From a virus, in IMG/VR virus record IMGVR_UViG_3300003885_000007, positions 1 through 47,602 of that record: DNA of 47,602 bases. One strand, 5' to 3'. Position numbers and translations under genes: made by a program. A model generated the notes under the pieces. It worked only from the letters and a program-made list of their open reading frames with translations, was not told the origin of the DNA and did no database searches. Shown here one piece after another: positions 1-47,602 of this stretch; positions within the stretch are counted from its first letter, which is position 1, and each line of letters begins with the position of its first letter.

Positions 1-18
1 ATACTAACAGAGGTAGTT

Positions 19-171
19 ATGCATATACAGGTAGATATTAAGATCACTATTAAAATAGCTTTACAGACTGAATATAAACGAGTAGCTAACGAGAAAGATG
101 CAGACGTGTTGTGTAGAAGTAACCAAATGACGCGGATATTAAACGCTCTTGACTGGTTAGAGAGTAAGTAA
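19..171 (+). CDS. Small hypothetical protein, 50 aa (cargo gene of repeat module 4)
   Basis: A 50-residue frame begins with ATG 8 bases or so after an AGAGG Shine-Dalgarno. I do not recognise the product. It is charged, has no membrane segment, and ends ALDWLESK. If the window is circular it directly follows the short glycine repeat frame at the right end, exactly as the other small genes of this region follow their repeat frames. That position makes it a likely early accessory gene. Function unknown. Confidence 0.6.
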   Translation: MHIQVDIKITIKIALQTEYKRVANEKDADVLCRSNQMTRILNALDWLESK

Positions 172-194
172 GTATAAACCTGTTCTGAGTATTA

Positions 195-223
195 TTGACA
201 TTTAGATACAAACATGCGATAAT
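195..223 (+). promoter_or_regulatory. Sigma70-type promoter
   Basis: TTGACA at 195-200 and GATAAT at 218-223 are separated by 17 bases, which is near consensus. It should drive the early module array starting with the small membrane peptide at 258. Confidence 0.75.
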
Positions 224-257
224 ACGTCTAGATTATTTAACTTAATTAGGGTAATAT

Positions 258-344
258 ATGACTCCTTCACAGCTTTTAATACTTAATATAATACTAACGT
301 TAACTCTGCTTGGTGTATTAATATATATAGATATAATGAACTAG
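258..344 (+). CDS. Tiny single-pass membrane peptide, 28 aa
   Basis: ATG follows an AGGG Shine-Dalgarno by about 8 bases and sits just downstream of a strong promoter. Most of the 28 residues form one hydrophobic helix (LLILNIILTLTLLGVLIYI). It looks like a small membrane toxin-like or host-takeover peptide, but no family is recognised. The stop lies a few bases before the TAGTATATACTA palindrome at 349. Confidence 0.45.
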   Translation: MTPSQLLILNIILTLTLLGVLIYIDIMN

Positions 345-348
345 TCGT

Positions 349-360
349 TAGTATATACTA
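349..360. promoter_or_regulatory. TAGTATATACTA palindrome, copy 1
   Basis: Perfect 12-bp inverted repeat 15 bases before the start codon of the first glycine repeat gene. The surrounding TACTAATAGGTAAAG is nearly the same as at the copy at 47496, so element plus Shine-Dalgarno are duplicated as a unit. Confidence 0.7.
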
Positions 361-374
361 ATAGGTAAAGATAT

Positions 375-686
375 ATGGAAAATAAGAATGTAGGTAAAGG
401 TGACGGTGCCGGTAGAGGTTACGGTAGCGGTTACGGTAACGGTGACGGTTACGGTAACGGTGCCGGTAACGGTTACGGTGACGGTTACGGTTACGGTGCC
501 GGTGACGGTTACGGTAACGGTAACGGTGACGGTAGCAGCTACGGTTACGGTGCCGGTGACGGTTGCGGTAGCGGTTACGGTTACGGTTACGGTTACGGTG
601 CCGGTGACGGTTACGGTAGCGGTTACGGTTACGGTGACGGTGACGGTACCGGTGAAGGTGACGGTTCCGGTTACGGTAACGGTTAA
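375..686 (+). CDS. Glycine-rich Gly-X repeat protein (repeat module 1)
   Basis: After a short non-repeat start (MENKNVGKG), nearly every second residue of this 103-aa protein is Gly. The alternating residues are Tyr, Asp, Asn, Ala and Ser. Gly is encoded almost only by GGT and the partner codon almost always ends in C, so the DNA is a GGTNNC hexamer array. Composition resembles disordered Tyr/Gly-rich low-complexity proteins; no catalytic motif is seen. An overlapping frame reads Val-Thr repeats and is also open, a by-product of the hexamer. I favour the Gly frame because its start and AGG Shine-Dalgarno are shared with the copy at 47522. Its base composition is far more GC-rich than its neighbours. 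Function unknown. Confidence 0.6.
   Translation: MENKNVGKGDGAGRGYGSGYGNGDGYGNGAGNGYGDGYGYGAGDGYGNGNGDGSSYGYGAGDGCGSGYGYGYGYGAGDGYGSGYGYGDGDGTGEGDGSGYGNG
393..683 (+). repeat. GGTNNC hexamer array R1
   Basis: About 48 tandem 6-bp units, mostly GGTTAC, GGTGAC, GGTAAC, GGTGCC and GGTAGC. Each GGTNAC unit contains the interrupted palindrome GTNAC. Confidence 0.85.
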
Positions 687-698
687 TAGTATATACTA
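687..698. promoter_or_regulatory. TAGTATATACTA palindrome, copy 2
   Basis: Starts right after the stop of repeat gene 1 and abuts AAGGAG, the Shine-Dalgarno of the gene at 710. It could act as an operator or as a control site in the RNA. Confidence 0.7.
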
Positions 699-709
699 AG
701 GAGTATATT

Positions 710-961
710 ATGAAAGTAGCAAGTCCCCGCGTGGCACAGCCCCGTGTTTTAGCAAAACGAGCACAGATTAACTATGATGATCCCGAAGTACAGGTTAATA
801 TGTTTTATATAGCTTCTGAGCTTGCTTATCAGGCAGGTCTCCCTATTCTGGGTAATTTTATGCAATGTCAGGCAGGTATTGCTGAGCAAAAGGCTGGTTC
901 TGACCAGCAAGACAAACAACTACTGTTAATTGAGAATAATTCTCGTGCTACAGTTTCTTAA
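710..961 (+). CDS. Small hypothetical protein, 83 aa
   Basis: Cargo gene of module 1. AAGGAG precedes the ATG with good spacing. The N-terminus is basic (VAQPRVLAKRAQ) and is followed by a mixed region with one Cys. No recognised family. The start region (ATGAAAGTAG) matches the start of the cargo gene at 1668, so the translation start is part of the duplicated element while the bodies differ. Confidence 0.65.
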   Translation: MKVASPRVAQPRVLAKRAQINYDDPEVQVNMFYIASELAYQAGLPILGNFMQCQAGIAEQKAGSDQQDKQLLLIENNSRATVS

Positions 962-983
962 TATCATTAAAAGGTACTTAATT

Positions 984-1367
984 ATGAAAAAGAAAGAAAA
1001 CGGCGAATTACAAACTATCTCTTTAGATGGTGTAGACTATGTACGTAAAGATAGCGTAGATCTGGCACCAGCTGCAAAAGGCATGGCATATTGCGTAGTT
1101 AGAACTTATTCAGCAGGCGTACATATAGGTTATGTGGCCGAATTTGGAACTTTACACAATAAATATGCAAAGCTGATTAATTCACGTCGGTTATTTTCAT
1201 GGGAAGGGGCTTGCAGTCTGTCACAGGTAGCTATGGAGGGCGTTTCCTCTAATTCCCGCTTAGCTATAGAAGTCCCTGAAATTGAGCTGTCAGAAGCTAT
1301 TGAAGTTATCCCCTGCTCAGAAAAAGCTAGAAAAGTTTTGATGTCACTCACTGTCTGGAAAAAATAG
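984..1367 (+). CDS. DUF6948-like phage protein, 127 aa
   Basis: The pattern CVVRTYSAGVHIG, then INSRRLFSWEGACSLSQVA, then AIEVIPCSEKARK is that of a small family common in phages, which I recall as DUF6948. Function unknown. The frame is open upstream to 930, but the ATG at 984 has an AAAAGG Shine-Dalgarno and gives the expected N-terminus (MKKKENGELQ). It is a second cargo gene behind repeat module 1. Confidence 0.75.
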   Translation: MKKKENGELQTISLDGVDYVRKDSVDLAPAAKGMAYCVVRTYSAGVHIGYVAEFGTLHNKYAKLINSRRLFSWEGACSLSQVAMEGVSSNSRLAIEVPEIELSEAIEVIPCSEKARKVLMSLTVWKK

Positions 1368-1374
1368 TTCTCAA

Positions 1375-1644
1375 ATGAGCACTACTTGTGTAGGTTACGG
1401 TGACGGTTCCGGTGCCGGTAGAGGTTACGGTAACGGTTACGGTAGCGGTTACGGTTACGGTGACGGTGCCGGTAACCGTTACGGTAACGGTAGAGGCAAC
1501 GGTTACGGTTACGGTGACGGTAGCGGTGACGGTTACGGTAACGGTGCCTGTCACGGTTACGGTGACGGTGCCGGTAACCGTTACGGTAACGGTAGAGGCA
1601 ACGGTACCGGGTACGGTAACGGTGACGGTGACGGTGACGGTTAG
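1375..1644 (+). CDS. Glycine-rich Gly-X repeat protein (repeat module 2)
   Basis: This 89-aa frame starts MSTTCVGYGDG and continues as Gly-X dipeptides with Tyr, Asp, Asn, Ser, Ala and Arg. There is no convincing Shine-Dalgarno, so translation may depend on coupling to the gene ending at 1367. A Val-Thr frame overlaps it. Two 51-bp blocks inside are identical. Function unknown. Confidence 0.5.
   Translation: MSTTCVGYGDGSGAGRGYGNGYGSGYGYGDGAGNRYGNGRGNGYGYGDGSGDGYGNGACHGYGDGAGNRYGNGRGNGTGYGNGDGDGDG
1393..1643 (+). repeat. GGTNNC hexamer array R2 with a 51-bp internal duplication
   Basis: Positions 1453-1503 and 1555-1605 are identical, offset by 102 bp or 17 hexamers. This points to recent unequal exchange or slippage within the array. 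Confidence 0.85.
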
Positions 1645-1656
1645 TAGTATATACTA
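1645..1656. promoter_or_regulatory. TAGTATATACTA palindrome, copy 3
   Basis: Directly after the stop of repeat gene 2 and followed by AAGGAGTATATTATG, the same arrangement as copy 2. Confidence 0.7.
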
Positions 1657-1667
1657 AGGAGTATATT

Positions 1668-1868
1668 ATGAAAGTAGTAAAATATCGACGTAACCCAAAT
1701 AACCTAATTAAGGCGGGTTTTCCTGCATTTATTCAGCCTATTAACCATCCTAGTGATTTAGTATCAAATAATTCATTTGCCAGAACATCTATTGTTCAGC
1801 ATGTAGGTAAGCATGGCGGATTTATTACTGAAAATACTATGTATATACCCCATCAAGAGGTTACTTAA
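1668..1868 (+). CDS. Small hypothetical protein, 66 aa
   Basis: First cargo gene of module 2, with AAGGAG 7 bases before the ATG. Basic start (MKVVKYRRNPNN), no membrane segment, no recognised family. Its stop touches the next start (TAAATG), so the two are probably translationally coupled. Confidence 0.6.
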   Translation: MKVVKYRRNPNNLIKAGFPAFIQPINHPSDLVSNNSFARTSIVQHVGKHGGFITENTMYIPHQEVT

Positions 1869-2018
1869 ATGCTTACTAATCAGATGATACATAATAGTAT
1901 TTTACAGGACTGGATAGAGGGATTAGCTAGTCTACCTATCACTATTAAAAGATTGTGCCTATTAAATGGCTGGACAGACTATGGTGCTATAGACATTAAG
2001 GACATTCCCTATGTATGA
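1869..2018 (+). CDS. Small hypothetical protein, 49 aa
   Basis: Starts immediately after the upstream stop. The 49 residues include WIEGLASLPITIKRLCLLNG and end KDIPYV. The last 8 bases overlap the start of repeat gene 3, linking their translation. No family recognised. Confidence 0.5.
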   Translation: MLTNQMIHNSILQDWIEGLASLPITIKRLCLLNGWTDYGAIDIKDIPYV

Positions 2019-2277
2019 CGGTTACAGCGACGGTAACGGTAACGGTAACGGTTTCGGTAACGGTAGCGGTGACGGTTACGGTAACGGTAACGGTAACGGT
2101 AACGGTTACGGTGACGGTACCGGTTACGGTGACGGTAACAGTAACGGTAACGGTTACGGTGACGGTACCGGTTACGGTGACGGTTACGGCTACGGTAGCA
2201 GTTACGGTAACGGTAGCAGTTACAGTGGCGGTGACGGTGACGGTGCTGGTAGCGTTAACGGCGGTGGTAAAGGTTAA
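2011..2277 (+). CDS. Glycine-rich Gly-X repeat protein (repeat module 3)
   Basis: 88 aa, beginning MYDGYSDGNGNG and made of Gly-Asn, Gly-Asp, Gly-Tyr and Gly-Ser dipeptides. An AAGGA Shine-Dalgarno lies about 8 bases upstream. The next ATG, at 2015, opens the Val-Thr frame instead, so the two frames compete for one ribosome site; I favour the Gly frame. The tail (AGSVNGGGKG) is decayed repeat. Confidence 0.55.
   Translation: MYDGYSDGNGNGNGFGNGSGDGYGNGNGNGNGYGDGTGYGDGNSNGNGYGDGTGYGDGYGYGSSYGNGSSYSGGDGDGAGSVNGGGKG
2017..2268 (+). repeat. GGTNNC hexamer array R3 with internal duplication
   Basis: About 42 hexamers. Positions 2101-2136 and 2149-2184 are identical, offset by 48 bp or 8 units. 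The right end is degenerate. Confidence 0.8.
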
Positions 2278-2289
2278 TAACATATACTG
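2278..2289. promoter_or_regulatory. Degenerate TAGTATATACTA element
   Basis: TAACATATACTG keeps 9 of 12 bases. It sits at the standard place between repeat gene 3 and a GAGGAATATATTATG start site, so the architecture is kept although the palindrome is broken. Confidence 0.5.
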
Positions 2290-2300
2290 AGGAATATATT

Positions 2301-2540
2301 ATGTATGAAGTAAAAGTAGTAAAAGGTAGTAAAGTGTGTATATCTGATACACCTGCAGATGCAGTAACTGTACACAGTATTCTTATCCCAATAACTGTAT
2401 GGGAAGCCTGCCTAGTACATGGAGCAGAAGTAAGGTATCTAGAAGCTAGGCTAACTAGAGTACTTAGCCCCGACACAAAGAAGAAAGAGGCGAAATGCTT
2501 TATATGTGACTCAAAAAATAAGGGATGCGGATGGAAATAA
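2301..2540 (+). CDS. Small hypothetical protein with C-terminal Cys pair, 79 aa
   Basis: First cargo gene of module 3, preceded by TGAGGAA. The C-terminus contains CFICDSKNKGCGWK, a possible half metal site. Otherwise unrecognised. Its end overlaps the membrane protein gene at 2531. Confidence 0.6.
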   Translation: MYEVKVVKGSKVCISDTPADAVTVHSILIPITVWEACLVHGAEVRYLEARLTRVLSPDTKKKEAKCFICDSKNKGCGWK

Positions 2541-2839
2541 CACCAGTACAAGCTATATATTTATTTATACAAGCAGGAGTATTACTATTTTCTGCTTATT
2601 TATTAATTGAGCGTAAATGGCGGATACTTGCCATAGTTATAGGAGCATCAATGATAATAACATTAGCTGCCCCTGTTCGTATGACTATAGCCCCCTTACC
2701 TACGTATTACGAAACATCTTTTGAGGATTTACCTGAAAAGGTATCTCAAGAACCTGAGGACTTTAACGAGTCTTTAATTAACGAGCTAGAACAGCTCAAA
2801 CAACAGTCTGAGGACTTACAATATGAAATACATGACTAA
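2531..2839 (+). CDS. Small membrane protein with acidic coiled tail, 102 aa
   Basis: I chose ATG 2531 over ATG 2525 because AAGGG lies at proper spacing only for the former. Two hydrophobic segments lie near residues 8-25 and 31-50. A hydrophilic tail rich in Glu and Gln follows (INELEQLKQQSEDL), possibly a coiled coil. It overlaps the SPFH-like lipoprotein gene by 17 bases, so the two may form an envelope complex. That is inference only. Confidence 0.65.
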   Translation: MEITPVQAIYLFIQAGVLLFSAYLLIERKWRILAIVIGASMIITLAAPVRMTIAPLPTYYETSFEDLPEKVSQEPEDFNESLINELEQLKQQSEDLQYEIHD

Positions 2840-3677
2840 AATCGCTTTACTTGCCCTAACTTTAGGCATCTCTGCTTGTAGTTTTGAAACTATTGAACCT
2901 GCTACAATGGGGAAAGTATTAACTACGCAGGGATATTCACCTGATATATTGCCTCCCGGCAGATACACCCTCTGGGGACGTGATAAAATGATTATGTTAC
3001 AAACTAACATTAATACTTATCGGGAATCTGTTGATGTAGTCCTTAAAGATAAGCTTACTTTATCTGCTGATGTCCGCTTCCGGGGAAGTCTCCGTAAAGA
3101 TAAAACAGTTATTAATGCTATGTTTAATGAGATCAGCGCAGGTAAAGATGATATCGTTACCTTTAACGAGGTCTATGCTGTGTACGGCCTAATGGCAGTA
3201 CGGAATAAAACTCGTGAAGTTATTAGCCGGTACAGTGTAGAAGATGTTCATAAAAATTATGAACGCTTGTCGGTTGAGATCGGTGCCGCACTAAAAGAAG
3301 AGCTGAAAGATACTCCGTTAGAGATCTCGGATGTAGCTCTAGGCTCCATTAAGTATCCTGAAGTAGTGACATCGGCTATCAATGCTGCAAAAGAACGTGA
3401 TTTAGCCATCCAGAAGGAACAAGCACAGGCTAAGATTCAGTTAGTTAAGAAAAAGAATGAGAGAGTTCTTGCCGAAGCTGATTATCAGATTAAGATTACA
3501 AATGCCAAGGCTGTGCGAGATAGTAATAAGATTATTGGGCAAGGAATTACCCCAGCATTACTACAGTTACGTGCTCTGGAAGTGCAGGAAAAGATGAGTG
3601 ACAATGAAAATGTAGTATTTATGCCTTTTGAGGCTATGCAAACTACCGGCGCTCAAATACGTATGTTTAATAAGTAA
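2823..3677 (+). CDS. SPFH/Band 7-like lipoprotein
   Basis: 284 aa. The N-terminus is a lipoprotein signal with the lipobox ISAC at residues 16-19. The next region fits the SPFH/prohibitin pattern: IEPATMGKV, then PPGRYTLWGRDKM, then VDVVLKDKLTLSADVRFRG. Later come RYSVEDVHKNYE and a long Glu/Lys/Ala-rich helix (AAKERDLAIQKEQAQAKIQ) as in stomatin-type proteins. The protein should be anchored in the envelope of the infected cell and oligomerise there. In a phage this could protect the envelope or exclude other phages; neither role can be read from the sequence. GAGGA lies upstream. Confidence 0.8.
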   Translation: MKYMTKIALLALTLGISACSFETIEPATMGKVLTTQGYSPDILPPGRYTLWGRDKMIMLQTNINTYRESVDVVLKDKLTLSADVRFRGSLRKDKTVINAMFNEISAGKDDIVTFNEVYAVYGLMAVRNKTREVISRYSVEDVHKNYERLSVEIGAALKEELKDTPLEISDVALGSIKYPEVVTSAINAAKERDLAIQKEQAQAKIQLVKKKNERVLAEADYQIKITNAKAVRDSNKIIGQGITPALLQLRALEVQEKMSDNENVVFMPFEAMQTTGAQIRMFNK

Positions 3678-3735
3678 GTAAATCTTTATGGAATAAATCT
3701 AGCAAGGATGCTTTTACTAATTAAGAGGTAATATC

Positions 3736-3981
3736 ATGGCAAATTTACGCTCAGTGGCTCCTCGCCACTTAACCAAAAAGAAAAAAAGTCGTTTCCAGAA
3801 ATATGCAGCACTAACTACTGGCGCTAAGTTTCATTTCCCCCGTAGTTCTGAGGTGTTTGTAAAGATAGGTGACGCCTTTAGTGTGAGCACTCGCTCAGGA
3901 AAAGACTGTATACCTAACTTATTTGAAACAGTAGTATTCTGTGGGTACCAGCCACATTACTACCCGATAGCAGGGGCATAA
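3736..3981 (+). CDS. Hypothetical protein, 81 aa
   Basis: Has an AAGAGG Shine-Dalgarno. A strongly basic N-terminus (RHLTKKKKSRFQK) is followed by a beta-rich stretch (EVFVKIGDAFSVSTRSG). No family recognised. It ends one base before the next start, at the head of the peptide-modification operon. Confidence 0.6.
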   Translation: MANLRSVAPRHLTKKKKSRFQKYAALTTGAKFHFPRSSEVFVKIGDAFSVSTRSGKDCIPNLFETVVFCGYQPHYYPIAGA

Positions 3982-3982
3982 A

Positions 3983-4648
3983 ATGGGTGTTGTTTTCCAG
4001 TTCTTTGATAAAGATATGCGCCAACTATCGGACAAGACGACTGACATCTGCTTTGGCTTTTTTCAAGGAGGATATTCCGCCGACTTTAGAGCTAAAGTTG
4101 CTTATATTAAGTATTTTCCATATACTGTGCTTGCTAGAGCTACTGCTAACTCCTATTTACGCCTTTTACGTAAGGCGGGTATAGAGGAGATTGTTGATTT
4201 TCCTAAGAGGAGCTCCTATACTTCTATCTGTAAAACAGGTGTTTCTGTAGACCTTACTAAACACTCTGTCCCAATTGCTGTGGGGGCTTTAGAATTGATT
4301 CGTAATGCTTGTAACCATCCAAGATTCATTGATAACGTAATGGCTACTTATGCTCATAAATTCCACCCCTTAGTAGCCCTGTACATGCCGAGAGTGGGGT
4401 ATATAGAATGCCCTTATGCAGACACTACTGCTCCTTTTTCTGCTAAGTATGATATAGGTAATATCAGTATATTCAGAAATGCTAAACAAAACAAAGATAA
4501 ATATGGTTTATGGAAAGATAGAAATGACTATCGCGGAGTGTTTGATGTGTATTCTGGAGACAGTATACGAAAAATCGGTAATATTAAGCACTCTGTTAAT
4601 GGAATAAGAGAAGTAGAGGCAGAATTAATGAAAAGGAAATTATTATGA
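3983..4648 (+). CDS. Hypothetical protein of the peptide-modification operon, 221 aa
   Basis: I do not recognise the family. The frame has normal composition and ends with a basic helix (REVEAELMKRKLL). Its stop overlaps the start of the amidoligase gene by 4 bases, so the two are translated together. The position suggests a partner or substrate carrier of the amidoligases; this is inference. Confidence 0.65.
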   Translation: MGVVFQFFDKDMRQLSDKTTDICFGFFQGGYSADFRAKVAYIKYFPYTVLARATANSYLRLLRKAGIEEIVDFPKRSSYTSICKTGVSVDLTKHSVPIAVGALELIRNACNHPRFIDNVMATYAHKFHPLVALYMPRVGYIECPYADTTAPFSAKYDIGNISIFRNAKQNKDKYGLWKDRNDYRGVFDVYSGDSIRKIGNIKHSVNGIREVEAELMKRKLL

Positions 4649-5454
4649 GTACAATTGGCTGTGATCCAGAAGTATTCTTAGTGGATACTTCTGGTGAATA
4701 TATCCCTAGTATAGGGTTAGTTGGGGGGACTAAAAAGAGCCCCTTAAAAGTTGTTGGTGGCTTTGTACAAGAAGACAATGTAACCGCTGAGTTTAATATA
4801 CCTCCTATAGACTTAGATGCTCCAGAAGACTTTGTGGCAGCAGTACAGCTAGTAATGAAGTCTTTAGAAGATAAAGTAAGTAAAAAGAACCTTAAACTAT
4901 CTTTAAGGAGTAGTGCTAGATTTCAGCCACATTTTCTCCAAAATGAGGCAGCAATAGAGTCTGGGTGTGATCCAGATTTAAATGTATATTCAGGTAAACG
5001 TAATGTATATCCCTCTTTATTTTATACAGATATGCGTTCCTGCGGAGGACATATACACTTCGGTGATAAAGATATCTTCCAAGAACCGGGCTCACGTGAA
5101 GCATTTATAAAACTATGTGACTACCATATTGGTCTGCCTTTAAACGCTATCTCATGGGACAAGGAGCGAACACAGACGTATGGAAAAGCAGGGAATTATA
5201 GGTACAAGCCTTACGGGGTAGAATACCGAACACCTAGCAACATATGGCTACATACTGCCGAGTTAATGTACTTTGTTTGTGAAGGTATACGTAAAGCTAA
5301 ATCTGATTTAATTACAAATAATATTCGGAATATTAATATAGTGAATGCGTTAGCTGTAGACACTATAACTTCAGGAGACTTTTCACAATACCTTAGTCTC
5401 CTCCCTGCAATTGACCGTAAGTTTATTACTCATATAAGGAAGACAGTATGTTAA
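4645..5454 (+). CDS. phiEco32-like amidoligase-type 2 (COOH-NH2 ligase)
   Basis: A 269-aa GS-like carboxylate-amine ligase. Visible motifs are GCDPEVF at residues 5-11, DNVTAEFNIPP at 44-54, CGGHIHFG at 133-140 and GVEYRTPSNIW at 191-201. The acidic and His residues match the metal/ATP and substrate sites of the phage amidoligase-type 2 family. The enzyme should use ATP to form an amide bond between a carboxylate and an amine, on a peptide or small molecule. It overlaps both neighbours by a few bases. The family and its linkage to the enzymes below are known from comparative genomics (Iyer and colleagues); its substrate is not established. Confidence 0.9.
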   Translation: MSTIGCDPEVFLVDTSGEYIPSIGLVGGTKKSPLKVVGGFVQEDNVTAEFNIPPIDLDAPEDFVAAVQLVMKSLEDKVSKKNLKLSLRSSARFQPHFLQNEAAIESGCDPDLNVYSGKRNVYPSLFYTDMRSCGGHIHFGDKDIFQEPGSREAFIKLCDYHIGLPLNAISWDKERTQTYGKAGNYRYKPYGVEYRTPSNIWLHTAELMYFVCEGIRKAKSDLITNNIRNINIVNALAVDTITSGDFSQYLSLLPAIDRKFITHIRKTVC

Positions 5455-6071
5455 TTGAACATGACTCTCTAGCCGACACACAATTACGCTTCACTGGAGT
5501 ACTAGGAACTATTAAAAATAGACCTTGCATGTTAACCACAATTCTTTCCATAGACCATGTTAATCAGGTATTTTTTTCTAATATAGAGCGGCTATGTAAA
5601 GATTCTGGTATGTGGGAAAGGGAGAACAATGTTAAAATTAATGTAAAGGATTTTTCATTAGTTTTCCCTTTGCTTGGTTTTACTAACTTTGGTAAAGATG
5701 CTTATTTTGTGACCCGAGGTATGCCCGGATCGTATCGGGTAGGTGCTACTAAAAATGCATATGATGTGAAGCTAGTCCCCGGCAACCTAGATACTAATAG
5801 AAAAACATTAATACTAATGAGAAGCGTTACTCCAACTTATGTTGACTTAAATCAAGCGCTTGATTTAGTATTTTCAGGAATAAGGAACAGCTGTGCTGTT
5901 ACCGCATCTCTGTGTATTATAAAGAAGGATAGTCGTAGTGTATACGTTTTTAGAGATATGCTCTCTATAGGCACGCTAGATATGAGCACTAGTACCCTAG
6001 AGCTAGAAAAAATAAATATTTGTTATAAAGAAGAGCTTAAAGAAGCTGGAATCACTGTGAAGGAATTATAA
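5448..6071 (+). CDS. Hypothetical protein of the peptide-modification operon, 207 aa
   Basis: Not recognised. It lies between the two amidoligase genes, overlapping the first by 7 bases and ending 2 bases before the second. The mixed alpha/beta composition shows no membrane segment and no catalytic motif that I can name. The operon position makes an accessory role in the same pathway likely. Confidence 0.65.
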   Translation: MLIEHDSLADTQLRFTGVLGTIKNRPCMLTTILSIDHVNQVFFSNIERLCKDSGMWERENNVKINVKDFSLVFPLLGFTNFGKDAYFVTRGMPGSYRVGATKNAYDVKLVPGNLDTNRKTLILMRSVTPTYVDLNQALDLVFSGIRNSCAVTASLCIIKKDSRSVYVFRDMLSIGTLDMSTSTLELEKINICYKEELKEAGITVKEL

Positions 6072-6073
6072 AG

Positions 6074-6976
6074 ATGAAAAAGATATTAGGTAATGTTTTT
6101 GGGCACTCTCCTGATGTGGCTACACGAAAGCTATCTAAGGATATAGCTAATCATAGCTTTATAGGCATAGAAATAGAGGTAGAAAATGCTAAGGCAATGC
6201 TTAAGCTTCTGCCTAATTATTGGTGGAAGCAGGTCGCTGAGCATTCTGTAAGAAATGACGGTATAGAGATAGTAACCGCTCCTATTAAGGGAGAAGACAT
6301 CTTTTCTGCATTAGATTCTTTTGAGGTTATGCATAAGCTATCCCCTAAATTGCAAACATCTGCAAGGACTGGTGTGCATATACACATAGACTTTAGGGAC
6401 AATACATTAGAAGAATTAAAGAGATTTGTATCCTTATACACTATCTTTGAGAAAGTGCTGTTTAGTGTCTGTGGTGCTGGGCGGGAAAATAATCCATACT
6501 GTGTCCCTATATCTAGTGGCAACTATGTGCATAGCGCCCTACTTGCCTTAAACTCTGATAGTGAATTAATAAACTTTATGATATATATTAATAAATATTA
6601 TGCACTAAACTTACGTCCTCTAGCAACGCAGGGCTCTATAGAGTTTAGAGCTATGGAAGGGACTTTAGACACTAAAAGAATACTAGAACTTATAAATATG
6701 CTATTATCTATTAAGACTTATGCGGAGAAGTCTGAGGAAGGGACTAAACAATTAGTAGATAACGTATGTATTGATACTAGGGCCTATTACTATGAAGTAT
6801 TAGGGCAATCCTGCCCTGAATTTACAGCTATACAAGGAGCTAACATGCTAGAAAACTCTAGACATTTACAACACGCTAATAATTCAAAGAGTACCAAGGG
6901 CCCCCGTCCTCCGAAGCCTAGGAGATATTTTGCGTCCCCGGAAAATCCCGTTTTTATTGGTGAGGGTGCTTCGTAA
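6074..6976 (+). CDS. Putative amidoligase (Amidoligase_2 family)
   Basis: 300 aa. The GS-like fold is indicated by FIGIEIEVEN near residue 29, SVRNDGIEIVTAPI near 59, TGVHIHIDFRD near 100 and LRPLATQGSIEFRAMEGT near 182. These carry the metal-binding Glu and His residues and a substrate Arg. The tail after residue 265 is Pro/Lys/Arg-rich and probably disordered. It should catalyse ATP-dependent amide formation, perhaps a second step after the type 2 enzyme. The stop overlaps the glutamine amidotransferase start by one base. Confidence 0.88.
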   Translation: MKKILGNVFGHSPDVATRKLSKDIANHSFIGIEIEVENAKAMLKLLPNYWWKQVAEHSVRNDGIEIVTAPIKGEDIFSALDSFEVMHKLSPKLQTSARTGVHIHIDFRDNTLEELKRFVSLYTIFEKVLFSVCGAGRENNPYCVPISSGNYVHSALLALNSDSELINFMIYINKYYALNLRPLATQGSIEFRAMEGTLDTKRILELINMLLSIKTYAEKSEEGTKQLVDNVCIDTRAYYYEVLGQSCPEFTAIQGANMLENSRHLQHANNSKSTKGPRPPKPRRYFASPENPVFIGEGAS

Positions 6977-8289
6977 TGTGTGGATTATTTGGATATATCA
7001 CTCCTTCTCCTAAAGTAGAGACCTCTAAATTTAAGTCATTCTTTAATCAGGCTCTGATTGTAGATTCATTACGAGGGGAAGATAGTACTGGGGTTTTACT
7101 AGTCAATGAAGACGACTCTGTATTTTCATATAAGAAAGCATTAGCTGGATATGATTTTAAATGGCTAAGTAAGTACTGTACTACCTTATTTAAAGCTTCT
7201 CCAAGAGTAGCTATGGGGCACAATAGATGGGCATCTATGGGAGCAGTCACACATGCAACTGCTCACCCATTTAAGTATGGGCATATCAATCTATCCCATA
7301 ATGGTACATTAAGCAATCACAGAATGTTAGATAAAGAAAACAACTCTAAAACAGATAGTGACTTTTTAGCCTACAGTTTTTCTACTATAGGGGTTCTAGA
7401 GACACTTAAAGTTATACGAGGCTCTTTTGCAATTACATGGGTAGATACTGATCTGGGCACATTTAATATAGTTAGAAATAGTGAAAGAGAGCTATACACC
7501 TGTAAGACAACTAACCATAGCTTATTGTACGCCTCAGAGAAAGGTTTATTAAGTTGGATTACTGAGAGAAATAAAATTACAGTAACTGCCCCAGAACTCT
7601 TACCTGAAAAAGAGTGGCATCAAATTAATATTAAAACAGGTGCCATTGACGTAATAAAAGTGGAATTTATTGCTCCGTATTCATCTAACCAATCATATGG
7701 GGGATATGGATATAATGACTATAGTAAAGGAAATAAAAACTACAAAGTAAATACAAAGCTAAGTAGTTCTGGAAAAGCCTTAGAAAGGATTGGCATTGAA
7801 GTAGACGAGACTATCTATATTAATTATGATAAAAAAATAATTAACAATGCCAGTATGTTTAGTTTATGTGAGTGGTACTCTCCTCCTAAAGATATTATAA
7901 TATTAATAAAGGACTATGTGACTAAGAAGGATTATATAAGAGAGAATGCTAATGAAATGTTCTCGGCCACAGTTGTTGGATGTAGTCATAGACAAGACAG
8001 CAAAGACTACCATGTATACGTAAAGGACATACAAGCAAACGTAATAATGGACGACGTAAGCACAGGCAAAGATTTACCTATATATATAGGCCCTAATGAT
8101 GTACCCATCTCTAGACTTGAGTGGGAGATTATGACTAGGCATGGGTGCGACGTATGTACAGCCTCAATTGATATAGAGCTAGATAAGGAAATTAAATGGA
8201 CACGTAGCATGACTCCTGTATGCAGTGAATGTGTTAATGAGTATAATAAGAGCCCAGATACACACGTACTTAGGGGGATGCTTCTGTAA
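6976..8289 (+). CDS. Class II glutamine amidotransferase
   Basis: 437 aa. The Ntn-type N-terminus has Cys2 directly after Met (MCGLFGYI). RGEDSTG lies at 33-39, GHNRWAS at 81-87 and SHNGT at 107-111, as in GATase2 domains of PurF and AsnB type. It should release ammonia from glutamine for a linked amidation. No synthetase domain of the AsnB type follows. The C-terminal half is unrecognised and ends with two Cys pairs (CDVC and CSEC), probably a zinc site. The ammonia acceptor is presumably made by the neighbouring amidoligases or ATP-grasp enzyme. Overlaps the next start by one base. Confidence 0.9.
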   Translation: MCGLFGYITPSPKVETSKFKSFFNQALIVDSLRGEDSTGVLLVNEDDSVFSYKKALAGYDFKWLSKYCTTLFKASPRVAMGHNRWASMGAVTHATAHPFKYGHINLSHNGTLSNHRMLDKENNSKTDSDFLAYSFSTIGVLETLKVIRGSFAITWVDTDLGTFNIVRNSERELYTCKTTNHSLLYASEKGLLSWITERNKITVTAPELLPEKEWHQINIKTGAIDVIKVEFIAPYSSNQSYGGYGYNDYSKGNKNYKVNTKLSSSGKALERIGIEVDETIYINYDKKIINNASMFSLCEWYSPPKDIIILIKDYVTKKDYIRENANEMFSATVVGCSHRQDSKDYHVYVKDIQANVIMDDVSTGKDLPIYIGPNDVPISRLEWEIMTRHGCDVCTASIDIELDKEIKWTRSMTPVCSECVNEYNKSPDTHVLRGMLL

Positions 8290-8555
8290 TGTCCGCTAAG
8301 GTAGTTTGTATAGTAAAAGATAGTTTAATATATAATAAGGAGGAGCCTTTAGAAGTAGTCTATAGGGAGATATTTAAAGAACTTATAGCTCTTTGCTCTT
8401 TATATAAAATTTATATGGACGTTAGTGATGTAGGTAATATTAAAATTTATGGAACAACTGCATCTTTTAGGAGGCGAGTTAAGCGCTTATATCCCGGAAT
8501 ACAGCCAGTACGTACTGGCAAAACAATCTCTCTAGGAGAATTTTTATGCGAATAG
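8289..8555 (+). CDS. Hypothetical protein, 88 aa
   Basis: Small alpha/beta protein ending in GKTISLGEFLCE, unrecognised. It is coupled on both sides: one base overlap upstream and 10 bases with the ATP-grasp gene. Confidence 0.6.
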   Translation: MSAKVVCIVKDSLIYNKEEPLEVVYREIFKELIALCSLYKIYMDVSDVGNIKIYGTTASFRRRVKRLYPGIQPVRTGKTISLGEFLCE

Positions 8556-9346
8556 TATTATATCCCTATAAAATAGGAAGCGCTTCATGCAGAGCGCTAC
8601 AAAGCAAGTTAACCGAGCACGTAGACACTTTACGCGTATTTCCAGACAAGGCGTATACCTCTAAAAAAGGTGATATCGTAGTAAACTGGGGAACATCGTC
8701 ACCACCTACTTGGAAAGTTCCAGCAAATATGCTTAATTCCTTAAAAGCAGTTAAGTATGCTACAAATAAGATAAGAACTTTTGATAAGCTACTGCAGTCA
8801 AATTCTGAGTTTTTTGGCCCTAGAATACCTGAGCACACGACTAGTCCTACTCTAGTACGTGCATGGCTAGATCATGGTTGCGCAGTAGTAGTGAGACACG
8901 CATTAGAGGGACACTCGGGGAAAGGTATAGAGATGCTGCTTCCAGAAGGAGATGGAGATATTCCTAACGCACCTCTATACACTAAGTACTCCAAAAAGGC
9001 GAGGGAATTTAGAGTACATGTCTTTAAGGGGAGGGCTACTTTAATACAAGAAAAGAAGTTACCGAGAGGCGTAGACAAAGAGCAAACTAATTATGCAGTC
9101 AGAACACACGCAACTGGTTGGATATTTGCAACAAAGAATTTAGAGAAGATTGATAAGTCAGTTAGTGTGCTAGCGATAGAGGCAGTAGCTGCTTTAGGTC
9201 TTGATTTTGGTTCCGTTGATGTACTATGGAATAACCATTACTCTAGAGCATCTCTACTTGAAGTGAACACAGCGTGTGGGCTAGAGGGCATAACCTTAGA
9301 TACATACACACAGGAGATACTTAAGTATGTTAACTCTAGTAAATAA
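8546..9346 (+). CDS. ATP-grasp family ligase
   Basis: 266 aa. The phage ATP-grasp pattern is visible: INWGT-like VVNWGTS near residue 47, ATNKIRTFDKL near 73, then VVVRHALEGHSGKGIEM near 112 as the glycine-rich ATP loop. KAREFRVHVFKGR follows near 149, and LDFGSVDVLW plus SLLEVNTACGLEG near the end supply the metal-binding Asp, Glu and Asn. It should activate a carboxylate as acyl phosphate and join it to an amine. The AGGAG upstream supports the start. It belongs with the amidoligases in the phage peptide-modification system. Confidence 0.88.
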   Translation: MRIVLYPYKIGSASCRALQSKLTEHVDTLRVFPDKAYTSKKGDIVVNWGTSSPPTWKVPANMLNSLKAVKYATNKIRTFDKLLQSNSEFFGPRIPEHTTSPTLVRAWLDHGCAVVVRHALEGHSGKGIEMLLPEGDGDIPNAPLYTKYSKKAREFRVHVFKGRATLIQEKKLPRGVDKEQTNYAVRTHATGWIFATKNLEKIDKSVSVLAIEAVAALGLDFGSVDVLWNNHYSRASLLEVNTACGLEGITLDTYTQEILKYVNSSK

Positions 9347-9773
9347 GAATGCTGCAGGTGAAATTGAAGAAGTCAATCTTAATGGAGTAATAGATAGGAT
9401 TAGGGGATTCTGTGGTGGATGTATACTACATAGCTGGTCACTTACCGGAGGTAGCTCCGACTTATCTGTGGAGACTAAAAATGTGTTTGCTAAACAGGTT
9501 ACAGATTATTTGCTAAGTGAGTCAGACATTGACGTAAGAGGAGGGTTAGAAAACGAAGAACAACTGACCCGCGGCACAGTGATTGCAACTGATGCTATAC
9601 ACGGAGAAGTAGATAACCCAGCAGCATTTACGCTATGGTATGTAATGACACATGACCATAGATGGTGCCTGTCCCCAGTCTCCACTAACTGGAAATCAGA
9701 CAATGAGGTCATAACTGGTATTTTATTATCTGAGTATGATGAAGAGCGTACAACCTATTTTAACAATCTTTAG
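9327..9773 (+). CDS. Hypothetical protein, 148 aa
   Basis: Unrecognised acidic protein with several Cys and His residues (FCGGCILHSW and MTHDHRWCLSP). It overlaps the ATP-grasp gene by 20 bases and is followed at short distance by the GGCT-like gene. It is probably part of the same pathway by position. Confidence 0.6.
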   Translation: MLTLVNKNAAGEIEEVNLNGVIDRIRGFCGGCILHSWSLTGGSSDLSVETKNVFAKQVTDYLLSESDIDVRGGLENEEQLTRGTVIATDAIHGEVDNPAAFTLWYVMTHDHRWCLSPVSTNWKSDNEVITGILLSEYDEERTTYFNNL

Positions 9774-9784
9774 GAGTATTTGTA

Positions 9785-10123
9785 ATGTTAGTATTTGTTT
9801 ATGGAACACTTAAGAAAGGTCATGGTAATCACAGGTTATTAACTAATGCTAAGTTTATTAAGACAGCAGAAACTATGCCTAAATATACTATGTTTGATAC
9901 CGGGGGGTTTCCTGCTGTAATTCCTGTAGGTAACACCTCTATTAAGGGAGAGATATATGAAGTTACTCAGGATGAGGCTAGGTCTTTAGATAGTCTGGAA
10001 GGCTATCCGTCTATGTACGATAGAGAAGAGACGCCATTACTAGGAGAGGAGATGACTCCTTGGATGTATTTATGGCAATACTCCACTAATCGCATGCCTA
10101 TTAAGGAGAATGGAGTATGGTAA
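9785..10123 (+). CDS. Gamma-glutamylcyclotransferase-like (AIG2/GGCT) protein
   Basis: 112 aa, the normal length for the family. VYGTLKKG at residues 5-12 is the signature substrate loop. SIKGEIYEV supplies the probable catalytic Glu, and LDSLEGYPSMYDR is the conserved C-terminal half. Such enzymes split gamma-glutamyl amide links with release of 5-oxoproline. In the operon it may remove or edit isopeptide links made by the amidoligases. AGGAG precedes the start. Confidence 0.88.
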   Translation: MLVFVYGTLKKGHGNHRLLTNAKFIKTAETMPKYTMFDTGGFPAVIPVGNTSIKGEIYEVTQDEARSLDSLEGYPSMYDREETPLLGEEMTPWMYLWQYSTNRMPIKENGVW

Positions 10124-10470
10124 CTGATGAGTATGTTGCTAAAAAGTATTTAAATATTCTCTACAGAGCTCAGAAAAAGAAATTAGATTTTGACTTGTCT
10201 TTAATAGATATACGCAGACTTCTAAACAAGAAATACTGCTCCTTTTCTGGAATACTCTTAGTACTCCCCGAAAAGCACTTATCTGCTAAGGATATTGTCC
10301 CAGACGATTATCCTACTATTGACCGTATAGACAACTCTTTAGGATATATAAAAGGGAATGTATGTACTGTCTGTTCAAGGGTTAATAAACAAAAAGGCAA
10401 CCTAACTACTAAGGAAATAACTAATATGTATAAAGCTATTCAGGGAATGAACAATACCAAACACACTTAG
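10117..10470 (+). CDS. HNH-like endonuclease or HNH-fold phage protein
   Basis: 117 aa. The block YPTIDRIDNSLGYIKGNV followed by CTVCSRVNKQKGNL matches the pattern of phage HNH proteins in which a conserved Asp/Arg-Ile-Asp, Asn and a Cys/Asn pair form the site. An upstream Cys (KKYCSFSG) may complete a zinc site. It could be a free-standing homing endonuclease at the end of the operon. The classical HH pair is not evident, so activity is uncertain. Confidence 0.65.
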   Translation: MVTDEYVAKKYLNILYRAQKKKLDFDLSLIDIRRLLNKKYCSFSGILLVLPEKHLSAKDIVPDDYPTIDRIDNSLGYIKGNVCTVCSRVNKQKGNLTTKEITNMYKAIQGMNNTKHT

Positions 10471-10477
10471 AAATAAA

Positions 10478-10507
10478 TTGAACTTTCATTGTTTTCAGAT
10501 GTCTAAT
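10478..10507 (+). promoter_or_regulatory. Operon promoter A (TTGAAC-N18-TCTAAT)
   Basis: TTGAAC at 10478-10483 and TCTAAT at 10502-10507. Both boxes, their 18-base spacing and the flanks recur on the minus strand at 45850-45821, so this is a duplicated promoter. It should start transcription near 10514 and drive the replication operon. Confidence 0.7.
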
Positions 10508-10517
10508 GATTAAAACA

Positions 10518-10553
10518 ATTAGTTTCTAACTAATCGTGAATCCCTAGATTCAC
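10518..10553 (+). promoter_or_regulatory. Twin-hairpin 5' leader A
   Basis: Hairpin 1 is ATTAGTT-TCT-AACTAAT (10518-10534). Hairpin 2 is GTGAATC-CCTA-GATTCAC (10536-10553). They begin only a few bases after the predicted transcription start. The same pair is found downstream of promoter B, with compensatory changes in stem 2. A role in antitermination, 5' protection or processing is possible. Confidence 0.65.
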
Positions 10554-10602
10554 TTAACTTAATCTACTTAATCCCTCATTAGAGGGAGGAGATATATTTA
10601 TA

Positions 10603-10767
10603 ATGAATAATAAAGCAAGTACTAAGATAGGTACATGTATATGTACTCATAAACAGCAAGACAAACTACACGGCAAATTTCGCCGTGTTATGAATAAAAC
10701 AAAGAAACTTTCTGGAACAGAGTATCTATATAGATGCACTGTATGTGCTGCTGGAGTAGTACTCTAA
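10603..10767 (+). CDS. Small zinc-ribbon-like protein, 54 aa
   Basis: Two Cys motifs, CICTHKQQDKLHG at residues 12-24 and YRCTVCAAG at 43-51, probably bind one zinc ion. Similar small proteins are common in phages next to replication genes; their function is unknown. GGGAGGAG precedes the start. The stop overlaps the next ATG (TAATG). Confidence 0.7.
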   Translation: MNNKASTKIGTCICTHKQQDKLHGKFRRVMNKTKKLSGTEYLYRCTVCAAGVVL

Positions 10768-10970
10768 TGAGTATCTGTATAGATTGTGGAAGTGATGCAG
10801 GAGATGCTGGAACCCAGCATTGTGCATGTGAAAACGACCAGCAAATACCTGGCCGTACTACTGAATTAGACTTTAATGATCTAAACGTAGACGTTACTAC
10901 AGGTACCTTTGAGTCTGACTTAACTGACTCTTTAGATAGTAAGAACTCACCAGACTGGGACAGTGAGTAA
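10767..10970 (+). CDS. Small acidic protein with N-terminal Cys motif, 67 aa
   Basis: Begins MSICIDCGSDAGDAGTQHC, a possible CxxC...CxC zinc site. It is then strongly acidic, ending DSLDSKNSPDWDSE. The upstream frame is open further, but the ATG overlapping the previous stop is the natural start. Function unknown; the position next to primase suggests a replication accessory role. Confidence 0.6.
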   Translation: MSICIDCGSDAGDAGTQHCACENDQQIPGRTTELDFNDLNVDVTTGTFESDLTDSLDSKNSPDWDSE

Positions 10971-11802
10971 TCTAACAGGCTCAGAGAAGAGGACAATTAC
11001 AGCTGCTGTAGAGAGTCTGGGAATAGACCAGACTAACACTGTGTACTGTCCTTGCTGTGTTACCGACTGGAAAGAGCAAGGCAAGCCCTCTATGTGGAAA
11101 CCTTCGCGTAGTATGTCGGTAACTAAAGATCGTATTATGCTGAAGTATCATTGCTTCAGAGCAACCTGCAGTAGAGGCAGCGGTATCCTGATACATAATA
11201 GTATTGAGCTCCCTAGAACAACAAAGAAGTTTATTCCTACTAAATATGAGTACCGTCTAAGGAACTTATCCAAAAAGGAACTGTCTTATCTACAGGAGAA
11301 TTACTTTATATCAGCTGAACAAGTTTCCCAGCACGGTATAATGTTTAATAAAGATAAGCAGATGTATGTATTCCCTATCAAGGATATTAGGGGATATACG
11401 ATAGGATATGTAGACAGGGATTATACTGGAACTAAAAAGTTAAAAGCTATTAGTTCTTGGTTTAATGAGTCTCCTAAGCTACACTTTGTAGTTAGCCATG
11501 AAAGTACTATAGGAGGAGTATTAATAGTAGAGGACATACCCTCTGCTATTAGAGCAGGGAAACACATGACGACAGCGGCACTGATGGGGAGTAACATCAG
11601 TGCTGACCAAGCACAGCACCTAGCAGCATTATTTAGGAACGTGGTACTTGCTTTAGATGAGGATGCCTTCGCTAAAGCAGTGCTCTTGAGGAGCAAATAC
11701 AGCTACTACTTTGATAGCTTTACTTTATTAAGACTGACTAAGGATATAAAGAATATGAACCCACAAGAACTCGAAGAACTTTTTAGAAAAGTACGATGCT
11801 AG
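10963..11802 (+). CDS. DNA primase (zinc-finger plus TOPRIM)
   Basis: 279 aa. A zinc finger with CPCC and CFRATC near residues 27-67 resembles the template-recognition domain of T7 gp4. A TOPRIM domain follows: VLIVEDIPSAIRAG carries the catalytic Glu and VVLALDEDA the DxD-like acid pair. No helicase domain follows; the helicase is a separate gene at 15.2 kb, unlike the fused T7 enzyme. It should make RNA primers on the lagging strand. Confidence 0.88.
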   Translation: MSNLTGSEKRTITAAVESLGIDQTNTVYCPCCVTDWKEQGKPSMWKPSRSMSVTKDRIMLKYHCFRATCSRGSGILIHNSIELPRTTKKFIPTKYEYRLRNLSKKELSYLQENYFISAEQVSQHGIMFNKDKQMYVFPIKDIRGYTIGYVDRDYTGTKKLKAISSWFNESPKLHFVVSHESTIGGVLIVEDIPSAIRAGKHMTTAALMGSNISADQAQHLAALFRNVVLALDEDAFAKAVLLRSKYSYYFDSFTLLRLTKDIKNMNPQELEELFRKVRC

Positions 11803-11977
11803 TACAAGAACTGGGCTAAAGGGGGTGGTAGGTCTGAGGGTACTTGGGCCGCCTCTTAAGCGGCACTTCACCTACTCCACTAGGTAAGGAAGTGCGGATT
11901 GCAGAGAGTGTCGCTGCATATGCTGGTACGGCAGGTGGGTAGGCCAGCACTAATTAATTACTTAAAAGGAAAATAAT
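11803..11977 (+). other. Structured intergenic region, possible RNA element
   Basis: No credible gene is found here. The RNA strand can form GCCGC-CTCTTAA-GCGGC (11848-11864). It can also form a long hairpin in which GCACTTC at 11863-11869 pairs GAAGTGC at 11889-11895 and ACCTA pairs TAGGT inside it. GCTGG and CCAGC pair further down. The first two stems share bases 11863-11864 and so compete. No tRNA T-loop is present. The density of stems is unlike the other short gaps of this operon. Confidence 0.45.
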
Positions 11978-12201
11978 ATGTTTGGTATATTTGATGCAGT
12001 AATAGACACAGCTGAAAAACTTATAGAAGATCCTGTAGGAGAATCTATACGTATGGCAGTACAGCCTGTAGTCGATGTATGCGACGTAGTTGATGGATTA
12101 TCAGAGGGGAGCTAAGGCAGAGTGCTGCTCTACGTTTAGGAACAGATGTTGTCGCAGGTATGCTCGTATCTGAGCTAGTTACGTGGTATAATACCCAGTA
12201 G
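11978..12201 (+). pseudogene. Small gene read in two frames (-1 frameshift near 12106)
   Basis: An ATG with AAAAGGAAAA before it opens MFGIFDAVIDTAEKLIED and runs to a stop at 12113-12115 (45 aa). In the -1 frame, entered at the AGGGGAG run just before that stop, the sequence continues as ELRQSAALRLGTDVVAGMLV and ends WYNTQ at 12201. The two halves read like one amphipathic helical protein of about 74 aa. It may be a programmed -1 frameshift, a real mutation, or one missing G in the run. Confidence 0.55.
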
Positions 12202-12210
12202 GAGCCTATA

Positions 12211-12420
12211 ATGAGAGCTTATGGAAGTATCCGTGTACTAGATAGAGAGTTTCCAGACAAGGCAGACATAACCAATCTGGGACTACCTCCCACTAAGTAC
12301 CTAGAAAAAAGAAAGTCTACTACAAAGAGGAGAACTAGACGTTACTGGAAAAAGAGACACAGACAAAGAGTTGCATTAATATTACACATCTCACCAACAA
12401 CTTACGAGAGGCAGTTATGA
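12211..12420 (+). CDS. Small basic protein, 69 aa
   Basis: Begins MRAYGSIRVLDREFPDK and has a very basic centre (KRKSTTKRRTRRYWKKRHRQ) that would bind nucleic acid. TAGGAG lies upstream. The stop overlaps the RNA ligase start by 4 bases, so it may be a partner of that enzyme. Family not recognised. Confidence 0.65.
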   Translation: MRAYGSIRVLDREFPDKADITNLGLPPTKYLEKRKSTTKRRTRRYWKKRHRQRVALILHISPTTYERQL

Positions 12421-13328
12421 TACACGCATTTCCTAAAATATTCACACTAGGACAAGACTATATAGCAGACATCTTTAACGAAGATGTTGAGATTACTGAG
12501 AAGATAGACGGGTCTCAGTTTGTATTTGGAAAGCTTAACAACACCCTAGTTATGCGATCTAAAGGAGTGGTAATTGAAGACTACTATACGCGCTCAGACA
12601 ACGATTTATTTTATCCAGTAATACAGTGGGTGATCTCTATTCAAGACGATATTCCTGACAATACCTACTTCTACGGGGAAACTCTTAAGACCCCTAAGCA
12701 TAATACTTTAACCTATGGAAGGGTGCCCAGCAATCACTTTATGTTATTTGCTATAGCAACAGCAGCAGGTACATTCGTACAAGAACATTCGTCCCTTGCT
12801 GAACAAGCAAACATTTTAGGATGTGAAGTAGTTCCTTTGTTGTATAAAGGGAAGATCAAGGGATTAGCAGATATAGAAAAATTCATCGACATCCCCTCTG
12901 CTTTAGGAAATACTAATGCTGAAGGGATAGTATGCAAGAACTACTCCCGCCCGTTCTTACTAGGAGGGCAGCCAATACCTTTAATGGCAGGTAAGTATGT
13001 TACTGAGAAGTTTAAAGAAGTACATAGAACTAGTTGGGGAAAGGAAAATACCTCAGCAGGTAAGTGGGGTATATTTAAACAGCAGTTTAGATCTGTGGCT
13101 AGATGGGATAAAGCTATTCAGCACTTGCGAGACAACGGCGAACTAGAAAATTCTCCTAGGGACATAGGAAAATTAATTAATGCCATTAAGGTAGACATTG
13201 CTGAGGAAGAACAAGATACTATCAAGAACTTTCTATGGAACCATTATGGGCAAGAAGCTGTGCGCACCTCTACAGCAGGTTTTCCAGAGTATTATAAAAA
13301 GAAACTACTAGAGAATTCTTTTGAATAA
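12417..13328 (+). CDS. RNA ligase (Rnl2-like nucleotidyltransferase)
   Basis: 303 aa. The nucleotidyltransferase motifs are in order: KIDGS with the adenylated Lys29, FYGE near residue 89, EGIVCKNY near 168 and a motif V-like KYVTEKFKE near 194. A helical C-terminal domain follows, as in phage RNA ligases. It should seal RNA ends with ATP. The neighbouring P-loop kinase and phosphoesterase suggest RNA repair after host tRNA cleavage. Confidence 0.88.
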   Translation: MIHAFPKIFTLGQDYIADIFNEDVEITEKIDGSQFVFGKLNNTLVMRSKGVVIEDYYTRSDNDLFYPVIQWVISIQDDIPDNTYFYGETLKTPKHNTLTYGRVPSNHFMLFAIATAAGTFVQEHSSLAEQANILGCEVVPLLYKGKIKGLADIEKFIDIPSALGNTNAEGIVCKNYSRPFLLGGQPIPLMAGKYVTEKFKEVHRTSWGKENTSAGKWGIFKQQFRSVARWDKAIQHLRDNGELENSPRDIGKLINAIKVDIAEEEQDTIKNFLWNHYGQEAVRTSTAGFPEYYKKKLLENSFE

Positions 13329-13419
13329 TATTAACGCAGTGTTTCTGGCTACAGTAATAATTACTATTTTAATTATCTTTATTGGTGCCCTTATAGAGAA
13401 CATGCCATGTGTAAATTAG
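13321..13419 (+). CDS. Possible tiny membrane peptide, TTG start, 32 aa
   Basis: A frame from TTG at 13321 encodes a single hydrophobic helix (VFLATVIITILIIFIGALI) and overlaps the genes on both sides. The Shine-Dalgarno is weak. The frame fills the only gap between ligase and kinase, which favours a real gene, but the evidence is modest. Confidence 0.35.
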   Translation: MNNINAVFLATVIITILIIFIGALIENMPCVN

Positions 13420-13802
13420 TTATTATTAGAGGAATTCCCGGAACAGGAAAGAGTACACTAGCTACAACTAAGTTTAAGGAGTACGAGCACGTTGAAGCAG
13501 ATATGTTCTTTGTCGATAAAGAAGGGAATTATAATTGGGATAGCAATAGGATACGAAAAGCACACAGATGGTGCATTAGTAGAGTAGAATATCTCTTATC
13601 TCTTGGGAAGAAAGTAGTAGTTAGTAATACCTTTATCCGTCTTAAATCTATGCAGCCATATATAGCCCTTGGATATAGTTACAAAATCATTGAGGCTAAA
13701 GGGAACTATAAAGATGTGCATAATGTGCCTAAACACACTCTGGACTCTATGAGGAGTGCCTTTGAGCCACTAGTAGGAGAGAATAATGATCATGGCACCT
13801 AA
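13407..13802 (+). CDS. P-loop nucleotide kinase (polynucleotide kinase-like)
   Basis: 131 aa. Walker A is GIPGTGKST at residues 9-17. EADMFF and a basic lid region (NRIRKAHRWC) follow, as in AAA_33-type kinases related to the T4 Pnk kinase domain. No phosphatase domain is fused. It could phosphorylate RNA 5' ends for the adjacent ligase; a nucleotide kinase role is an alternative. Confidence 0.8.
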   Translation: MCKLVIIRGIPGTGKSTLATTKFKEYEHVEADMFFVDKEGNYNWDSNRIRKAHRWCISRVEYLLSLGKKVVVSNTFIRLKSMQPYIALGYSYKIIEAKGNYKDVHNVPKHTLDSMRSAFEPLVGENNDHGT

Positions 13803-13989
13803 CGTTAACTGTAAGCACTATAAAAAAGGGGCATGTATGAAGCTACCTAAAATCTGTTTTGGACTCATACGACAGCAGTGTGTAGTCCTTAATGATACTG
13901 CATGCGATATAAGGGAGCCCTACCCAGAGCCCACATCACCTCCCCCCGCTCCCCGACCCTCTTGGGGTAAGGAGTTAGTATGTCTGTAG
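13786..13989 (+). CDS. Small Cys-rich protein, 67 aa
   Basis: Six Cys residues occur in the first 42 residues (CKHYKKGAC, KICFG, QQCVV, ACD), probably a metal site. A Pro-rich segment follows (YPEPTSPPPAPRP). AGGAG lies upstream. It overlaps the kinase by 17 bases and the phosphoesterase by 10. Family not recognised. Confidence 0.6.
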   Translation: MIMAPNVNCKHYKKGACMKLPKICFGLIRQQCVVLNDTACDIREPYPEPTSPPPAPRPSWGKELVCL

Positions 13990-14498
13990 TATATATAACC
14001 TCAGATTGGCATCTAGGACATAAAAATATCACAAGATTTCGCACAGAGTTTGGAACTATTGGGGAGCATGAGGGTCTAATTATAGAGAATTATCATTCTA
14101 CTGTGAAGAGTCGTGATAAAGTATTCTTTTTAGGGGATATGTGTTTTAATAAGGAGTCTCTAGAGATTATAAGAACTCTTCCCGGAAGTAAGCACCTAGT
14201 ATTAGGCAACCATGACACTGATGCAGCTTGTAGGCCGGGTATAGCAGAGCTTAGTTTAGTGTATGATAAAATACACGGAATACACTCCTATAAACATGCG
14301 TGGCTAACTCATGCTCCTATACATCCTCAGGAGCTCAGAGATAAGTGGAATATACATGGACATGTGCACTCTATTGAGAATAGTATTAAAGACCCTAACT
14401 ACTTTAATGCGTGCCTAGAGAACACAGAATATAAACCAATAGCATACCAAGAAATTCTTAGAATAATGAGGTCCCGAAATGAACAACAGACTACATAA
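13980..14498 (+). CDS. Calcineurin-like metallophosphoesterase
   Basis: 172 aa with the full metal motif set: SDWHLGHKN (Asp and His), FLGDM, LVLGNHD, LTHAPIHP and HGHVHS. It should hydrolyse a phosphate ester or diester. Next to ligase and kinase genes it is a candidate for end healing of RNA, but nucleotide or DNA substrates are possible. AAGGAG precedes the start. Confidence 0.87.
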   Translation: MSVVYITSDWHLGHKNITRFRTEFGTIGEHEGLIIENYHSTVKSRDKVFFLGDMCFNKESLEIIRTLPGSKHLVLGNHDTDAACRPGIAELSLVYDKIHGIHSYKHAWLTHAPIHPQELRDKWNIHGHVHSIENSIKDPNYFNACLENTEYKPIAYQEILRIMRSRNEQQTT

Positions 14499-14853
14499 CT
14501 GTACAAACCCAAACCAAGGCTCCTATAAAAAGGTACTATGCGTGTGTTCAGCAGGGTTACTACGATCACCAACAGCAGCGAATGTACTACATACGGAGTT
14601 TGGATTTAATACCCGTGCTGTGGGAGTGGATAAAGGGCACGCACTCATACCCCTAGACAGTGTACACCTTGCATGGGCAGATGAGGTAGTTTGTATGGAG
14701 GAAGAACATACCCCCTTCATACACACACTCTCTACTAATGATGAAATACCTTTGCCTAAGATCACTGTACTTAATATACCTGATATGTTTGGGTACATGG
14801 ACAAAGAATTACAAGAAATGATACTACTTTTTTATAGGAAAAGCCATGAATAA
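14479..14853 (+). CDS. Low-molecular-weight phosphatase-like protein
   Basis: 124 aa. VLCVCSAGLLRSP contains the CX5R loop (Cys23 to Arg29) of LMW protein tyrosine phosphatases, near the N-terminus as in that family. An AWADEVVCMEE strand and NIPDMFGY follow, the latter offering the general-acid Asp. It could remove phosphate from proteins or RNA ends. Overlaps both neighbours. Confidence 0.8.
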   Translation: MNNRLHNCTNPNQGSYKKVLCVCSAGLLRSPTAANVLHTEFGFNTRAVGVDKGHALIPLDSVHLAWADEVVCMEEEHTPFIHTLSTNDEIPLPKITVLNIPDMFGYMDKELQEMILLFYRKSHE

Positions 14854-15295
14854 TATTATAAGAAATATTATGAGAACACCTGACGGAACATTACTAGAGT
14901 CTATGACAGTACATGACTATGTGGATTATGTAGACACTAACGGGGAAAAATATATCCTAGATGGAGGTAACCAATACCTACGGACTAGCAAAAACACTGA
15001 GCCTGCAGAGTACCTAACAGTTACTACAAAGGATAACTTCTTAGTAATAAGAGATAATATGTTTTGGGGAACCTTTGGAAAGGCCCCTGATTACATCGAG
15101 AGGTCTTACGTTACCCTTAGTTGTCTTAGTAATGCGCACATAGAAGCTATTCTAGAGACTCAGAAACAGTTACCAGAGTGGCGGCGTGAGTTATTTAAGA
15201 AAGAGCTAGCCCACAGAGGTGTGGAAGATGTCTTTATTGAGGAGGTACCTAGCTATCGAGAAGCAAATACTACAGGCAGCCTTACAATCACGTAA
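14846..15295 (+). CDS. Hypothetical protein, 149 aa
   Basis: Unrecognised. Mixed beta N-terminal half (GTLLESMTVHDYVDYVDT) and helical C-terminal half (ETQKQLPEWRRELFKKEL). It overlaps the helicase gene by about 68 bases, which is long for this genome. The last residues may therefore be poorly conserved. Confidence 0.6.
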   Translation: MNNIIRNIMRTPDGTLLESMTVHDYVDYVDTNGEKYILDGGNQYLRTSKNTEPAEYLTVTTKDNFLVIRDNMFWGTFGKAPDYIERSYVTLSCLSNAHIEAILETQKQLPEWRRELFKKELAHRGVEDVFIEEVPSYREANTTGSLTIT

Positions 15296-16436
15296 GGCAT
15301 TTAATATTATACGTACTCTAACTAAATCGGGAGAATTTTCAGACGTCTCTGAGGAGGTATTCAAATATATAACGAAGTTCTATGATACAGATTTAGAAGC
15401 AGAACAAATATCTATTGACCTGTTTAAGCAAATACTTATACAGGAGATACCCCGGCACTCAGATATAATAATAAAAGAAATAGAGACGTATACAGAGACA
15501 TCTGTTCCTAACTTATTAGAAGAACTCACAAAGCTCCGTAAAAAAGCAATCTCAGAAGAGATTATAACAGAGTTAGCCCTCCGACCAAACAGTGAGTCAG
15601 TCTTGGAGCTCATGTCTAATTACCAAGACGTAACTATACAGGAGATAGCTGACCCTGTATCCGTGTCAGATATAGCCAGAGATGTTCTCTTAGATCTATC
15701 TAATACAGATAACTTAATTAAGATATATCCTAATGTTCTTAATGATGTAATAGATGGAGGTGTTATTGGAGGCACACATATACTAGTATTTGCTAGAAGT
15801 AACTTAGGCAAGACTATGTTTAATATTAACTTAGCTAGAGGAATGGCACGGGACGGTCATACTGTTCTCCACCTAATCAATGAGGAGCCAAAGAAGCAAC
15901 TACTATTAAGGTACATTAACAGGTGCTCAGGACTAACTAAGAGCGAAGTATATTCGGATATTGATAGAGCAGTTTCTATAGCAAATGAAAATGGACTAAA
16001 GAATATTTTTATTGAGGACATTAATCCCGGAACTTTTACCGAGATTAGAGGTCTAATAGATAGCATTAAACCAGATGTAGTTATCTTGGATCAGCTAAGA
16101 AACCTAACAGTTAAGGAGGATTCTAGAGTAAATGGACTTGAGAAGCTGGCCACAGAGGCAAGGAACCTAGCCAAGAGATATGATATAGTAGTTGTATCTG
16201 TTACACAGGCAGGAGACTCTGCAAGTAATAAGCTAGTATTAACAGACTCTGATATAGACTCAAGTAAGACAGGCATCCCGGGACAGTGTGACCTTATTAT
16301 AGGTCTTGGGGCAGACAACAATCAAAAGGAGGCAGGAATGAGAACATTAACTGTAGTTAAGAATAAGATAACAAGTACACATGGCTACTACCCTATACGA
16401 GTAGTAGAGGACTTAAGTAAGATTGTGAGTATGTGA
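15228..16436 (+). CDS. Replicative DnaB-like helicase
   Basis: About 402 aa. The N-terminal helical part is followed by the RecA-like core. Walker A is FARSNLGKT near residue 188, where Ala replaces the usual first Gly. HLINEEPKKQLLLR follows, then Walker B PDVVILDQLRNL and a polar motif 3 (VVVSVTQAGDSASN). It should unwind DNA at the fork with the separate primase. The frame is open from GTG 15219; ATG 15228 is better placed after AGAGG. The stop overlaps the next ATG (ATGTGATG). Confidence 0.88.
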   Translation: MSLLRRYLAIEKQILQAALQSRKAFNIIRTLTKSGEFSDVSEEVFKYITKFYDTDLEAEQISIDLFKQILIQEIPRHSDIIIKEIETYTETSVPNLLEELTKLRKKAISEEIITELALRPNSESVLELMSNYQDVTIQEIADPVSVSDIARDVLLDLSNTDNLIKIYPNVLNDVIDGGVIGGTHILVFARSNLGKTMFNINLARGMARDGHTVLHLINEEPKKQLLLRYINRCSGLTKSEVYSDIDRAVSIANENGLKNIFIEDINPGTFTEIRGLIDSIKPDVVILDQLRNLTVKEDSRVNGLEKLATEARNLAKRYDIVVVSVTQAGDSASNKLVLTDSDIDSSKTGIPGQCDLIIGLGADNNQKEAGMRTLTVVKNKITSTHGYYPIRVVEDLSKIVSM

Positions 16437-16600
16437 TGTATACTAAACAGAAATACCATGTGGACATTACAGAAGCGTGTGCTAGGGCCTTTAATATGCA
16501 CAACGGTATCCCATGCCATATAGAGGGCAGGAGATATTTACAGATGATTAAAAGAATGCTAGACTCTATGGGAGTGCGGTATGGGCACGATGGACGCTAG
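16436..16600 (+). CDS. Small hypothetical protein, 54 aa
   Basis: Starts on the last base of the helicase stop and overlaps the polymerase start by 20 bases. Basic helical sequence (CHIEGRRYLQMIKRMLDS). Unrecognised; the tight coupling suggests a replication accessory role. Confidence 0.6.
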   Translation: MYTKQKYHVDITEACARAFNMHNGIPCHIEGRRYLQMIKRMLDSMGVRYGHDGR

Positions 16601-17660
16601 GCTTCTACCCCACTGGTTACGGAACTCTAGCCCAGAGATATACTTATCTGATAACTATGTCGTGCTTGATTTTGAAACTACAAATAAGAGTAAAGGATCT
16701 GTCTTAGAGGAAGACAATAGTATTGTACTTAGTGCGTATAAAGTGGGAACAGACCACAAGGAATATACAGGCGTACCCGTGGCCTGCATAGGCAACCAGT
16801 TCCATCAGGATAGACTGATGAAAGCTATAGAGTCTGCTGACTTTATAGTTGCTCAGAACACTAAGTTTGAGTTACAGTGGTTAACTCGCTGCGGACTAAA
16901 GTTAGAAACAGTCCTACCCTTTGATACGATGCTAGCTAAGTATGTACAAAATGGGAACAGACGCACCCCTTTAGATCTAGATTCTATTGCCGCCACATAT
17001 AGTCTAGGTAAAAAGATGTCCTCTGTCAGTAAGCTTATTAAATTTGGAGTGTGCCCTAGCCAGATACCAGTACCTATGTTACGCAGATACTGTGTACAAG
17101 ATGTATTACTGACTGAGCAGATCTTCCTTAAGCAGAGGCAGGAGCTATTACAAGATGGCTTACTAGCAGTGGCGTTTACTAGGAATATATTTACTCCCGT
17201 ATTAGCTGATATTGAAATGACAGGAATGCAACTAGACTCTGAACAAGTGCTAGATTATTTCGAGGAGTACTCTAGGGTACATGCGAACGTACTAGAACAA
17301 CTGAATACTTTTTCAGAGGAGGTTAACTGGAACAGCCCCAATCAAGTAGCAGAGTTTGTATATGAAGGCCTAAAGTTTAAAGAGTTAGAGATACGTGGAA
17401 GTCCTATAAGAAATAAGCCTAATAAGCGCTTTCCTAACGGCGCTCCTAAGACAGATACAGCAACCTTATCTGCACTAGTAGCAACTAATAAGCGACAAAG
17501 AATCTTTACTGACTTATATGCGAGAAACTCAAAGCTTAAGAAAAGCTTGACAACGTACCTAGCTCTCTTTAAGACGAGTGTATTAGAAAAAGGAGGAATG
17601 TTATACGGTAAATTTAACCAAGCTATTACACAGACACATAGACTGAGCAGCTCTCAGCCT
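16581..17660 (+). CDS. DNA polymerase, family A, exon 1
   Basis: Residues 1-360 of the spliced polymerase. The N-terminal 3'-5' exonuclease has VVLDFETT (motif I), VAQNTKFELQWL (motif II) and YCVQDVLLTE (motif III). The polymerase domain begins with KFNQAITQTHRLSSSQP, the conserved template-contact segment. Without splicing the frame runs into the intron and stops at 17708. The exon ends after CCT at 17660: CAGCCU at the exon end can pair with GGGCUG in the intron to form P1 with the U-G pair at the splice site. GGGAG precedes the start. Confidence 0.85.
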
Positions 17661-18354
17661 GAGATTATTGGGCTGAATAAACAGTGTGAATTCAGGGGAC
17701 ATCTCTAGTAGACAATCCTGAGCGAAGCTAATACCATTACTGCCACAGGAGGCACAACATGGATAAGATAAAAGACTTATATGAGAACACAGAGTACACT
17801 ATTCAAGAGATAGCTGATATGCTGGGTGTTGCTTTCTGGAAAGTTGGTGGATATCTCCACAAGAACTATCCTATAGAGCATAGACTGGCAAGAAAGAGCA
17901 TCTGTTATAGGAATTCTAAACTAGGCAATAAAAATCCTAGTCATGGAAAGAATGGCAAAGATAGTAAAAAGTTTATTGGAGACATATCTGACGGCAAGGG
18001 CTATATACTTAACCTAAAACCAGACTGGTATACAGGAAGAAAGGGATGTAAGCATGTCTTTAAGCACTCTATAGTTATGTGTGAGTCAATGTTTATGTCA
18101 GAGATTCCTCAAGGTTTTTGTATCCATCATATAGATGGGAATAAAACTAACAATAATATAAACAATCTTGCCTTAATGACCTTAGGGGCTCATTCAAGAC
18201 TTCATCAATTAGAACGTGCAACGACTAGTCGAAAGACGTAGGGGAAAGGACAGTACCCGAAGCGCATTGCAGTAGTTGAGGAGACTAGCTACTGATGATA
18301 TAGTCTGATCTGTATGGCGACATACAGAGTACATGGACAGACGTAACATAAATG
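17661..18354 (+). other. Group I intron in the DNA polymerase gene
   Basis: 694 bases. The 5' site follows exon CAGCCT, with an internal guide GGGCTG ten bases on. The core CATCTCTAGTAGACAATCC near 17701 is very close to the corresponding core of the T4 td intron. GATATAGTC near 18296 fits the 3' half of P7. The intron ends in G at 18354. Removing it joins ...SSSQP to NFQNFDRNF in frame, restoring a normal family A polymerase segment. An HNH endonuclease gene lies inside. Confidence 0.88.
17759..18241 (+). CDS. HNH homing endonuclease, intron-encoded
   Basis: 160 aa with CAGGAGG upstream. The N-terminal part (YTIQEIADMLGVAFWKVGGY) looks like a helix-turn-helix for DNA binding. A segment with NKNPSHGKNG is typical of NUMOD-like repeats. 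The catalytic HNH part is KHSIVMCE, then CIHHIDGNKTNNNINNL, then LGAHSRLHQ. It should cut intronless polymerase alleles and so spread the intron. The frame ends before the 3' intron core. Confidence 0.88.
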   Translation: MDKIKDLYENTEYTIQEIADMLGVAFWKVGGYLHKNYPIEHRLARKSICYRNSKLGNKNPSHGKNGKDSKKFIGDISDGKGYILNLKPDWYTGRKGCKHVFKHSIVMCESMFMSEIPQGFCIHHIDGNKTNNNINNLALMTLGAHSRLHQLERATTSRKT

Positions 18355-19101
18355 AATTTCCAGAATTTTGACCGTAACTTTAAACAGCTATTTACTAGCA
18401 GGAGAAGAAGAGATGGATGGCGAATTGGAGAACGAGATGCAGCTCAACTTGAATTCAGAATTGCAGCCCATGTTGGAGGAGATGAGCAGGCTATTAAGGA
18501 CATTAACGAAGGATACGACATACATGCATACACGGCTTCAGTTATTGGCTGTGAACGAACACCAGCCAAGGCGCATACTTTTAAACCTTTGTTCGGCGGC
18601 ACTAGCGGCACAGCAAACGAGCAACGATATTATAAAGCTTTTAGGAAAAAATACCACCAGATTACATCCACACAGGATGGATGGGTTAACGAAGCTTTGT
18701 TGTCAAAACAGCAAGTGTTACCAACCGGGCTGATATTTTACTGGCCTAAGATTAAACTAACACGCACAGGGTATGTAGAAGGAAATACTAATGTTAGAAA
18801 TTACCCAATACAGAGCCTAGCTACAGCAGAAATAATTCCTGTAGGAGTTACGTATGTATGGCATTATATGAAGGCCCTTAGTTTAGAGTCTATGATTATT
18901 AACACGGTACATGACAGCATCATTACTGACGAGAACCCAGAGGAGACAGAGACATTAAACGAGATAACTGACTATGTGTTTGCCCAAGAAATCCCAGATT
19001 ATTTAAACACAGTATATAACATTACTCTGAAGATACCCTTAAAGGTAGAAGCAGAACTATCCGACAACTGGGGATACTATCCCCCTAAGATAATTAACTG
19101 A
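18355..19101 (+). CDS. DNA polymerase, family A, exon 2
   Basis: Residues 361-608 of the spliced product. Motif A is ERDAAQLEFRIAAH with the catalytic Asp. Motif B is RTPAKAHTFKPLFGG with Arg and Lys of the O helix. Motif C is INTVHDSIITDE. The unspliced frame could start at ATG 18352, whose G is the last intron base; this is not a true start. The total length of about 608 aa is shorter than the 704 aa of T7 polymerase. It is the phage replicase. Confidence 0.88.
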   Translation, partial: NFQNFDRNFKQLFTSRRRRDGWRIGERDAAQLEFRIAAHVGGDEQAIKDINEGYDIHAYTASVIGCERTPAKAHTFKPLFGGTSGTANEQRYYKAFRKKYHQITSTQDGWVNEALLSKQQVLPTGLIFYWPKIKLTRTGYVEGNTNVRNYPIQSLATAEIIPVGVTYVWHYMKALSLESMIINTVHDSIITDENPEETETLNEITDYVFAQEIPDYLNTVYNITLKIPLKVEAELSDNWGYYPPKIIN

Positions 19102-19108
19102 GGTTATT

Positions 19109-19594
19109 ATGGAACAAACAGGAACAGTAGAATACGTATCACAAAAGACTGAGGCAGCGTCCGGCAAAAAACTAAACAGCCCTTTATTTAGTTTTAAACT
19201 AAATGATGAGTGGTTTGGTTGTGGCTTTGATGATCCCCGTGTGGCAGAGGGGGACACAATCACCTTCACCTTTAACAGTACTCAGTATGGCTCTGAAGTA
19301 GTAAAAAATAGTATTGTTAAAACAGCAGCGGATACCTCTCCTGCTGCCGCAACAAAGAAAGTGTCTTCTCCTGACGCGAGACAAGTGAGTATTGTGTATC
19401 AGTCTTCTCGTAAAGACGCCATTAATGCCATTGATATAGCAGTATCAACAGGAGTACTTACCCTACCTAAAGGCAAGGGCTATGAAGTATTGTTTGATCT
19501 GATAGATGAGCTGACATTAGACTTTGCTCGCAAAGCTATTCAGCCAGATTTATCAGAAAATGTAGAAGTAGACGTGGAGGTAGTTGATGAGTAA
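19109..19594 (+). CDS. Single-stranded DNA-binding-like protein
   Basis: 161 aa. The beta-rich N-terminus (PLFSFKLNDEWFGCGFD, then EGDTITFTF) fits an OB fold. The C-terminus is acidic (SENVEVDVEVVDE), as in SSB proteins where the tail recruits partners. It sits directly behind the polymerase. Family assignment is inferred from layout and composition. GAGG lies upstream. Confidence 0.65.
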   Translation: MEQTGTVEYVSQKTEAASGKKLNSPLFSFKLNDEWFGCGFDDPRVAEGDTITFTFNSTQYGSEVVKNSIVKTAADTSPAAATKKVSSPDARQVSIVYQSSRKDAINAIDIAVSTGVLTLPKGKGYEVLFDLIDELTLDFARKAIQPDLSENVEVDVEVVDE

Positions 19595-19826
19595 TTTAAA
19601 ACAAGCACAGGATAATTTAGATGAGAACGAGCACTATACTATTAGTGTACAGGACGTCACAGATGCTAATGGAAAGGTGTCTAGGGGATACTCAGTTAGG
19701 AACAAAGCTACTACTGTTGTCGAGTATGAGTCATTTAATCTTGTAGAATGCTTAATGTTCAGTAAAGACATGGCTAAGCATCTAGATGATTTTTCAGCGG
19801 AGAAAGCTGTTGATTCCCTCCATTAA
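19587..19826 (+). CDS. Hypothetical protein, 79 aa
   Basis: Acidic small protein, unrecognised. It overlaps the SSB-like gene by 8 bases and the exonuclease gene by about 17. I start at ATG 19587 (MSNLKQAQD) with GGAGG upstream. Confidence 0.6.
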   Translation: MSNLKQAQDNLDENEHYTISVQDVTDANGKVSRGYSVRNKATTVVEYESFNLVECLMFSKDMAKHLDDFSAEKAVDSLH

Positions 19827-20628
19827 GATAGCATTAGTAGACGCTGATGTAATCCTATACAGATGTGCCTTTGCGTGTCAGCATACGGATTATGACGTGT
19901 ACTCTAAGTCAGCCGAGCCAGCAGGGAGGCTGGCTCAGTTTGATAATAAAACTGATCTTAACAGGTTCTTAAAGGAACTGCATGAGGATGAATATGTTGT
20001 AAGTAGCAATACATATACTGAGTCTATTGAGTTTGCTCTACATACAGTGAAGCTTATGATAGAGTCTCTAAAGGAGAGTGTAAATGCTGATGAGTATCGT
20101 CTCTACCTTACTGGCGGCTGGAACTTTAGGCACACTGCTTTACCTAGCTATAAAGCTGGAAGGGCTGCTAAACCCTTACTCTATAATGATATTCGAGATT
20201 ATCTTGTTAATCATCATAACGCTATATTCTGTGATGGGATTGAGGCCGATGATCAGCTAGGGATAGACCAGACACAGGCAGACCACAATACTACAGTTAT
20301 CTGTAGTGTGGATAAGGACTTGCTAATGATTCCCGGACACCACTTTAATTTCATTAAAAATGAGTGGAGCTATACTGACGAAGCAAGAGGCTCATTACTA
20401 TTTGATACGCAGATGCTGACAGGAGACAGGACTGACAATATTTGCGGAGTAAAGGGGTTAGGCCCAGTCAAAGCAGGTAAGCACCTAGCAGACCGTACTC
20501 ATGCAGAGCGGACGCAGCGCATAGAAGAACTTTACGAGGACTACTGGGGAGAGGGATGGGAGGATGTGTATGAGTGCAATAGTACCCTACTCTGGATTTT
20601 ACGGGAGCCTTTAAGTACTACTAACTAG
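19810..20628 (+). CDS. 5'-3' exonuclease (T7 gp6-like, FEN family)
   Basis: About 272 aa. Acidic motifs are spread as in the 5' nuclease family: LVDADVILYR, GIEADDQLG, VICSVDKDLLMI and LTGDRTDNICGVKGLGPVKA, the last with a helix-hairpin-helix. It should remove primers and degrade host DNA. The open frame begins at ATG 19786, but GGAG sits correctly before TTG 19810, which also gives a normal N-terminus (MIPSIKIALVDAD). I prefer the TTG start. Confidence 0.85.
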   Translation: MIPSIKIALVDADVILYRCAFACQHTDYDVYSKSAEPAGRLAQFDNKTDLNRFLKELHEDEYVVSSNTYTESIEFALHTVKLMIESLKESVNADEYRLYLTGGWNFRHTALPSYKAGRAAKPLLYNDIRDYLVNHHNAIFCDGIEADDQLGIDQTQADHNTTVICSVDKDLLMIPGHHFNFIKNEWSYTDEARGSLLFDTQMLTGDRTDNICGVKGLGPVKAGKHLADRTHAERTQRIEELYEDYWGEGWEDVYECNSTLLWILREPLSTTN

Positions 20629-20638
20629 AGATATTATA

Positions 20639-21043
20639 ATGAGGTTAAAAAGAATCGAGGTAAAAGAATTCAGGAAAAAACTATTAGCTGAGCAGAAAGG
20701 TATATGTCCTTTATGTATGACTACTATAAAGTCAGGAGAGGACACACTAGACCATGATCATGGTACTGGGCACGTAAGGAGAGTGCTCTGTAGGAACTGT
20801 AATCAGATAGAAGGAAGAGTCTTGTCATGGCTACGCAGAAGCTACACTACTCCTCTTGAGTTCTTAAGACGGCTAACCCAGTACTGGGACACCGACTACA
20901 GAAATAATCCCTACCACCCTAACCATAGGTCTGAGATAGAGAAGGAGATCTCTAAGCTACGTAAACGTATGAGAAGACTTAAACGTGAACGTACTAAACA
21001 GAAATACAGAGATCGTATTAAAGAACTAAAGGAGCGGGCATGA
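20639..21043 (+). CDS. Endonuclease VII-type Holliday junction resolvase
   Basis: 134 aa. CPLC near residue 23, LDHDHGTGHVRRVLCRNCN at 38-56 and IEGRV match the His-Me nuclease and zinc site of T4 gp49-like enzymes. A basic coiled tail follows (KLRKRMRRLKRERTKQK). It should resolve branched DNA before packaging. Confidence 0.9.
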   Translation: MRLKRIEVKEFRKKLLAEQKGICPLCMTTIKSGEDTLDHDHGTGHVRRVLCRNCNQIEGRVLSWLRRSYTTPLEFLRRLTQYWDTDYRNNPYHPNHRSEIEKEISKLRKRMRRLKRERTKQKYRDRIKELKERA

Positions 21044-21077
21044 TCTTACATAATAAGAACCTTAGAGGAGAACAGAG

Positions 21078-21254
21078 GTGACAGCAGAAGAAGAGACTAT
21101 ACGCGACTTACGTAACATTATAGATGGTAGGGACTCTGTTATTAAGTCCCAGCGACGTGTTATTGTATTCTTAATGGATAAACTAGAACAATTAGCACTA
21201 GACCACGATCTAGAAGAGCAAGTAGAGAAGATCTTTGGAGAGATTAATGAATAA
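21078..21254 (+). CDS. Small acidic helical protein, GTG start, 58 aa
   Basis: GTG follows AACAGAG with fair spacing. The product (TAEEETIRDLRNIIDGRDS, later MDKLEQLALDHDLEEQVEKI) is helical and charged. It overlaps the next start by 8 bases. Family unknown. Confidence 0.55.
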   Translation: MTAEEETIRDLRNIIDGRDSVIKSQRRVIVFLMDKLEQLALDHDLEEQVEKIFGEINE

Positions 21255-21942
21255 TTGTTTGTTTATTAGTGACACTCATGCCCCATACCACCATAGGGAC
21301 ACTGTGCCTTTCTTGGCAGCCATCAAGGAGGAGTATGATATACAGTTAGCTAAGAGTGTAGGTGATATGGTAGATAATCACACAGGTAGTTTTCATCCTA
21401 TAGAGTACGGAGTACTATCCGCTAAAGATGAACATAACAGGGCTAAGAGATTTATCCAGCAAGTACATAAACTATTCCCTAAGATGACTATCAGTCTAGG
21501 CAACCACTGCACTATGACTGCAAGGAAGGCTCGATCAGCAGACATACCGCTAGAACACATCAAAGACTATAATGATATGTATGGTATCACTGACTGGGTA
21601 TGGACAGATAAGGATTACTTTAAAGTAGATAAGTATAATTCTTGTTTGATGGTACATTCTATGTCTAAGAACACGCTAACTAATGCAAAGAACCATAGCC
21701 ACCACACAGTGCAAGGACACTTCCACGGTACATTTGGTTTAGAATACTTTGCAGATACAGAGGTACTTAGGTGGGCAATGACAGTAGGGTGCTTAGTTGA
21801 TACAAGCTCTCCTGCGTTTAACTACAGTAGAGGCTATACTAATAATAAACCAATCATAGGGTGCGGGGCTATTATAGAGGATGCCCCAGTCTTAATTCCT
21901 ATGCAATTAACTAAATCAGGACGATGGAATAGGAGGATATAA
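21247..21942 (+). CDS. Metallophosphoesterase, second copy
   Basis: 231 aa starting at ATG 21247 behind GGAGAG. Motifs are FISDTHAPYHH, VGDMVDNH, ISLGNHCTM and HHTVQGHFHG. The GNHC in place of GNHD/E is a variation. This family is common in phages beside exonuclease and resolvase genes, so a DNA-processing role is plausible. It is only distantly similar to the copy at 13980. Confidence 0.82.
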   Translation: MNNCLFISDTHAPYHHRDTVPFLAAIKEEYDIQLAKSVGDMVDNHTGSFHPIEYGVLSAKDEHNRAKRFIQQVHKLFPKMTISLGNHCTMTARKARSADIPLEHIKDYNDMYGITDWVWTDKDYFKVDKYNSCLMVHSMSKNTLTNAKNHSHHTVQGHFHGTFGLEYFADTEVLRWAMTVGCLVDTSSPAFNYSRGYTNNKPIIGCGAIIEDAPVLIPMQLTKSGRWNRRI

Positions 21943-22115
21943 TGACAGACAATGTAGTACATATGTCCGAGTTCTTAATACAGCGGCATGTAAAGAACTT
22001 TGTTCTGGCTTACAGAGATAAAGGCAAACGAGAGGCTGGATACATTCTAAAGGATGTACCAGAGACTATTAAAAATGAAGTAGCGGCACGTATCCGCAAG
22101 GAATTAAGCATATGA
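21942..22115 (+). CDS. Hypothetical protein, 57 aa
   Basis: AGGAGG lies before the ATG, which overlaps the previous stop. Helical, basic (SEFLIQRHVKNFVLAYRDKG). Unrecognised. Confidence 0.6.
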   Translation: MTDNVVHMSEFLIQRHVKNFVLAYRDKGKREAGYILKDVPETIKNEVAARIRKELSI

Positions 22116-22285
22116 GCGTACAAAGAATTACAAAGAACCTAACTAAGATGGCAAAGCAGTTAGACACTCTTGCAGAAAGAGAACGCGATGAGATCATTTA
22201 TCTGGAGAAACGATTATTGGATAGTAAAAAAGAAGCAGAGACTGCGGCTAAGATTAGTACTAATATTCAGAAGTTACTAACGTAA
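22112..22285 (+). CDS. Hypothetical coiled-coil protein, 57 aa
   Basis: Overlaps its upstream neighbour by 4 bases and ends with TAATG into the endolysin gene. Heptad-like helical sequence (LAERERDEIIYLEKRLLDSK). Unrecognised. Confidence 0.6.
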   Translation: MSVQRITKNLTKMAKQLDTLAERERDEIIYLEKRLLDSKKEAETAAKISTNIQKLLT

Positions 22286-22896
22286 TGCTTAAGTGGGTGT
22301 TGTTACTTGTCCTGAGCAGCTCGCCTGCTCTGGGCAGTAGCTTTACAGATAAGATTCTAGATATTAATAATTGTATCCCTTTCTCAGTAACTTCATGGAT
22401 ACGCTCTTCTTCACGTAATGAAGCTGTAGGCGGAGTGGCTAATAGTAAGCATCTAAAGGGGCTCGCAGTTGACATAGTTCTAGATCATAGAGAAGATGCT
22501 CCACACCTAATAAGACTCTTAAAGGAAAAACAATTAAAATTTAAAATAGAGTCTAATCATATACACATATCAGGAGAGGAACATGATACCCCTAGAGATA
22601 ATCACCCTTCTGGGATCAACGATTCTGGGAGGAGTACTGAAGCTGTGGTCAAAGAAACAAGACTACGAGCAGATGAAACACCAACAGACGATGGAGGCTT
22701 TTGGAGCGACCTCAGCGGAAAGGCAGGAAATAAGGAACAATACGAACAAACGCTTTACTTGGACACGTCGTTTTATAGCGGTCACGGTAGTTCTTTCGGT
22801 TTTCGTGTTGCCGAAACTTGCCCCATTTCTGGATCTGGGAGTGGTCTATGGGTGGACGGAGTTCAGTCCCGGGTTCTTGTTCTTTACAGATGGTAA
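22285..22896 (+). CDS. Endolysin: exported M15-type peptidase with overprinted tail
   Basis: 203 aa. A signal peptide (MLKWVLLLVLSSSPALG) leads to a peptidase M15 domain. The zinc motif is SKHLKGLAVDIVL near residue 53 (SxHxxGxAxD) and SNHIHIS closes the site near residue 93. It should cut peptide cross-links of peptidoglycan. The catalytic domain ends near residue 100. The remaining 105 codons overlap the membrane protein gene at 22583 in another frame and show no domain. Confidence 0.8.
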   Translation: MLKWVLLLVLSSSPALGSSFTDKILDINNCIPFSVTSWIRSSSRNEAVGGVANSKHLKGLAVDIVLDHREDAPHLIRLLKEKQLKFKIESNHIHISGEEHDTPRDNHPSGINDSGRSTEAVVKETRLRADETPTDDGGFWSDLSGKAGNKEQYEQTLYLDTSFYSGHGSSFGFRVAETCPISGSGSGLWVDGVQSRVLVLYRW

Positions 22897-23017
22897 GTCA
22901 GAGTTGCTATGGCACCAAGTACAGGCCAGTAACATAGTGATTACTCCCCTAGACACTCATGCTGCCATGAGTATCATAGGTTTGTATTTTGGAGGGAGCC
23001 TAACAGGACACAAGTAA
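22583..23017 (+). CDS. Conserved phage membrane protein, holin-like
   Basis: 144 aa. A hydrophobic N-terminus (MIPLEIITLLGSTILGGVL) is followed by a charged helix, then a second segment (RRFIAVTVVLSVFVLPKLA) and a third (MSIIGLYFGGSLTG). The order and spacing resemble a membrane protein often found near phage lysis genes. A holin or lysis accessory role is inferred. AGGAG precedes the start. It ends adjacent to the opposite-strand stop. Confidence 0.7.
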   Translation: MIPLEIITLLGSTILGGVLKLWSKKQDYEQMKHQQTMEAFGATSAERQEIRNNTNKRFTWTRRFIAVTVVLSVFVLPKLAPFLDLGVVYGWTEFSPGFLFFTDGKSELLWHQVQASNIVITPLDTHAAMSIIGLYFGGSLTGHK

Positions 23018-23272
23018 TTATGTGTCTACGACTATAGTTCTTAATGTAACTGCTGCATAATAAAGGGGGGCTAAGACAAAGCCCTTCTTTAGCATCAGCA
23101 AGAAATAAATCCAATCAGCTCTAAAAGAACTAACAGGATTGAACTGTAGAAGCACGTCATGTACTACACAAGCATCTCTAATCCAGAAATCTGGAGCAAA
23201 GGTACATCCATCTGATGTATATCCTTGTTTAAGTTTCTGTGTAGTAAATTCAATAGCTTGGTTTAATGTCAC
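23018..23272 (-). CDS. Small protein with phospholipase A2-like CxxHD motif
   Basis: 84 aa, GTG start overlapping the previous stop (GTGA). SDGCTFAPDFWIRDACVVHD followed by FRADWIYFLLMLKKG resembles small phage proteins in which Cys-x-x-His-Asp recalls the PLA2 active site. The C-terminus is hydrophobic (LYYAAVTLRTIVV). It is last in the late operon, beside lysis genes, so a role in envelope disruption is conceivable. Confidence 0.6.
   Translation of the reverse strand: MTLNQAIEFTTQKLKQGYTSDGCTFAPDFWIRDACVVHDVLLQFNPVSSFRADWIYFLLMLKKGFVLAPLYYAAVTLRTIVVDT
23064..23089 (+). terminator. Probable rho-independent terminator for the plus-strand operon
   Basis: AAGGGGGGCT and AGCCCTTCTT can pair over about 10 bp (with two G-U pairs) around an AAGACAA loop, followed by T-rich sequence. 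It lies inside the opposite-strand gene, because the convergent genes have no space between them. Confidence 0.5.
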
Positions 23273-23445
23273 TTCTTTCTCCTAAATAATCTTTGTATTG
23301 TATCAGTCTCATATATACGGATGCATGTCCAGACAATAGTTAAGACTGCAGCAACCGCCGGTAAGCCTTCCATTAATGTAGCAACTAGTATTCCCACCGA
23401 TGTTCCGTCCCCTAAACCTTTTAATACTTCATAGTCATCACTCAT
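23269..23445 (-). CDS. Putative small holin, 58 aa
   Basis: One hydrophobic segment (GLPAVAAVLTIVWTCIRIY) lies between an acidic start (MSDDYEVLKGLGDG) and a basic tail (QRLFRRKK). The size and charge pattern match small class II or III phage holins. The start overlaps the stop of the large virion protein (ATGA) and the stop overlaps the next GTG. Confidence 0.65.
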   Translation of the reverse strand: MSDDYEVLKGLGDGTSVGILVATLMEGLPAVAAVLTIVWTCIRIYETDTIQRLFRRKK

Positions 23446-26400
23446 CGTGAGTACCTCTTTCTTGATGCATTCCTTCTAGCACCGCCTCTAGTTGTTTTCT
23501 TTCTTCTTACCTCTGTCTTTAGTTCCTCCATCAGTACCTTCTTGCCCGGAAAGACTTGGGTAGATACAGCTGCTCTAACTACAGGTTTAACAGATCCTTG
23601 TGAGACGCTGTTAATAGCCCCATGAGCAAGCTTGCCTACATCTCCTGCGAAAGGCCCGGCTAGATTCGCTAAGCTAGAGGTAGCTGAGTAAGCACTACTA
23701 GCCATCACATCTAGTGCTATTCCTAAACCCCCTACTGAGGTAAATCCCCGTAACACTCTCTTTAGCATAGTTAACTCAGAATCATCCCCTTTAACTAGTC
23801 TCCTGAACTCATCTACTGTCATCCCTACAGGAGTACCTACTAAAAGATAATTAAAGGCAGGCAGTAAGTTACCATTATAAGCAGGCTTTACTACATTCTC
23901 TTTAATAAAAGCTCCGTGCTGGAATGCAAATGATTTAAACTTAGTAAAGATTTTAGCATGAGGAGACTGCCACATAAGAGGGAGCCTATCTGCTGTATTC
24001 TTAAAGTTAATCTCATTACTGAATCTAAGGGCAGCTCGTAAAAGATCCCCTTCTGGAACTAGGTCTGATGCTAGATTACTAGTCAGTCCTATCTCTTCCA
24101 TCTGAGCCAGGATCTTGTCTGCTTTCTTTCCTATAATTTCACCAGAGTCTATTAGTGCTTTCTTTCCTAGTAAGTTCTCAGCATAAGCCTTGCCCATATT
24201 AGCAGCAAACTTTCTCTGGAACTGCTCTACTCTTAAGAAACCTGTAGCACGTAAGAACTGTGTAGGATTATTAAGGTACTCAAGAGCTGCAAACTTCCCA
24301 GTAACTTGTCTTCCTAAAATAGAGCTCCCTTCTGAGTACTCACCTAATGTCTGGAGTACAGTAGCTTCCATAGCTGCTCCCGACTCATCAGCAACAGCCT
24401 GCCCCTCCTCCTTAAAGGATTTAATTAACGATTTATAGGCAATCTTATACGTATCTATTGGATTAACTCTTCCTGATAAATAAGTAGTTCCATTAATCAA
24501 GGCCTGCCCAACATTAATAGACTGAGCTAACGTGAGTTTCAGGGTCTCAACTGCATTAACGGTTCCATAGAATCTACGTAGACCGTCCTCCATTAATAAT
24601 GAACTCATAATAGCATCTGCCTTAGAGTCCCCTACTGCATTATAGTACACCTGTCTCATGTAGTTAGCCTCTTTAGCTGTGAATTCTTCGCCTACTTTGT
24701 CTGCTAACTTCATTGCTAAAGAATCATCCGCCCCAAAAGCTTCTGCCATCTTAATGCGTCTAAACACATCATGGTAGTAACTGGTCAAAACAGCATGAGG
24801 ATTGTCTATAACAAAAGGATCTAGTATACTCTCATTCTTTACGTGTATCTTTTTATTATGCTCTAAGTGTGAGCTTCTCTTAGACTTACGATATACTCCA
24901 CGGCGCTCCCATAGCTTGGCAGCTTGTTCTCTAGATAGATAAAAACCTTTTTCACCTTTCTTAGATAGGTTAATAATCTTCTCAATAGTCTTTTCATTAT
25001 TGCCCATCACAGCAACTAAAGTCTTACGTAGGGAGTCTTCGTCCCATTCTTGCTTAGTAAATACTTCTAGCCACTTCTCTTTCCCTTCCTTAGATGATAA
25101 GAATGCCTCGTTATATACTCGCGGCCAATAACCTTTTTGCTTAGCCCGTTGTACTAACTTAAGTCCCTGCTTCTTATCAATAACTCCCGCTTTAATACTC
25201 TGGTTAATAGCTGAAACAAAGTCACGTTTAGTTACTTGTACTGCTCTCTTAATATTTTCTGGAAGGTTTCTCATAGGAACTTCATTACGCATTCCCTGAA
25301 TAAACACATCCTGCTCCTGCTTAGTCATCTTGTTAAGAAGTTTATCTGAGTCAGTAAGTAACTTAGCTGAGGCTAACTCCGCATTATCTATTGCAGCAGT
25401 AAGTCTTGCACTAAATACCTTACCAGTATTTCCTAGATGCTGGAACTTCATACGAGGCTGTGTAGCTATAGAAGCTGCATTTTTAATTATAGTATCTTCT
25501 GCCCATGTGCTCATTTTTCCTAAAGCTGTGTAGGACTTTCCTAGTGCCCAAGGCAGTCCCAGACCAATAGCAGCCCCTACCATAGCCCCTTCTTTCCCTT
25601 CCCACACGTAACCAAGTCCAGCCCCTCCAAGAGTGCTGCCCATATTCTGTAGTAACTTCTGGTCAATTCCCCCAGATTGTTTTAACATTCCCTTGAATTC
25701 GCCTAAGGTTTGCTGTTTCTTAGCCACTTCTCTTTTAAGCTGTCGTGTAATATCTGAATCTTCTAGGGGCGTGACAGCTCCTTTGCGTAGACGAGCCTCT
25801 GCATCAAATTTATTAACAAGGATCTGTGTTTCTACTCTTCCTTGCCGTGCTCGCTGCTCAAACATAGCGTCTATTTCTGCTTGTTTCTGCTTTACCTGTT
25901 CTATAGCCTTGAATTCAGCACGTAGTTCTGCATTAACTGAACTAGGTTTAGCCTTAACTGCTTGCTGTTGTGCGATGTCACGTAAGTCATCCTGTGTTCT
26001 AGCATACTTGTCAAAGAAAGATGTCATCTCTGGATCATCTTTAAGTGCATCCTGCATAGCAGCCTTACGTACATTCCTAGAATTTACCTCTTTACGATTA
26101 ATTCCTAGAGAGTCATTAATAGCATCTGCTAACTTAGAAGGGTCTCCTTCTGCTACTTTGTACTCAATCTGCTTCTCAATAATCTCTGCCTTAGATATAG
26201 GGATACCCTCAGCTTTTCTACCAGCTAACCACTTAGTAAAGGCACGTCCGCCTGCTTGTATAAGCCCTGCAGCAACTCCTCCTATAGCTGCTGCTATAGC
26301 AACGTCCTCTAGATCGACACTACCTTTAGTAGCTAACTGGTATGCCGTAGTATCGGCTGCCCCTAATGCTGCGCCTGTACCCATCACTGCTTTAACTCCT

Positions 26401-27080
26401 CCAGAGAAGGGTATCAACACAGTAGTAGGATCAGCTAAGGCAGAACCAAGCGCTCCTATTAATACAGCGCCGTCCTGAGCGTACTTAGTGTTGTGTATTT
26501 CAGGGAACTCTTTTGTTAGCTTCTCGTCACGTATTCGGTTTTGTAAACTAAGTGCCCCATCAATTACATCAGCTTCCTCCCATGTAGGAGGTCTCTGTTC
26601 TTTGTCTATAGCAGTAACCATAGCTTTAGAGTCATCAATAGCTTTGACTAGTTTAGGGTCAGGAGGAACATATCGCCATGACCATGCAGTGCCCTCTTTA
26701 ATCTCCATACGACCTAACGGTAACTGCCTTTCCATGAAATTAGCAGCGTTAGTAGTAAGGCCATCCATAGAGGCAAACCCGTACTGTATCTTTTCATACA
26801 AGCTCGGCTCTACAGTAGAATCACCTATAGCTCCTGCTTCTTCCCATGTAGGAGGACGATCCTCTTGCTCCCACGCAGGTCTCATATCCTTTTCTTTAGA
26901 CGCACTGATCTTAGGTACTTTTTTAACAGGGACAGGGGGGATGTATTCAACAGGTTCCTCGCCGTCAGGTGTCTGGTACTGTAAATCAGAAAGAGCTGCC
27001 GCAGCAGCCCTCTGTTCTGACACTGAGCTACCAAAACTGGCAGTCTTAGCTAGATCTTTTTCATAAGAACTTAAAGGCAT
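23442..27080 (-). CDS. Large internal virion (DNA ejection) protein, 1212 aa
   Basis: The largest gene of the window. The N-terminal part contains two similar segments (AWEQEDRPPTWEEAGAI near residue 70 and EQRPPTWEEADVIDG near 160). Ala/Gly-rich hydrophobic stretches follow (AVLIGALGSALADP and AIAAAIGGVAAGLI), which could insert into membranes. Long helical regions and a second small Gly-rich patch come later, then a basic tail (RRKKTTRGGARRNASRKRY). Size, composition and position resemble internal core or ejection proteins of T7-like phages. No transglycosylase motif is seen. Confidence 0.75.
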   Translation of the reverse strand: MPLSSYEKDLAKTASFGSSVSEQRAAAAALSDLQYQTPDGEEPVEYIPPVPVKKVPKISASKEKDMRPAWEQEDRPPTWEEAGAIGDSTVEPSLYEKIQYGFASMDGLTTNAANFMERQLPLGRMEIKEGTAWSWRYVPPDPKLVKAIDDSKAMVTAIDKEQRPPTWEEADVIDGALSLQNRIRDEKLTKEFPEIHNTKYAQDGAVLIGALGSALADPTTVLIPFSGGVKAVMGTGAALGAADTTAYQLATKGSVDLEDVAIAAAIGGVAAGLIQAGGRAFTKWLAGRKAEGIPISKAEIIEKQIEYKVAEGDPSKLADAINDSLGINRKEVNSRNVRKAAMQDALKDDPEMTSFFDKYARTQDDLRDIAQQQAVKAKPSSVNAELRAEFKAIEQVKQKQAEIDAMFEQRARQGRVETQILVNKFDAEARLRKGAVTPLEDSDITRQLKREVAKKQQTLGEFKGMLKQSGGIDQKLLQNMGSTLGGAGLGYVWEGKEGAMVGAAIGLGLPWALGKSYTALGKMSTWAEDTIIKNAASIATQPRMKFQHLGNTGKVFSARLTAAIDNAELASAKLLTDSDKLLNKMTKQEQDVFIQGMRNEVPMRNLPENIKRAVQVTKRDFVSAINQSIKAGVIDKKQGLKLVQRAKQKGYWPRVYNEAFLSSKEGKEKWLEVFTKQEWDEDSLRKTLVAVMGNNEKTIEKIINLSKKGEKGFYLSREQAAKLWERRGVYRKSKRSSHLEHNKKIHVKNESILDPFVIDNPHAVLTSYYHDVFRRIKMAEAFGADDSLAMKLADKVGEEFTAKEANYMRQVYYNAVGDSKADAIMSSLLMEDGLRRFYGTVNAVETLKLTLAQSINVGQALINGTTYLSGRVNPIDTYKIAYKSLIKSFKEEGQAVADESGAAMEATVLQTLGEYSEGSSILGRQVTGKFAALEYLNNPTQFLRATGFLRVEQFQRKFAANMGKAYAENLLGKKALIDSGEIIGKKADKILAQMEEIGLTSNLASDLVPEGDLLRAALRFSNEINFKNTADRLPLMWQSPHAKIFTKFKSFAFQHGAFIKENVVKPAYNGNLLPAFNYLLVGTPVGMTVDEFRRLVKGDDSELTMLKRVLRGFTSVGGLGIALDVMASSAYSATSSLANLAGPFAGDVGKLAHGAINSVSQGSVKPVVRAAVSTQVFPGKKVLMEELKTEVRRKKTTRGGARRNASRKRYSR

Positions 27081-27081
27081 A

Positions 27082-28098
27082 TCACTTTACTCGGTACATT
27101 GGCTTAGGAGGAGTCTCTCGTGTATCATACATCCAGCCTCCCCTCTCTTTAAGGTAGTTACTTACTAGTTTTTGAGTCCCCCACGTAGGATCCTCTAACT
27201 TGTACTCCCTAGAGATCATTTGTTCAGCTTTATTACGGCCATACTTAGCCTCAAGCTCTATCAGACGCTCTTCCACTTCAGCGTACCCTTCCGGGGCTAT
27301 AGGTACTTCAGTGTTTCCATCTTTATCTGTACTAAAGTTCCAAACAGAATTAGCAACACTGAAGGCTCTATCTTCTTTAGCCGTAACAGTCTTGATCCTA
27401 GTTAGGTCTTCTTTATTCTGAATCTTAGTACTCTTTGATTGTAATTTATTAAGCTTCTCTTGAGCGCCGGGAATACCATTAGTTACTGCCGCCTGTGCTC
27501 TAGAAATATCTCTTGATAAAGTAGCTGATGGATCTTCATTACGAGATTTATCATTACTCACCTCATCCTGTGCATCTATGAGTTTAGTCTTATTTCTCTC
27601 AGAAGGATTCTTAGCGTACTCAGCTATAGCTAGATCAAGCTCATGCCTATGCTTAAACTCTTTAGAAGATCCTTTCATATCAATAGGATTGCCTCTGTCT
27701 ATAGCATTTAACATCTTATATCCGTAAGCAGTGGCTGAGTTGTTCTTTGCAAGTTCCTGTGCCTTAGTCCATTTGCCCCACTCTTCTCTAGATTCAGTCT
27801 TAGGCAAAGACATTTTATATGCTCTTTCTCTAGCAGCCTCTTGTCCCAGCTTCTGCCTCATCTCATAATCTTGTTGCTGGCTAGCTCTCTTCTGTTTTTG
27901 GCGAGCAGCCTCGTCCTGCTCTCCTTGGCGAGCTCTCTTATCCTCATACCGGGACTGCTCTTCTTGCCTATCTTTTTGTTTATTATAAAAATCTAATCCT
28001 TGAGTAATAGCATTACCTATGCCCCAAGTATTAGCTTGCTGTATCTGTTGTAGTGTCTGTCCTGCTATAGGACTTACAAAGCCTCTGCCGCCTGCCAT
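27082..28098 (-). CDS. Internal virion-type helical protein, 338 aa
   Basis: Highly charged Gln/Arg/Lys/Glu-rich helical protein, with a long run of charged residues at 45-100 (DKRARQGEQDEAARQKQKRA). No recognised domain. Its place between two large virion proteins suggests an internal or ejection protein. Confidence 0.65.
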   Translation of the reverse strand: MAGGRGFVSPIAGQTLQQIQQANTWGIGNAITQGLDFYNKQKDRQEEQSRYEDKRARQGEQDEAARQKQKRASQQQDYEMRQKLGQEAARERAYKMSLPKTESREEWGKWTKAQELAKNNSATAYGYKMLNAIDRGNPIDMKGSSKEFKHRHELDLAIAEYAKNPSERNKTKLIDAQDEVSNDKSRNEDPSATLSRDISRAQAAVTNGIPGAQEKLNKLQSKSTKIQNKEDLTRIKTVTAKEDRAFSVANSVWNFSTDKDGNTEVPIAPEGYAEVEERLIELEAKYGRNKAEQMISREYKLEDPTWGTQKLVSNYLKERGGWMYDTRETPPKPMYRVK

Positions 28099-28099
28099 A

Positions 28100-28699
28100 T
28101 TATACCCCTACTAATGTTCCATTAATATATATTGTGTGATCTACTAGTGCAGATAAATCATCATTTAAGATAACCCCAAATAATTCAGAGGAATCTCCAT
28201 GTATAGCTAGTGGTATTGGCCAGTCAAACTCAACCATCGCGAAGTCATCGCCTGCCCCAAAATCTATCCTCATAAAATGTCCTCCATACTGAGTCCAAAT
28301 GCCGTGAGATTTTATAGTCTGTAGGGCTGTAAAGTCTTCTAATATTGTAGTACTTAGGTCTGTTCCTTGAGAGAGTACTATACGTATACCATTAGTTAGT
28401 GCTCCCCCGCCACCATACCCGGCCGCAGTAAACTTAGAATTATCATGGATATGTACGATCATTTTAGAAATTACAATAATCTCATTAGCTGCAGGCTTAA
28501 TGAAGAACTCTCCTGCATTTATTGAGTAATCCCCTACCATGCTCTGTGCTCCTGCTTTACTCCCAGTATCTGTTAGGAATTGATACACAGAAGTAGTAGC
28601 AGGATTTATAGTAGTAATAATCTGAGTGCCATCAGTAGAAACTAGGCACTCCTTAGGAAGATTAGTTACAGTCTTTCCTTGTATAAGTACGTTACTCAT
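28100..28699 (-). CDS. Virion structural protein, 199 aa
   Basis: Starts at ATG 28699 (MSNVLIQGKTVTN); the frame is open further upstream but overlaps the previous gene. Beta-rich with a Gly loop (YGGGGALTNGIRIVLSQG). It looks like a tail-associated jelly-roll type protein; the family is not recognised. Confidence 0.65.
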   Translation of the reverse strand: MSNVLIQGKTVTNLPKECLVSTDGTQIITTINPATTSVYQFLTDTGSKAGAQSMVGDYSINAGEFFIKPAANEIIVISKMIVHIHDNSKFTAAGYGGGGALTNGIRIVLSQGTDLSTTILEDFTALQTIKSHGIWTQYGGHFMRIDFGAGDDFAMVEFDWPIPLAIHGDSSELFGVILNDDLSALVDHTIYINGTLVGV

Positions 28700-28709
28700 A
28701 ATTTTATTC

Positions 28710-30680
28710 CTATACCGTAGCTGCGCCTGCTGCAAATAGGGCCGGATTAGCTGTTAATCCGCCAGCTATCATGCCACCAGCACCTAGTAATTGGTTTAAT
28801 GTACTAGTCCTTCCTGCACGTTTTGCATCTGCACGAGCTGCTCGATTAGTGAGTATCTGTGATTGGTTTGCCCCTAACGTATCTAGAGAGTTACCCAAGG
28901 AGTCTGTATAACTCTGGTTAGTGCCAGTTAAAGAGCCTAGGCGATTGTTATATATCTGTCCATAATCGGCCACAGTTGGCGTTAGGTTCTGTACATTACC
29001 TGTAGTATCTTGTAAGTTATCCATAGGATTAGTTACTTGCGCGCCGTACCTTCCTGAGAAATTAGCACCCCTACCAGAGAGTTCAGACAGCATACTTAGT
29101 CTCTGTGTACGTAAATTAGACGCACGATTATAAGCATTGCCATATTCCTGTGACCCAAGACCACTCATGTACCTAGCTAATTCTTTTTGTCCGCCACCAG
29201 TATTTAACGACCCTGAGGCACTTTGCTGGCGTAATGCAGCCTTTTCAGCTTCTCTCATCCTAAACTTATAGCCGGGATCATTAGCTAAGTCTACATTAAT
29301 GTCTGATCCTGCCAGTGACTCGTACTCGCCTGTAGCAGCATCTCCTTGAGAGATGTATGGACTGTAAATATCATTTATCTTAGTGTCATATTCTCCGGCA
29401 CGAGTATCTAGACCAGACTGATATGTTCCTGTCCTAGTATCTATTTGGTCTTGGTAATCACTAAGGTAGTCCCTAGCTTCTGTAGAACGTCTCTCGGTAT
29501 CATCTCGCCATTGTTCAGTAGTTTTAAGAATGTCACTACGCTGCTGTACCCTTCCCAGATCTGCAAGATTAATTTGGTTAGTAAATGTATCTGCAGCTAC
29601 CTCTTCTTGACTTCCTGTACGTATTTCAGTAGGGACATAGCTGCCATAATCAGGCAGGTCTCCTAGACCTGCAGCGGGCGTATCTTTAAACCTACTATTA
29701 TCTGGGCTATTAGGCCCTCTATTTGCATCAGGCATATCTGTGTCTCCTGTAGTACCTGTGTCTCCTGTAGTACCTGTGGTACCTGTAGTGCCTAAATCAG
29801 GTAATGTATTAGTAGGATCAAATCTTCCTTGCCCAACGTCTATTCCGGGGCGGGTATTTGTCCCTGTTGTACCTGTATCATTGTTTCTGTACGCAGGATT
29901 AGGATTATATGCATTTCCCCCTCCCGGCAAATCAGTAGGCCCAACAGCTCCTCCGTATTGATTTGTTATCATCCCTCTAGTAACAGGGATTAGTCCTGCC
30001 TGAGTCGCTGTGTCTCCTCCCGGACGACCACTGCCCGCACTATAGGCATCATTTACAGCATCTGTTGCTCTGTCAGTCATGTATGTAGGGTATGCACCAG
30101 AAGTTCCGTAGCTTCTATCGGATAAAGTAGCGTTAGGGCCTAAGTTACCTGCCTGAGCTGCATCATATGCAAGGCGCATATCTCGTGGCGAATTAATCCC
30201 AGCATACTTGCCGCGTATTTCTCCATACCCGGCAGGCCCGTCCACACCAAAACGCTGCAGGTACCAATTACTCATATCTGCATTTACAGTGTTATCACCT
30301 ACTTCAGGAGCAGTATTGTTTTGTTCATAAATCCCCTGTATGTACGCCTCTCCTCTAGCGTAGCTGGTAAGATCCCTAAAGGCTGCATTATCCCTTTTGC
30401 CTGCGTTACTAGCATCTAACTCCCTCTGTGCAAGCAGTGTTTCCTCCTCATTCATACCAGAAAACTGACCCTGTGCGACTTGTTCTTGTCCTTGTGTATA
30501 TCCTGAATCTATATTAGAGGGATCTTCTGGATTATAAAATTGACTAGTCTCTGGCAAGGTACCATTAGCAGAGAAATAGTCAAAGTCTTTTTGCCACTCA
30601 GCACTGTCCTCATAATTTGCCTGAGGAAGGTTTGTTAGTGCATAAAATAGTCTATCTTCTTGTGCTAGTTGGTTACTCAT
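28710..30680 (-). CDS. Virion protein with Gly/Thr-rich linker, 656 aa
   Basis: The N-terminal half is Asn/Gly/Tyr-rich and contains a low-complexity linker of Gly-Thr and Asp units near residue 305. The C-terminal half is helical (EKAALRQQSASGSLNTGGGQ) and ends in an Ala/Gly-rich hydrophobic segment (LLGAGGMIAGGLTANPALFA). Features fit an internal or ejection protein of a short-tailed phage. No enzymatic motif found. Confidence 0.65.
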   Translation of the reverse strand: MSNQLAQEDRLFYALTNLPQANYEDSAEWQKDFDYFSANGTLPETSQFYNPEDPSNIDSGYTQGQEQVAQGQFSGMNEEETLLAQRELDASNAGKRDNAAFRDLTSYARGEAYIQGIYEQNNTAPEVGDNTVNADMSNWYLQRFGVDGPAGYGEIRGKYAGINSPRDMRLAYDAAQAGNLGPNATLSDRSYGTSGAYPTYMTDRATDAVNDAYSAGSGRPGGDTATQAGLIPVTRGMITNQYGGAVGPTDLPGGGNAYNPNPAYRNNDTGTTGTNTRPGIDVGQGRFDPTNTLPDLGTTGTTGTTGDTGTTGDTDMPDANRGPNSPDNSRFKDTPAAGLGDLPDYGSYVPTEIRTGSQEEVAADTFTNQINLADLGRVQQRSDILKTTEQWRDDTERRSTEARDYLSDYQDQIDTRTGTYQSGLDTRAGEYDTKINDIYSPYISQGDAATGEYESLAGSDINVDLANDPGYKFRMREAEKAALRQQSASGSLNTGGGQKELARYMSGLGSQEYGNAYNRASNLRTQRLSMLSELSGRGANFSGRYGAQVTNPMDNLQDTTGNVQNLTPTVADYGQIYNNRLGSLTGTNQSYTDSLGNSLDTLGANQSQILTNRAARADAKRAGRTSTLNQLLGAGGMIAGGLTANPALFAAGAATV

Positions 30681-30683
30681 AAA

Positions 30684-31103
30684 TTAGTCCAGTGGATATA
30701 TTATATTTATATCGTAATATGTTCCTGTTGTATTTGCATTGTAGATAGTTACTGCCCCTGTAGGCATGATAACCAGTCTTCCTCCAGCGCCTCCAGCTAC
30801 ATCAGAGACTATTGCATATGAGTACTCTTTTATAGGAGAGTACTTTTTAGGTAGGGTAAATATAACAGTGCCGTCTGTTTCTGTTCCCGGAGTCAGCCTA
30901 CCATGTACGTGTACTGTGTTTGTTATAGGAAAGTATCTATACCCAAAATGCTTACTAGTGGCAGTTGTCCAGCTATTTTGAAATACAGGATTAGTACCAG
31001 TTCCCACATCTTTCCATACGTGGTAGTTCACATGATCAACTAATTGGTCTATAAATTTATCTCTTTGGTCAGGTAAATCAAAGTCTACTTTAGATGAGAT
31101 CAC
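30684..31103 (-). CDS. Virion structural protein, 139 aa
   Basis: Beta-rich protein. NTVHVHGRLTPGTETDGTV and FTLPKKYSP resemble small tail or fibre-tip domains. The start overlaps the stop of the hub protein by 4 bases. Confidence 0.6.
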   Translation of the reverse strand: MISSKVDFDLPDQRDKFIDQLVDHVNYHVWKDVGTGTNPVFQNSWTTATSKHFGYRYFPITNTVHVHGRLTPGTETDGTVIFTLPKKYSPIKEYSYAIVSDVAGGAGGRLVIMPTGAVTIYNANTTGTYYDINIIYPLD

Positions 31104-33181
31104 GATAACATCTTCTTAAGCCCTGCATAAATAGTAAAGACCGAGGTGGCAGTAAGCTCTGTTATTGAGAATATGTAGATACGGTCTCTAGCACTTCCTA
31201 ACATGTTCCATACTACTCTGTCGCCCTTTATTAGTGTCTCTCTGGTAACCGTGCTTCCTCCATTATCTGTGTAGCTAAGAGTTACTGCAGGAGTTACTGT
31301 ACTAAGAGGTAGTCCCGTTACTCCAGAGCGCACAGTAAATTTATCTCCGGCGACTAATGTTCCTAAAGAGGCTAATGTAAAAGTATTTCCAGACACTGCT
31401 GTAATAGTTCCTGTAGCAGTCCCGTCTGTTTCATTTATTAAGTAGTCCGAATTAAGGGCGATCCCAACAGCACCCCAATCAACAAACTCATTAGGTATTA
31501 CTACGTTAATTAAGATGCCAGCTACAATTAAAGATGCGTCCTGTGTTGAGTACATCTCTACGTAATTGTGTGCCATCTTGACATGATCCTCTGGATCAAG
31601 TATATGACCTGACCGCAACTCGCGGGTTAAGAGGCCATTAGAGAAATAATCTGTTCCTTGCTGAGCATCTAGGAATCTATGTGCAGTAGTTCTACTATAT
31701 AGGTATCCTCCATATATGTGCCCTATAGGATAATCATACCATATACCGTTAAGTTGATATGCCCAACGTGACCACAGTTCTGTGCTGTAGTTATATACAT
31801 ACGTAAATTCTCTATTCGTAAATAAGCAATAAAACAAGTAACCTCCGTACTGCAGTACAGAGGCGTAGTCACCAGTAACTGGCTCAGTTATGGGGGCAGG
31901 CCTATCAGACACAGACAATCCAGAAGACTTAACAACAAAGCCCAGAGAACTTACCCACATCAGCTCATTGCCTACTAGGGAAACAGTGTAAGGCTTAGTT
32001 GTTCCGTTCTGTATTACACTAGTTTTTATAGGAGTAAATGGAAAGTCTATATTCCCAGAGTTATACCATATCTCTGTAGTTGTGCTGCCTATTAACCATA
32101 GCTCATTCTTCTTTGCTATAACGCACTGTAAAGAATCTCCTGAGTATGCAGCCGTACCATAGTCTAAGGAGTTCCACACATTAGTGTTATTAAGCTCTGA
32201 TATATAGAACCTGCCTGTACCAACCTTATCTCTAATGTAATACCCATCTAGGTATGTACACGTCTGCGAGTCGAAGACCTCTCCATAGGAGTTAGCAAAG
32301 GTGTAATTATCCCCTACGGGAACTAAATCAAGAGCAAGGGTCAGTACATCCTCGTACTTTCTTGCTATTATCCCAACGTAAATGTCTTCTGTAGAGTTAT
32401 ATATAGACATGCCTATCTTAGCGAGTTTGCCTGCCTGATTAAAGCGAAATGCAGAAGAAGTATCTATTAAGTCATTAGTCTGTCGCGTATATAAGTTAGA
32501 CACAGATAATGCGCAGGGAACAGTTTGCCCTGCTCCGGGTATAGTCAGGTTAATTGTGTCTGTTATTACATAACCAGTGCCTATAGCAAGGATTTTATTA
32601 ATAGAGGTTACTGCTCCTCCTGAGATAACTACAGAAACTTTCATCCCTGAGCCTGCTCCAGAAGTAGATGCTTGCGTAGCTACATAAGTACCGTCATTAG
32701 TAAATGTTCCTGTAAACATAACTGAGTAAGTTATTGCTCCAGAGGTCCCACTTAAGGACGTGCCAGAGAAATTAACTACACCGTCTAGTGGCCACATGCC
32801 CTGCGCATTCCCCACATAGGCAGTACTTCCCCCAGTAATGAGTATTTGTGTAGGCGTATCAGAGCCATTAGTAACTAAACTAGCTCTTGAAGTAGTTATA
32901 GTTACATCATCTGTCTCTGCCCCGTAGGTTGCGGTTCCCTTATGTAGCGTTGTTTTAGGAGTGGCTGCTGCATCATAGTGTAGTGTCCAAGCACCTATCC
33001 CTCCTATACAGCCACCTGACGCATCATCAATAGTTATATTTGCTGTCGCGTGAGGAAAGGGCATTAAGGAGACCTCTCCCTGAGTACCACTAGACTGGTC
33101 AACATAAAAATTAACTAGTCGTGCTTGTGCATTCTCAGAGTCCGCTCTTGCAGATATATTGTTAACTAAATTAAGTCTCAT
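31100..33181 (-). CDS. P22 gp10-like tail hub / DNA stabilisation protein
   Basis: 693 aa. Near residue 350, KKNELWLIGSTTTEIWYNSG and FPFTPIKTSVIQNG match the pattern of P22 gp10-type stabilisation proteins, and a following beta-propeller-like region (LSVSDRPAPITEPV) fits. An inserted segment near residues 125-230 is Gly/Thr-rich. The protein should close the portal channel and connect to the tail needle or spikes. It overlaps its neighbour by 4 bases, consistent with co-translation. Confidence 0.75.
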   Translation of the reverse strand: MRLNLVNNISARADSENAQARLVNFYVDQSSGTQGEVSLMPFPHATANITIDDASGGCIGGIGAWTLHYDAAATPKTTLHKGTATYGAETDDVTITTSRASLVTNGSDTPTQILITGGSTAYVGNAQGMWPLDGVVNFSGTSLSGTSGAITYSVMFTGTFTNDGTYVATQASTSGAGSGMKVSVVISGGAVTSINKILAIGTGYVITDTINLTIPGAGQTVPCALSVSNLYTRQTNDLIDTSSAFRFNQAGKLAKIGMSIYNSTEDIYVGIIARKYEDVLTLALDLVPVGDNYTFANSYGEVFDSQTCTYLDGYYIRDKVGTGRFYISELNNTNVWNSLDYGTAAYSGDSLQCVIAKKNELWLIGSTTTEIWYNSGNIDFPFTPIKTSVIQNGTTKPYTVSLVGNELMWVSSLGFVVKSSGLSVSDRPAPITEPVTGDYASVLQYGGYLFYCLFTNREFTYVYNYSTELWSRWAYQLNGIWYDYPIGHIYGGYLYSRTTAHRFLDAQQGTDYFSNGLLTRELRSGHILDPEDHVKMAHNYVEMYSTQDASLIVAGILINVVIPNEFVDWGAVGIALNSDYLINETDGTATGTITAVSGNTFTLASLGTLVAGDKFTVRSGVTGLPLSTVTPAVTLSYTDNGGSTVTRETLIKGDRVVWNMLGSARDRIYIFSITELTATSVFTIYAGLKKMLS

Positions 33182-34119
33182 TGCCCTGCCGGTGGCGGTA
33201 AGTCCGCCTGTAGATAAACTGAGCCTTCTTCTACGTCATAGTCTTTTGCAAGGGTAAGTGCAGTAAATGCGTCACCTTTAAGTATACGTAGCTCATCTAT
33301 AGGTAGCCCATATCTAGGCCCTAACCTCTCGGCCAGACCTAAAGTAATTGCCTCATACCATTCTTGAGGAAAATCAAAAGAATCATTACTAGCATTCATG
33401 TCGTCTATGGGTGCTTGGTAATCTATGTGTAGCTTATACTCAGTTACTGCAGTAGCGTCGGCTGTTGGCCATACGTAAAATATACCTGCCCCTAATGTCC
33501 TTTCATAATGAAATTGTATAGGGATTCCTGCGCTTGTCTTAGTAGGTAACTGCTCATATTCATTACGAGTTAGCTCAGTCATAGGCACAGAGTTACCAGA
33601 AGTATCTACTCGGGTAACCTCAGACAATCTCTCAGGACGGATAATAGATCCTGCTGAAGCAAGTACTGCTGTTCCTGCATCAGTAGCACCTACAGCACCT
33701 CCAGCAGTATAAGTAAAGGTATTCTCATCTGTAACAGTAATTGTAAAAGTACCATTATAGTCTACGTCTGTTGCTCCTGCAATAGTAATAGACTCTCCTG
33801 TACTTAGGTTATGCTGCACAATAGTTGCAGTGGCTGTTGTTCCTGCACCAGCAAGAGTTACTCTAGTGGCTAAAGGAGTTCCTAATAAGTACTGCGACTG
33901 ATTAAGTACTAATGGATTAATGATATGCCTCTTACGTTTCCATATATGTAGGCCGAAGGCTGTCCATGCCTTTAGCATCATATTAAGAGTACGTGACGCT
34001 ACAGTAATCTCATTAGCCTGCATAGCCTGACCTTCGACGGCAACGTGAATAAGCTCATAGGCACTACGGATCAACGTATCCCTGTCTATTGTGTAATTAG
34101 TGCTGTTACTTAGTGGCAT
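33178..34119 (-). CDS. P22 gp4-like head-tail adaptor with beta insertion
   Basis: 313 aa. The helical N-terminus (TLIRSAYELIHVAVEGQ, then ASRTLNMMLKAWTAFGLHIW) and the C-terminal ITLGLAERLGPRYGLP match head-completion proteins of P22 gp4 type. An Ig-like or beta insertion lies near residues 88-152 (STGESITIAGATDVDYNGTF), an unusual addition. It should bind under the portal. Confidence 0.75.
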   Translation of the reverse strand: MPLSNSTNYTIDRDTLIRSAYELIHVAVEGQAMQANEITVASRTLNMMLKAWTAFGLHIWKRKRHIINPLVLNQSQYLLGTPLATRVTLAGAGTTATATIVQHNLSTGESITIAGATDVDYNGTFTITVTDENTFTYTAGGAVGATDAGTAVLASAGSIIRPERLSEVTRVDTSGNSVPMTELTRNEYEQLPTKTSAGIPIQFHYERTLGAGIFYVWPTADATAVTEYKLHIDYQAPIDDMNASNDSFDFPQEWYEAITLGLAERLGPRYGLPIDELRILKGDAFTALTLAKDYDVEEGSVYLQADLPPPAGQ

Positions 34120-34127
34120 CGCTCTTC

Positions 34128-34616
34128 CTATAAAGTACTATAATTTATTAATTTCCAGACTGTTCCTGTGAATTCCACAATCGCTACAAACGGTATTTCT
34201 GTAGGAGGGGTTTTAAGACTGTCGCTAGCCAGAGTAAATGCGCCTATCCCTGTTCTATATATCTTGAACATGTCGCCTCTCTGTGCATCTATAGTACTAA
34301 GCGTTATAGTTCTATTAGCTGTGAGGACTGTGTCCCAGTTTTGAGTGCTAGTATCTATGCCCATCTGTAGAGTCTTGTCTATGTCTCCTACTAGGACTAC
34401 GCCAGCTGCTTTATTATCTGCTTGTCTTGTCCAAGGAACACTGGTATCATCCGGCTCTATCCTAAAGAAGTCACTTACATGCCTAGGTTCCCAGCAGTCT
34501 TTACAGACATATAGATTATCCCATGTCTCTCGTAATTCACTAGCCTTGAACTTGAAGTCACAGCGATCACACTGCGCATTCCAATCACCTAGCTTTAAGT
34601 AATCAGCGCGTCCCAT
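34128..34616 (-). CDS. Virion protein with N-terminal zinc ribbon
   Basis: 162 aa. CDRCDFKFKASELRETWDN followed by CKDCWEPRHVSDFF forms a CxxC...CxxC zinc site, as in many marine-type podovirus virion proteins. The C-terminal half is beta-rich (ANRTITLSTIDAQRGD). Probably a minor tail or head component. Confidence 0.7.
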   Translation of the reverse strand: MGRADYLKLGDWNAQCDRCDFKFKASELRETWDNLYVCKDCWEPRHVSDFFRIEPDDTSVPWTRQADNKAAGVVLVGDIDKTLQMGIDTSTQNWDTVLTANRTITLSTIDAQRGDMFKIYRTGIGAFTLASDSLKTPPTEIPFVAIVEFTGTVWKLINYSTL

Positions 34617-34618
34617 TC

Positions 34619-34906
34619 TTATCCTGTATAAACTATTGCTGTTGCGCCGACACCTACTACACTAACGTACATACCTTTTGATGCTCTAATATTCTGTGGA
34701 AAATAGAAGTGCTCTGTTAGGTTTGCCGCAGGTACAGATGCTTGGAATAACAGGTCTCCAGAAGCAGCCGTATTATTATAAATAGATACTGTTGCAACAT
34801 TAGTGCCATCTGTGTTAATTGTTACTGCAGTAAGTAGTCCTGATCCTGTAGATAGTGCTTTACTTCCAGCAACATTAATACTTCCGCTCGATTGTGATGT
34901 GTTCAT
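34619..34906 (-). CDS. Small virion beta protein, 95 aa
   Basis: Ser/Thr/Ala-rich beta sandwich-like sequence (LLTAVTINTDGTNVATVSIY). The start overlaps the previous stop by one base. Probably a small decoration or tail protein. Confidence 0.6.
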   Translation of the reverse strand: MNTSQSSGSINVAGSKALSTGSGLLTAVTINTDGTNVATVSIYNNTAASGDLLFQASVPAANLTEHFYFPQNIRASKGMYVSVVGVGATAIVYTG

Positions 34907-36342
34907 TAGGTTGCTCCTATTGCAACTGTTCCGACAGTTAGTCCTACCCTGCCGTCTGCTGTAGCCTGATCTATAGTCACTGTTCCTGCTACATTCCGTA
35001 TAGCATTAGTCGCTCCCTTAAGTCGAGACTGGCGTATATTTACAGTAGCTCCGGCGTTGTTAGAGTATACTGCTGAGTTTGTAGTGCCTGATACTTCTAA
35101 GTTACAGTGAGTTATATTCACCGTGGCTGCTGCCTCTACAATAACTCCTACTGTGTCCTTATTTCCGTTATTATCTATATCACACCTTACATTATCTAAA
35201 TTAACAATACTTGCCGACGATACCCGGATACCTCCAATACCTGAAGTAGCTATACTCGCAGAAGCATCTATATCTATTCCAGTAAATATTAATTCAAGAT
35301 TACTGTAGGTGTAGGTAGCTATCTGATCGCAGATAATATTATACGGAGTTAGTATCTGGTTAGCTCCTGAAAGCTCAAACCCCTTACGCACCTCTATAAC
35401 GGTGTCTAGCATACGTATCTTAGTGTTAGTGACTGATTGTGTCACGTCCATCCCAGAAACATTTGTGGAACTATAGCCGCTATAGTTGTCGTTAATAATC
35501 CTACAATTCTTATGTGTAACTGTACCATTAGGAACAAAGCCTATACGGGCATCTCCTCCGGCGTGAGCTCCTGACAAGTCACGTATGTCTAAGACGCAGC
35601 CCTCAATGTATCCTTGCTGATCGCCCCAATGATACGAGTTGTCCCACGCACTGCTGCTGGTCTTTCCGTCATTAACTGAGTAATTGTTAGTAATACACCC
35701 ATCTAGCACACCCCACCTATTAGTAGGGGAGAGCTGTAGGTTGTATAGTCTATTTTCACCAAAATTAGTTATAGGCACTGCAGGAACTGCAGAAGACTCA
35801 TTAATACTAATTGCTGAAGAATCCATGCCCACAAGAGATATTCCCGGAAGTAGATTAATGCTTCTAAAAGCACTAGTACCTACAGGAACATAGGCACCTC
35901 CTATAGGGTACTGGTTTGGCATTATTAAGACAGTCGCCCAATCAATGTAGTAATAATTTACATCTATAGTGCTCGTGGAGGCTCCTCCTATATATGGCTC
36001 ATAAAGTATCTGTACTGTATCAGATACTAATTCTTTTATTTTATAGTAGCGCGTATCTGTTCCAAAACGTATAAGGTCATCTACACGGTATATCTGCGAG
36101 TTATCTCCCGGAAACCCCACTCTACCTGAGCGCCATCCTATGGCATTATCTGATAACGCAGTAGATGTGACAGTTGCTGAGCCATTGACCAGAGTTACTG
36201 CTCTCCTCTCTGTGTGCCTTCTTGTGCGCCTGTCTCCAAGTAGATTAATTGCTGCTTGTATGTCTTCTGCTACATTAGTGACACGTATCTTTTCGCCTAT
36301 AGCTCCGAGATATACGCCATTATTAAAGTGCGTTAATGGCAT
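34906..36342 (-). CDS. Tail spike-like beta-helix protein, 478 aa
   Basis: Short beta strands repeated at about 20-25 residues, with SIVNLDNVRCDIDNNG, then TVNITHCNLEV, then TVNIRQSRLKG, are typical of right-handed parallel beta helices. The N-terminal 90 residues may attach to the virion. No catalytic residues can be named. It may bind or cut surface sugars of the host. Confidence 0.7.
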   Translation of the reverse strand: MPLTHFNNGVYLGAIGEKIRVTNVAEDIQAAINLLGDRRTRRHTERRAVTLVNGSATVTSTALSDNAIGWRSGRVGFPGDNSQIYRVDDLIRFGTDTRYYKIKELVSDTVQILYEPYIGGASTSTIDVNYYYIDWATVLIMPNQYPIGGAYVPVGTSAFRSINLLPGISLVGMDSSAISINESSAVPAVPITNFGENRLYNLQLSPTNRWGVLDGCITNNYSVNDGKTSSSAWDNSYHWGDQQGYIEGCVLDIRDLSGAHAGGDARIGFVPNGTVTHKNCRIINDNYSGYSSTNVSGMDVTQSVTNTKIRMLDTVIEVRKGFELSGANQILTPYNIICDQIATYTYSNLELIFTGIDIDASASIATSGIGGIRVSSASIVNLDNVRCDIDNNGNKDTVGVIVEAAATVNITHCNLEVSGTTNSAVYSNNAGATVNIRQSRLKGATNAIRNVAGTVTIDQATADGRVGLTVGTVAIGAT

Positions 36343-36352
36343 TAGACCTTCC

Positions 36353-36805
36353 TTAAGTAATTGTTACGCCCGTCTGATTTGCTGACGTGCCTGTGACAGT
36401 GTATTGCTCATAAGAAAATAAGGTATCCTTAAGGTACCTAATAGTATATGAGTCTCCTACGACTGCTACTATTTGTTTAATGTTTACTTGTGCTCCTCCA
36501 GAGGCAGGGGAATTAGCAGCGGAGGTAAGTTCAGAAGATGCAATAGTTCCTCTAATCAGAGCTCCTCCAGCTAAAATTACATAGTCTGCTGCGACAGGAG
36601 TTTCGGTTACTACAAAGGAGACGGTAAATCCATTCTTTATAGTAGAGGTGTTGGGCAGAGAGATCGTCATTGCTCCCGATCCTGACAATAGAAAAGTAAC
36701 TCCATCATCGTCTTTAGTTAGGGCCACATTGCCGTTATCGGAGGATATACTCCTAACTGAGTCCTCTCCTACAGCTAGTGGCCCAGATAAATGTGTAATT
36801 GACAT
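36353..36805 (-). CDS. Small virion protein, 150 aa
   Basis: Starts at ATG 36805 behind AAGGAAAA; a longer frame upstream would run into the terminator. Beta-rich (MSITHLSGPLAVGEDSVRSI), with features of a head decoration or fibre-base domain. Lies just after the capsid gene and its attenuator. Confidence 0.6.
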   Translation of the reverse strand: MSITHLSGPLAVGEDSVRSISSDNGNVALTKDDDGVTFLLSGSGAMTISLPNTSTIKNGFTVSFVVTETPVAADYVILAGGALIRGTIASSELTSAANSPASGGAQVNIKQIVAVVGDSYTIRYLKDTLFSYEQYTVTGTSANQTGVTIT

Positions 36806-36825
36806 ATTATTTTCCTTAGTAAGAA

Positions 36826-36843
36826 GAGGGGCTTGCACCCCTC
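36826..36843 (-). terminator. Terminator or attenuator after the capsid gene
   Basis: On the minus strand GAGGGG pairs with CCCCTC around TGCAAG and is followed by TTCTTACT. It begins a few bases after the capsid stop, a common way to keep capsid mRNA more abundant than downstream messages. Confidence 0.7.
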
Positions 36844-36849
36844 ATCTAG

Positions 36850-37758
36850 TTATGCTGGATTAGATCCAAAGATACAGCGAGGATTTGCCCAACCACCAGT
36901 AAAGCGCATCACACCCTTATACTTAGCATTGTCGGTATCAAAGTCGTTGTCCATACTGAAGTCATCAGCACGTCTCTCGAAATGAATCAAGCCATCGTCT
37001 ACATCAGTCTGTAAGAGCCACATATTAGGGTCTGTCAGATAATGTGACATAACGATACCGCCGGGGATTCGTCCACGACCAGTGTACATAACGCCAATAT
37101 CATTATCTGCTGTCTTTACACGTTTCTCAGTATCTAAGATACGCTCAGCTTCAAACTCTAAGTCAACTGGGATAATCAACTTCTGTGCTTTGATCTTAAT
37201 CTTTAGACCGCGCTCATCAGTAGACTTGCCTAGCTCAATATGTGCCTGCTCAAGAGCTGCTTCTGACAGATCGGCATTAGTACTTAAAATATTACTGTAA
37301 GTACCTCCGGCTTTCTGTTTATGTACAGCACTCATTAACGGAAGACCATCACCCCCTACATAGGCAGCTTGATCAGCACGGTTCAGTACATTCCAAAGAA
37401 CAGTTTCTTTAGTCTGTGCCATACTTCGAGCTAATCCACGAGAACGCTGCTTACCGATTACATCGTATAAGTCATCCTCTACCATATTACGTGTGATAAT
37501 AAAGCCTAAGCCGTACTCTACGTTATTGAACCGAGAAAGGAATCCTTGTTGATGCGTGTCATATACAACGCTCGCTCCATCAGGCTTAACGGCAGCTGCC
37601 CCTAATCCTGAGGTACCCATGATTTCCTCGAAGGCTTTACGAGACTGTCGTGTTTCATACACGTGTGTGTATTCAACAGGATAATCTTCTTTGCCCTCTG
37701 TATACCAAGAGTTAACTCCCGGCCATAGGGCTTTGCCCCAATGCGAACTATTAATCAT
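36850..37758 (-). CDS. Major capsid protein (Mu gpT-like, HK97 fold)
   Basis: 302 aa. YETRQSRKAFEEIMGTSGLG, then QGFLSRFNNVEYGLGFIITR, then LARSMAQTKETVLWNVLNRA match the Mu gpT-type capsid family. QKLIIPVDLEFEAERIL follows. It forms the icosahedral shell. Position (portal, scaffold, decoration, capsid) is the usual head-gene order. Confidence 0.88.
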   Translation of the reverse strand: MINSSHWGKALWPGVNSWYTEGKEDYPVEYTHVYETRQSRKAFEEIMGTSGLGAAAVKPDGASVVYDTHQQGFLSRFNNVEYGLGFIITRNMVEDDLYDVIGKQRSRGLARSMAQTKETVLWNVLNRADQAAYVGGDGLPLMSAVHKQKAGGTYSNILSTNADLSEAALEQAHIELGKSTDERGLKIKIKAQKLIIPVDLEFEAERILDTEKRVKTADNDIGVMYTGRGRIPGGIVMSHYLTDPNMWLLQTDVDDGLIHFERRADDFSMDNDFDTDNAKYKGVMRFTGGWANPRCIFGSNPA

Positions 37759-37770
37759 AATTTATATTCC

Positions 37771-38328
37771 TTATGCGAATGCTAATTCTGCAGCAGTGAA
37801 CTGAACATAATAACGGCCCCATACGAGCTTATTATCATTATCAGGTAAATCAGGGACTTCGATAACTACTAAATCTGAGTTAGCATTAGTAGTGTTAATT
37901 TCCATGGCTGAATTACCAGTAGTGGTATCTCCAGTTGTTGGAAGAATATCGTAGGCCCCGCCTACTACAGCAGTAACAGCTGCATTTGTTTGTGCCTCAA
38001 ATATATTGCCTTGAGCAGGAATATAGAATACGACATAATCAGTATTTGTCATGTTACTTGTGTCAAAATACTGGATGTTTAGATTGTCTGGATCCATCAT
38101 AGATCCAATACTTCCTGTACTAGGGTCTCGTTTACCAAAACCTACAGCTACCCCAAGGATAGCGGCTGAGTTAGTTACTGATGCTTTCGCAAGTCCAGAA
38201 CTAAGTTCAATAACGTCACCTTTAAAGATGTCTGCTGCAGTAACCCCAAGAGCACGTACTTGTGCTGTGGCTACTCCATTAGTGGTTTTAACAAAACGGA
38301 ATCCGTTAGGACGGTCTGTATTTGCCAT
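37771..38328 (-). CDS. Capsid decoration or cement protein, 185 aa
   Basis: Begins MANTDRPNGFRFVKTTNG, typical of head decoration proteins that precede the capsid gene. Beta-rich with FKGDVIELSSG, then AILGVAVGFG, then VVFYIPAQGNIFEAQ. It should bind the outside of the capsid. Confidence 0.75.
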   Translation of the reverse strand: MANTDRPNGFRFVKTTNGVATAQVRALGVTAADIFKGDVIELSSGLAKASVTNSAAILGVAVGFGKRDPSTGSIGSMMDPDNLNIQYFDTSNMTNTDYVVFYIPAQGNIFEAQTNAAVTAVVGGAYDILPTTGDTTTGNSAMEINTTNANSDLVVIEVPDLPDNDNKLVWGRYYVQFTAAELAFA

Positions 38329-38372
38329 TTATTTTCTCCAATTAAATATAGTAGCAGAGACCGCCCAGAGTG

Positions 38373-38792
38373 TTACTCTTCGTAACCAGCTTCTCCATAA
38401 CGTCCATCTGCCTCTTTTTCTGATCTGAAAAAGGCTGCCTCTGTTTTAGCAATAGCATTACTACGATCTAGTCTGTCTTGATCTGCGTATGTCTTGCGTA
38501 GTCGCATAAGGACTGCCTTAATATTTCGAGCCCTATCTACAGTAATTGTATTAGGTGCTCCTGAATCTGAGCCACGTACACCAATGTCCATGCCATCTGT
38601 CACAACATCATAGCCTGCTTGGATCATACGATTCACTCGACCTGCCACATCATTTACCCACCGATACTCGTAATCAGGGTCTTTGTTGTGTACTGATAAA
38701 ATATCAGATACGTCATCAACAAATGAGCGTCTAGGTCTTTCTGTCCTCGTTTCTACATTCTCTTCGGGACGGTCTTTTCGTTTAGTAGTCAT
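38373..38792 (-). CDS. Hypothetical head-cassette protein, 139 aa
   Basis: Charged, helical protein (WVNDVAGRVNRMIQAGYDVV near residue 45, then NIKAVLMRLRKTYADQDRL). No family recognised by me. It lies between scaffold and decoration genes and may be a minor head or assembly protein. Confidence 0.6.
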   Translation of the reverse strand: MTTKRKDRPEENVETRTERPRRSFVDDVSDILSVHNKDPDYEYRWVNDVAGRVNRMIQAGYDVVTDGMDIGVRGSDSGAPNTITVDRARNIKAVLMRLRKTYADQDRLDRSNAIAKTEAAFFRSEKEADGRYGEAGYEE

Positions 38793-38801
38793 GGTCTCTC
38801 C

Positions 38802-39626
38802 TTATGAGTAGTCTTCTGGGAAGTACTGTTTAAGATATTCTTCTTCGGACACTTGTCCAGTTTTGATCAAAGTCATCGCTATTCCACGATGTTCGTCAGG
38901 TATATCTGATACTGCATGAGTACTACCTTTAGACTTACTAGAGGTTCGTCGTGCCTGTGTTGCTACTGCCTGAGGTCTAGTCCTCGGCGCTTCTGTGAAC
39001 TGCTCTGTTACCTTAGAGGTTACATGAGCATAAACATCCTCTGGAGATGCGTCTGGGTGGGCTGCTGCATACTTAGTGCCCATTGAATCAGCATACGCTG
39101 TCTTCACATCATCAGTATTATACCAAGAGTTGGCATCAATAAAGGTCTCGAAAGACTCTTGCCAATCCTCTGGAGAATACTGGGGCTCAGTTACAGGAGC
39201 TTGTTGAGCTCTTTGCTCTTGTAGTGTGTCTATCTGTTCATCAATTTCTAGCATTTGCACGACGTCTGATTCCTCAGCTGCTTGCCGCTTCTGTGCTTTA
39301 AGGTCTTTTACTGCTTGATCATAAGCTTTCTCTGCAACAATAGTATTCTGTTGTTTGAAAGCCTCTGTCACTTTTTGCTGTTTACGGACTTCTCGTTTCA
39401 GTTTCTTAATTTCTGTAAAGAAACTTTTATTACGTAAGAACTCGTCTGCGGGGATCCATTCTTTATCTGATCCTTCTAATGAAGCTTCATCAGGATTCCA
39501 TCCTGCCTCCATTGCCTTTTGTTCTGATTCCGTATACTCAGGTGTGATCTGCTCTTGCTTTGTAATTGCAGCACTAACCTCTGTCTTTAATTGTTCTGTA
39601 TTTACCTGTTCTTGCTCTTCAGCCAT
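38802..39626 (-). CDS. Scaffolding protein
   Basis: 274 aa, very acidic and Gln-rich. A long coiled centre (KKLKREVRKQQKVTEAFKQQ) is followed by DLKAQKRQAAEESDVVQMLE, and the tail is basic then acidic. Composition, length and place between portal and capsid are those of phage head scaffolds. Confidence 0.78.
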   Translation of the reverse strand: MAEEQEQVNTEQLKTEVSAAITKQEQITPEYTESEQKAMEAGWNPDEASLEGSDKEWIPADEFLRNKSFFTEIKKLKREVRKQQKVTEAFKQQNTIVAEKAYDQAVKDLKAQKRQAAEESDVVQMLEIDEQIDTLQEQRAQQAPVTEPQYSPEDWQESFETFIDANSWYNTDDVKTAYADSMGTKYAAAHPDASPEDVYAHVTSKVTEQFTEAPRTRPQAVATQARRTSSKSKGSTHAVSDIPDEHRGIAMTLIKTGQVSEEEYLKQYFPEDYS

Positions 39627-39629
39627 TGT

Positions 39630-39953
39630 CTACTCCTCGTATCCGCAAATAATGCGCTCATCTGTCATAACTAGGAACTTCTCTTCAGTCACGGGATCTG
39701 TGACTACGTTCCCTACGTGTCTTGGGTAGAATACTTCTTCTCCTACCTTAGCCCAAGGGTTTGCACTCTTAAATGCTAGCCAACAATCTGGGCCTATATC
39801 TACAATCGTACCTAGTACTGTTGCCTCTTGCTCCGAATAAAGTACTTCATCAGGACAATAAATGCCTGCATCTTTAGCGGCCTTTAACAAGGGGTCAGTT
39901 TCTTGAATATCTCTAGGCTTAATCAGGACATAGTGTCCTTTAGCTCTAATCAT
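39630..39953 (-). CDS. GroES-like phage co-chaperonin
   Basis: 107 aa. Begins RAKGHYVLIKPRDIQE, the first strand of GroES. TVLGTIVDIGPDCWL, then AKVGEEVFYPRHVGN, then ERIICGYEE follow. A mobile-loop-like segment (LKAAKDAGIYCPDEVLYSEQ) is present. It probably modifies the host GroEL for folding of the capsid protein, as gp31 does in T4. Confidence 0.8.
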   Translation of the reverse strand: MIRAKGHYVLIKPRDIQETDPLLKAAKDAGIYCPDEVLYSEQEATVLGTIVDIGPDCWLAFKSANPWAKVGEEVFYPRHVGNVVTDPVTEEKFLVMTDERIICGYEE

Positions 39954-40186
39954 AAAACCTCCTCGTGAAGTTCTTCTATATACTCATATAGTTTATTTAG
40001 AGCTTTAGTTCCTCCAACTGCTTCGAGGGTAAGTTTAATTGTACTAAACTCAGTGTCCGAAACATATCCTCCTGAACTAAACTCATTCTCTATACGAGAA
40101 ATAGTCTCATCTATCTCACTAAGTAAAAACTTAGTAACTGGGTGTGCTTGCCATTCTCGGCATACGTCATGTGCAGGTTTGTCCAC
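39950..40186 (-). CDS. Hypothetical protein, 78 aa
   Basis: Acidic helical protein (LLSEIDETISRIENEFSSG, later LYEYIEELHEEVL). The stop overlaps the GroES-like start by 4 bases. Similar small genes often lie next to portal genes; function unknown. Confidence 0.6.
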   Translation of the reverse strand: MDKPAHDVCREWQAHPVTKFLLSEIDETISRIENEFSSGGYVSDTEFSTIKLTLEAVGGTKALNKLYEYIEELHEEVL

Positions 40187-40210
40187 TATAGGATCTCCGC
40201 TGTTAAAAAA

Positions 40211-42184
40211 CTATCGAGTAGGTGCCTGTGCTGGCGCTTGTGCCTGCGTGGCTTTTATTGCTAATTGCTTAGACTTCTCTGCTAGTTCTTGTACCTGTGT
40301 TTTATACTGCTCTAGCTGAGTACCCTCTTCTGCCGCCTCTGCATTAGCTAGTGCTAATATTGCGTCAGTCTGTATCTTAATGTCTAGTTGTTCTGTCTTG
40401 ATTATATCTAACTCAAAGTTCTTGTTAGCTAGCTCTAGTTTTAGCATCTCTACCTGCATCCTGTTCTGTTCTTGCTGCATCTTAAATTGTAGCTCAAGAT
40501 CAGGTTGTGGTGGCTGTGGCGGCTTAATAAGCTTGTCTATACTGGGCTGTTCCTGCGCTTCAAGGATTCTACGAGTAGCTTCCATTTCATCTACTATGCC
40601 CGTAGGCATTAGTTCCATAAGGCCCTGAGCTTTTGCTAGCTTAAGCTGTGCTGTGCTGGCGTTCTTGTCTGCTGCTGGAGATATGTTAATAGCTTTTACA
40701 TTGTAGTCTTCTCTCGCTACTTGCATAAAAGTATTCTGATCAGTCGCAGGATCTATAATATTAAAGAACTCTTCTACATCTAAGTACTGGCTATTAAGTG
40801 CGAACAGTATACGTAGTTCTGCTTTTAAGGAACGTAAGCTACGCTTATGGATAGCATTAAATACTTTAGCACCTTGCTCTAGTACAGCCATTGTCGTAGT
40901 AGCTTTCTGGTTCTGCCCGGGGTTTTCACCTACTTGCATGTCTACAGTACTAGCTAGTCGTTGGCCTGACTGCACCATCATTCCAAGCAATTGGAACATA
41001 ACAGAACTAGGGTCTTTAGTCGGTAAAGGAACAATCCCCTTACGTAGATCGTCTCCTGTAGCATTAACTACTTTCCACTCGCCGGGCTTAAACTTCTGAT
41101 TACCCTGCTTAAGGCGTACACCACGAGACAAGAAGCCCGCCTGTCTAATAGACATAGTGCCTGCGTCTAATAGTTGATTAATGCTTGTATCAACAGTGTT
41201 ATTAATAGGGCCTATAAGGTGCCCAAAACCGATGTCATAAAAGCTTCCATCAGGACTAGGTATAAAGCCATACTTAGTAAAATAGTCTTTGCGGGGCACT
41301 CTAAGTACATTGTCTTGATCTGCAACAATCTCTGTAGGCTCATAACAAGCCATGACGCGCAGTACTTCCGATGTTTTGTGATCTACTGTAATGATATAAG
41401 GCTCAGCTAAGCCATCATTATCTAGGTCATAATATGTGTGCTGCTCTAAGCAGTCTCGCGTAGTTGCATCATTAAAGGCTGGTGCCGAGGTTCCGTGAAT
41501 TGCGTCCTTTACTGGATCCTCTTCTGAGGTCTCATCCTGAAGCTTTACATCTAAGAAGATGCCGTGTAAGGACATGACCTTAATATCATTCTTAGTCATA
41601 GGAATAACGTGAGTTATCCGGTATGCTTCCTTAAGGCTCTTAGTGTAGTACTCTACTACTAAGTCCTTAGGGTATATAATTTCTGACTTGTTTCTCTGTA
41701 AGATAGGGTCATAGTACGTCTTCTTGAACATACAGCCCAGTACAGGCAGTGCCATTAACAGTGCGTCAAACTCTGCTTCCCACTCTTCCATCTGTTCCAT
41801 GAGCTGATAGCTCATATGACGGGACACTCGTATAGCTGAGTCAGCTTTACGTCCCTCTTTATCCTCTCCAATTACTCGTGCTTTTACTATATCATCCCCA
41901 GACAATAAAGCAGGGTATGCTCTAGCATTAAACTGCATAGCAGCCTCAGTAAGTAAAGGGAACTTTACATTAGCTGCATTAGGCCAAGGGCTAGACTTAT
42001 TCTCTACAACCTGTGCCGCTAGTTTCATACTAGCGTCTGCCCTAGTTTCCCACTCAGCGCGTGACAGTTTGTCTAGTTTATAGTTATCACAGACGTATTG
42101 ACCTAGCTTAGTTAGCGTATCTTTGTCTAGTTCTTCAGCAATGTTATCCATTGCTGCAAATTCAGTTAATAGTTTTAAGCTCAT
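40211..42184 (-). CDS. Portal protein, 657 aa
   Basis: WPNAANVKFPLLTEAAMQFN near residue 65 and a following large alpha/beta core (ALLMALPVLGCMFKKTYYDP) are typical of podovirus portals. The C-terminal third is a long Gln/Glu/Lys coiled barrel segment ending ATQAQAPAQAPTR. It forms the dodecameric DNA channel. The start overlaps the terminase stop by one base. Confidence 0.85.
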   Translation of the reverse strand: MSLKLLTEFAAMDNIAEELDKDTLTKLGQYVCDNYKLDKLSRAEWETRADASMKLAAQVVENKSSPWPNAANVKFPLLTEAAMQFNARAYPALLSGDDIVKARVIGEDKEGRKADSAIRVSRHMSYQLMEQMEEWEAEFDALLMALPVLGCMFKKTYYDPILQRNKSEIIYPKDLVVEYYTKSLKEAYRITHVIPMTKNDIKVMSLHGIFLDVKLQDETSEEDPVKDAIHGTSAPAFNDATTRDCLEQHTYYDLDNDGLAEPYIITVDHKTSEVLRVMACYEPTEIVADQDNVLRVPRKDYFTKYGFIPSPDGSFYDIGFGHLIGPINNTVDTSINQLLDAGTMSIRQAGFLSRGVRLKQGNQKFKPGEWKVVNATGDDLRKGIVPLPTKDPSSVMFQLLGMMVQSGQRLASTVDMQVGENPGQNQKATTTMAVLEQGAKVFNAIHKRSLRSLKAELRILFALNSQYLDVEEFFNIIDPATDQNTFMQVAREDYNVKAINISPAADKNASTAQLKLAKAQGLMELMPTGIVDEMEATRRILEAQEQPSIDKLIKPPQPPQPDLELQFKMQQEQNRMQVEMLKLELANKNFELDIIKTEQLDIKIQTDAILALANAEAAEEGTQLEQYKTQVQELAEKSKQLAIKATQAQAPAQAPTR

Positions 42185-43626
42185 TAGTATCCAGTGTTTG
42201 TATTAACGCCTACGTGGTCGTCCCATGCATCGGCGTATTCTTCTTCCCAGTCCTCATTTGCCTGCTCTTCTGGCGTATTAGCTGAGTGTAACTGGTCTAA
42301 TGTTAGTCCTATCCATGCAAGGGCATCCACGATATCATCATGCACGTCCTTAGGAAAGCGTAATAATTCTTGTTCCATATCAGGGTACCATTCAGCCTCT
42401 GTATCAAACTGAACTCCCTTAGCTTTCATACGAGCACTGATACTGCGTGCCCTTCTCATCTTGTCTGTATCCGGTGTACGAGGATTAAGGTTTATAAATA
42501 CATTCCTTCTGTGCATCTCTGCATTAAGGAAAGGGCCTATAGCCTTCTCAATACTCCCTGCCTCCGTTGTAAACATCTCTGGTGAATACGCTATTTGTAC
42601 AGCAAGCATCTCTTCTACAATTTCTAAAGAGTCCCATCGTCCGCGACGCATATCAACTATCTTAACCATGCCAGAAGAAGATACTCCAGCAATTACAATT
42701 ACTGTGTAGTCTGCTCTCTCTTTCTGAGATATAGCAAAATCTATAGCCGCATAGTAATTCAGGGCTTCTTCTTTATTCTCTATAGGTGTGAGGTGTTCTC
42801 GCTTAAAATAAGCAGTACTCTCATCTATTGGGTAGTTCAGATACTCCTGTGAATATCCCTCAGGAAAACCCTGATTAACATACCCTTTCCTGATCGTCTG
42901 AAGCTTTTCTTTACTAAACTTCTCGGGCCATAAAATCTCGCTAAAGTCTTCGTTATGTGCGCGATAACGTGCAGATTCCCATGTGTTGTCATTTAATAGC
43001 CTCTCTAATAAAGAGTCCATATGTAGTATAGTTCCAACGAAACGGACTATACCTGTATCGGACAGCATAGGAAGTACCGAACCAAAGAACCAATTACGGA
43101 ACTTCTCTCGGGTCTCCTTGTTTAGTACGATCTCTTCATTCTCTAGATCGTCACATATAACAAAGTCTGGGCGTTTGTTACGCCATTTAATGCCCCGCAC
43201 TTTCTGGCCAGATCCTTTAGCCATAATACGAAATAAACTGCCGTCAGTGAATCTCACTATAACGTCAGTGTTAGTGTCTTTTAAGAAGCAGTCAATACCG
43301 AACAGCTCTCTTAGTTTCTGGTTCTCTAGTATCTCATCCTTTATGTCACTAAGGAATAGAGATGCCTGTAACTCCGTGTCTGAGATAATGATCCCAAAGG
43401 ATCTCTCTCTGAATAGCACTAATGCTAAAGTAAATGCATGAGTTACTGATGTGCTCTTAGCATGTCCTCGCGGAGCGCCTATAGCTACCTTATCGTTAGG
43501 TGAGCAGCATATCTCCCATAACTCTTTGTGGAAGTCTGGGGTTGGTTGTGGGTTATCAAAGTTACTTTTAAGTAGTGACTCTGTAAACCCATAAACTGAC
43601 TCAGCTGTTATCTTTAGAGGTTTCAA
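42184..43626 (-). CDS. Terminase large subunit (TerL)
   Basis: 480 aa. The ATPase has Walker A GAPRGHAKST near residue 49 and Walker B FVICDDLEN, followed by WFFGSVLPML and FVGTILHMDSLLERL. The nuclease domain has YAAIDFAISQKERADY with metal-binding Asp residues and DDIVDALAWI near the end. It packages DNA through the portal. The start overlaps the upstream gene by 26 bases. Confidence 0.9.
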   Translation of the reverse strand: MKPLKITAESVYGFTESLLKSNFDNPQPTPDFHKELWEICCSPNDKVAIGAPRGHAKSTSVTHAFTLALVLFRERSFGIIISDTELQASLFLSDIKDEILENQKLRELFGIDCFLKDTNTDVIVRFTDGSLFRIMAKGSGQKVRGIKWRNKRPDFVICDDLENEEIVLNKETREKFRNWFFGSVLPMLSDTGIVRFVGTILHMDSLLERLLNDNTWESARYRAHNEDFSEILWPEKFSKEKLQTIRKGYVNQGFPEGYSQEYLNYPIDESTAYFKREHLTPIENKEEALNYYAAIDFAISQKERADYTVIVIAGVSSSGMVKIVDMRRGRWDSLEIVEEMLAVQIAYSPEMFTTEAGSIEKAIGPFLNAEMHRRNVFINLNPRTPDTDKMRRARSISARMKAKGVQFDTEAEWYPDMEQELLRFPKDVHDDIVDALAWIGLTLDQLHSANTPEEQANEDWEEEYADAWDDHVGVNTNTGY

Positions 43627-44593
43627 TTACTCCCTCCACTGTCTTCGCCGCAGCGAAGCGCTCAAATTCTTGTCTTAAGGATGTTAAGTGTTCTTTTACT
43701 GAAACAGATTCAGATCTAGACGTAGGGTCTCCTCTCAGAAGGTTCCTGTTACCAATAGCCTTGTCCATGATAATTGCTGCTTCTTTGGCCTGTACCGGCA
43801 CACGAACCAGTTTATCTAGCTTTGGATTGTACTTCCAGTCACCATTCTCTAGCCGCTCCTTAATGGAGGTTGTTGTATCACTGATCAGAGTGGTTAGTTC
43901 ATGGTCTAGTTCTTCGCCACGCTCTTTCTGTATAGCTGCGGTTAACGCAGGCCACCAGTCAGCGCGTTGCTTCCAGCTTGCTACCAGTCCTTTTTTGAGG
44001 TCTAGTATTCTTTCAGTCTTGCTGAGATTGCCGGTTAATAACCATGTAATAACTGCATGTAACTTTATCTCAGGACTGTATTTAGTGTCATACAGGCCGG
44101 TAATGCTAGTTAAGTCTATTCCTTGCATACGGTCAGCCAGAGCTAGTACCTTCAAGGTATCTGTCTCTTCTCCCGTACTGAGAGCTCCCGCTCCTCTGGG
44201 ATTATGGTAAGTAGCTACCTGATTGTTATCACCTTTTGTGACCATTAAACCTTCCTGTTTAGCTCTACGCTTAATATTCTTATGTACCCCCTGAGGGTAC
44301 TGCCCGGGATCTACTCCCATCAGGGGCGACTTATCTGCCCACTGGTTCACGTCTTCTAGAGTGTATCCTCTATCCACAGCCCTGAACCACTCATCGTAGT
44401 TTAGTCCTCCATGCCTTAGCATGAAGTCTGTGTCTATCTGCCTGATAGTTACGCTTTGTTTCTTTCCTGCTAGTTTATACCGAGTAGCTCGCTCTTTTCT
44501 AAGCTTAGCTGATCCAGTAAATGCCTCTCCTTTGGCTGCCCTCTTCCTGCGGATCACCTCCTTTCTTTCAGCTAGTTGCTGTTTTAAAGTCAT
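43601..44593 (-). CDS. Probable terminase small subunit, 330 aa
   Basis: Its place directly before TerL with an overlap suggests the DNA-recognition subunit. AVITWLLTGNLSKTERILDL then SWKQRADWWPAL looks like a helix-turn-helix. The N-terminus is very basic (RKEVIRRKRAAKG). A segment IKERLENGDWKYN and a coiled end follow. It is longer than most small terminases. AGGAGG precedes the start. Confidence 0.7.
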   Translation of the reverse strand: MTLKQQLAERKEVIRRKRAAKGEAFTGSAKLRKERATRYKLAGKKQSVTIRQIDTDFMLRHGGLNYDEWFRAVDRGYTLEDVNQWADKSPLMGVDPGQYPQGVHKNIKRRAKQEGLMVTKGDNNQVATYHNPRGAGALSTGEETDTLKVLALADRMQGIDLTSITGLYDTKYSPEIKLHAVITWLLTGNLSKTERILDLKKGLVASWKQRADWWPALTAAIQKERGEELDHELTTLISDTTTSIKERLENGDWKYNPKLDKLVRVPVQAKEAAIIMDKAIGNRNLLRGDPTSRSESVSVKEHLTSLRQEFERFAAAKTVEGVIETSKDNS

Positions 44594-44608
44594 GTGTACC
44601 TCTTTGAT

Positions 44609-44681
44609 TGGAGCGGGTATAGGGAGTCAAACCCTAGCACTACGGCTTGGAAGGCCGAGGATACATCCTGTATGTACCCGC
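44609..44681 (-). tRNA. tRNA-Gly (anticodon TCC), somewhat degenerate
   Basis: 73 bases with encoded CCA. The acceptor GCGGGTA/TACCCGC pairs fully, the discriminator is T as expected for Gly, and the anticodon loop is CTTCCAA. The T stem TAGGG/CCCTA is intact, but the T loop reads TTTGACT instead of TTCGANT. The D loop is very short, and the outer pair of the anticodon stem (27-43) is T-T. It reads GGA/GGG codons, not the GGT codons of the glycine repeat genes. Confidence 0.8.
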
Positions 44682-44816
44682 AAGTGCCCTGTCCTTGGGC
44701 TAATGAGCATCCATGAGTTCCGACACTACACGAAGACGCTCGGGCCACACTGCCTCCATCCGAGACAGGGGTATCTGATACGTTCAGATAAAACGGCCTG
44801 CAAGCAGGGCTTTGTA
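44682..44816 (-). other. Inter-tRNA spacer with hairpins
   Basis: 135 bases between the two tRNAs. It holds TATCTGA/TCAGATA (7 bp) and a CCCTG...CAGGG pairing over most of its length, but no TTCGA-type T loop and no CCA end. I cannot call a tRNA here; it may be a processing spacer or a further small RNA. Confidence 0.35.
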
Positions 44817-44893
44817 TGGTCAGGACGGTGAGAATCGAACTCACGACATCTGGGCGCCAAAGCCAGCACTCTACCAAACTGAGTTACGCCCTG
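44817..44893 (-). tRNA. tRNA-Pro (anticodon TGG)
   Basis: 77 bases with encoded CCA. Acceptor CAGGGCG/CGTCCTG, D arm ACTC/GAGT, T arm GTGAG/CTCAC with loop TTCGATT. C1-G72 and A73 are tRNA-Pro identity features. The anticodon loop is TTTGGCG, with an unusual C at position 37, and there is a C-C mismatch at 31-39. Confidence 0.85.
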
Positions 44894-44911
44894 TTAATGG
44901 GCGCGGGTAAA

Positions 44912-45061
44912 TTAGAAGTCAACACGTTTTCCTTTGTTTCCAGTGAGAGTGGTGCTCTTACCTGTAGTGGCTTTCTCTCTAGTTTCTTTTAATACCTTAG
45001 CTACTGTGAGGGCAGTAATGTATCTTTTACGTCTTTTGTACACAGTCTTAGGCTCAGCCAT
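44912..45061 (-). CDS. Small basic protein, 49 aa
   Basis: MAEPKTVYKRRKRYITALTV then KETREKATTGKSTTLTGN. Strongly basic and probably nucleic acid binding. AAGGGA lies upstream and the start overlaps the previous gene by 8 bases. Unrecognised. Confidence 0.55.
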   Translation of the reverse strand: MAEPKTVYKRRKRYITALTVAKVLKETREKATTGKSTTLTGNKGKRVDF

Positions 45062-45209
45062 TAGGTTGTCCCTTAACCTTATACTTCTTCTTAGGAGTAA
45101 ACTTAATCTGACCTATAGGCTTACGCGGCTTATCAGACTTTAGTAATGCCTTTAAGGAGCGATTATGCTCCTTCATCTCACTCTTAGCTGTTTCTTTATG
45201 ATCAGACAT
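45054..45209 (-). CDS. Small basic protein, 51 aa
   Basis: MSDHKETAKSEMKEHNRSLK then KPRKPIGQIKFTPKKKYK. Basic, no membrane segment. The start overlaps the previous stop (TAATG). Unrecognised. Confidence 0.6.
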   Translation of the reverse strand: MSDHKETAKSEMKEHNRSLKALLKSDKPRKPIGQIKFTPKKKYKVKGQPNG

Positions 45210-45454
45210 TATTTCTTCTTCCTGTCTTCAAGCTTAGTTTTATACTTCTGCTTTATCTTAACAACCTTCCCACCAATAAGCTCTGGTATGAATCTAGCAA
45301 TACCGCTCAGGCTATCATCACCTGACTTCTTCTTAGGCTTATCGTAAGCTGTTCCTTTAATCTTACGTCTATGCTTCTTCAGCTGCTCTGGCGTCATATG
45401 CGCCAAGCCAGTAATAGTTCCCATAACGCCTCCCAAGGCGGCAATTAAGTACAC
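45209..45454 (-). CDS. Small protein with hydrophobic start and basic tail, 81 aa
   Basis: N-terminal MYLIAALGGVMGTITGLAHM may be a short membrane or helix-packing segment. The rest is Lys-rich (LKKHRRKIKGTAYDKPKKKS). It overlaps the gene at 45445 by 10 bases. Unrecognised. Confidence 0.6.
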   Translation of the reverse strand: MYLIAALGGVMGTITGLAHMTPEQLKKHRRKIKGTAYDKPKKKSGDDSLSGIARFIPELIGGKVVKIKQKYKTKLEDRKKK

Positions 45455-45651
45455 ATACCCTTAAGGGCATTATCCAGAGGTATTGTGCTTATAGTAGCAT
45501 CCTCAGATCCGTACTTCTTGTATAAGTTAATTCTTGTTTGATCAGTGTCTATGTATAAGTATATATGAGTAGGCTGTTCTGCTACCTGCTCAGTTACTAA
45601 GATACTATTAGGCACTCCACAGAGTGTCAGTAATATAATTATAATATTCAT
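45445..45651 (-). CDS. Exported small protein, 68 aa, first gene of the late operon
   Basis: MNIIIILLTLCGVPNS is a short signal-like segment; a lipobox is not convincing. The mature part has HIYLYIDTDQTRINLYKKYG. Unrecognised. Its Shine-Dalgarno lies in the loop of a hairpin directly before the start. Confidence 0.6.
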   Translation of the reverse strand: MNIIIILLTLCGVPNSILVTEQVAEQPTHIYLYIDTDQTRINLYKKYGSEDATISTIPLDNALKGMCT

Positions 45652-45667
45652 GCGCCTCCTAGGGCGC
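45652..45667 (-). promoter_or_regulatory. Hairpin enclosing the Shine-Dalgarno of the first late gene
   Basis: On the minus strand GCGCC pairs with GGCGC around CTAGGA, and the start codon follows directly. The AGGAGG site is partly in the loop and partly in the stem, so folding should lower translation. Confidence 0.5.
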
Positions 45668-45741
45668 TTATATACTAATATACTAATACAGTTTAAATAG
45701 AATAGTACTGTACTTAAATCTAATATATAAGCTTATTATAG

Positions 45742-45812
45742 TGGAATCTAGGGATTCCAGATTAGTAGTTACCAGAGTAACGGTTTAATACTGATAAGGA
45801 TTAAAACTAATC
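45742..45812 (-). promoter_or_regulatory. Twin-hairpin 5' leader B
   Basis: Hairpin 1 spans 45812-45760, with outer arms GATTAGT/ACTAATC and extra inner stems (GTTAC/GTAAC). Hairpin 2 is TGGAATC-CCTA-GATTCCA (45759-45742). It matches leader A at 10518; stem 2 differs at two pairs that change on both sides. Confidence 0.65.
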
Positions 45813-45820
45813 TTTTATAT

Positions 45821-45850
45821 ATTAGACAACTCAAACACAGTAAAGTTCAA
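45821..45850 (-). promoter_or_regulatory. Operon promoter B (TTGAAC-N18-TCTAAT)
   Basis: TTGAAC at 45850-45845 and TCTAAT at 45826-45821, the same boxes and spacing as promoter A. It should drive the minus-strand late operon from near 45813. Confidence 0.7.
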
Positions 45851-45896
45851 TGTATTTACAGACTATTTTACATGTATTTTACTATATCGTTATAAA

Positions 45897-46200
45897 TCAA
45901 TAGCTTAGGCCAAAGTACGAAATCGTTAAATTTCCCCCAATTTTGTGCTGCCGTATTACAGCACTTTTTCTTTTTCCCGAATTTCCCCCACCCCCGATTG
46001 AATGCGAACGCAAATGAGAATGATTCGTGTTACTACTACGGCTACGATTAGTGTTACTGCTATTGTTAGTGTACTGATTATTGTTTGTGTTAGTGTTATT
46101 AGAACTGTTAGCAGTCACAATCCACGGGGGTATAAGGGGGATTAATGGGGTATTAACTCAGCTAGTTCTAGGGGGGGAATATTATTATATTAGTTTAGTA
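45897..46200. other. Low-complexity and G-rich region with a possible minus-strand Asn/Ser/Thr-rich frame
   Basis: On the minus strand a GTG-started frame (46118-45897, 73 aa) reads TANSSNNTNTNNNQYTNNSS and then His/Arg/Gly-rich sequence. It has no Shine-Dalgarno and I doubt it is a gene. The same strand carries runs GGGGG, GGGGG, GGG and GGGGG within about 80 bases. Plus-strand G runs follow at 46125-46180. Meaning unknown; it lies between two divergent transcription units and could be part of an origin. Confidence 0.4.
45945..45974 (+). terminator. Rho-independent terminator, plus strand
   Basis: GTGCTG and CAGCAC flank CCGTATTA and are followed by TTTTTCTTTTT. No plus-strand gene lies upstream, so it may stop antisense transcription or end a small RNA. 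Confidence 0.6.
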
Positions 46201-46210
46201 GTATGTACTA
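46199..46210. promoter_or_regulatory. TAGTATATACTA-like palindrome (one mismatch)
   Basis: TAGTATGTACTA, 11 of 12 bases. Lies in the intergenic region upstream of the early gene at 46617. Confidence 0.45.
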
Positions 46211-46455
46211 ACTAAGTGATCCCGTTAGTACCTTATTAGTAATCAGTAACTTACTTATATAGCCGTTAGTATATACTATCAGTATTAATCTATCAAAAGT
46301 GTAAGGTTTACCCGATAGTTGTCGATATTCTTTACATAGCTAAGTTATTGATTTTATTCATTATCCTGTTTTTAGGTGTCGGTACACTTTACACTTTACA
46401 TGTATATAGCTGTATTAGTCTTTTCTAATCTTTTGTAAGTTATTGTATTCTATAC
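46211..46455. other. AT-rich intergenic region with short repeats, possible origin
   Basis: No gene seen on either strand. It holds a perfect TAGTATATACTA, a tandem ACACTTT (46384-46397) and its inverted counterpart AAGTGTAA (46297-46304) facing TTACACTT (46389-46396). AT-rich sequence with iteron-like repeats between divergent units fits a replication origin, but no further evidence is available. Confidence 0.35.
46267..46278. promoter_or_regulatory. TAGTATATACTA palindrome
   Basis: Perfect copy in the large intergenic region, not next to a start codon. This speaks for a DNA-level (operator) role for at least some copies. Confidence 0.65.
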
Positions 46456-46459
46456 ACTA

Positions 46460-46488
46460 TTGATACTTGGCACCGATAGTGCAATAAT
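46460..46488 (+). promoter_or_regulatory. Sigma70-type promoter
   Basis: TTGATA at 46460-46465 and AATAAT at 46483-46488, 17-base spacer. It drives the gene at 46617 with a leader of about 120 bases that contains a TAGTATATACTA copy. Confidence 0.65.
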
Positions 46489-46565
46489 ATACTTGTCCCT
46501 GAGACATGTTTCTTAACAATTCGGCTGTATCTCTGTGTGGTTCTGAGTGCGTACATTTTAGCTAT

Positions 46566-46577
46566 TAGTATATACTA
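46566..46577. promoter_or_regulatory. TAGTATATACTA palindrome
   Basis: Perfect copy in the leader of the early gene, about 40 bases before the start codon and 78 bases after the promoter -10 box. A roadblock-type operator or an RNA control site is possible. Confidence 0.65.
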
Positions 46578-46616
46578 GTAGGGTGTATTCACTTTCAACC
46601 ATATAGGTATAAAATT

Positions 46617-47312
46617 ATGACAACTCCAATTACTGATACTATTAAAACCCATTCTTTTACTTTCTTAAAGAAAGAATTCACGGGCCTTGATCTAGCCACA
46701 GAAGCAGGCAAGCTACAAACAAAAGAAAATACCTTATCAGACTCAAAGGATGTTTTCGGGCAGAAGTTCATGCTGTTTGCTCAGACTTGTAAAACTAGTC
46801 AAGAGTTTCTTGATCTGTGTGGCTCTATTGAGGCACGTAAGTCATGGACTAGTAAGCAAAACCCAGAAGGCACTAAAAAGGCCCCCGATGTTTGGGCGCA
46901 GTATAAGTCTAATGTTAAGTGCTTATGGGATAATTTTGATGTTAGTCCTAAAGGCATTACGACTGTATCAGAACTTAATAAAACACTAAACAAGAAGCGG
47001 GTAGCTAAAAAAGAGCAAACAGATAAAGAAGAAGCAGTAAAGGTGTCTAGCGAGGCTTTAAGCAATGTTATTAACCATGATAGTAAGCTAGGTGCGGCTA
47101 TGGGAGCTATCACAGAGTGTTTTGATTCAATCTCAGCTGATTTACAGGGAGAACTTTTGGAAGAGCTAAAAACATTAGTTACTTACTTCACAGACCAAGC
47201 TAGTACAGACAGTACAGAAGATACAGACAGCGCAGATATTGATGCAGACCTAGCTGCCATTGAGGCAGATATCGAAGCAGGCGAAGTAGTACAACAAGTA
47301 GTTAATGGTTAA
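46617..47312 (+). CDS. Hypothetical early protein with acidic tail, 231 aa
   Basis: A lone gene with its own promoter and terminator. The N-terminal two thirds are mixed and basic (KKAPDVWAQYKSNVKCLWDN, then LNKTLNKKRVAKKEQTDKEE). The C-terminal 50 residues are very acidic (TDSTEDTDSADIDADLAAIE). I recognise no domain. An early regulator, a DNA mimic or an ssDNA-binding partner are options. Its place next to the palindromes makes it a candidate for their binding protein, without direct evidence. Confidence 0.7.
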   Translation: MTTPITDTIKTHSFTFLKKEFTGLDLATEAGKLQTKENTLSDSKDVFGQKFMLFAQTCKTSQEFLDLCGSIEARKSWTSKQNPEGTKKAPDVWAQYKSNVKCLWDNFDVSPKGITTVSELNKTLNKKRVAKKEQTDKEEAVKVSSEALSNVINHDSKLGAAMGAITECFDSISADLQGELLEELKTLVTYFTDQASTDSTEDTDSADIDADLAAIEADIEAGEVVQQVVNG

Positions 47313-47316
47313 ACAA

Positions 47317-47339
47317 GAGGGGCGCGAGCCCCTCCTTTT
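47317..47339 (+). terminator. Rho-independent terminator
   Basis: GAGGGGC-GCGA-GCCCCTC followed by CTTTTA, directly after the early gene at 46617. Confidence 0.85.
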
Positions 47340-47402
47340 ACTAATGTTTATTTCATAAGAATAAGCATCAATAAGGGGTATATTACAGTATTATTCACAC
47401 TA

Positions 47403-47431
47403 TTGCTTTTTACCTTAAAGTATGCGATAAT
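47403..47431 (+). promoter_or_regulatory. Sigma70-type promoter
   Basis: TTGCTT at 47403-47408 and GATAAT at 47426-47431 with a 17-base spacer. TGCGATAAT is shared with the promoter at 195. It should drive repeat module 4 across the window junction. Confidence 0.6.
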
Positions 47432-47495
47432 ATGTATTCAAATCAAGCTATGTCTAGGTTTTATGGATATAGAGGTAATCAGGGGTAATTAGCGG

Positions 47496-47507
47496 TAGTA
47501 TATACTA
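47496..47507. promoter_or_regulatory. TAGTATATACTA palindrome
   Basis: Perfect copy before the start of the short repeat gene at 47522, embedded in the same flanks (GTAGTATATACTAATAGG) as the copy at 349. Confidence 0.7.
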
Positions 47508-47521
47508 ATAGGTAAAGGTAA

Positions 47522-47599
47522 ATGGAAACTAATTATGTAAATAACCGTAACGGTAACGGTAACGGTGACGGTAGCGGCTACGGTTACGGCTATAGTTAA
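47522..47599 (+). CDS. Short glycine repeat peptide (repeat module 4), 25 aa
   Basis: METNYVNNRNGNGNGDGSGY followed by GYGYS, ending at a double stop on the last bases of the window. AAGG precedes the start. It is the shortest of the four repeat genes and has only about seven Gly-X units, so the array is either nascent or contracted. A Val-Thr frame has no start here, which supports the Gly frame as the coding one in the whole family. Confidence 0.55.
   Translation: METNYVNNRNGNGNGDGSGYGYGYS
47543..47593 (+). repeat. GGTNNC hexamer array R4 (short)
   Basis: About eight units (AACGGT, GACGGT, AGCGGC, TACGGT), the same unit family as R1-R3. Confidence 0.75.
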
Positions 47600-47602
47600 T
47601 AA

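Follow-up and report, generated by a model that had tools for sequence, protein, structure and literature searches.

LSm and SSB proteins can carry low-complexity tails, the linker of E. coli SSB being one example (PMC12143593, PMC11947617). For the family DUF6948 (PF22253), the Pfam entry gives no function, no Gly-X partner and no Sm-like fold. Here we describe a widespread phage gene pair, in which a DUF6948 gene is followed by a gene for an almost pure (Gly-X)n protein. The two genes are linked by their pairing, their overlap and one fusion. The pair appears to be undescribed: a search of the open-licence literature for the pair, for DUF6948 or for glycine-rich hexamer repeats in phages found no relevant paper. 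It has apparently been overlooked in part because annotations omit the repeat gene or call it in another frame. The phiPLPE annotation lacks it, and that of CV-1-33 has Met-Ala repeats in its place.

Repeat genes in the window

The window, the whole stretch that we analysed, comprises 47,602 nucleotides (positions 1 to 47,602 of IMG/VR virus record IMGVR_UViG_3300003885_000007). A sequence-only reading had pointed to arrays of the hexamer GGTNNC, and these are real: the pattern has 106 matches against 0 in 100 shuffles. The arrays are in frame and are protein genes for (Gly-X)n, X being chiefly Tyr, Asp, Asn, Ser or Ala. A second, non-coding array copy was not found within the window, nor did the locus or array 1 show DNA similarity to annotated phages. 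The genes of the locus are as follows.

19..171, plus strand: gene of 50 aa; on a circular record it would follow array 4
375..686, plus strand: array 1, (Gly-X)n gene of 103 aa; an extra copy, without DUF6948 upstream
710..961, plus strand: gene of 83 aa, 3' of array 1 and 5' of DUF6948; no relatives found
984..1367, plus strand: DUF6948 protein of 127 aa, the conserved partner, a predicted Sm/LSm-like small barrel (Pfam PF22253, E 8e-25)
1375..1644, plus strand: array 2, (Gly-X)n gene of 89 aa immediately 3' of DUF6948, the pair found in other phages
1668..1868, plus strand: 66-aa gene; no significant family (DUF6957 at E 0.085, under the cut-off)
1869..2018, plus strand: 49-aa gene; no family
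2011..2277, plus strand: array 3, (Gly-X)n gene of 88 aa, its start overlapping the 3' end of the 49-aa ORF
2301..2540, plus strand: 79-aa gene; no significant family
2525..2839, plus strand: 104-aa gene; no relatives found
47522..47599, plus strand: array 4, short (Gly-X)n gene of 25 aa, leader and first codons like array 1

The DUF6948 protein is a clear member of PF22253 (87.2 bits against a gathering cut-off of 27, covering positions 1-84 of the 85 in the profile). Three of the four arrays have no DUF6948 gene. The window is an unusual version of the pair, having three additional repeat genes as well as interspersed small genes. These small genes show no visible similarity to one another and, with the exception of DUF6948, have no relatives in the loci compared; for the 83-aa and 104-aa genes, a search of phage records also found none. 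It is plausible that the genome is circular and that the ends of the record join into a fourth junction.

Several copies of a palindrome lie between and ahead of these genes.

195..223, plus strand: promoter-like sequence 5' of array 1, TTGACA-17-GATAAT with an extended -10 (a match only, at 11 of the 12 bases of the consensus)
349..360, unstranded: palindrome TAGTATATACTA, 26 nt 5' of the start of array 1
687..698, unstranded: palindrome TAGTATATACTA, between the stop of array 1 and the Shine-Dalgarno of the 83-aa gene
1645..1656, unstranded: palindrome TAGTATATACTA, between the stop of array 2 and the Shine-Dalgarno of the 66-aa gene
2281..2293, plus strand: degenerate palindrome CATATACTGAGGA after array 3, read directly
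46199-46210: one-mismatch copy, divergent early control region
46267..46278, unstranded: palindrome TAGTATATACTA, divergent early control region
46566..46577, unstranded: palindrome TAGTATATACTA, ahead of the first early gene (46617-47312)
47496..47507, unstranded: palindrome TAGTATATACTA, ahead of array 4

There are 6 exact copies of TAGTATATACTA where 0.05 are expected, and all lie within 46267 to 1656 across the record junction. After arrays 1 and 2 the junctions (stop, palindrome, AAGGAG and ATGAAAGTAG) are nearly identical. The sequence-only reading placed a palindrome and Shine-Dalgarno after each array. This holds for arrays 1 and 2; the copy after array 3 is degenerate and array 4 is followed by a half-site only. 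Because the palindrome also occurs at 46199, 46267 and 46566, remote from the arrays, it is an element of the early region and not the mark of a module. Most simply, it would be an operator of that region. Nor does the proposed link to arrays extend beyond the window: none of 5 other contigs with an exact TAGTATATACTAAGGAG carries an array, hence the palindrome is not a general companion of arrays. An RNA hairpin with the Shine-Dalgarno in its loop was rejected as well: the two junctions that scored best gave folding z of -1.4 and -1.2, and the remaining ones did not exceed chance.

Thus only part of the modular layout survives. The arrays, the near-identical junctions after arrays 1 and 2 and the lack of visible similarity among the small genes stand, while the palindrome as module mark and the assignment of cargo genes do not. 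The supposed cargo of the first module takes in DUF6948 (984-1367), which goes with array 2.

The pair in other phages

When phages are compared, it is the upstream DUF6948 gene that is conserved with an array, not a variable gene downstream as had been proposed. When array loci were picked solely by the DNA pattern (GGTNNC)8, 57 had at least 300 nt upstream and were counted. In 49 of these the upstream gene encodes DUF6948 (E<1e-5). One further locus has DUF6948 at E 0.007 (L119), another is a DUF6948-array fusion (L086), and three have a divergent DUF6948 relative upstream (L116, L127 and L012). Together, DUF6948 or a divergent relative precedes the array in about 54 of 57 loci. The upstream gene of L031 could not be supported as DUF6948-like, and the divergent protein encoded upstream in the L119/L116 family gave a structure model with a pLDDT of 59, which was set aside.

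The converse also holds. A Gly-X gene lies 3' of DUF6948 in 114 of 121 loci (76 of the 79 viral loci, among those listed, and 38 of 42 genomic ones), and 4 of the 7 loci scored without one show one on reading. All five annotated phage records that were fetched contain the pair, including phiPLPE, CV-1-33 and IKEMa6-1. DUF6948 occurs in at least 573 of the 600 candidate viral stretches listed; 80 were kept, and it is in these that the presence of both genes was checked.

The two genes are closely coupled. The Gly-X start overlaps the end of DUF6948 in 125 of 158 pairs, most commonly at an offset of -13 (82 pairs), and in 89 pairs its ATG falls on the conserved Trp codon. Near the DUF6948 stop, an ATG is found in the Gly-X frame in 132 of 148 pairs, and in 30 and 2 pairs in the other frames. 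Recombination genes are frequent neighbours: 143 neighbouring ORFs include ERF (7), RecT (7) and Sak4/AAA_24 (6), besides RecE/YqaJ and Gp157. In one locus (L221) the pair sits among apparent structural genes. Tandem Gly-X genes occur in 14 other loci, with 2-6 genes each and gaps of 5-221 nt, and no cargo gene lies between them.

Array turnover and rival explanations

The arrays are repeated and conserved, and they are kept open as protein genes, as the sequence-only reading had it; they are also fast-changing. Each array holds one pair of wobble bases while its X codons vary. In 3,847 units from 136 arrays, the Gly wobble base departs from the array's commonest form 122 times and the X wobble base 104 times, against 2,072 times for the first two bases of X. 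The wobble classes differ between phages (GGC-NNT, GGT-NNC, GGC-NNC, GGG-NNC and others) and share no DNA motif. The set of X dinucleotides (TC, TA, GA) is the same under several of these classes. A fixed wobble pair combined with varying X codons suggests that arrays turn over rapidly under selection on the protein.

Could the arrays instead be homology tracts by which phages acquire, drop and exchange small genes of the early region? The near-identical junctions followed by unrelated genes, and cargo genes without relatives, would fit such a cassette system. However, four close relatives (L275, L277, L280 and L282, DUF6948 DNA 91-96% identical) vary in array length from 17 to 39 units while their flanks are unchanged, with upstream genes 86-93% and downstream genes 79-93% identical. 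L073 and L124 agree, since the array varies and the downstream flank is conserved. Cargo swapping is therefore not supported. The 14 other multi-array loci without cargo and the conserved neighbour being the upstream one also count against it, and we regard it as very improbable. Relatives without arrays do exist in a loose sense: L141 and L145, the two closest relatives in which amidoligase and terminase are both retained, lack array, DUF6948 and palindrome, but at a terminase identity of 45-49% they are too distant to inform on cargo history. In the lineage to which the window belongs, some exchange of cargo may still have taken place. Among 41 loci examined as terminase relatives, none has arrays or the palindrome, and searches of viral contigs with the SPFH protein or the 231-aa early protein found no close relatives.

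The array might also work as DNA or RNA (a binding-site array, a decoy or a recombination signal) with the protein incidental. Two nearly fixed wobble bases beside varying amino-acid-changing bases are the reverse of ordinary coding sequence and speak for this idea. Yet the wobble class is phage-specific without a common DNA motif, the encoded X set is shared and the Gly-X frame retains its start codons, so we give this idea a low probability. We rate as equally low the chance that the array is a functionless, neutral repeat expansion at the end of the DUF6948 operon. Array length does vary widely and quickly, but an array lies beside almost every DUF6948 gene, in contigs whose bins span many phyla of bacteria and some of archaea, and both the X set and the start overlap are kept. 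It is unlikely too, if a little less so, that the two genes serve in anti-defence or as toxin and antitoxin, the repeat protein acting as decoy, inhibitor or antidote. Two small overlapping early genes, patchily present and one of them fast-changing, would suit this idea; against it, the best PADLOC match is a partial stretch at E 0.04, Pfam gave no family with such a function, and we know of no precedent for a pure low-complexity antitoxin.

Targeted mutagenesis of a GGTAAC template, A to N, as in diversity-generating retroelements, is hardly credible. Like the targets of these elements, array codons vary at the first two bases before a fixed third, and the variation is confined to hexamer bases 4-5, as AAC to NNC would yield. 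Unlike them, the arrays show the wrong substitution spectrum, mainly TC (1003), TA (818) and GA (660); AA makes up 5% of units (137) and CA less than 1% (24), and CC, CT and CG are absent. No template repeat was seen, and reading the larger ORFs of the window revealed no reverse transcriptase.

Predicted fold and proposed role of the pair

Structure prediction gives DUF6948 the shape of a small barrel, similar to the Sm/LSm fold. The core of its AlphaFold model has a pLDDT of about 97, and comparison with the PDB (Foldseek, VIA) returns Sm/LSm structures in the top rows, including 3by7. Mostly 56-75 residues align, at an rmsd of about 2-3. The matches are weak (Z at most 7.2, under 8; Foldseek E 0.05 and up). 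Assignment by sequence failed: hhalign against three archaeal Sm proteins gave a probability of 0.2 and no profile signal, and a Pfam scan of 48 DUF6948 members found no LSM model. The Sm assignment thus comes from the predicted fold alone.

We propose, with slightly more belief than doubt, that the pair is an accessory two-gene operon whose barrel protein and low-complexity partner act jointly on single strands. The first gene would supply the predicted Sm/LSm-like barrel, which may bind single-stranded RNA or DNA through conserved Arg and aromatic positions. The second, usually starting inside the last codons of the first, would supply the (Gly-X)n protein, with X mainly Tyr, Ser and Asp. 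By analogy with the disordered tails of SSB and LSm proteins, this Tyr-rich protein could be a flexible and sticky partner, bringing complexes together or tethering them early in infection. Its Asp content makes it acidic, which disfavours direct nucleic-acid binding of its own; this, and the three arrays of the window without a DUF6948 gene, weigh against the proposal. Arrays would lengthen and shorten by slippage or unequal recombination, while selection on the protein would hold them to a Gly-[Y/S/D] composition. In the lineage of the window, duplication would have produced four copies of the repeat gene, which unrelated small genes now separate.

A more specific version is possible but doubtful. 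Here an Sm-like ring and the Gly-Tyr-rich protein would form an RNP-like or ssDNA-binding, condensate-like module that organises recombination or RNA early in infection; if true, prokaryotic viruses would have their own equivalent of the LSm proteins that carry low-complexity tails. The siting beside recombination genes may reflect only insertion into early regions.

The pair, apparently unnoticed so far, occurs in several hundred viral contigs or more. Should the predicted Sm-like protein cooperate with the Gly-X protein, phages would carry a compact system of nucleic-acid-binding barrel and low-complexity protein, and the arrays would document in nature how repeats turn over fast while selection acts on amino-acid composition.

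Like phage morons, the pair occurs in unrelated surroundings at 75-80% DUF6948 DNA identity; unlike them, it often lies among early recombination genes and not among structural ones. With Sm/LSm proteins (archaeal SmAP, eukaryotic LSm and the Sm-like 3by7), DUF6948 would share its predicted small beta barrel, but it differs in having no sequence-profile signal, a helix that separates barrel strands three and four, and a partner gene. The pair resembles a tailed LSm or SSB protein in that a predicted small barrel is combined with a disordered partner, the two being fused at L086. In contrast to these proteins, the disordered part in phages has, with rare exceptions, its own pure Gly-X gene that overlaps the barrel gene.

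DUF6948 and the Gly-X gene

Scanning viral contigs for (GGTNNC)8 returned at least 119 stretches, many of them coding for (Gly-X)n in which X is Tyr, Ser or Asp. The DNA upstream of the arrays is alike across loci: it is nearly always the end of a gene for DUF6948 (Pfam PF22253). By profile, DUF6948 lies directly upstream in 55 of 81 array loci, many of the remainder being cut by a contig end. For array loci with at least 300 nt upstream, it is found at E<1e-5 in 49 of 57. Locus L119 has it at E 0.007, in L086 DUF6948 and Gly-X are fused, and a divergent relative stands upstream in L116, L127 and L012 (hhalign or mutual alignment). Among the 57 loci, L031, L016 and L067 have no DUF6948 upstream of the array. 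Behind the divergent DUF6948-like gene of L116, L119, L127 and L012 stand as many as six Gly-X genes in tandem, whose ends are conserved (MTEYFYPVG ... TISTRTRRR).

The reverse search collected DUF6948 relatives irrespective of arrays: 80 viral loci out of at least 573 confirmed, and a further 46 loci in assemblies of bacteria and archaea. Where there is room downstream, a Gly-X gene follows DUF6948 in 76 of 79 viral and 38 of 42 assembly loci, and it is visible by reading in four of the seven apparent misses (L217, L257, L281, L325). All five annotated phage records with DUF6948 that were fetched contain the gene, written in other codons. It is absent from the public annotation of Iodobacter phage phiPLPE (L130, 1200-1403) and annotated in the Met-Ala frame in Chlorobiaceae phage CV-1-33 (L131 gene25, CV133_gene25).

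Among 158 non-redundant pairs, the Gly-X gene starts before DUF6948 ends in 125, most commonly at offset -13 (82 pairs), and its ATG falls on a conserved Trp codon of DUF6948 in 89. An ATG near the DUF6948 stop occurs in the Gly-X frame in 132 of 148 pairs, and in the other two frames in 30 and 2. The two genes almost certainly form an operon whose array is translated. DUF6948 at 984-1367 and array 2 make up the true pair of the window; arrays 1, 3 and 4 are extra copies.

Some Gly-X genes bear a C-terminal domain (L043, L062, L102, L104, L134; L010, L030, L084). Neither the domain ending TGSC..YGG nor a second one with an LHAT motif matches Pfam. On one contig (L233, L238) the same DUF6948/Gly-X block occurs twice at widely separated places, unless the assembly has duplicated a stretch. 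In L224 (3025-3789), the pair is followed directly by a repeat-rich phage gene with a GLHAS-type domain and then long Ser-Ala-Ala repeats.

Arrays, palindromes and cargo

Arrays, palindromes and promoter-like sites of the window
375-686: GGTNNC array 1, open in the Gly-X frame
1375-1644: GGTNNC array 2, open in the Gly-X frame, partner of DUF6948
2011-2277: GGTNNC array 3, open in the Gly-X frame
47522-47599: GGTNNC array 4, open in the Gly-X frame
46199: palindrome with one mismatch, away from arrays
46267: palindrome, away from arrays
46566: palindrome, away from arrays
195-223: strong promoter-like site (sequence match)
46460-46488: second such promoter-like site (sequence match)

The arrays are real: the pattern matches 106 times in the 47,602 bases of this virus record, against 0 expected by chance, and the Gly-X frame is open in all four. 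One pair of wobble bases dominates each array, chiefly GGC-NNT, GGT-NNC, GGC-NNC or GGG-NNC, and tracks genome G+C only loosely (flanks of GGT-NNC arrays range from 31 to 66%). In 3,847 units, departures from an array's commonest form number 122 at the Gly wobble, 104 at the X wobble and 2,072 at the first two bases of X. The same X dinucleotides recur under several wobble classes (TC, TA, GA, then AA and TT). We infer that the arrays are young, built from few units by slippage or unequal exchange, and that selection on the protein shaped the X residues. A function of the array as DNA would not be expected to tolerate wobble classes that change between phages, and retroelement mutagenesis would yield dinucleotides other than those seen.

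The TAGTATATACTA palindrome, which the sequence-only reading made part of a repeated module, has six exact copies in the window against 0.05 expected, all in the early region. After arrays 1 and 2 the stop codon, the palindrome, a Shine-Dalgarno site and ATGAAAGTAG follow one another in an almost identical junction; behind arrays 3 and 4 the junction is weaker. Because copies also lie at 46199, 46267 and 46566, away from arrays, an operator of early transcripts fits better than a module border.

That reading also took the arrays as homology for swapping small cargo genes. Yet L275, L277, L280 and L282, whose DUF6948 genes are 91-96% identical in DNA, differ from 17 to 39 array units while both flanks are conserved; L073 and L124 agree on the downstream side. 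Tandem Gly-X genes in 14 other loci are separated by 5-221 nt with no intervening gene; of the multi-array loci found, the window alone has genes in these gaps. The relatives L141 and L145 retain amidoligase and terminase and have no arrays, no DUF6948 and no palindrome. Swapping is therefore unsupported as a general mechanism. Flanks almost never match between loci at 75-80% identity; the pair itself has thus passed from one genome to another.

Predicted role and relation to known systems

AlphaFold models DUF6948 of the window with a mean pLDDT of 85, and about 97 across most of residues 41-127. Sm and LSm proteins dominate its best PDB matches in Foldseek, and those in VIA-align are Sm or Sm-like (top Z 7.2, rmsd 2.2 over 61 residues). 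Entry 3by7, whose description likens its structure to Sm/LSm-like proteins, reaches Z 7.1, and phage 'Sm-like' proteins in a viral structure library match too. Speaking against an Sm assignment, E-values of the fold comparison are weak, and sequence and profile comparisons give no signal linking DUF6948 to Sm. Conserved positions, including an Arg-Thr-Tyr-Ser-Ala-Gly turn and Arg-Arg-x-x-x-Trp, are compatible with a nucleic-acid surface but no proof of one. The 143 neighbour ORFs within about 2.5 kb of the pair include many single-strand annealing proteins, namely ERF (7), RecT (7) and Sak4 (6); exonucleases and Gp157 are also common.

The Sm-like model, the conserved residues and the single-strand annealing neighbours lead us to favour a role in which DUF6948 would bind single strands of nucleic acid and the Gly-X protein would be its flexible, sticky partner. 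The two proteins probably act together. For nucleic-acid binding we see an even chance; condensate formation would be a tentative, rather doubtful extension.

Other features of the window
16581-17708: DNA polymerase gene, part 1
17759-18241: HNH endonuclease ORF (PF13392), between the polymerase parts
18352-19101: DNA polymerase gene, part 2
4645-10123: COOH-NH2 ligase, Amidoligase_2, glutamine amidotransferase and GGACT gene cluster
44817-44893, minus: tRNA-Pro (anticodon TGG), head of the late operon
45897-46118, minus: 73-aa Asn/Ser/Thr-rich ORF close to the divergent control region

The HNH ORF between the two polymerase parts suggests an intron with a homing endonuclease (16581-19101); Rfam gives no intron match there at gathering score. 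The 73-aa ORF is a second low-complexity protein of the window.

The cluster at 4645-10123 is like the peptide-ligase module of phiEco32. DUF6948 is a known Pfam domain with no function attached, and a search of open-licence papers turned up nothing on its fold or partner, or on the two genes as a pair. To our knowledge the pair matches no described system, though its building blocks are familiar.

Follow-up and report, generated by a model that had tools for sequence, protein, structure and literature searches.

The window analysed here is the whole of a 47.6-kb virus record (IMG/VR IMGVR_UViG_3300003885_000007, positions 1-47,602), in which early and replication genes are encoded on the plus strand and structural genes on the minus strand. 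Searches with PHROG and Pfam identified genes for a primase, a DnaB-like helicase, a DNA polymerase, amidoligase-type proteins, a terminase, a portal protein and a capsid protein. Two ORFs that flank an HNH endonuclease gene together encode the DNA polymerase (16581-19101, plus strand). Two similar promoters lie at the heads of the major operons, promoter A 5' of the primase gene and promoter B 5' of the late operon, and each is followed by a leader with two hairpins (Table 1). Within the late operon, the gene at 43601-44593 looks like a small terminase gene and encodes a helix-turn-helix-like stretch, and a gene for tRNA-Pro(TGG) is located 3' of promoter B (44817-44893, minus strand). Neither an RNA polymerase nor a sigma factor was found among the scanned ORFs of the window by PHROG and Pfam, in agreement with the first-pass annotation, which had described a phage without its own polymerase.

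Table 1. Promoter and leader features of the window (positions from the first base of the window; hairpin distances are relative to the predicted +1)
Feature	Position	Strand	Sequence	Basis or location
Promoter A, head of the replication operon	10471-10507	+	AAATAAA-TTGAACTTT...TGTCTAAT	
Promoter A, ECF-type core	GAACTT at 10480-10485	+	GAACTT, 15 nt, GTCTAA	pattern scan
Leader A, hairpin 1	10518-10534	+	ATTAGTT/AACTAAT	folding; from about +6
Leader A, hairpin 2	10536-10553	+	GTGAATC-CCTA-GATTCAC	folding, exact string match
Promoter B, head of the late/structural operon	45821-45857	-	core GAACTT from 45848	
Leader B, hairpin 1	45759-45813	-	outer stem AGATTAGT/ACTAATCT, about 35 extra inner bases	from about +3
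Leader B, hairpin 2	45742-45759	-	TGGAATC-CCTA-GATTCCA	folding, exact string match
Candidate third ECF-type core	16030-16056	+	GGAACTTTT...GTCTAA	within the DnaB gene, 5' of the DNA polymerase genes
Candidate fourth core	14053-14079	+	GGAACTA...GTCTAA	within a phosphoesterase gene

The string TTGAAC-N18-TCTAAT had exactly two perfect matches in the window, at 10478-10507 (plus strand) and 45850-45821 (minus strand), and was matched elsewhere with one or two mismatches at the rate expected by chance. The hairpin 2 string GAATCCCTAGATTC also had exactly two perfect matches, at 10538-10551 (plus strand) and 45757-45744 (minus strand). Across the promoter stretch, copies A and B agreed in 34 of 45 bases, compared with at most 30 in 200 randomised windows. 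The leader is duplicated along with the promoter, and the earlier description of one promoter and leader at the heads of both operons holds, as each exact string occurs only twice. That description, however, missed that the promoter belongs to an unusual, sigmaE-like class. The two intragenic cores at 14053 and 16030 may be chance matches.

The phage sites consist of an A-tract, a -35 element GAACTTT, 15 bp and a -10 element GTCTAA, for which the variant GTCAAA also occurs. Published reports describe similar elements for sigmaE of Salmonella (GGAACTTTT at -35 and GTCAAA at -10; PMC1804206), for the rpoE and rpoH promoters of Shewanella (GAACTT with GTCTAC and GTCTAT; PMC4336711) and for AlgU (consensus GAACTT-N16/17-TCtgA; PMC10651043). 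Promoters A and B fit these descriptions in their -35 GAACTT, in their -10 with GTC/TC and in their spacing. We scored known promoters with matrices of the phage motif (the first leaving out records G015 and G035; the later one from 23 sites, leaving out G015, G025, G028, G035 and Slicky01). With just the -35 and -10 elements of the phage matrix, the rybB, rpoE and micA promoters of E. coli each ranked first in their own region, at the spacing of the phage sites and with scores of 18.4, 16.2 and 12.4, respectively, where the 95% level of random 300-mers was 4.5 and the largest score of 300 random 300-mers was 12.6. Further, all nine published Shewanella RpoE promoters of equal spacing (PMC4336711) scored in the top 0.16% of random scores.

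The sigmaE promoters of E. coli and Salmonella and the AlgU promoters of Pseudomonas thus share with the phage sites the -35 GAACTT, the 15-nt spacing and a GTC-containing -10. In contrast to them, window-type phage sites have GAACTT preceded by TT rather than GG, a GTC[T/A]AA without variation and a conserved A-tract of greater length, and their targets are the replication and structural operons of the phages. Judged from these sequences, the duplicated element is very probably a promoter of the ECF-type (sigmaE/RpoE/AlgU) class. It is improbable that A and B are sigma70 promoters of the ordinary kind whose hexamers are poor. Four to five of the six bases agree with the sigma70 consensus in each of TTGAAC and TCTAAT, but the consensus -10 hexamer TATAAT has A at its second base, where C was present in 22 of 22 motif sites and also in the core sites of the 80-locus sample described below (the search pattern required this C in both sets). 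Scans for sigma70 promoters listed neither A nor B, both of which have C at this base, and GAACTT at a fixed spacing fits sigmaE.

When viral_contigs was searched with AAATTGAAC-N16-TGTCTAAT, 33 stretches matched, and columns outside the search pattern were conserved too, namely an A-tract before the -35 element and a T-run after. Gene maps showed that the sites head terminase or primase/DnaB operons. Contigs G000, G031 and G034 had sites on both the replication and the late sides (in G034, the one on the replication side is a GAACCT variant), and G007 had one site 5' of primase and two 5' of terminase on the strand of that gene. Two terminase relatives carried the promoter where copy B sits in the window. 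The Alcaligenes phage QDWS535, an isolate with a known host, has GGGGAACTTTTT...TTGTCTAAT, a GG form, at the head of its late operon. Several TerL relatives, among them G001, G003 and MW202796, had neither the motif nor a recognised sigma factor.

An unbiased sample of 80 loci, picked by terminase (TerL alignment) alone, contained 12 core sites (GAACTT-N15-GTCTAA). Eleven of these were upstream of TerL on its strand and one was downstream, whereas no core site was found on the opposite strand or in the reversed sequence of these loci. TerL-upstream core sites occurred in 9 of the 80 loci, each of which was one of the 43 loci whose upstream sequence spans 2.5 kb or more (9/43). In the collected records there were 58 core sites versus 2 in reversed sequence. 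This count is inflated, as presence of the motif was the reason for including many of the records, and some of them are nearly identical. The core is part of a motif found at the head of late or replication operons in many contigs from related phages.

Which sigma factor reads these promoters was approached through the sigma genes of the phages. No sigma homolog was detected in the window with PF04542, PF08281 and TIGR02937 in six frames or with a model of eight phage sigmas. Across the promoter-bearing family, sigma models gave only weak matches below the cut-off, except for a clear match in Pseudoalteromonas phage Slicky01. Because the window has no recognisable sigma gene, RNA polymerase with a host RpoE/AlgU-type factor is the most likely reader; given the ECF-type class, the odds are moderately in favour of such a host factor. 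Comparison with the Zobellviridae phages CVT22, KpnP_VR7901 and GP100 points the same way. These phages resemble the window in their opposed replication and late operons and in their amidoligase-type genes, but in them a sigma-like gene lies between the primase/helicase genes and that for DNA polymerase, and none of the three genomes has a core site. This complementary pattern, a sigma gene without the motif or the motif without a sigma gene, suggests that the group of the window uses a host factor. The pattern is broken by Slicky01, in which an ECF-like gene occurs together with one site, and this site heads none of its main operons. The Slicky01 gene (57956-58465; L109 27956-28465) is annotated just as hypothetical, and its product had no relatives in the phages collection or viral_contigs.

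As the reader, a highly diverged ECF-like sigma factor encoded by the phage, or an appropriator, as in phiEco32, is considerably less likely. According to PMC4281155, phiEco32-like phages use their own sigma factor for middle and late promoters; the factor of phiEco32 and SU10 (gp36/gp32) is likewise of ECF type and serves both classes. Its motif is tAATGTATAtA, whereas the window has an RpoE-like motif and no sigma gene was found there. The ECF-like genes of Zobellviridae and Slicky01 also favour a phage factor; the three sigma-carrying Zobellviridae, on the other hand, were scanned and lacked such promoters. A very divergent sigma factor may escape the three public models and the eight-phage-sigma model that found none in the window.

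The first early gene of the window (46617-47312, plus strand), which adjoins the late promoter, was considered as a sigma candidate and rejected because its product had no sigma match in the PDB. The predicted structure, a weak helical model (pLDDT 69), had no sigma fold and no match to a known fold. The protein had one significant viral match, the unnamed A0A2I7QQ18, and belongs to a diverged family present in several promoter-bearing relatives.

In bacterial genomes, the strict TT-type pattern was scarce. It had 20 matches in 18 of 274 gammaproteobacterial genomes versus about 39 in the reversed control, and we therefore rejected a host-wide enrichment. Among the genomes of 84,980 species there were two matches, one of them inside a gene; as this number is near chance by estimate, the Legionella match (L106) was not retained as a host promoter. 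Near absence of the strict motif from bacterial genomes is expected for a phage-specific factor, and the scarcity fits either such a factor or a degenerate host signal of which the phages carry an optimised version. As for AlgU during infection, PMC7693463 states that LUZ19 caused no significant change in AlgU expression or activity in P. aeruginosa and that a filamentous phage variant was reported to activate AlgU in this species.

We then placed the leaders relative to the predicted transcription starts. Transcription of E. coli rybB and micA starts 33 nt after the G of GAACTT, and by this geometry +1 is predicted near 10513 for A and 45815 for B, so that hairpin 1 would begin at the distances given in Table 1. 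The RNA folding z was -4.3 for leader A (56 nt) and -3.0 for leader B (88 nt), values reached by 0.08% and 1.3%, respectively, of 2,378 scanned 75-nt windows. A strict twin hairpin, defined as two Watson-Crick stems of at least 7 pairs each with at most 1 nt between them, occurred once in the window (10518-10553), and one was found in 100 randomised strands. The hairpins anticipated by the first-pass annotation are thus stronger than chance in both leaders. A relaxed definition with G-U pairs and 6-bp stems was dropped because chance alone yields many such twin hairpins (27 and 32 loci on the two strands versus 18-34 in ten randomised strands). A single unpaired base separates the two hairpins in copy A. 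In copy B, the final pair of hairpin 1 and the opening pair of hairpin 2 compete with one another. Hairpin 1 of copy B is indeed longer inside, by about 35 bases compared with that of A, and the two hairpins are still adjacent.

The two outer pairs of stem 2 differ on both sides between the copies (GTGAATC/GATTCAC and TGGAATC/GATTCCA). The earlier reading of this difference as covariation stands for the pairs themselves, with only two copies behind it, and a symmetric DNA site would give the same two-sided changes. Accordingly, GAATCCCTAGATTC could also be a DNA operator, that is, a dyad for a phage or host regulator just 3' of each promoter. The dyad is perfect, each of its two copies is directly downstream of a paired promoter, and a dimer site would likewise be compatible with the symmetric changes of the outer arms. 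However, the extra bases inside hairpin 1 of copy B, with the hairpins kept adjacent, favour an RNA structure over a DNA site without proving it, and no regulator was identified. We regard the operator as unlikely.

Neither a leader-containing pattern nor a hairpin pattern had a match in viral_contigs, and neither leader matched an Rfam family at the family cut-offs, with only chance-level matches at a permissive threshold. As no relative of the leader was found, stem 2 shows no covariation in relatives. The twin hairpins therefore seem, from these searches, peculiar to the source phage among the phages searched. Among 48 distinct intergenic sites of the family, 12 had 5'-terminal hairpins versus 7.98 expected (P = 0.085), and hence we do not claim a family-wide enrichment. 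The median folding z of 29 family leaders was -0.98 (G015, G025, G028 and G035 were left out of both leader counts). In G034, promoter and leader are likewise duplicated; its leader sequence is unrelated to that of the window, and its copies are alike over about 70 nt. Two other phages (L132 at 862 and L149 at 529) have promoters followed by a common leader with ACGCTTACCCTT, which had no Rfam match.

The first-pass annotation had favoured a put-like role, in which nascent RNA binds RNA polymerase and suppresses termination in long operons. Both major transcripts would carry two adjoining stem-loops close to their 5' end, and the operons are about 12 and 22 kb long. HK022 put likewise consists of two stem-loops in a leader with two copies per genome (PMC9378689); its antitermination acts through the beta' zinc-binding domain. 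Put is about 70 nt long, and the two-hairpin layout measures about 36 nt for copy A and about 72 nt for copy B. However, the leaders have no specific put feature. The same source describes a bulged stem I, non-canonical pairs in stem II, a triplex and a G35-A9 pair/platform, whereas hairpin 1 of A and hairpin 2 of both copies have short stems with perfect Watson-Crick pairing, without the bulges, triplex and key bases of that description. Further, the leaders of the window are not conserved in relatives, match no Rfam family at the cut-offs and lie 3' of ECF-type promoters, in contrast to HK022 put, which is associated with sigma70 early promoters. An excess of terminator-like sites was confined to 23300-43000 (24 versus 11 expected) and was mostly on the non-transcribed strand, with 8 of the 24 on the late strand; the A operon and the late head showed no excess. 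The HK022 stretches that we fetched carried no put annotation, and an inverted-repeat search of them gave just a pair at the IS903 ends. A put-like role has no specific support and is very improbable.

Stem-loops at the 5' terminus can protect the 5' end of RNA. By analogy, the simplest role for the twin hairpins, which we propose only tentatively, would be that of 5'-end elements protecting the transcripts from decay.

The duplication, the family-wide motif with its orientation and the match to sigmaE promoters are directly supported by the data above. From them we infer the reader, the timing and the hairpin function in the following reading, to which we assign a probability of about 0.5: A and B are middle/late promoters of the ECF-type class, duplicated with their leader and read by a host RpoE/AlgU-type factor. 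Early genes would probably be read from ordinary sigma70-like promoters. During infection, the host RpoE/AlgU-type holoenzyme would then most likely read A and B, A starting the replication operon and B the late operon, perhaps with help from infection-induced envelope stress or an early phage protein. The hairpins, which begin no more than about 6 nt from the predicted 5' end, would most simply protect the RNA from decay.

Known phage strategies are to supply an ECF-like sigma factor of their own or to redirect sigma70. With slightly less than even odds, a broad group of amidoligase-bearing phages may run its replication and structural operons off optimised RpoE/AlgU-type promoters, dispensing with an ECF sigma of the Zobellviridae type. 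If true, the progress of infection would be tied to activation of the host envelope-stress sigma factor, and the use of such promoters by a whole group would make the stress response an essential host factor. This would give clear predictions on host range, timing and resistance, and the motif would allow middle and late operons to be annotated in uncultured genomes. By title and the start of the abstract, no report of phage promoters read by a host stress sigma factor was found in the literature covered, largely papers outside subscription.

Several other features of the window were observed. Two similar sigma70-like extended -10 promoters (TGCGATAATA) at 193-227 and 47401-47435 (both plus strand) are candidates for early promoters; their match count alone is not above chance. 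A Gly/Tyr/Asn-rich repeat family at 339-2367 and 47493-47598 encodes short repetitive proteins. A GC-rich terminator-like hairpin after the major capsid gene (36843-36826, minus strand) is similar to that after the first early gene (47317-47334, plus strand).
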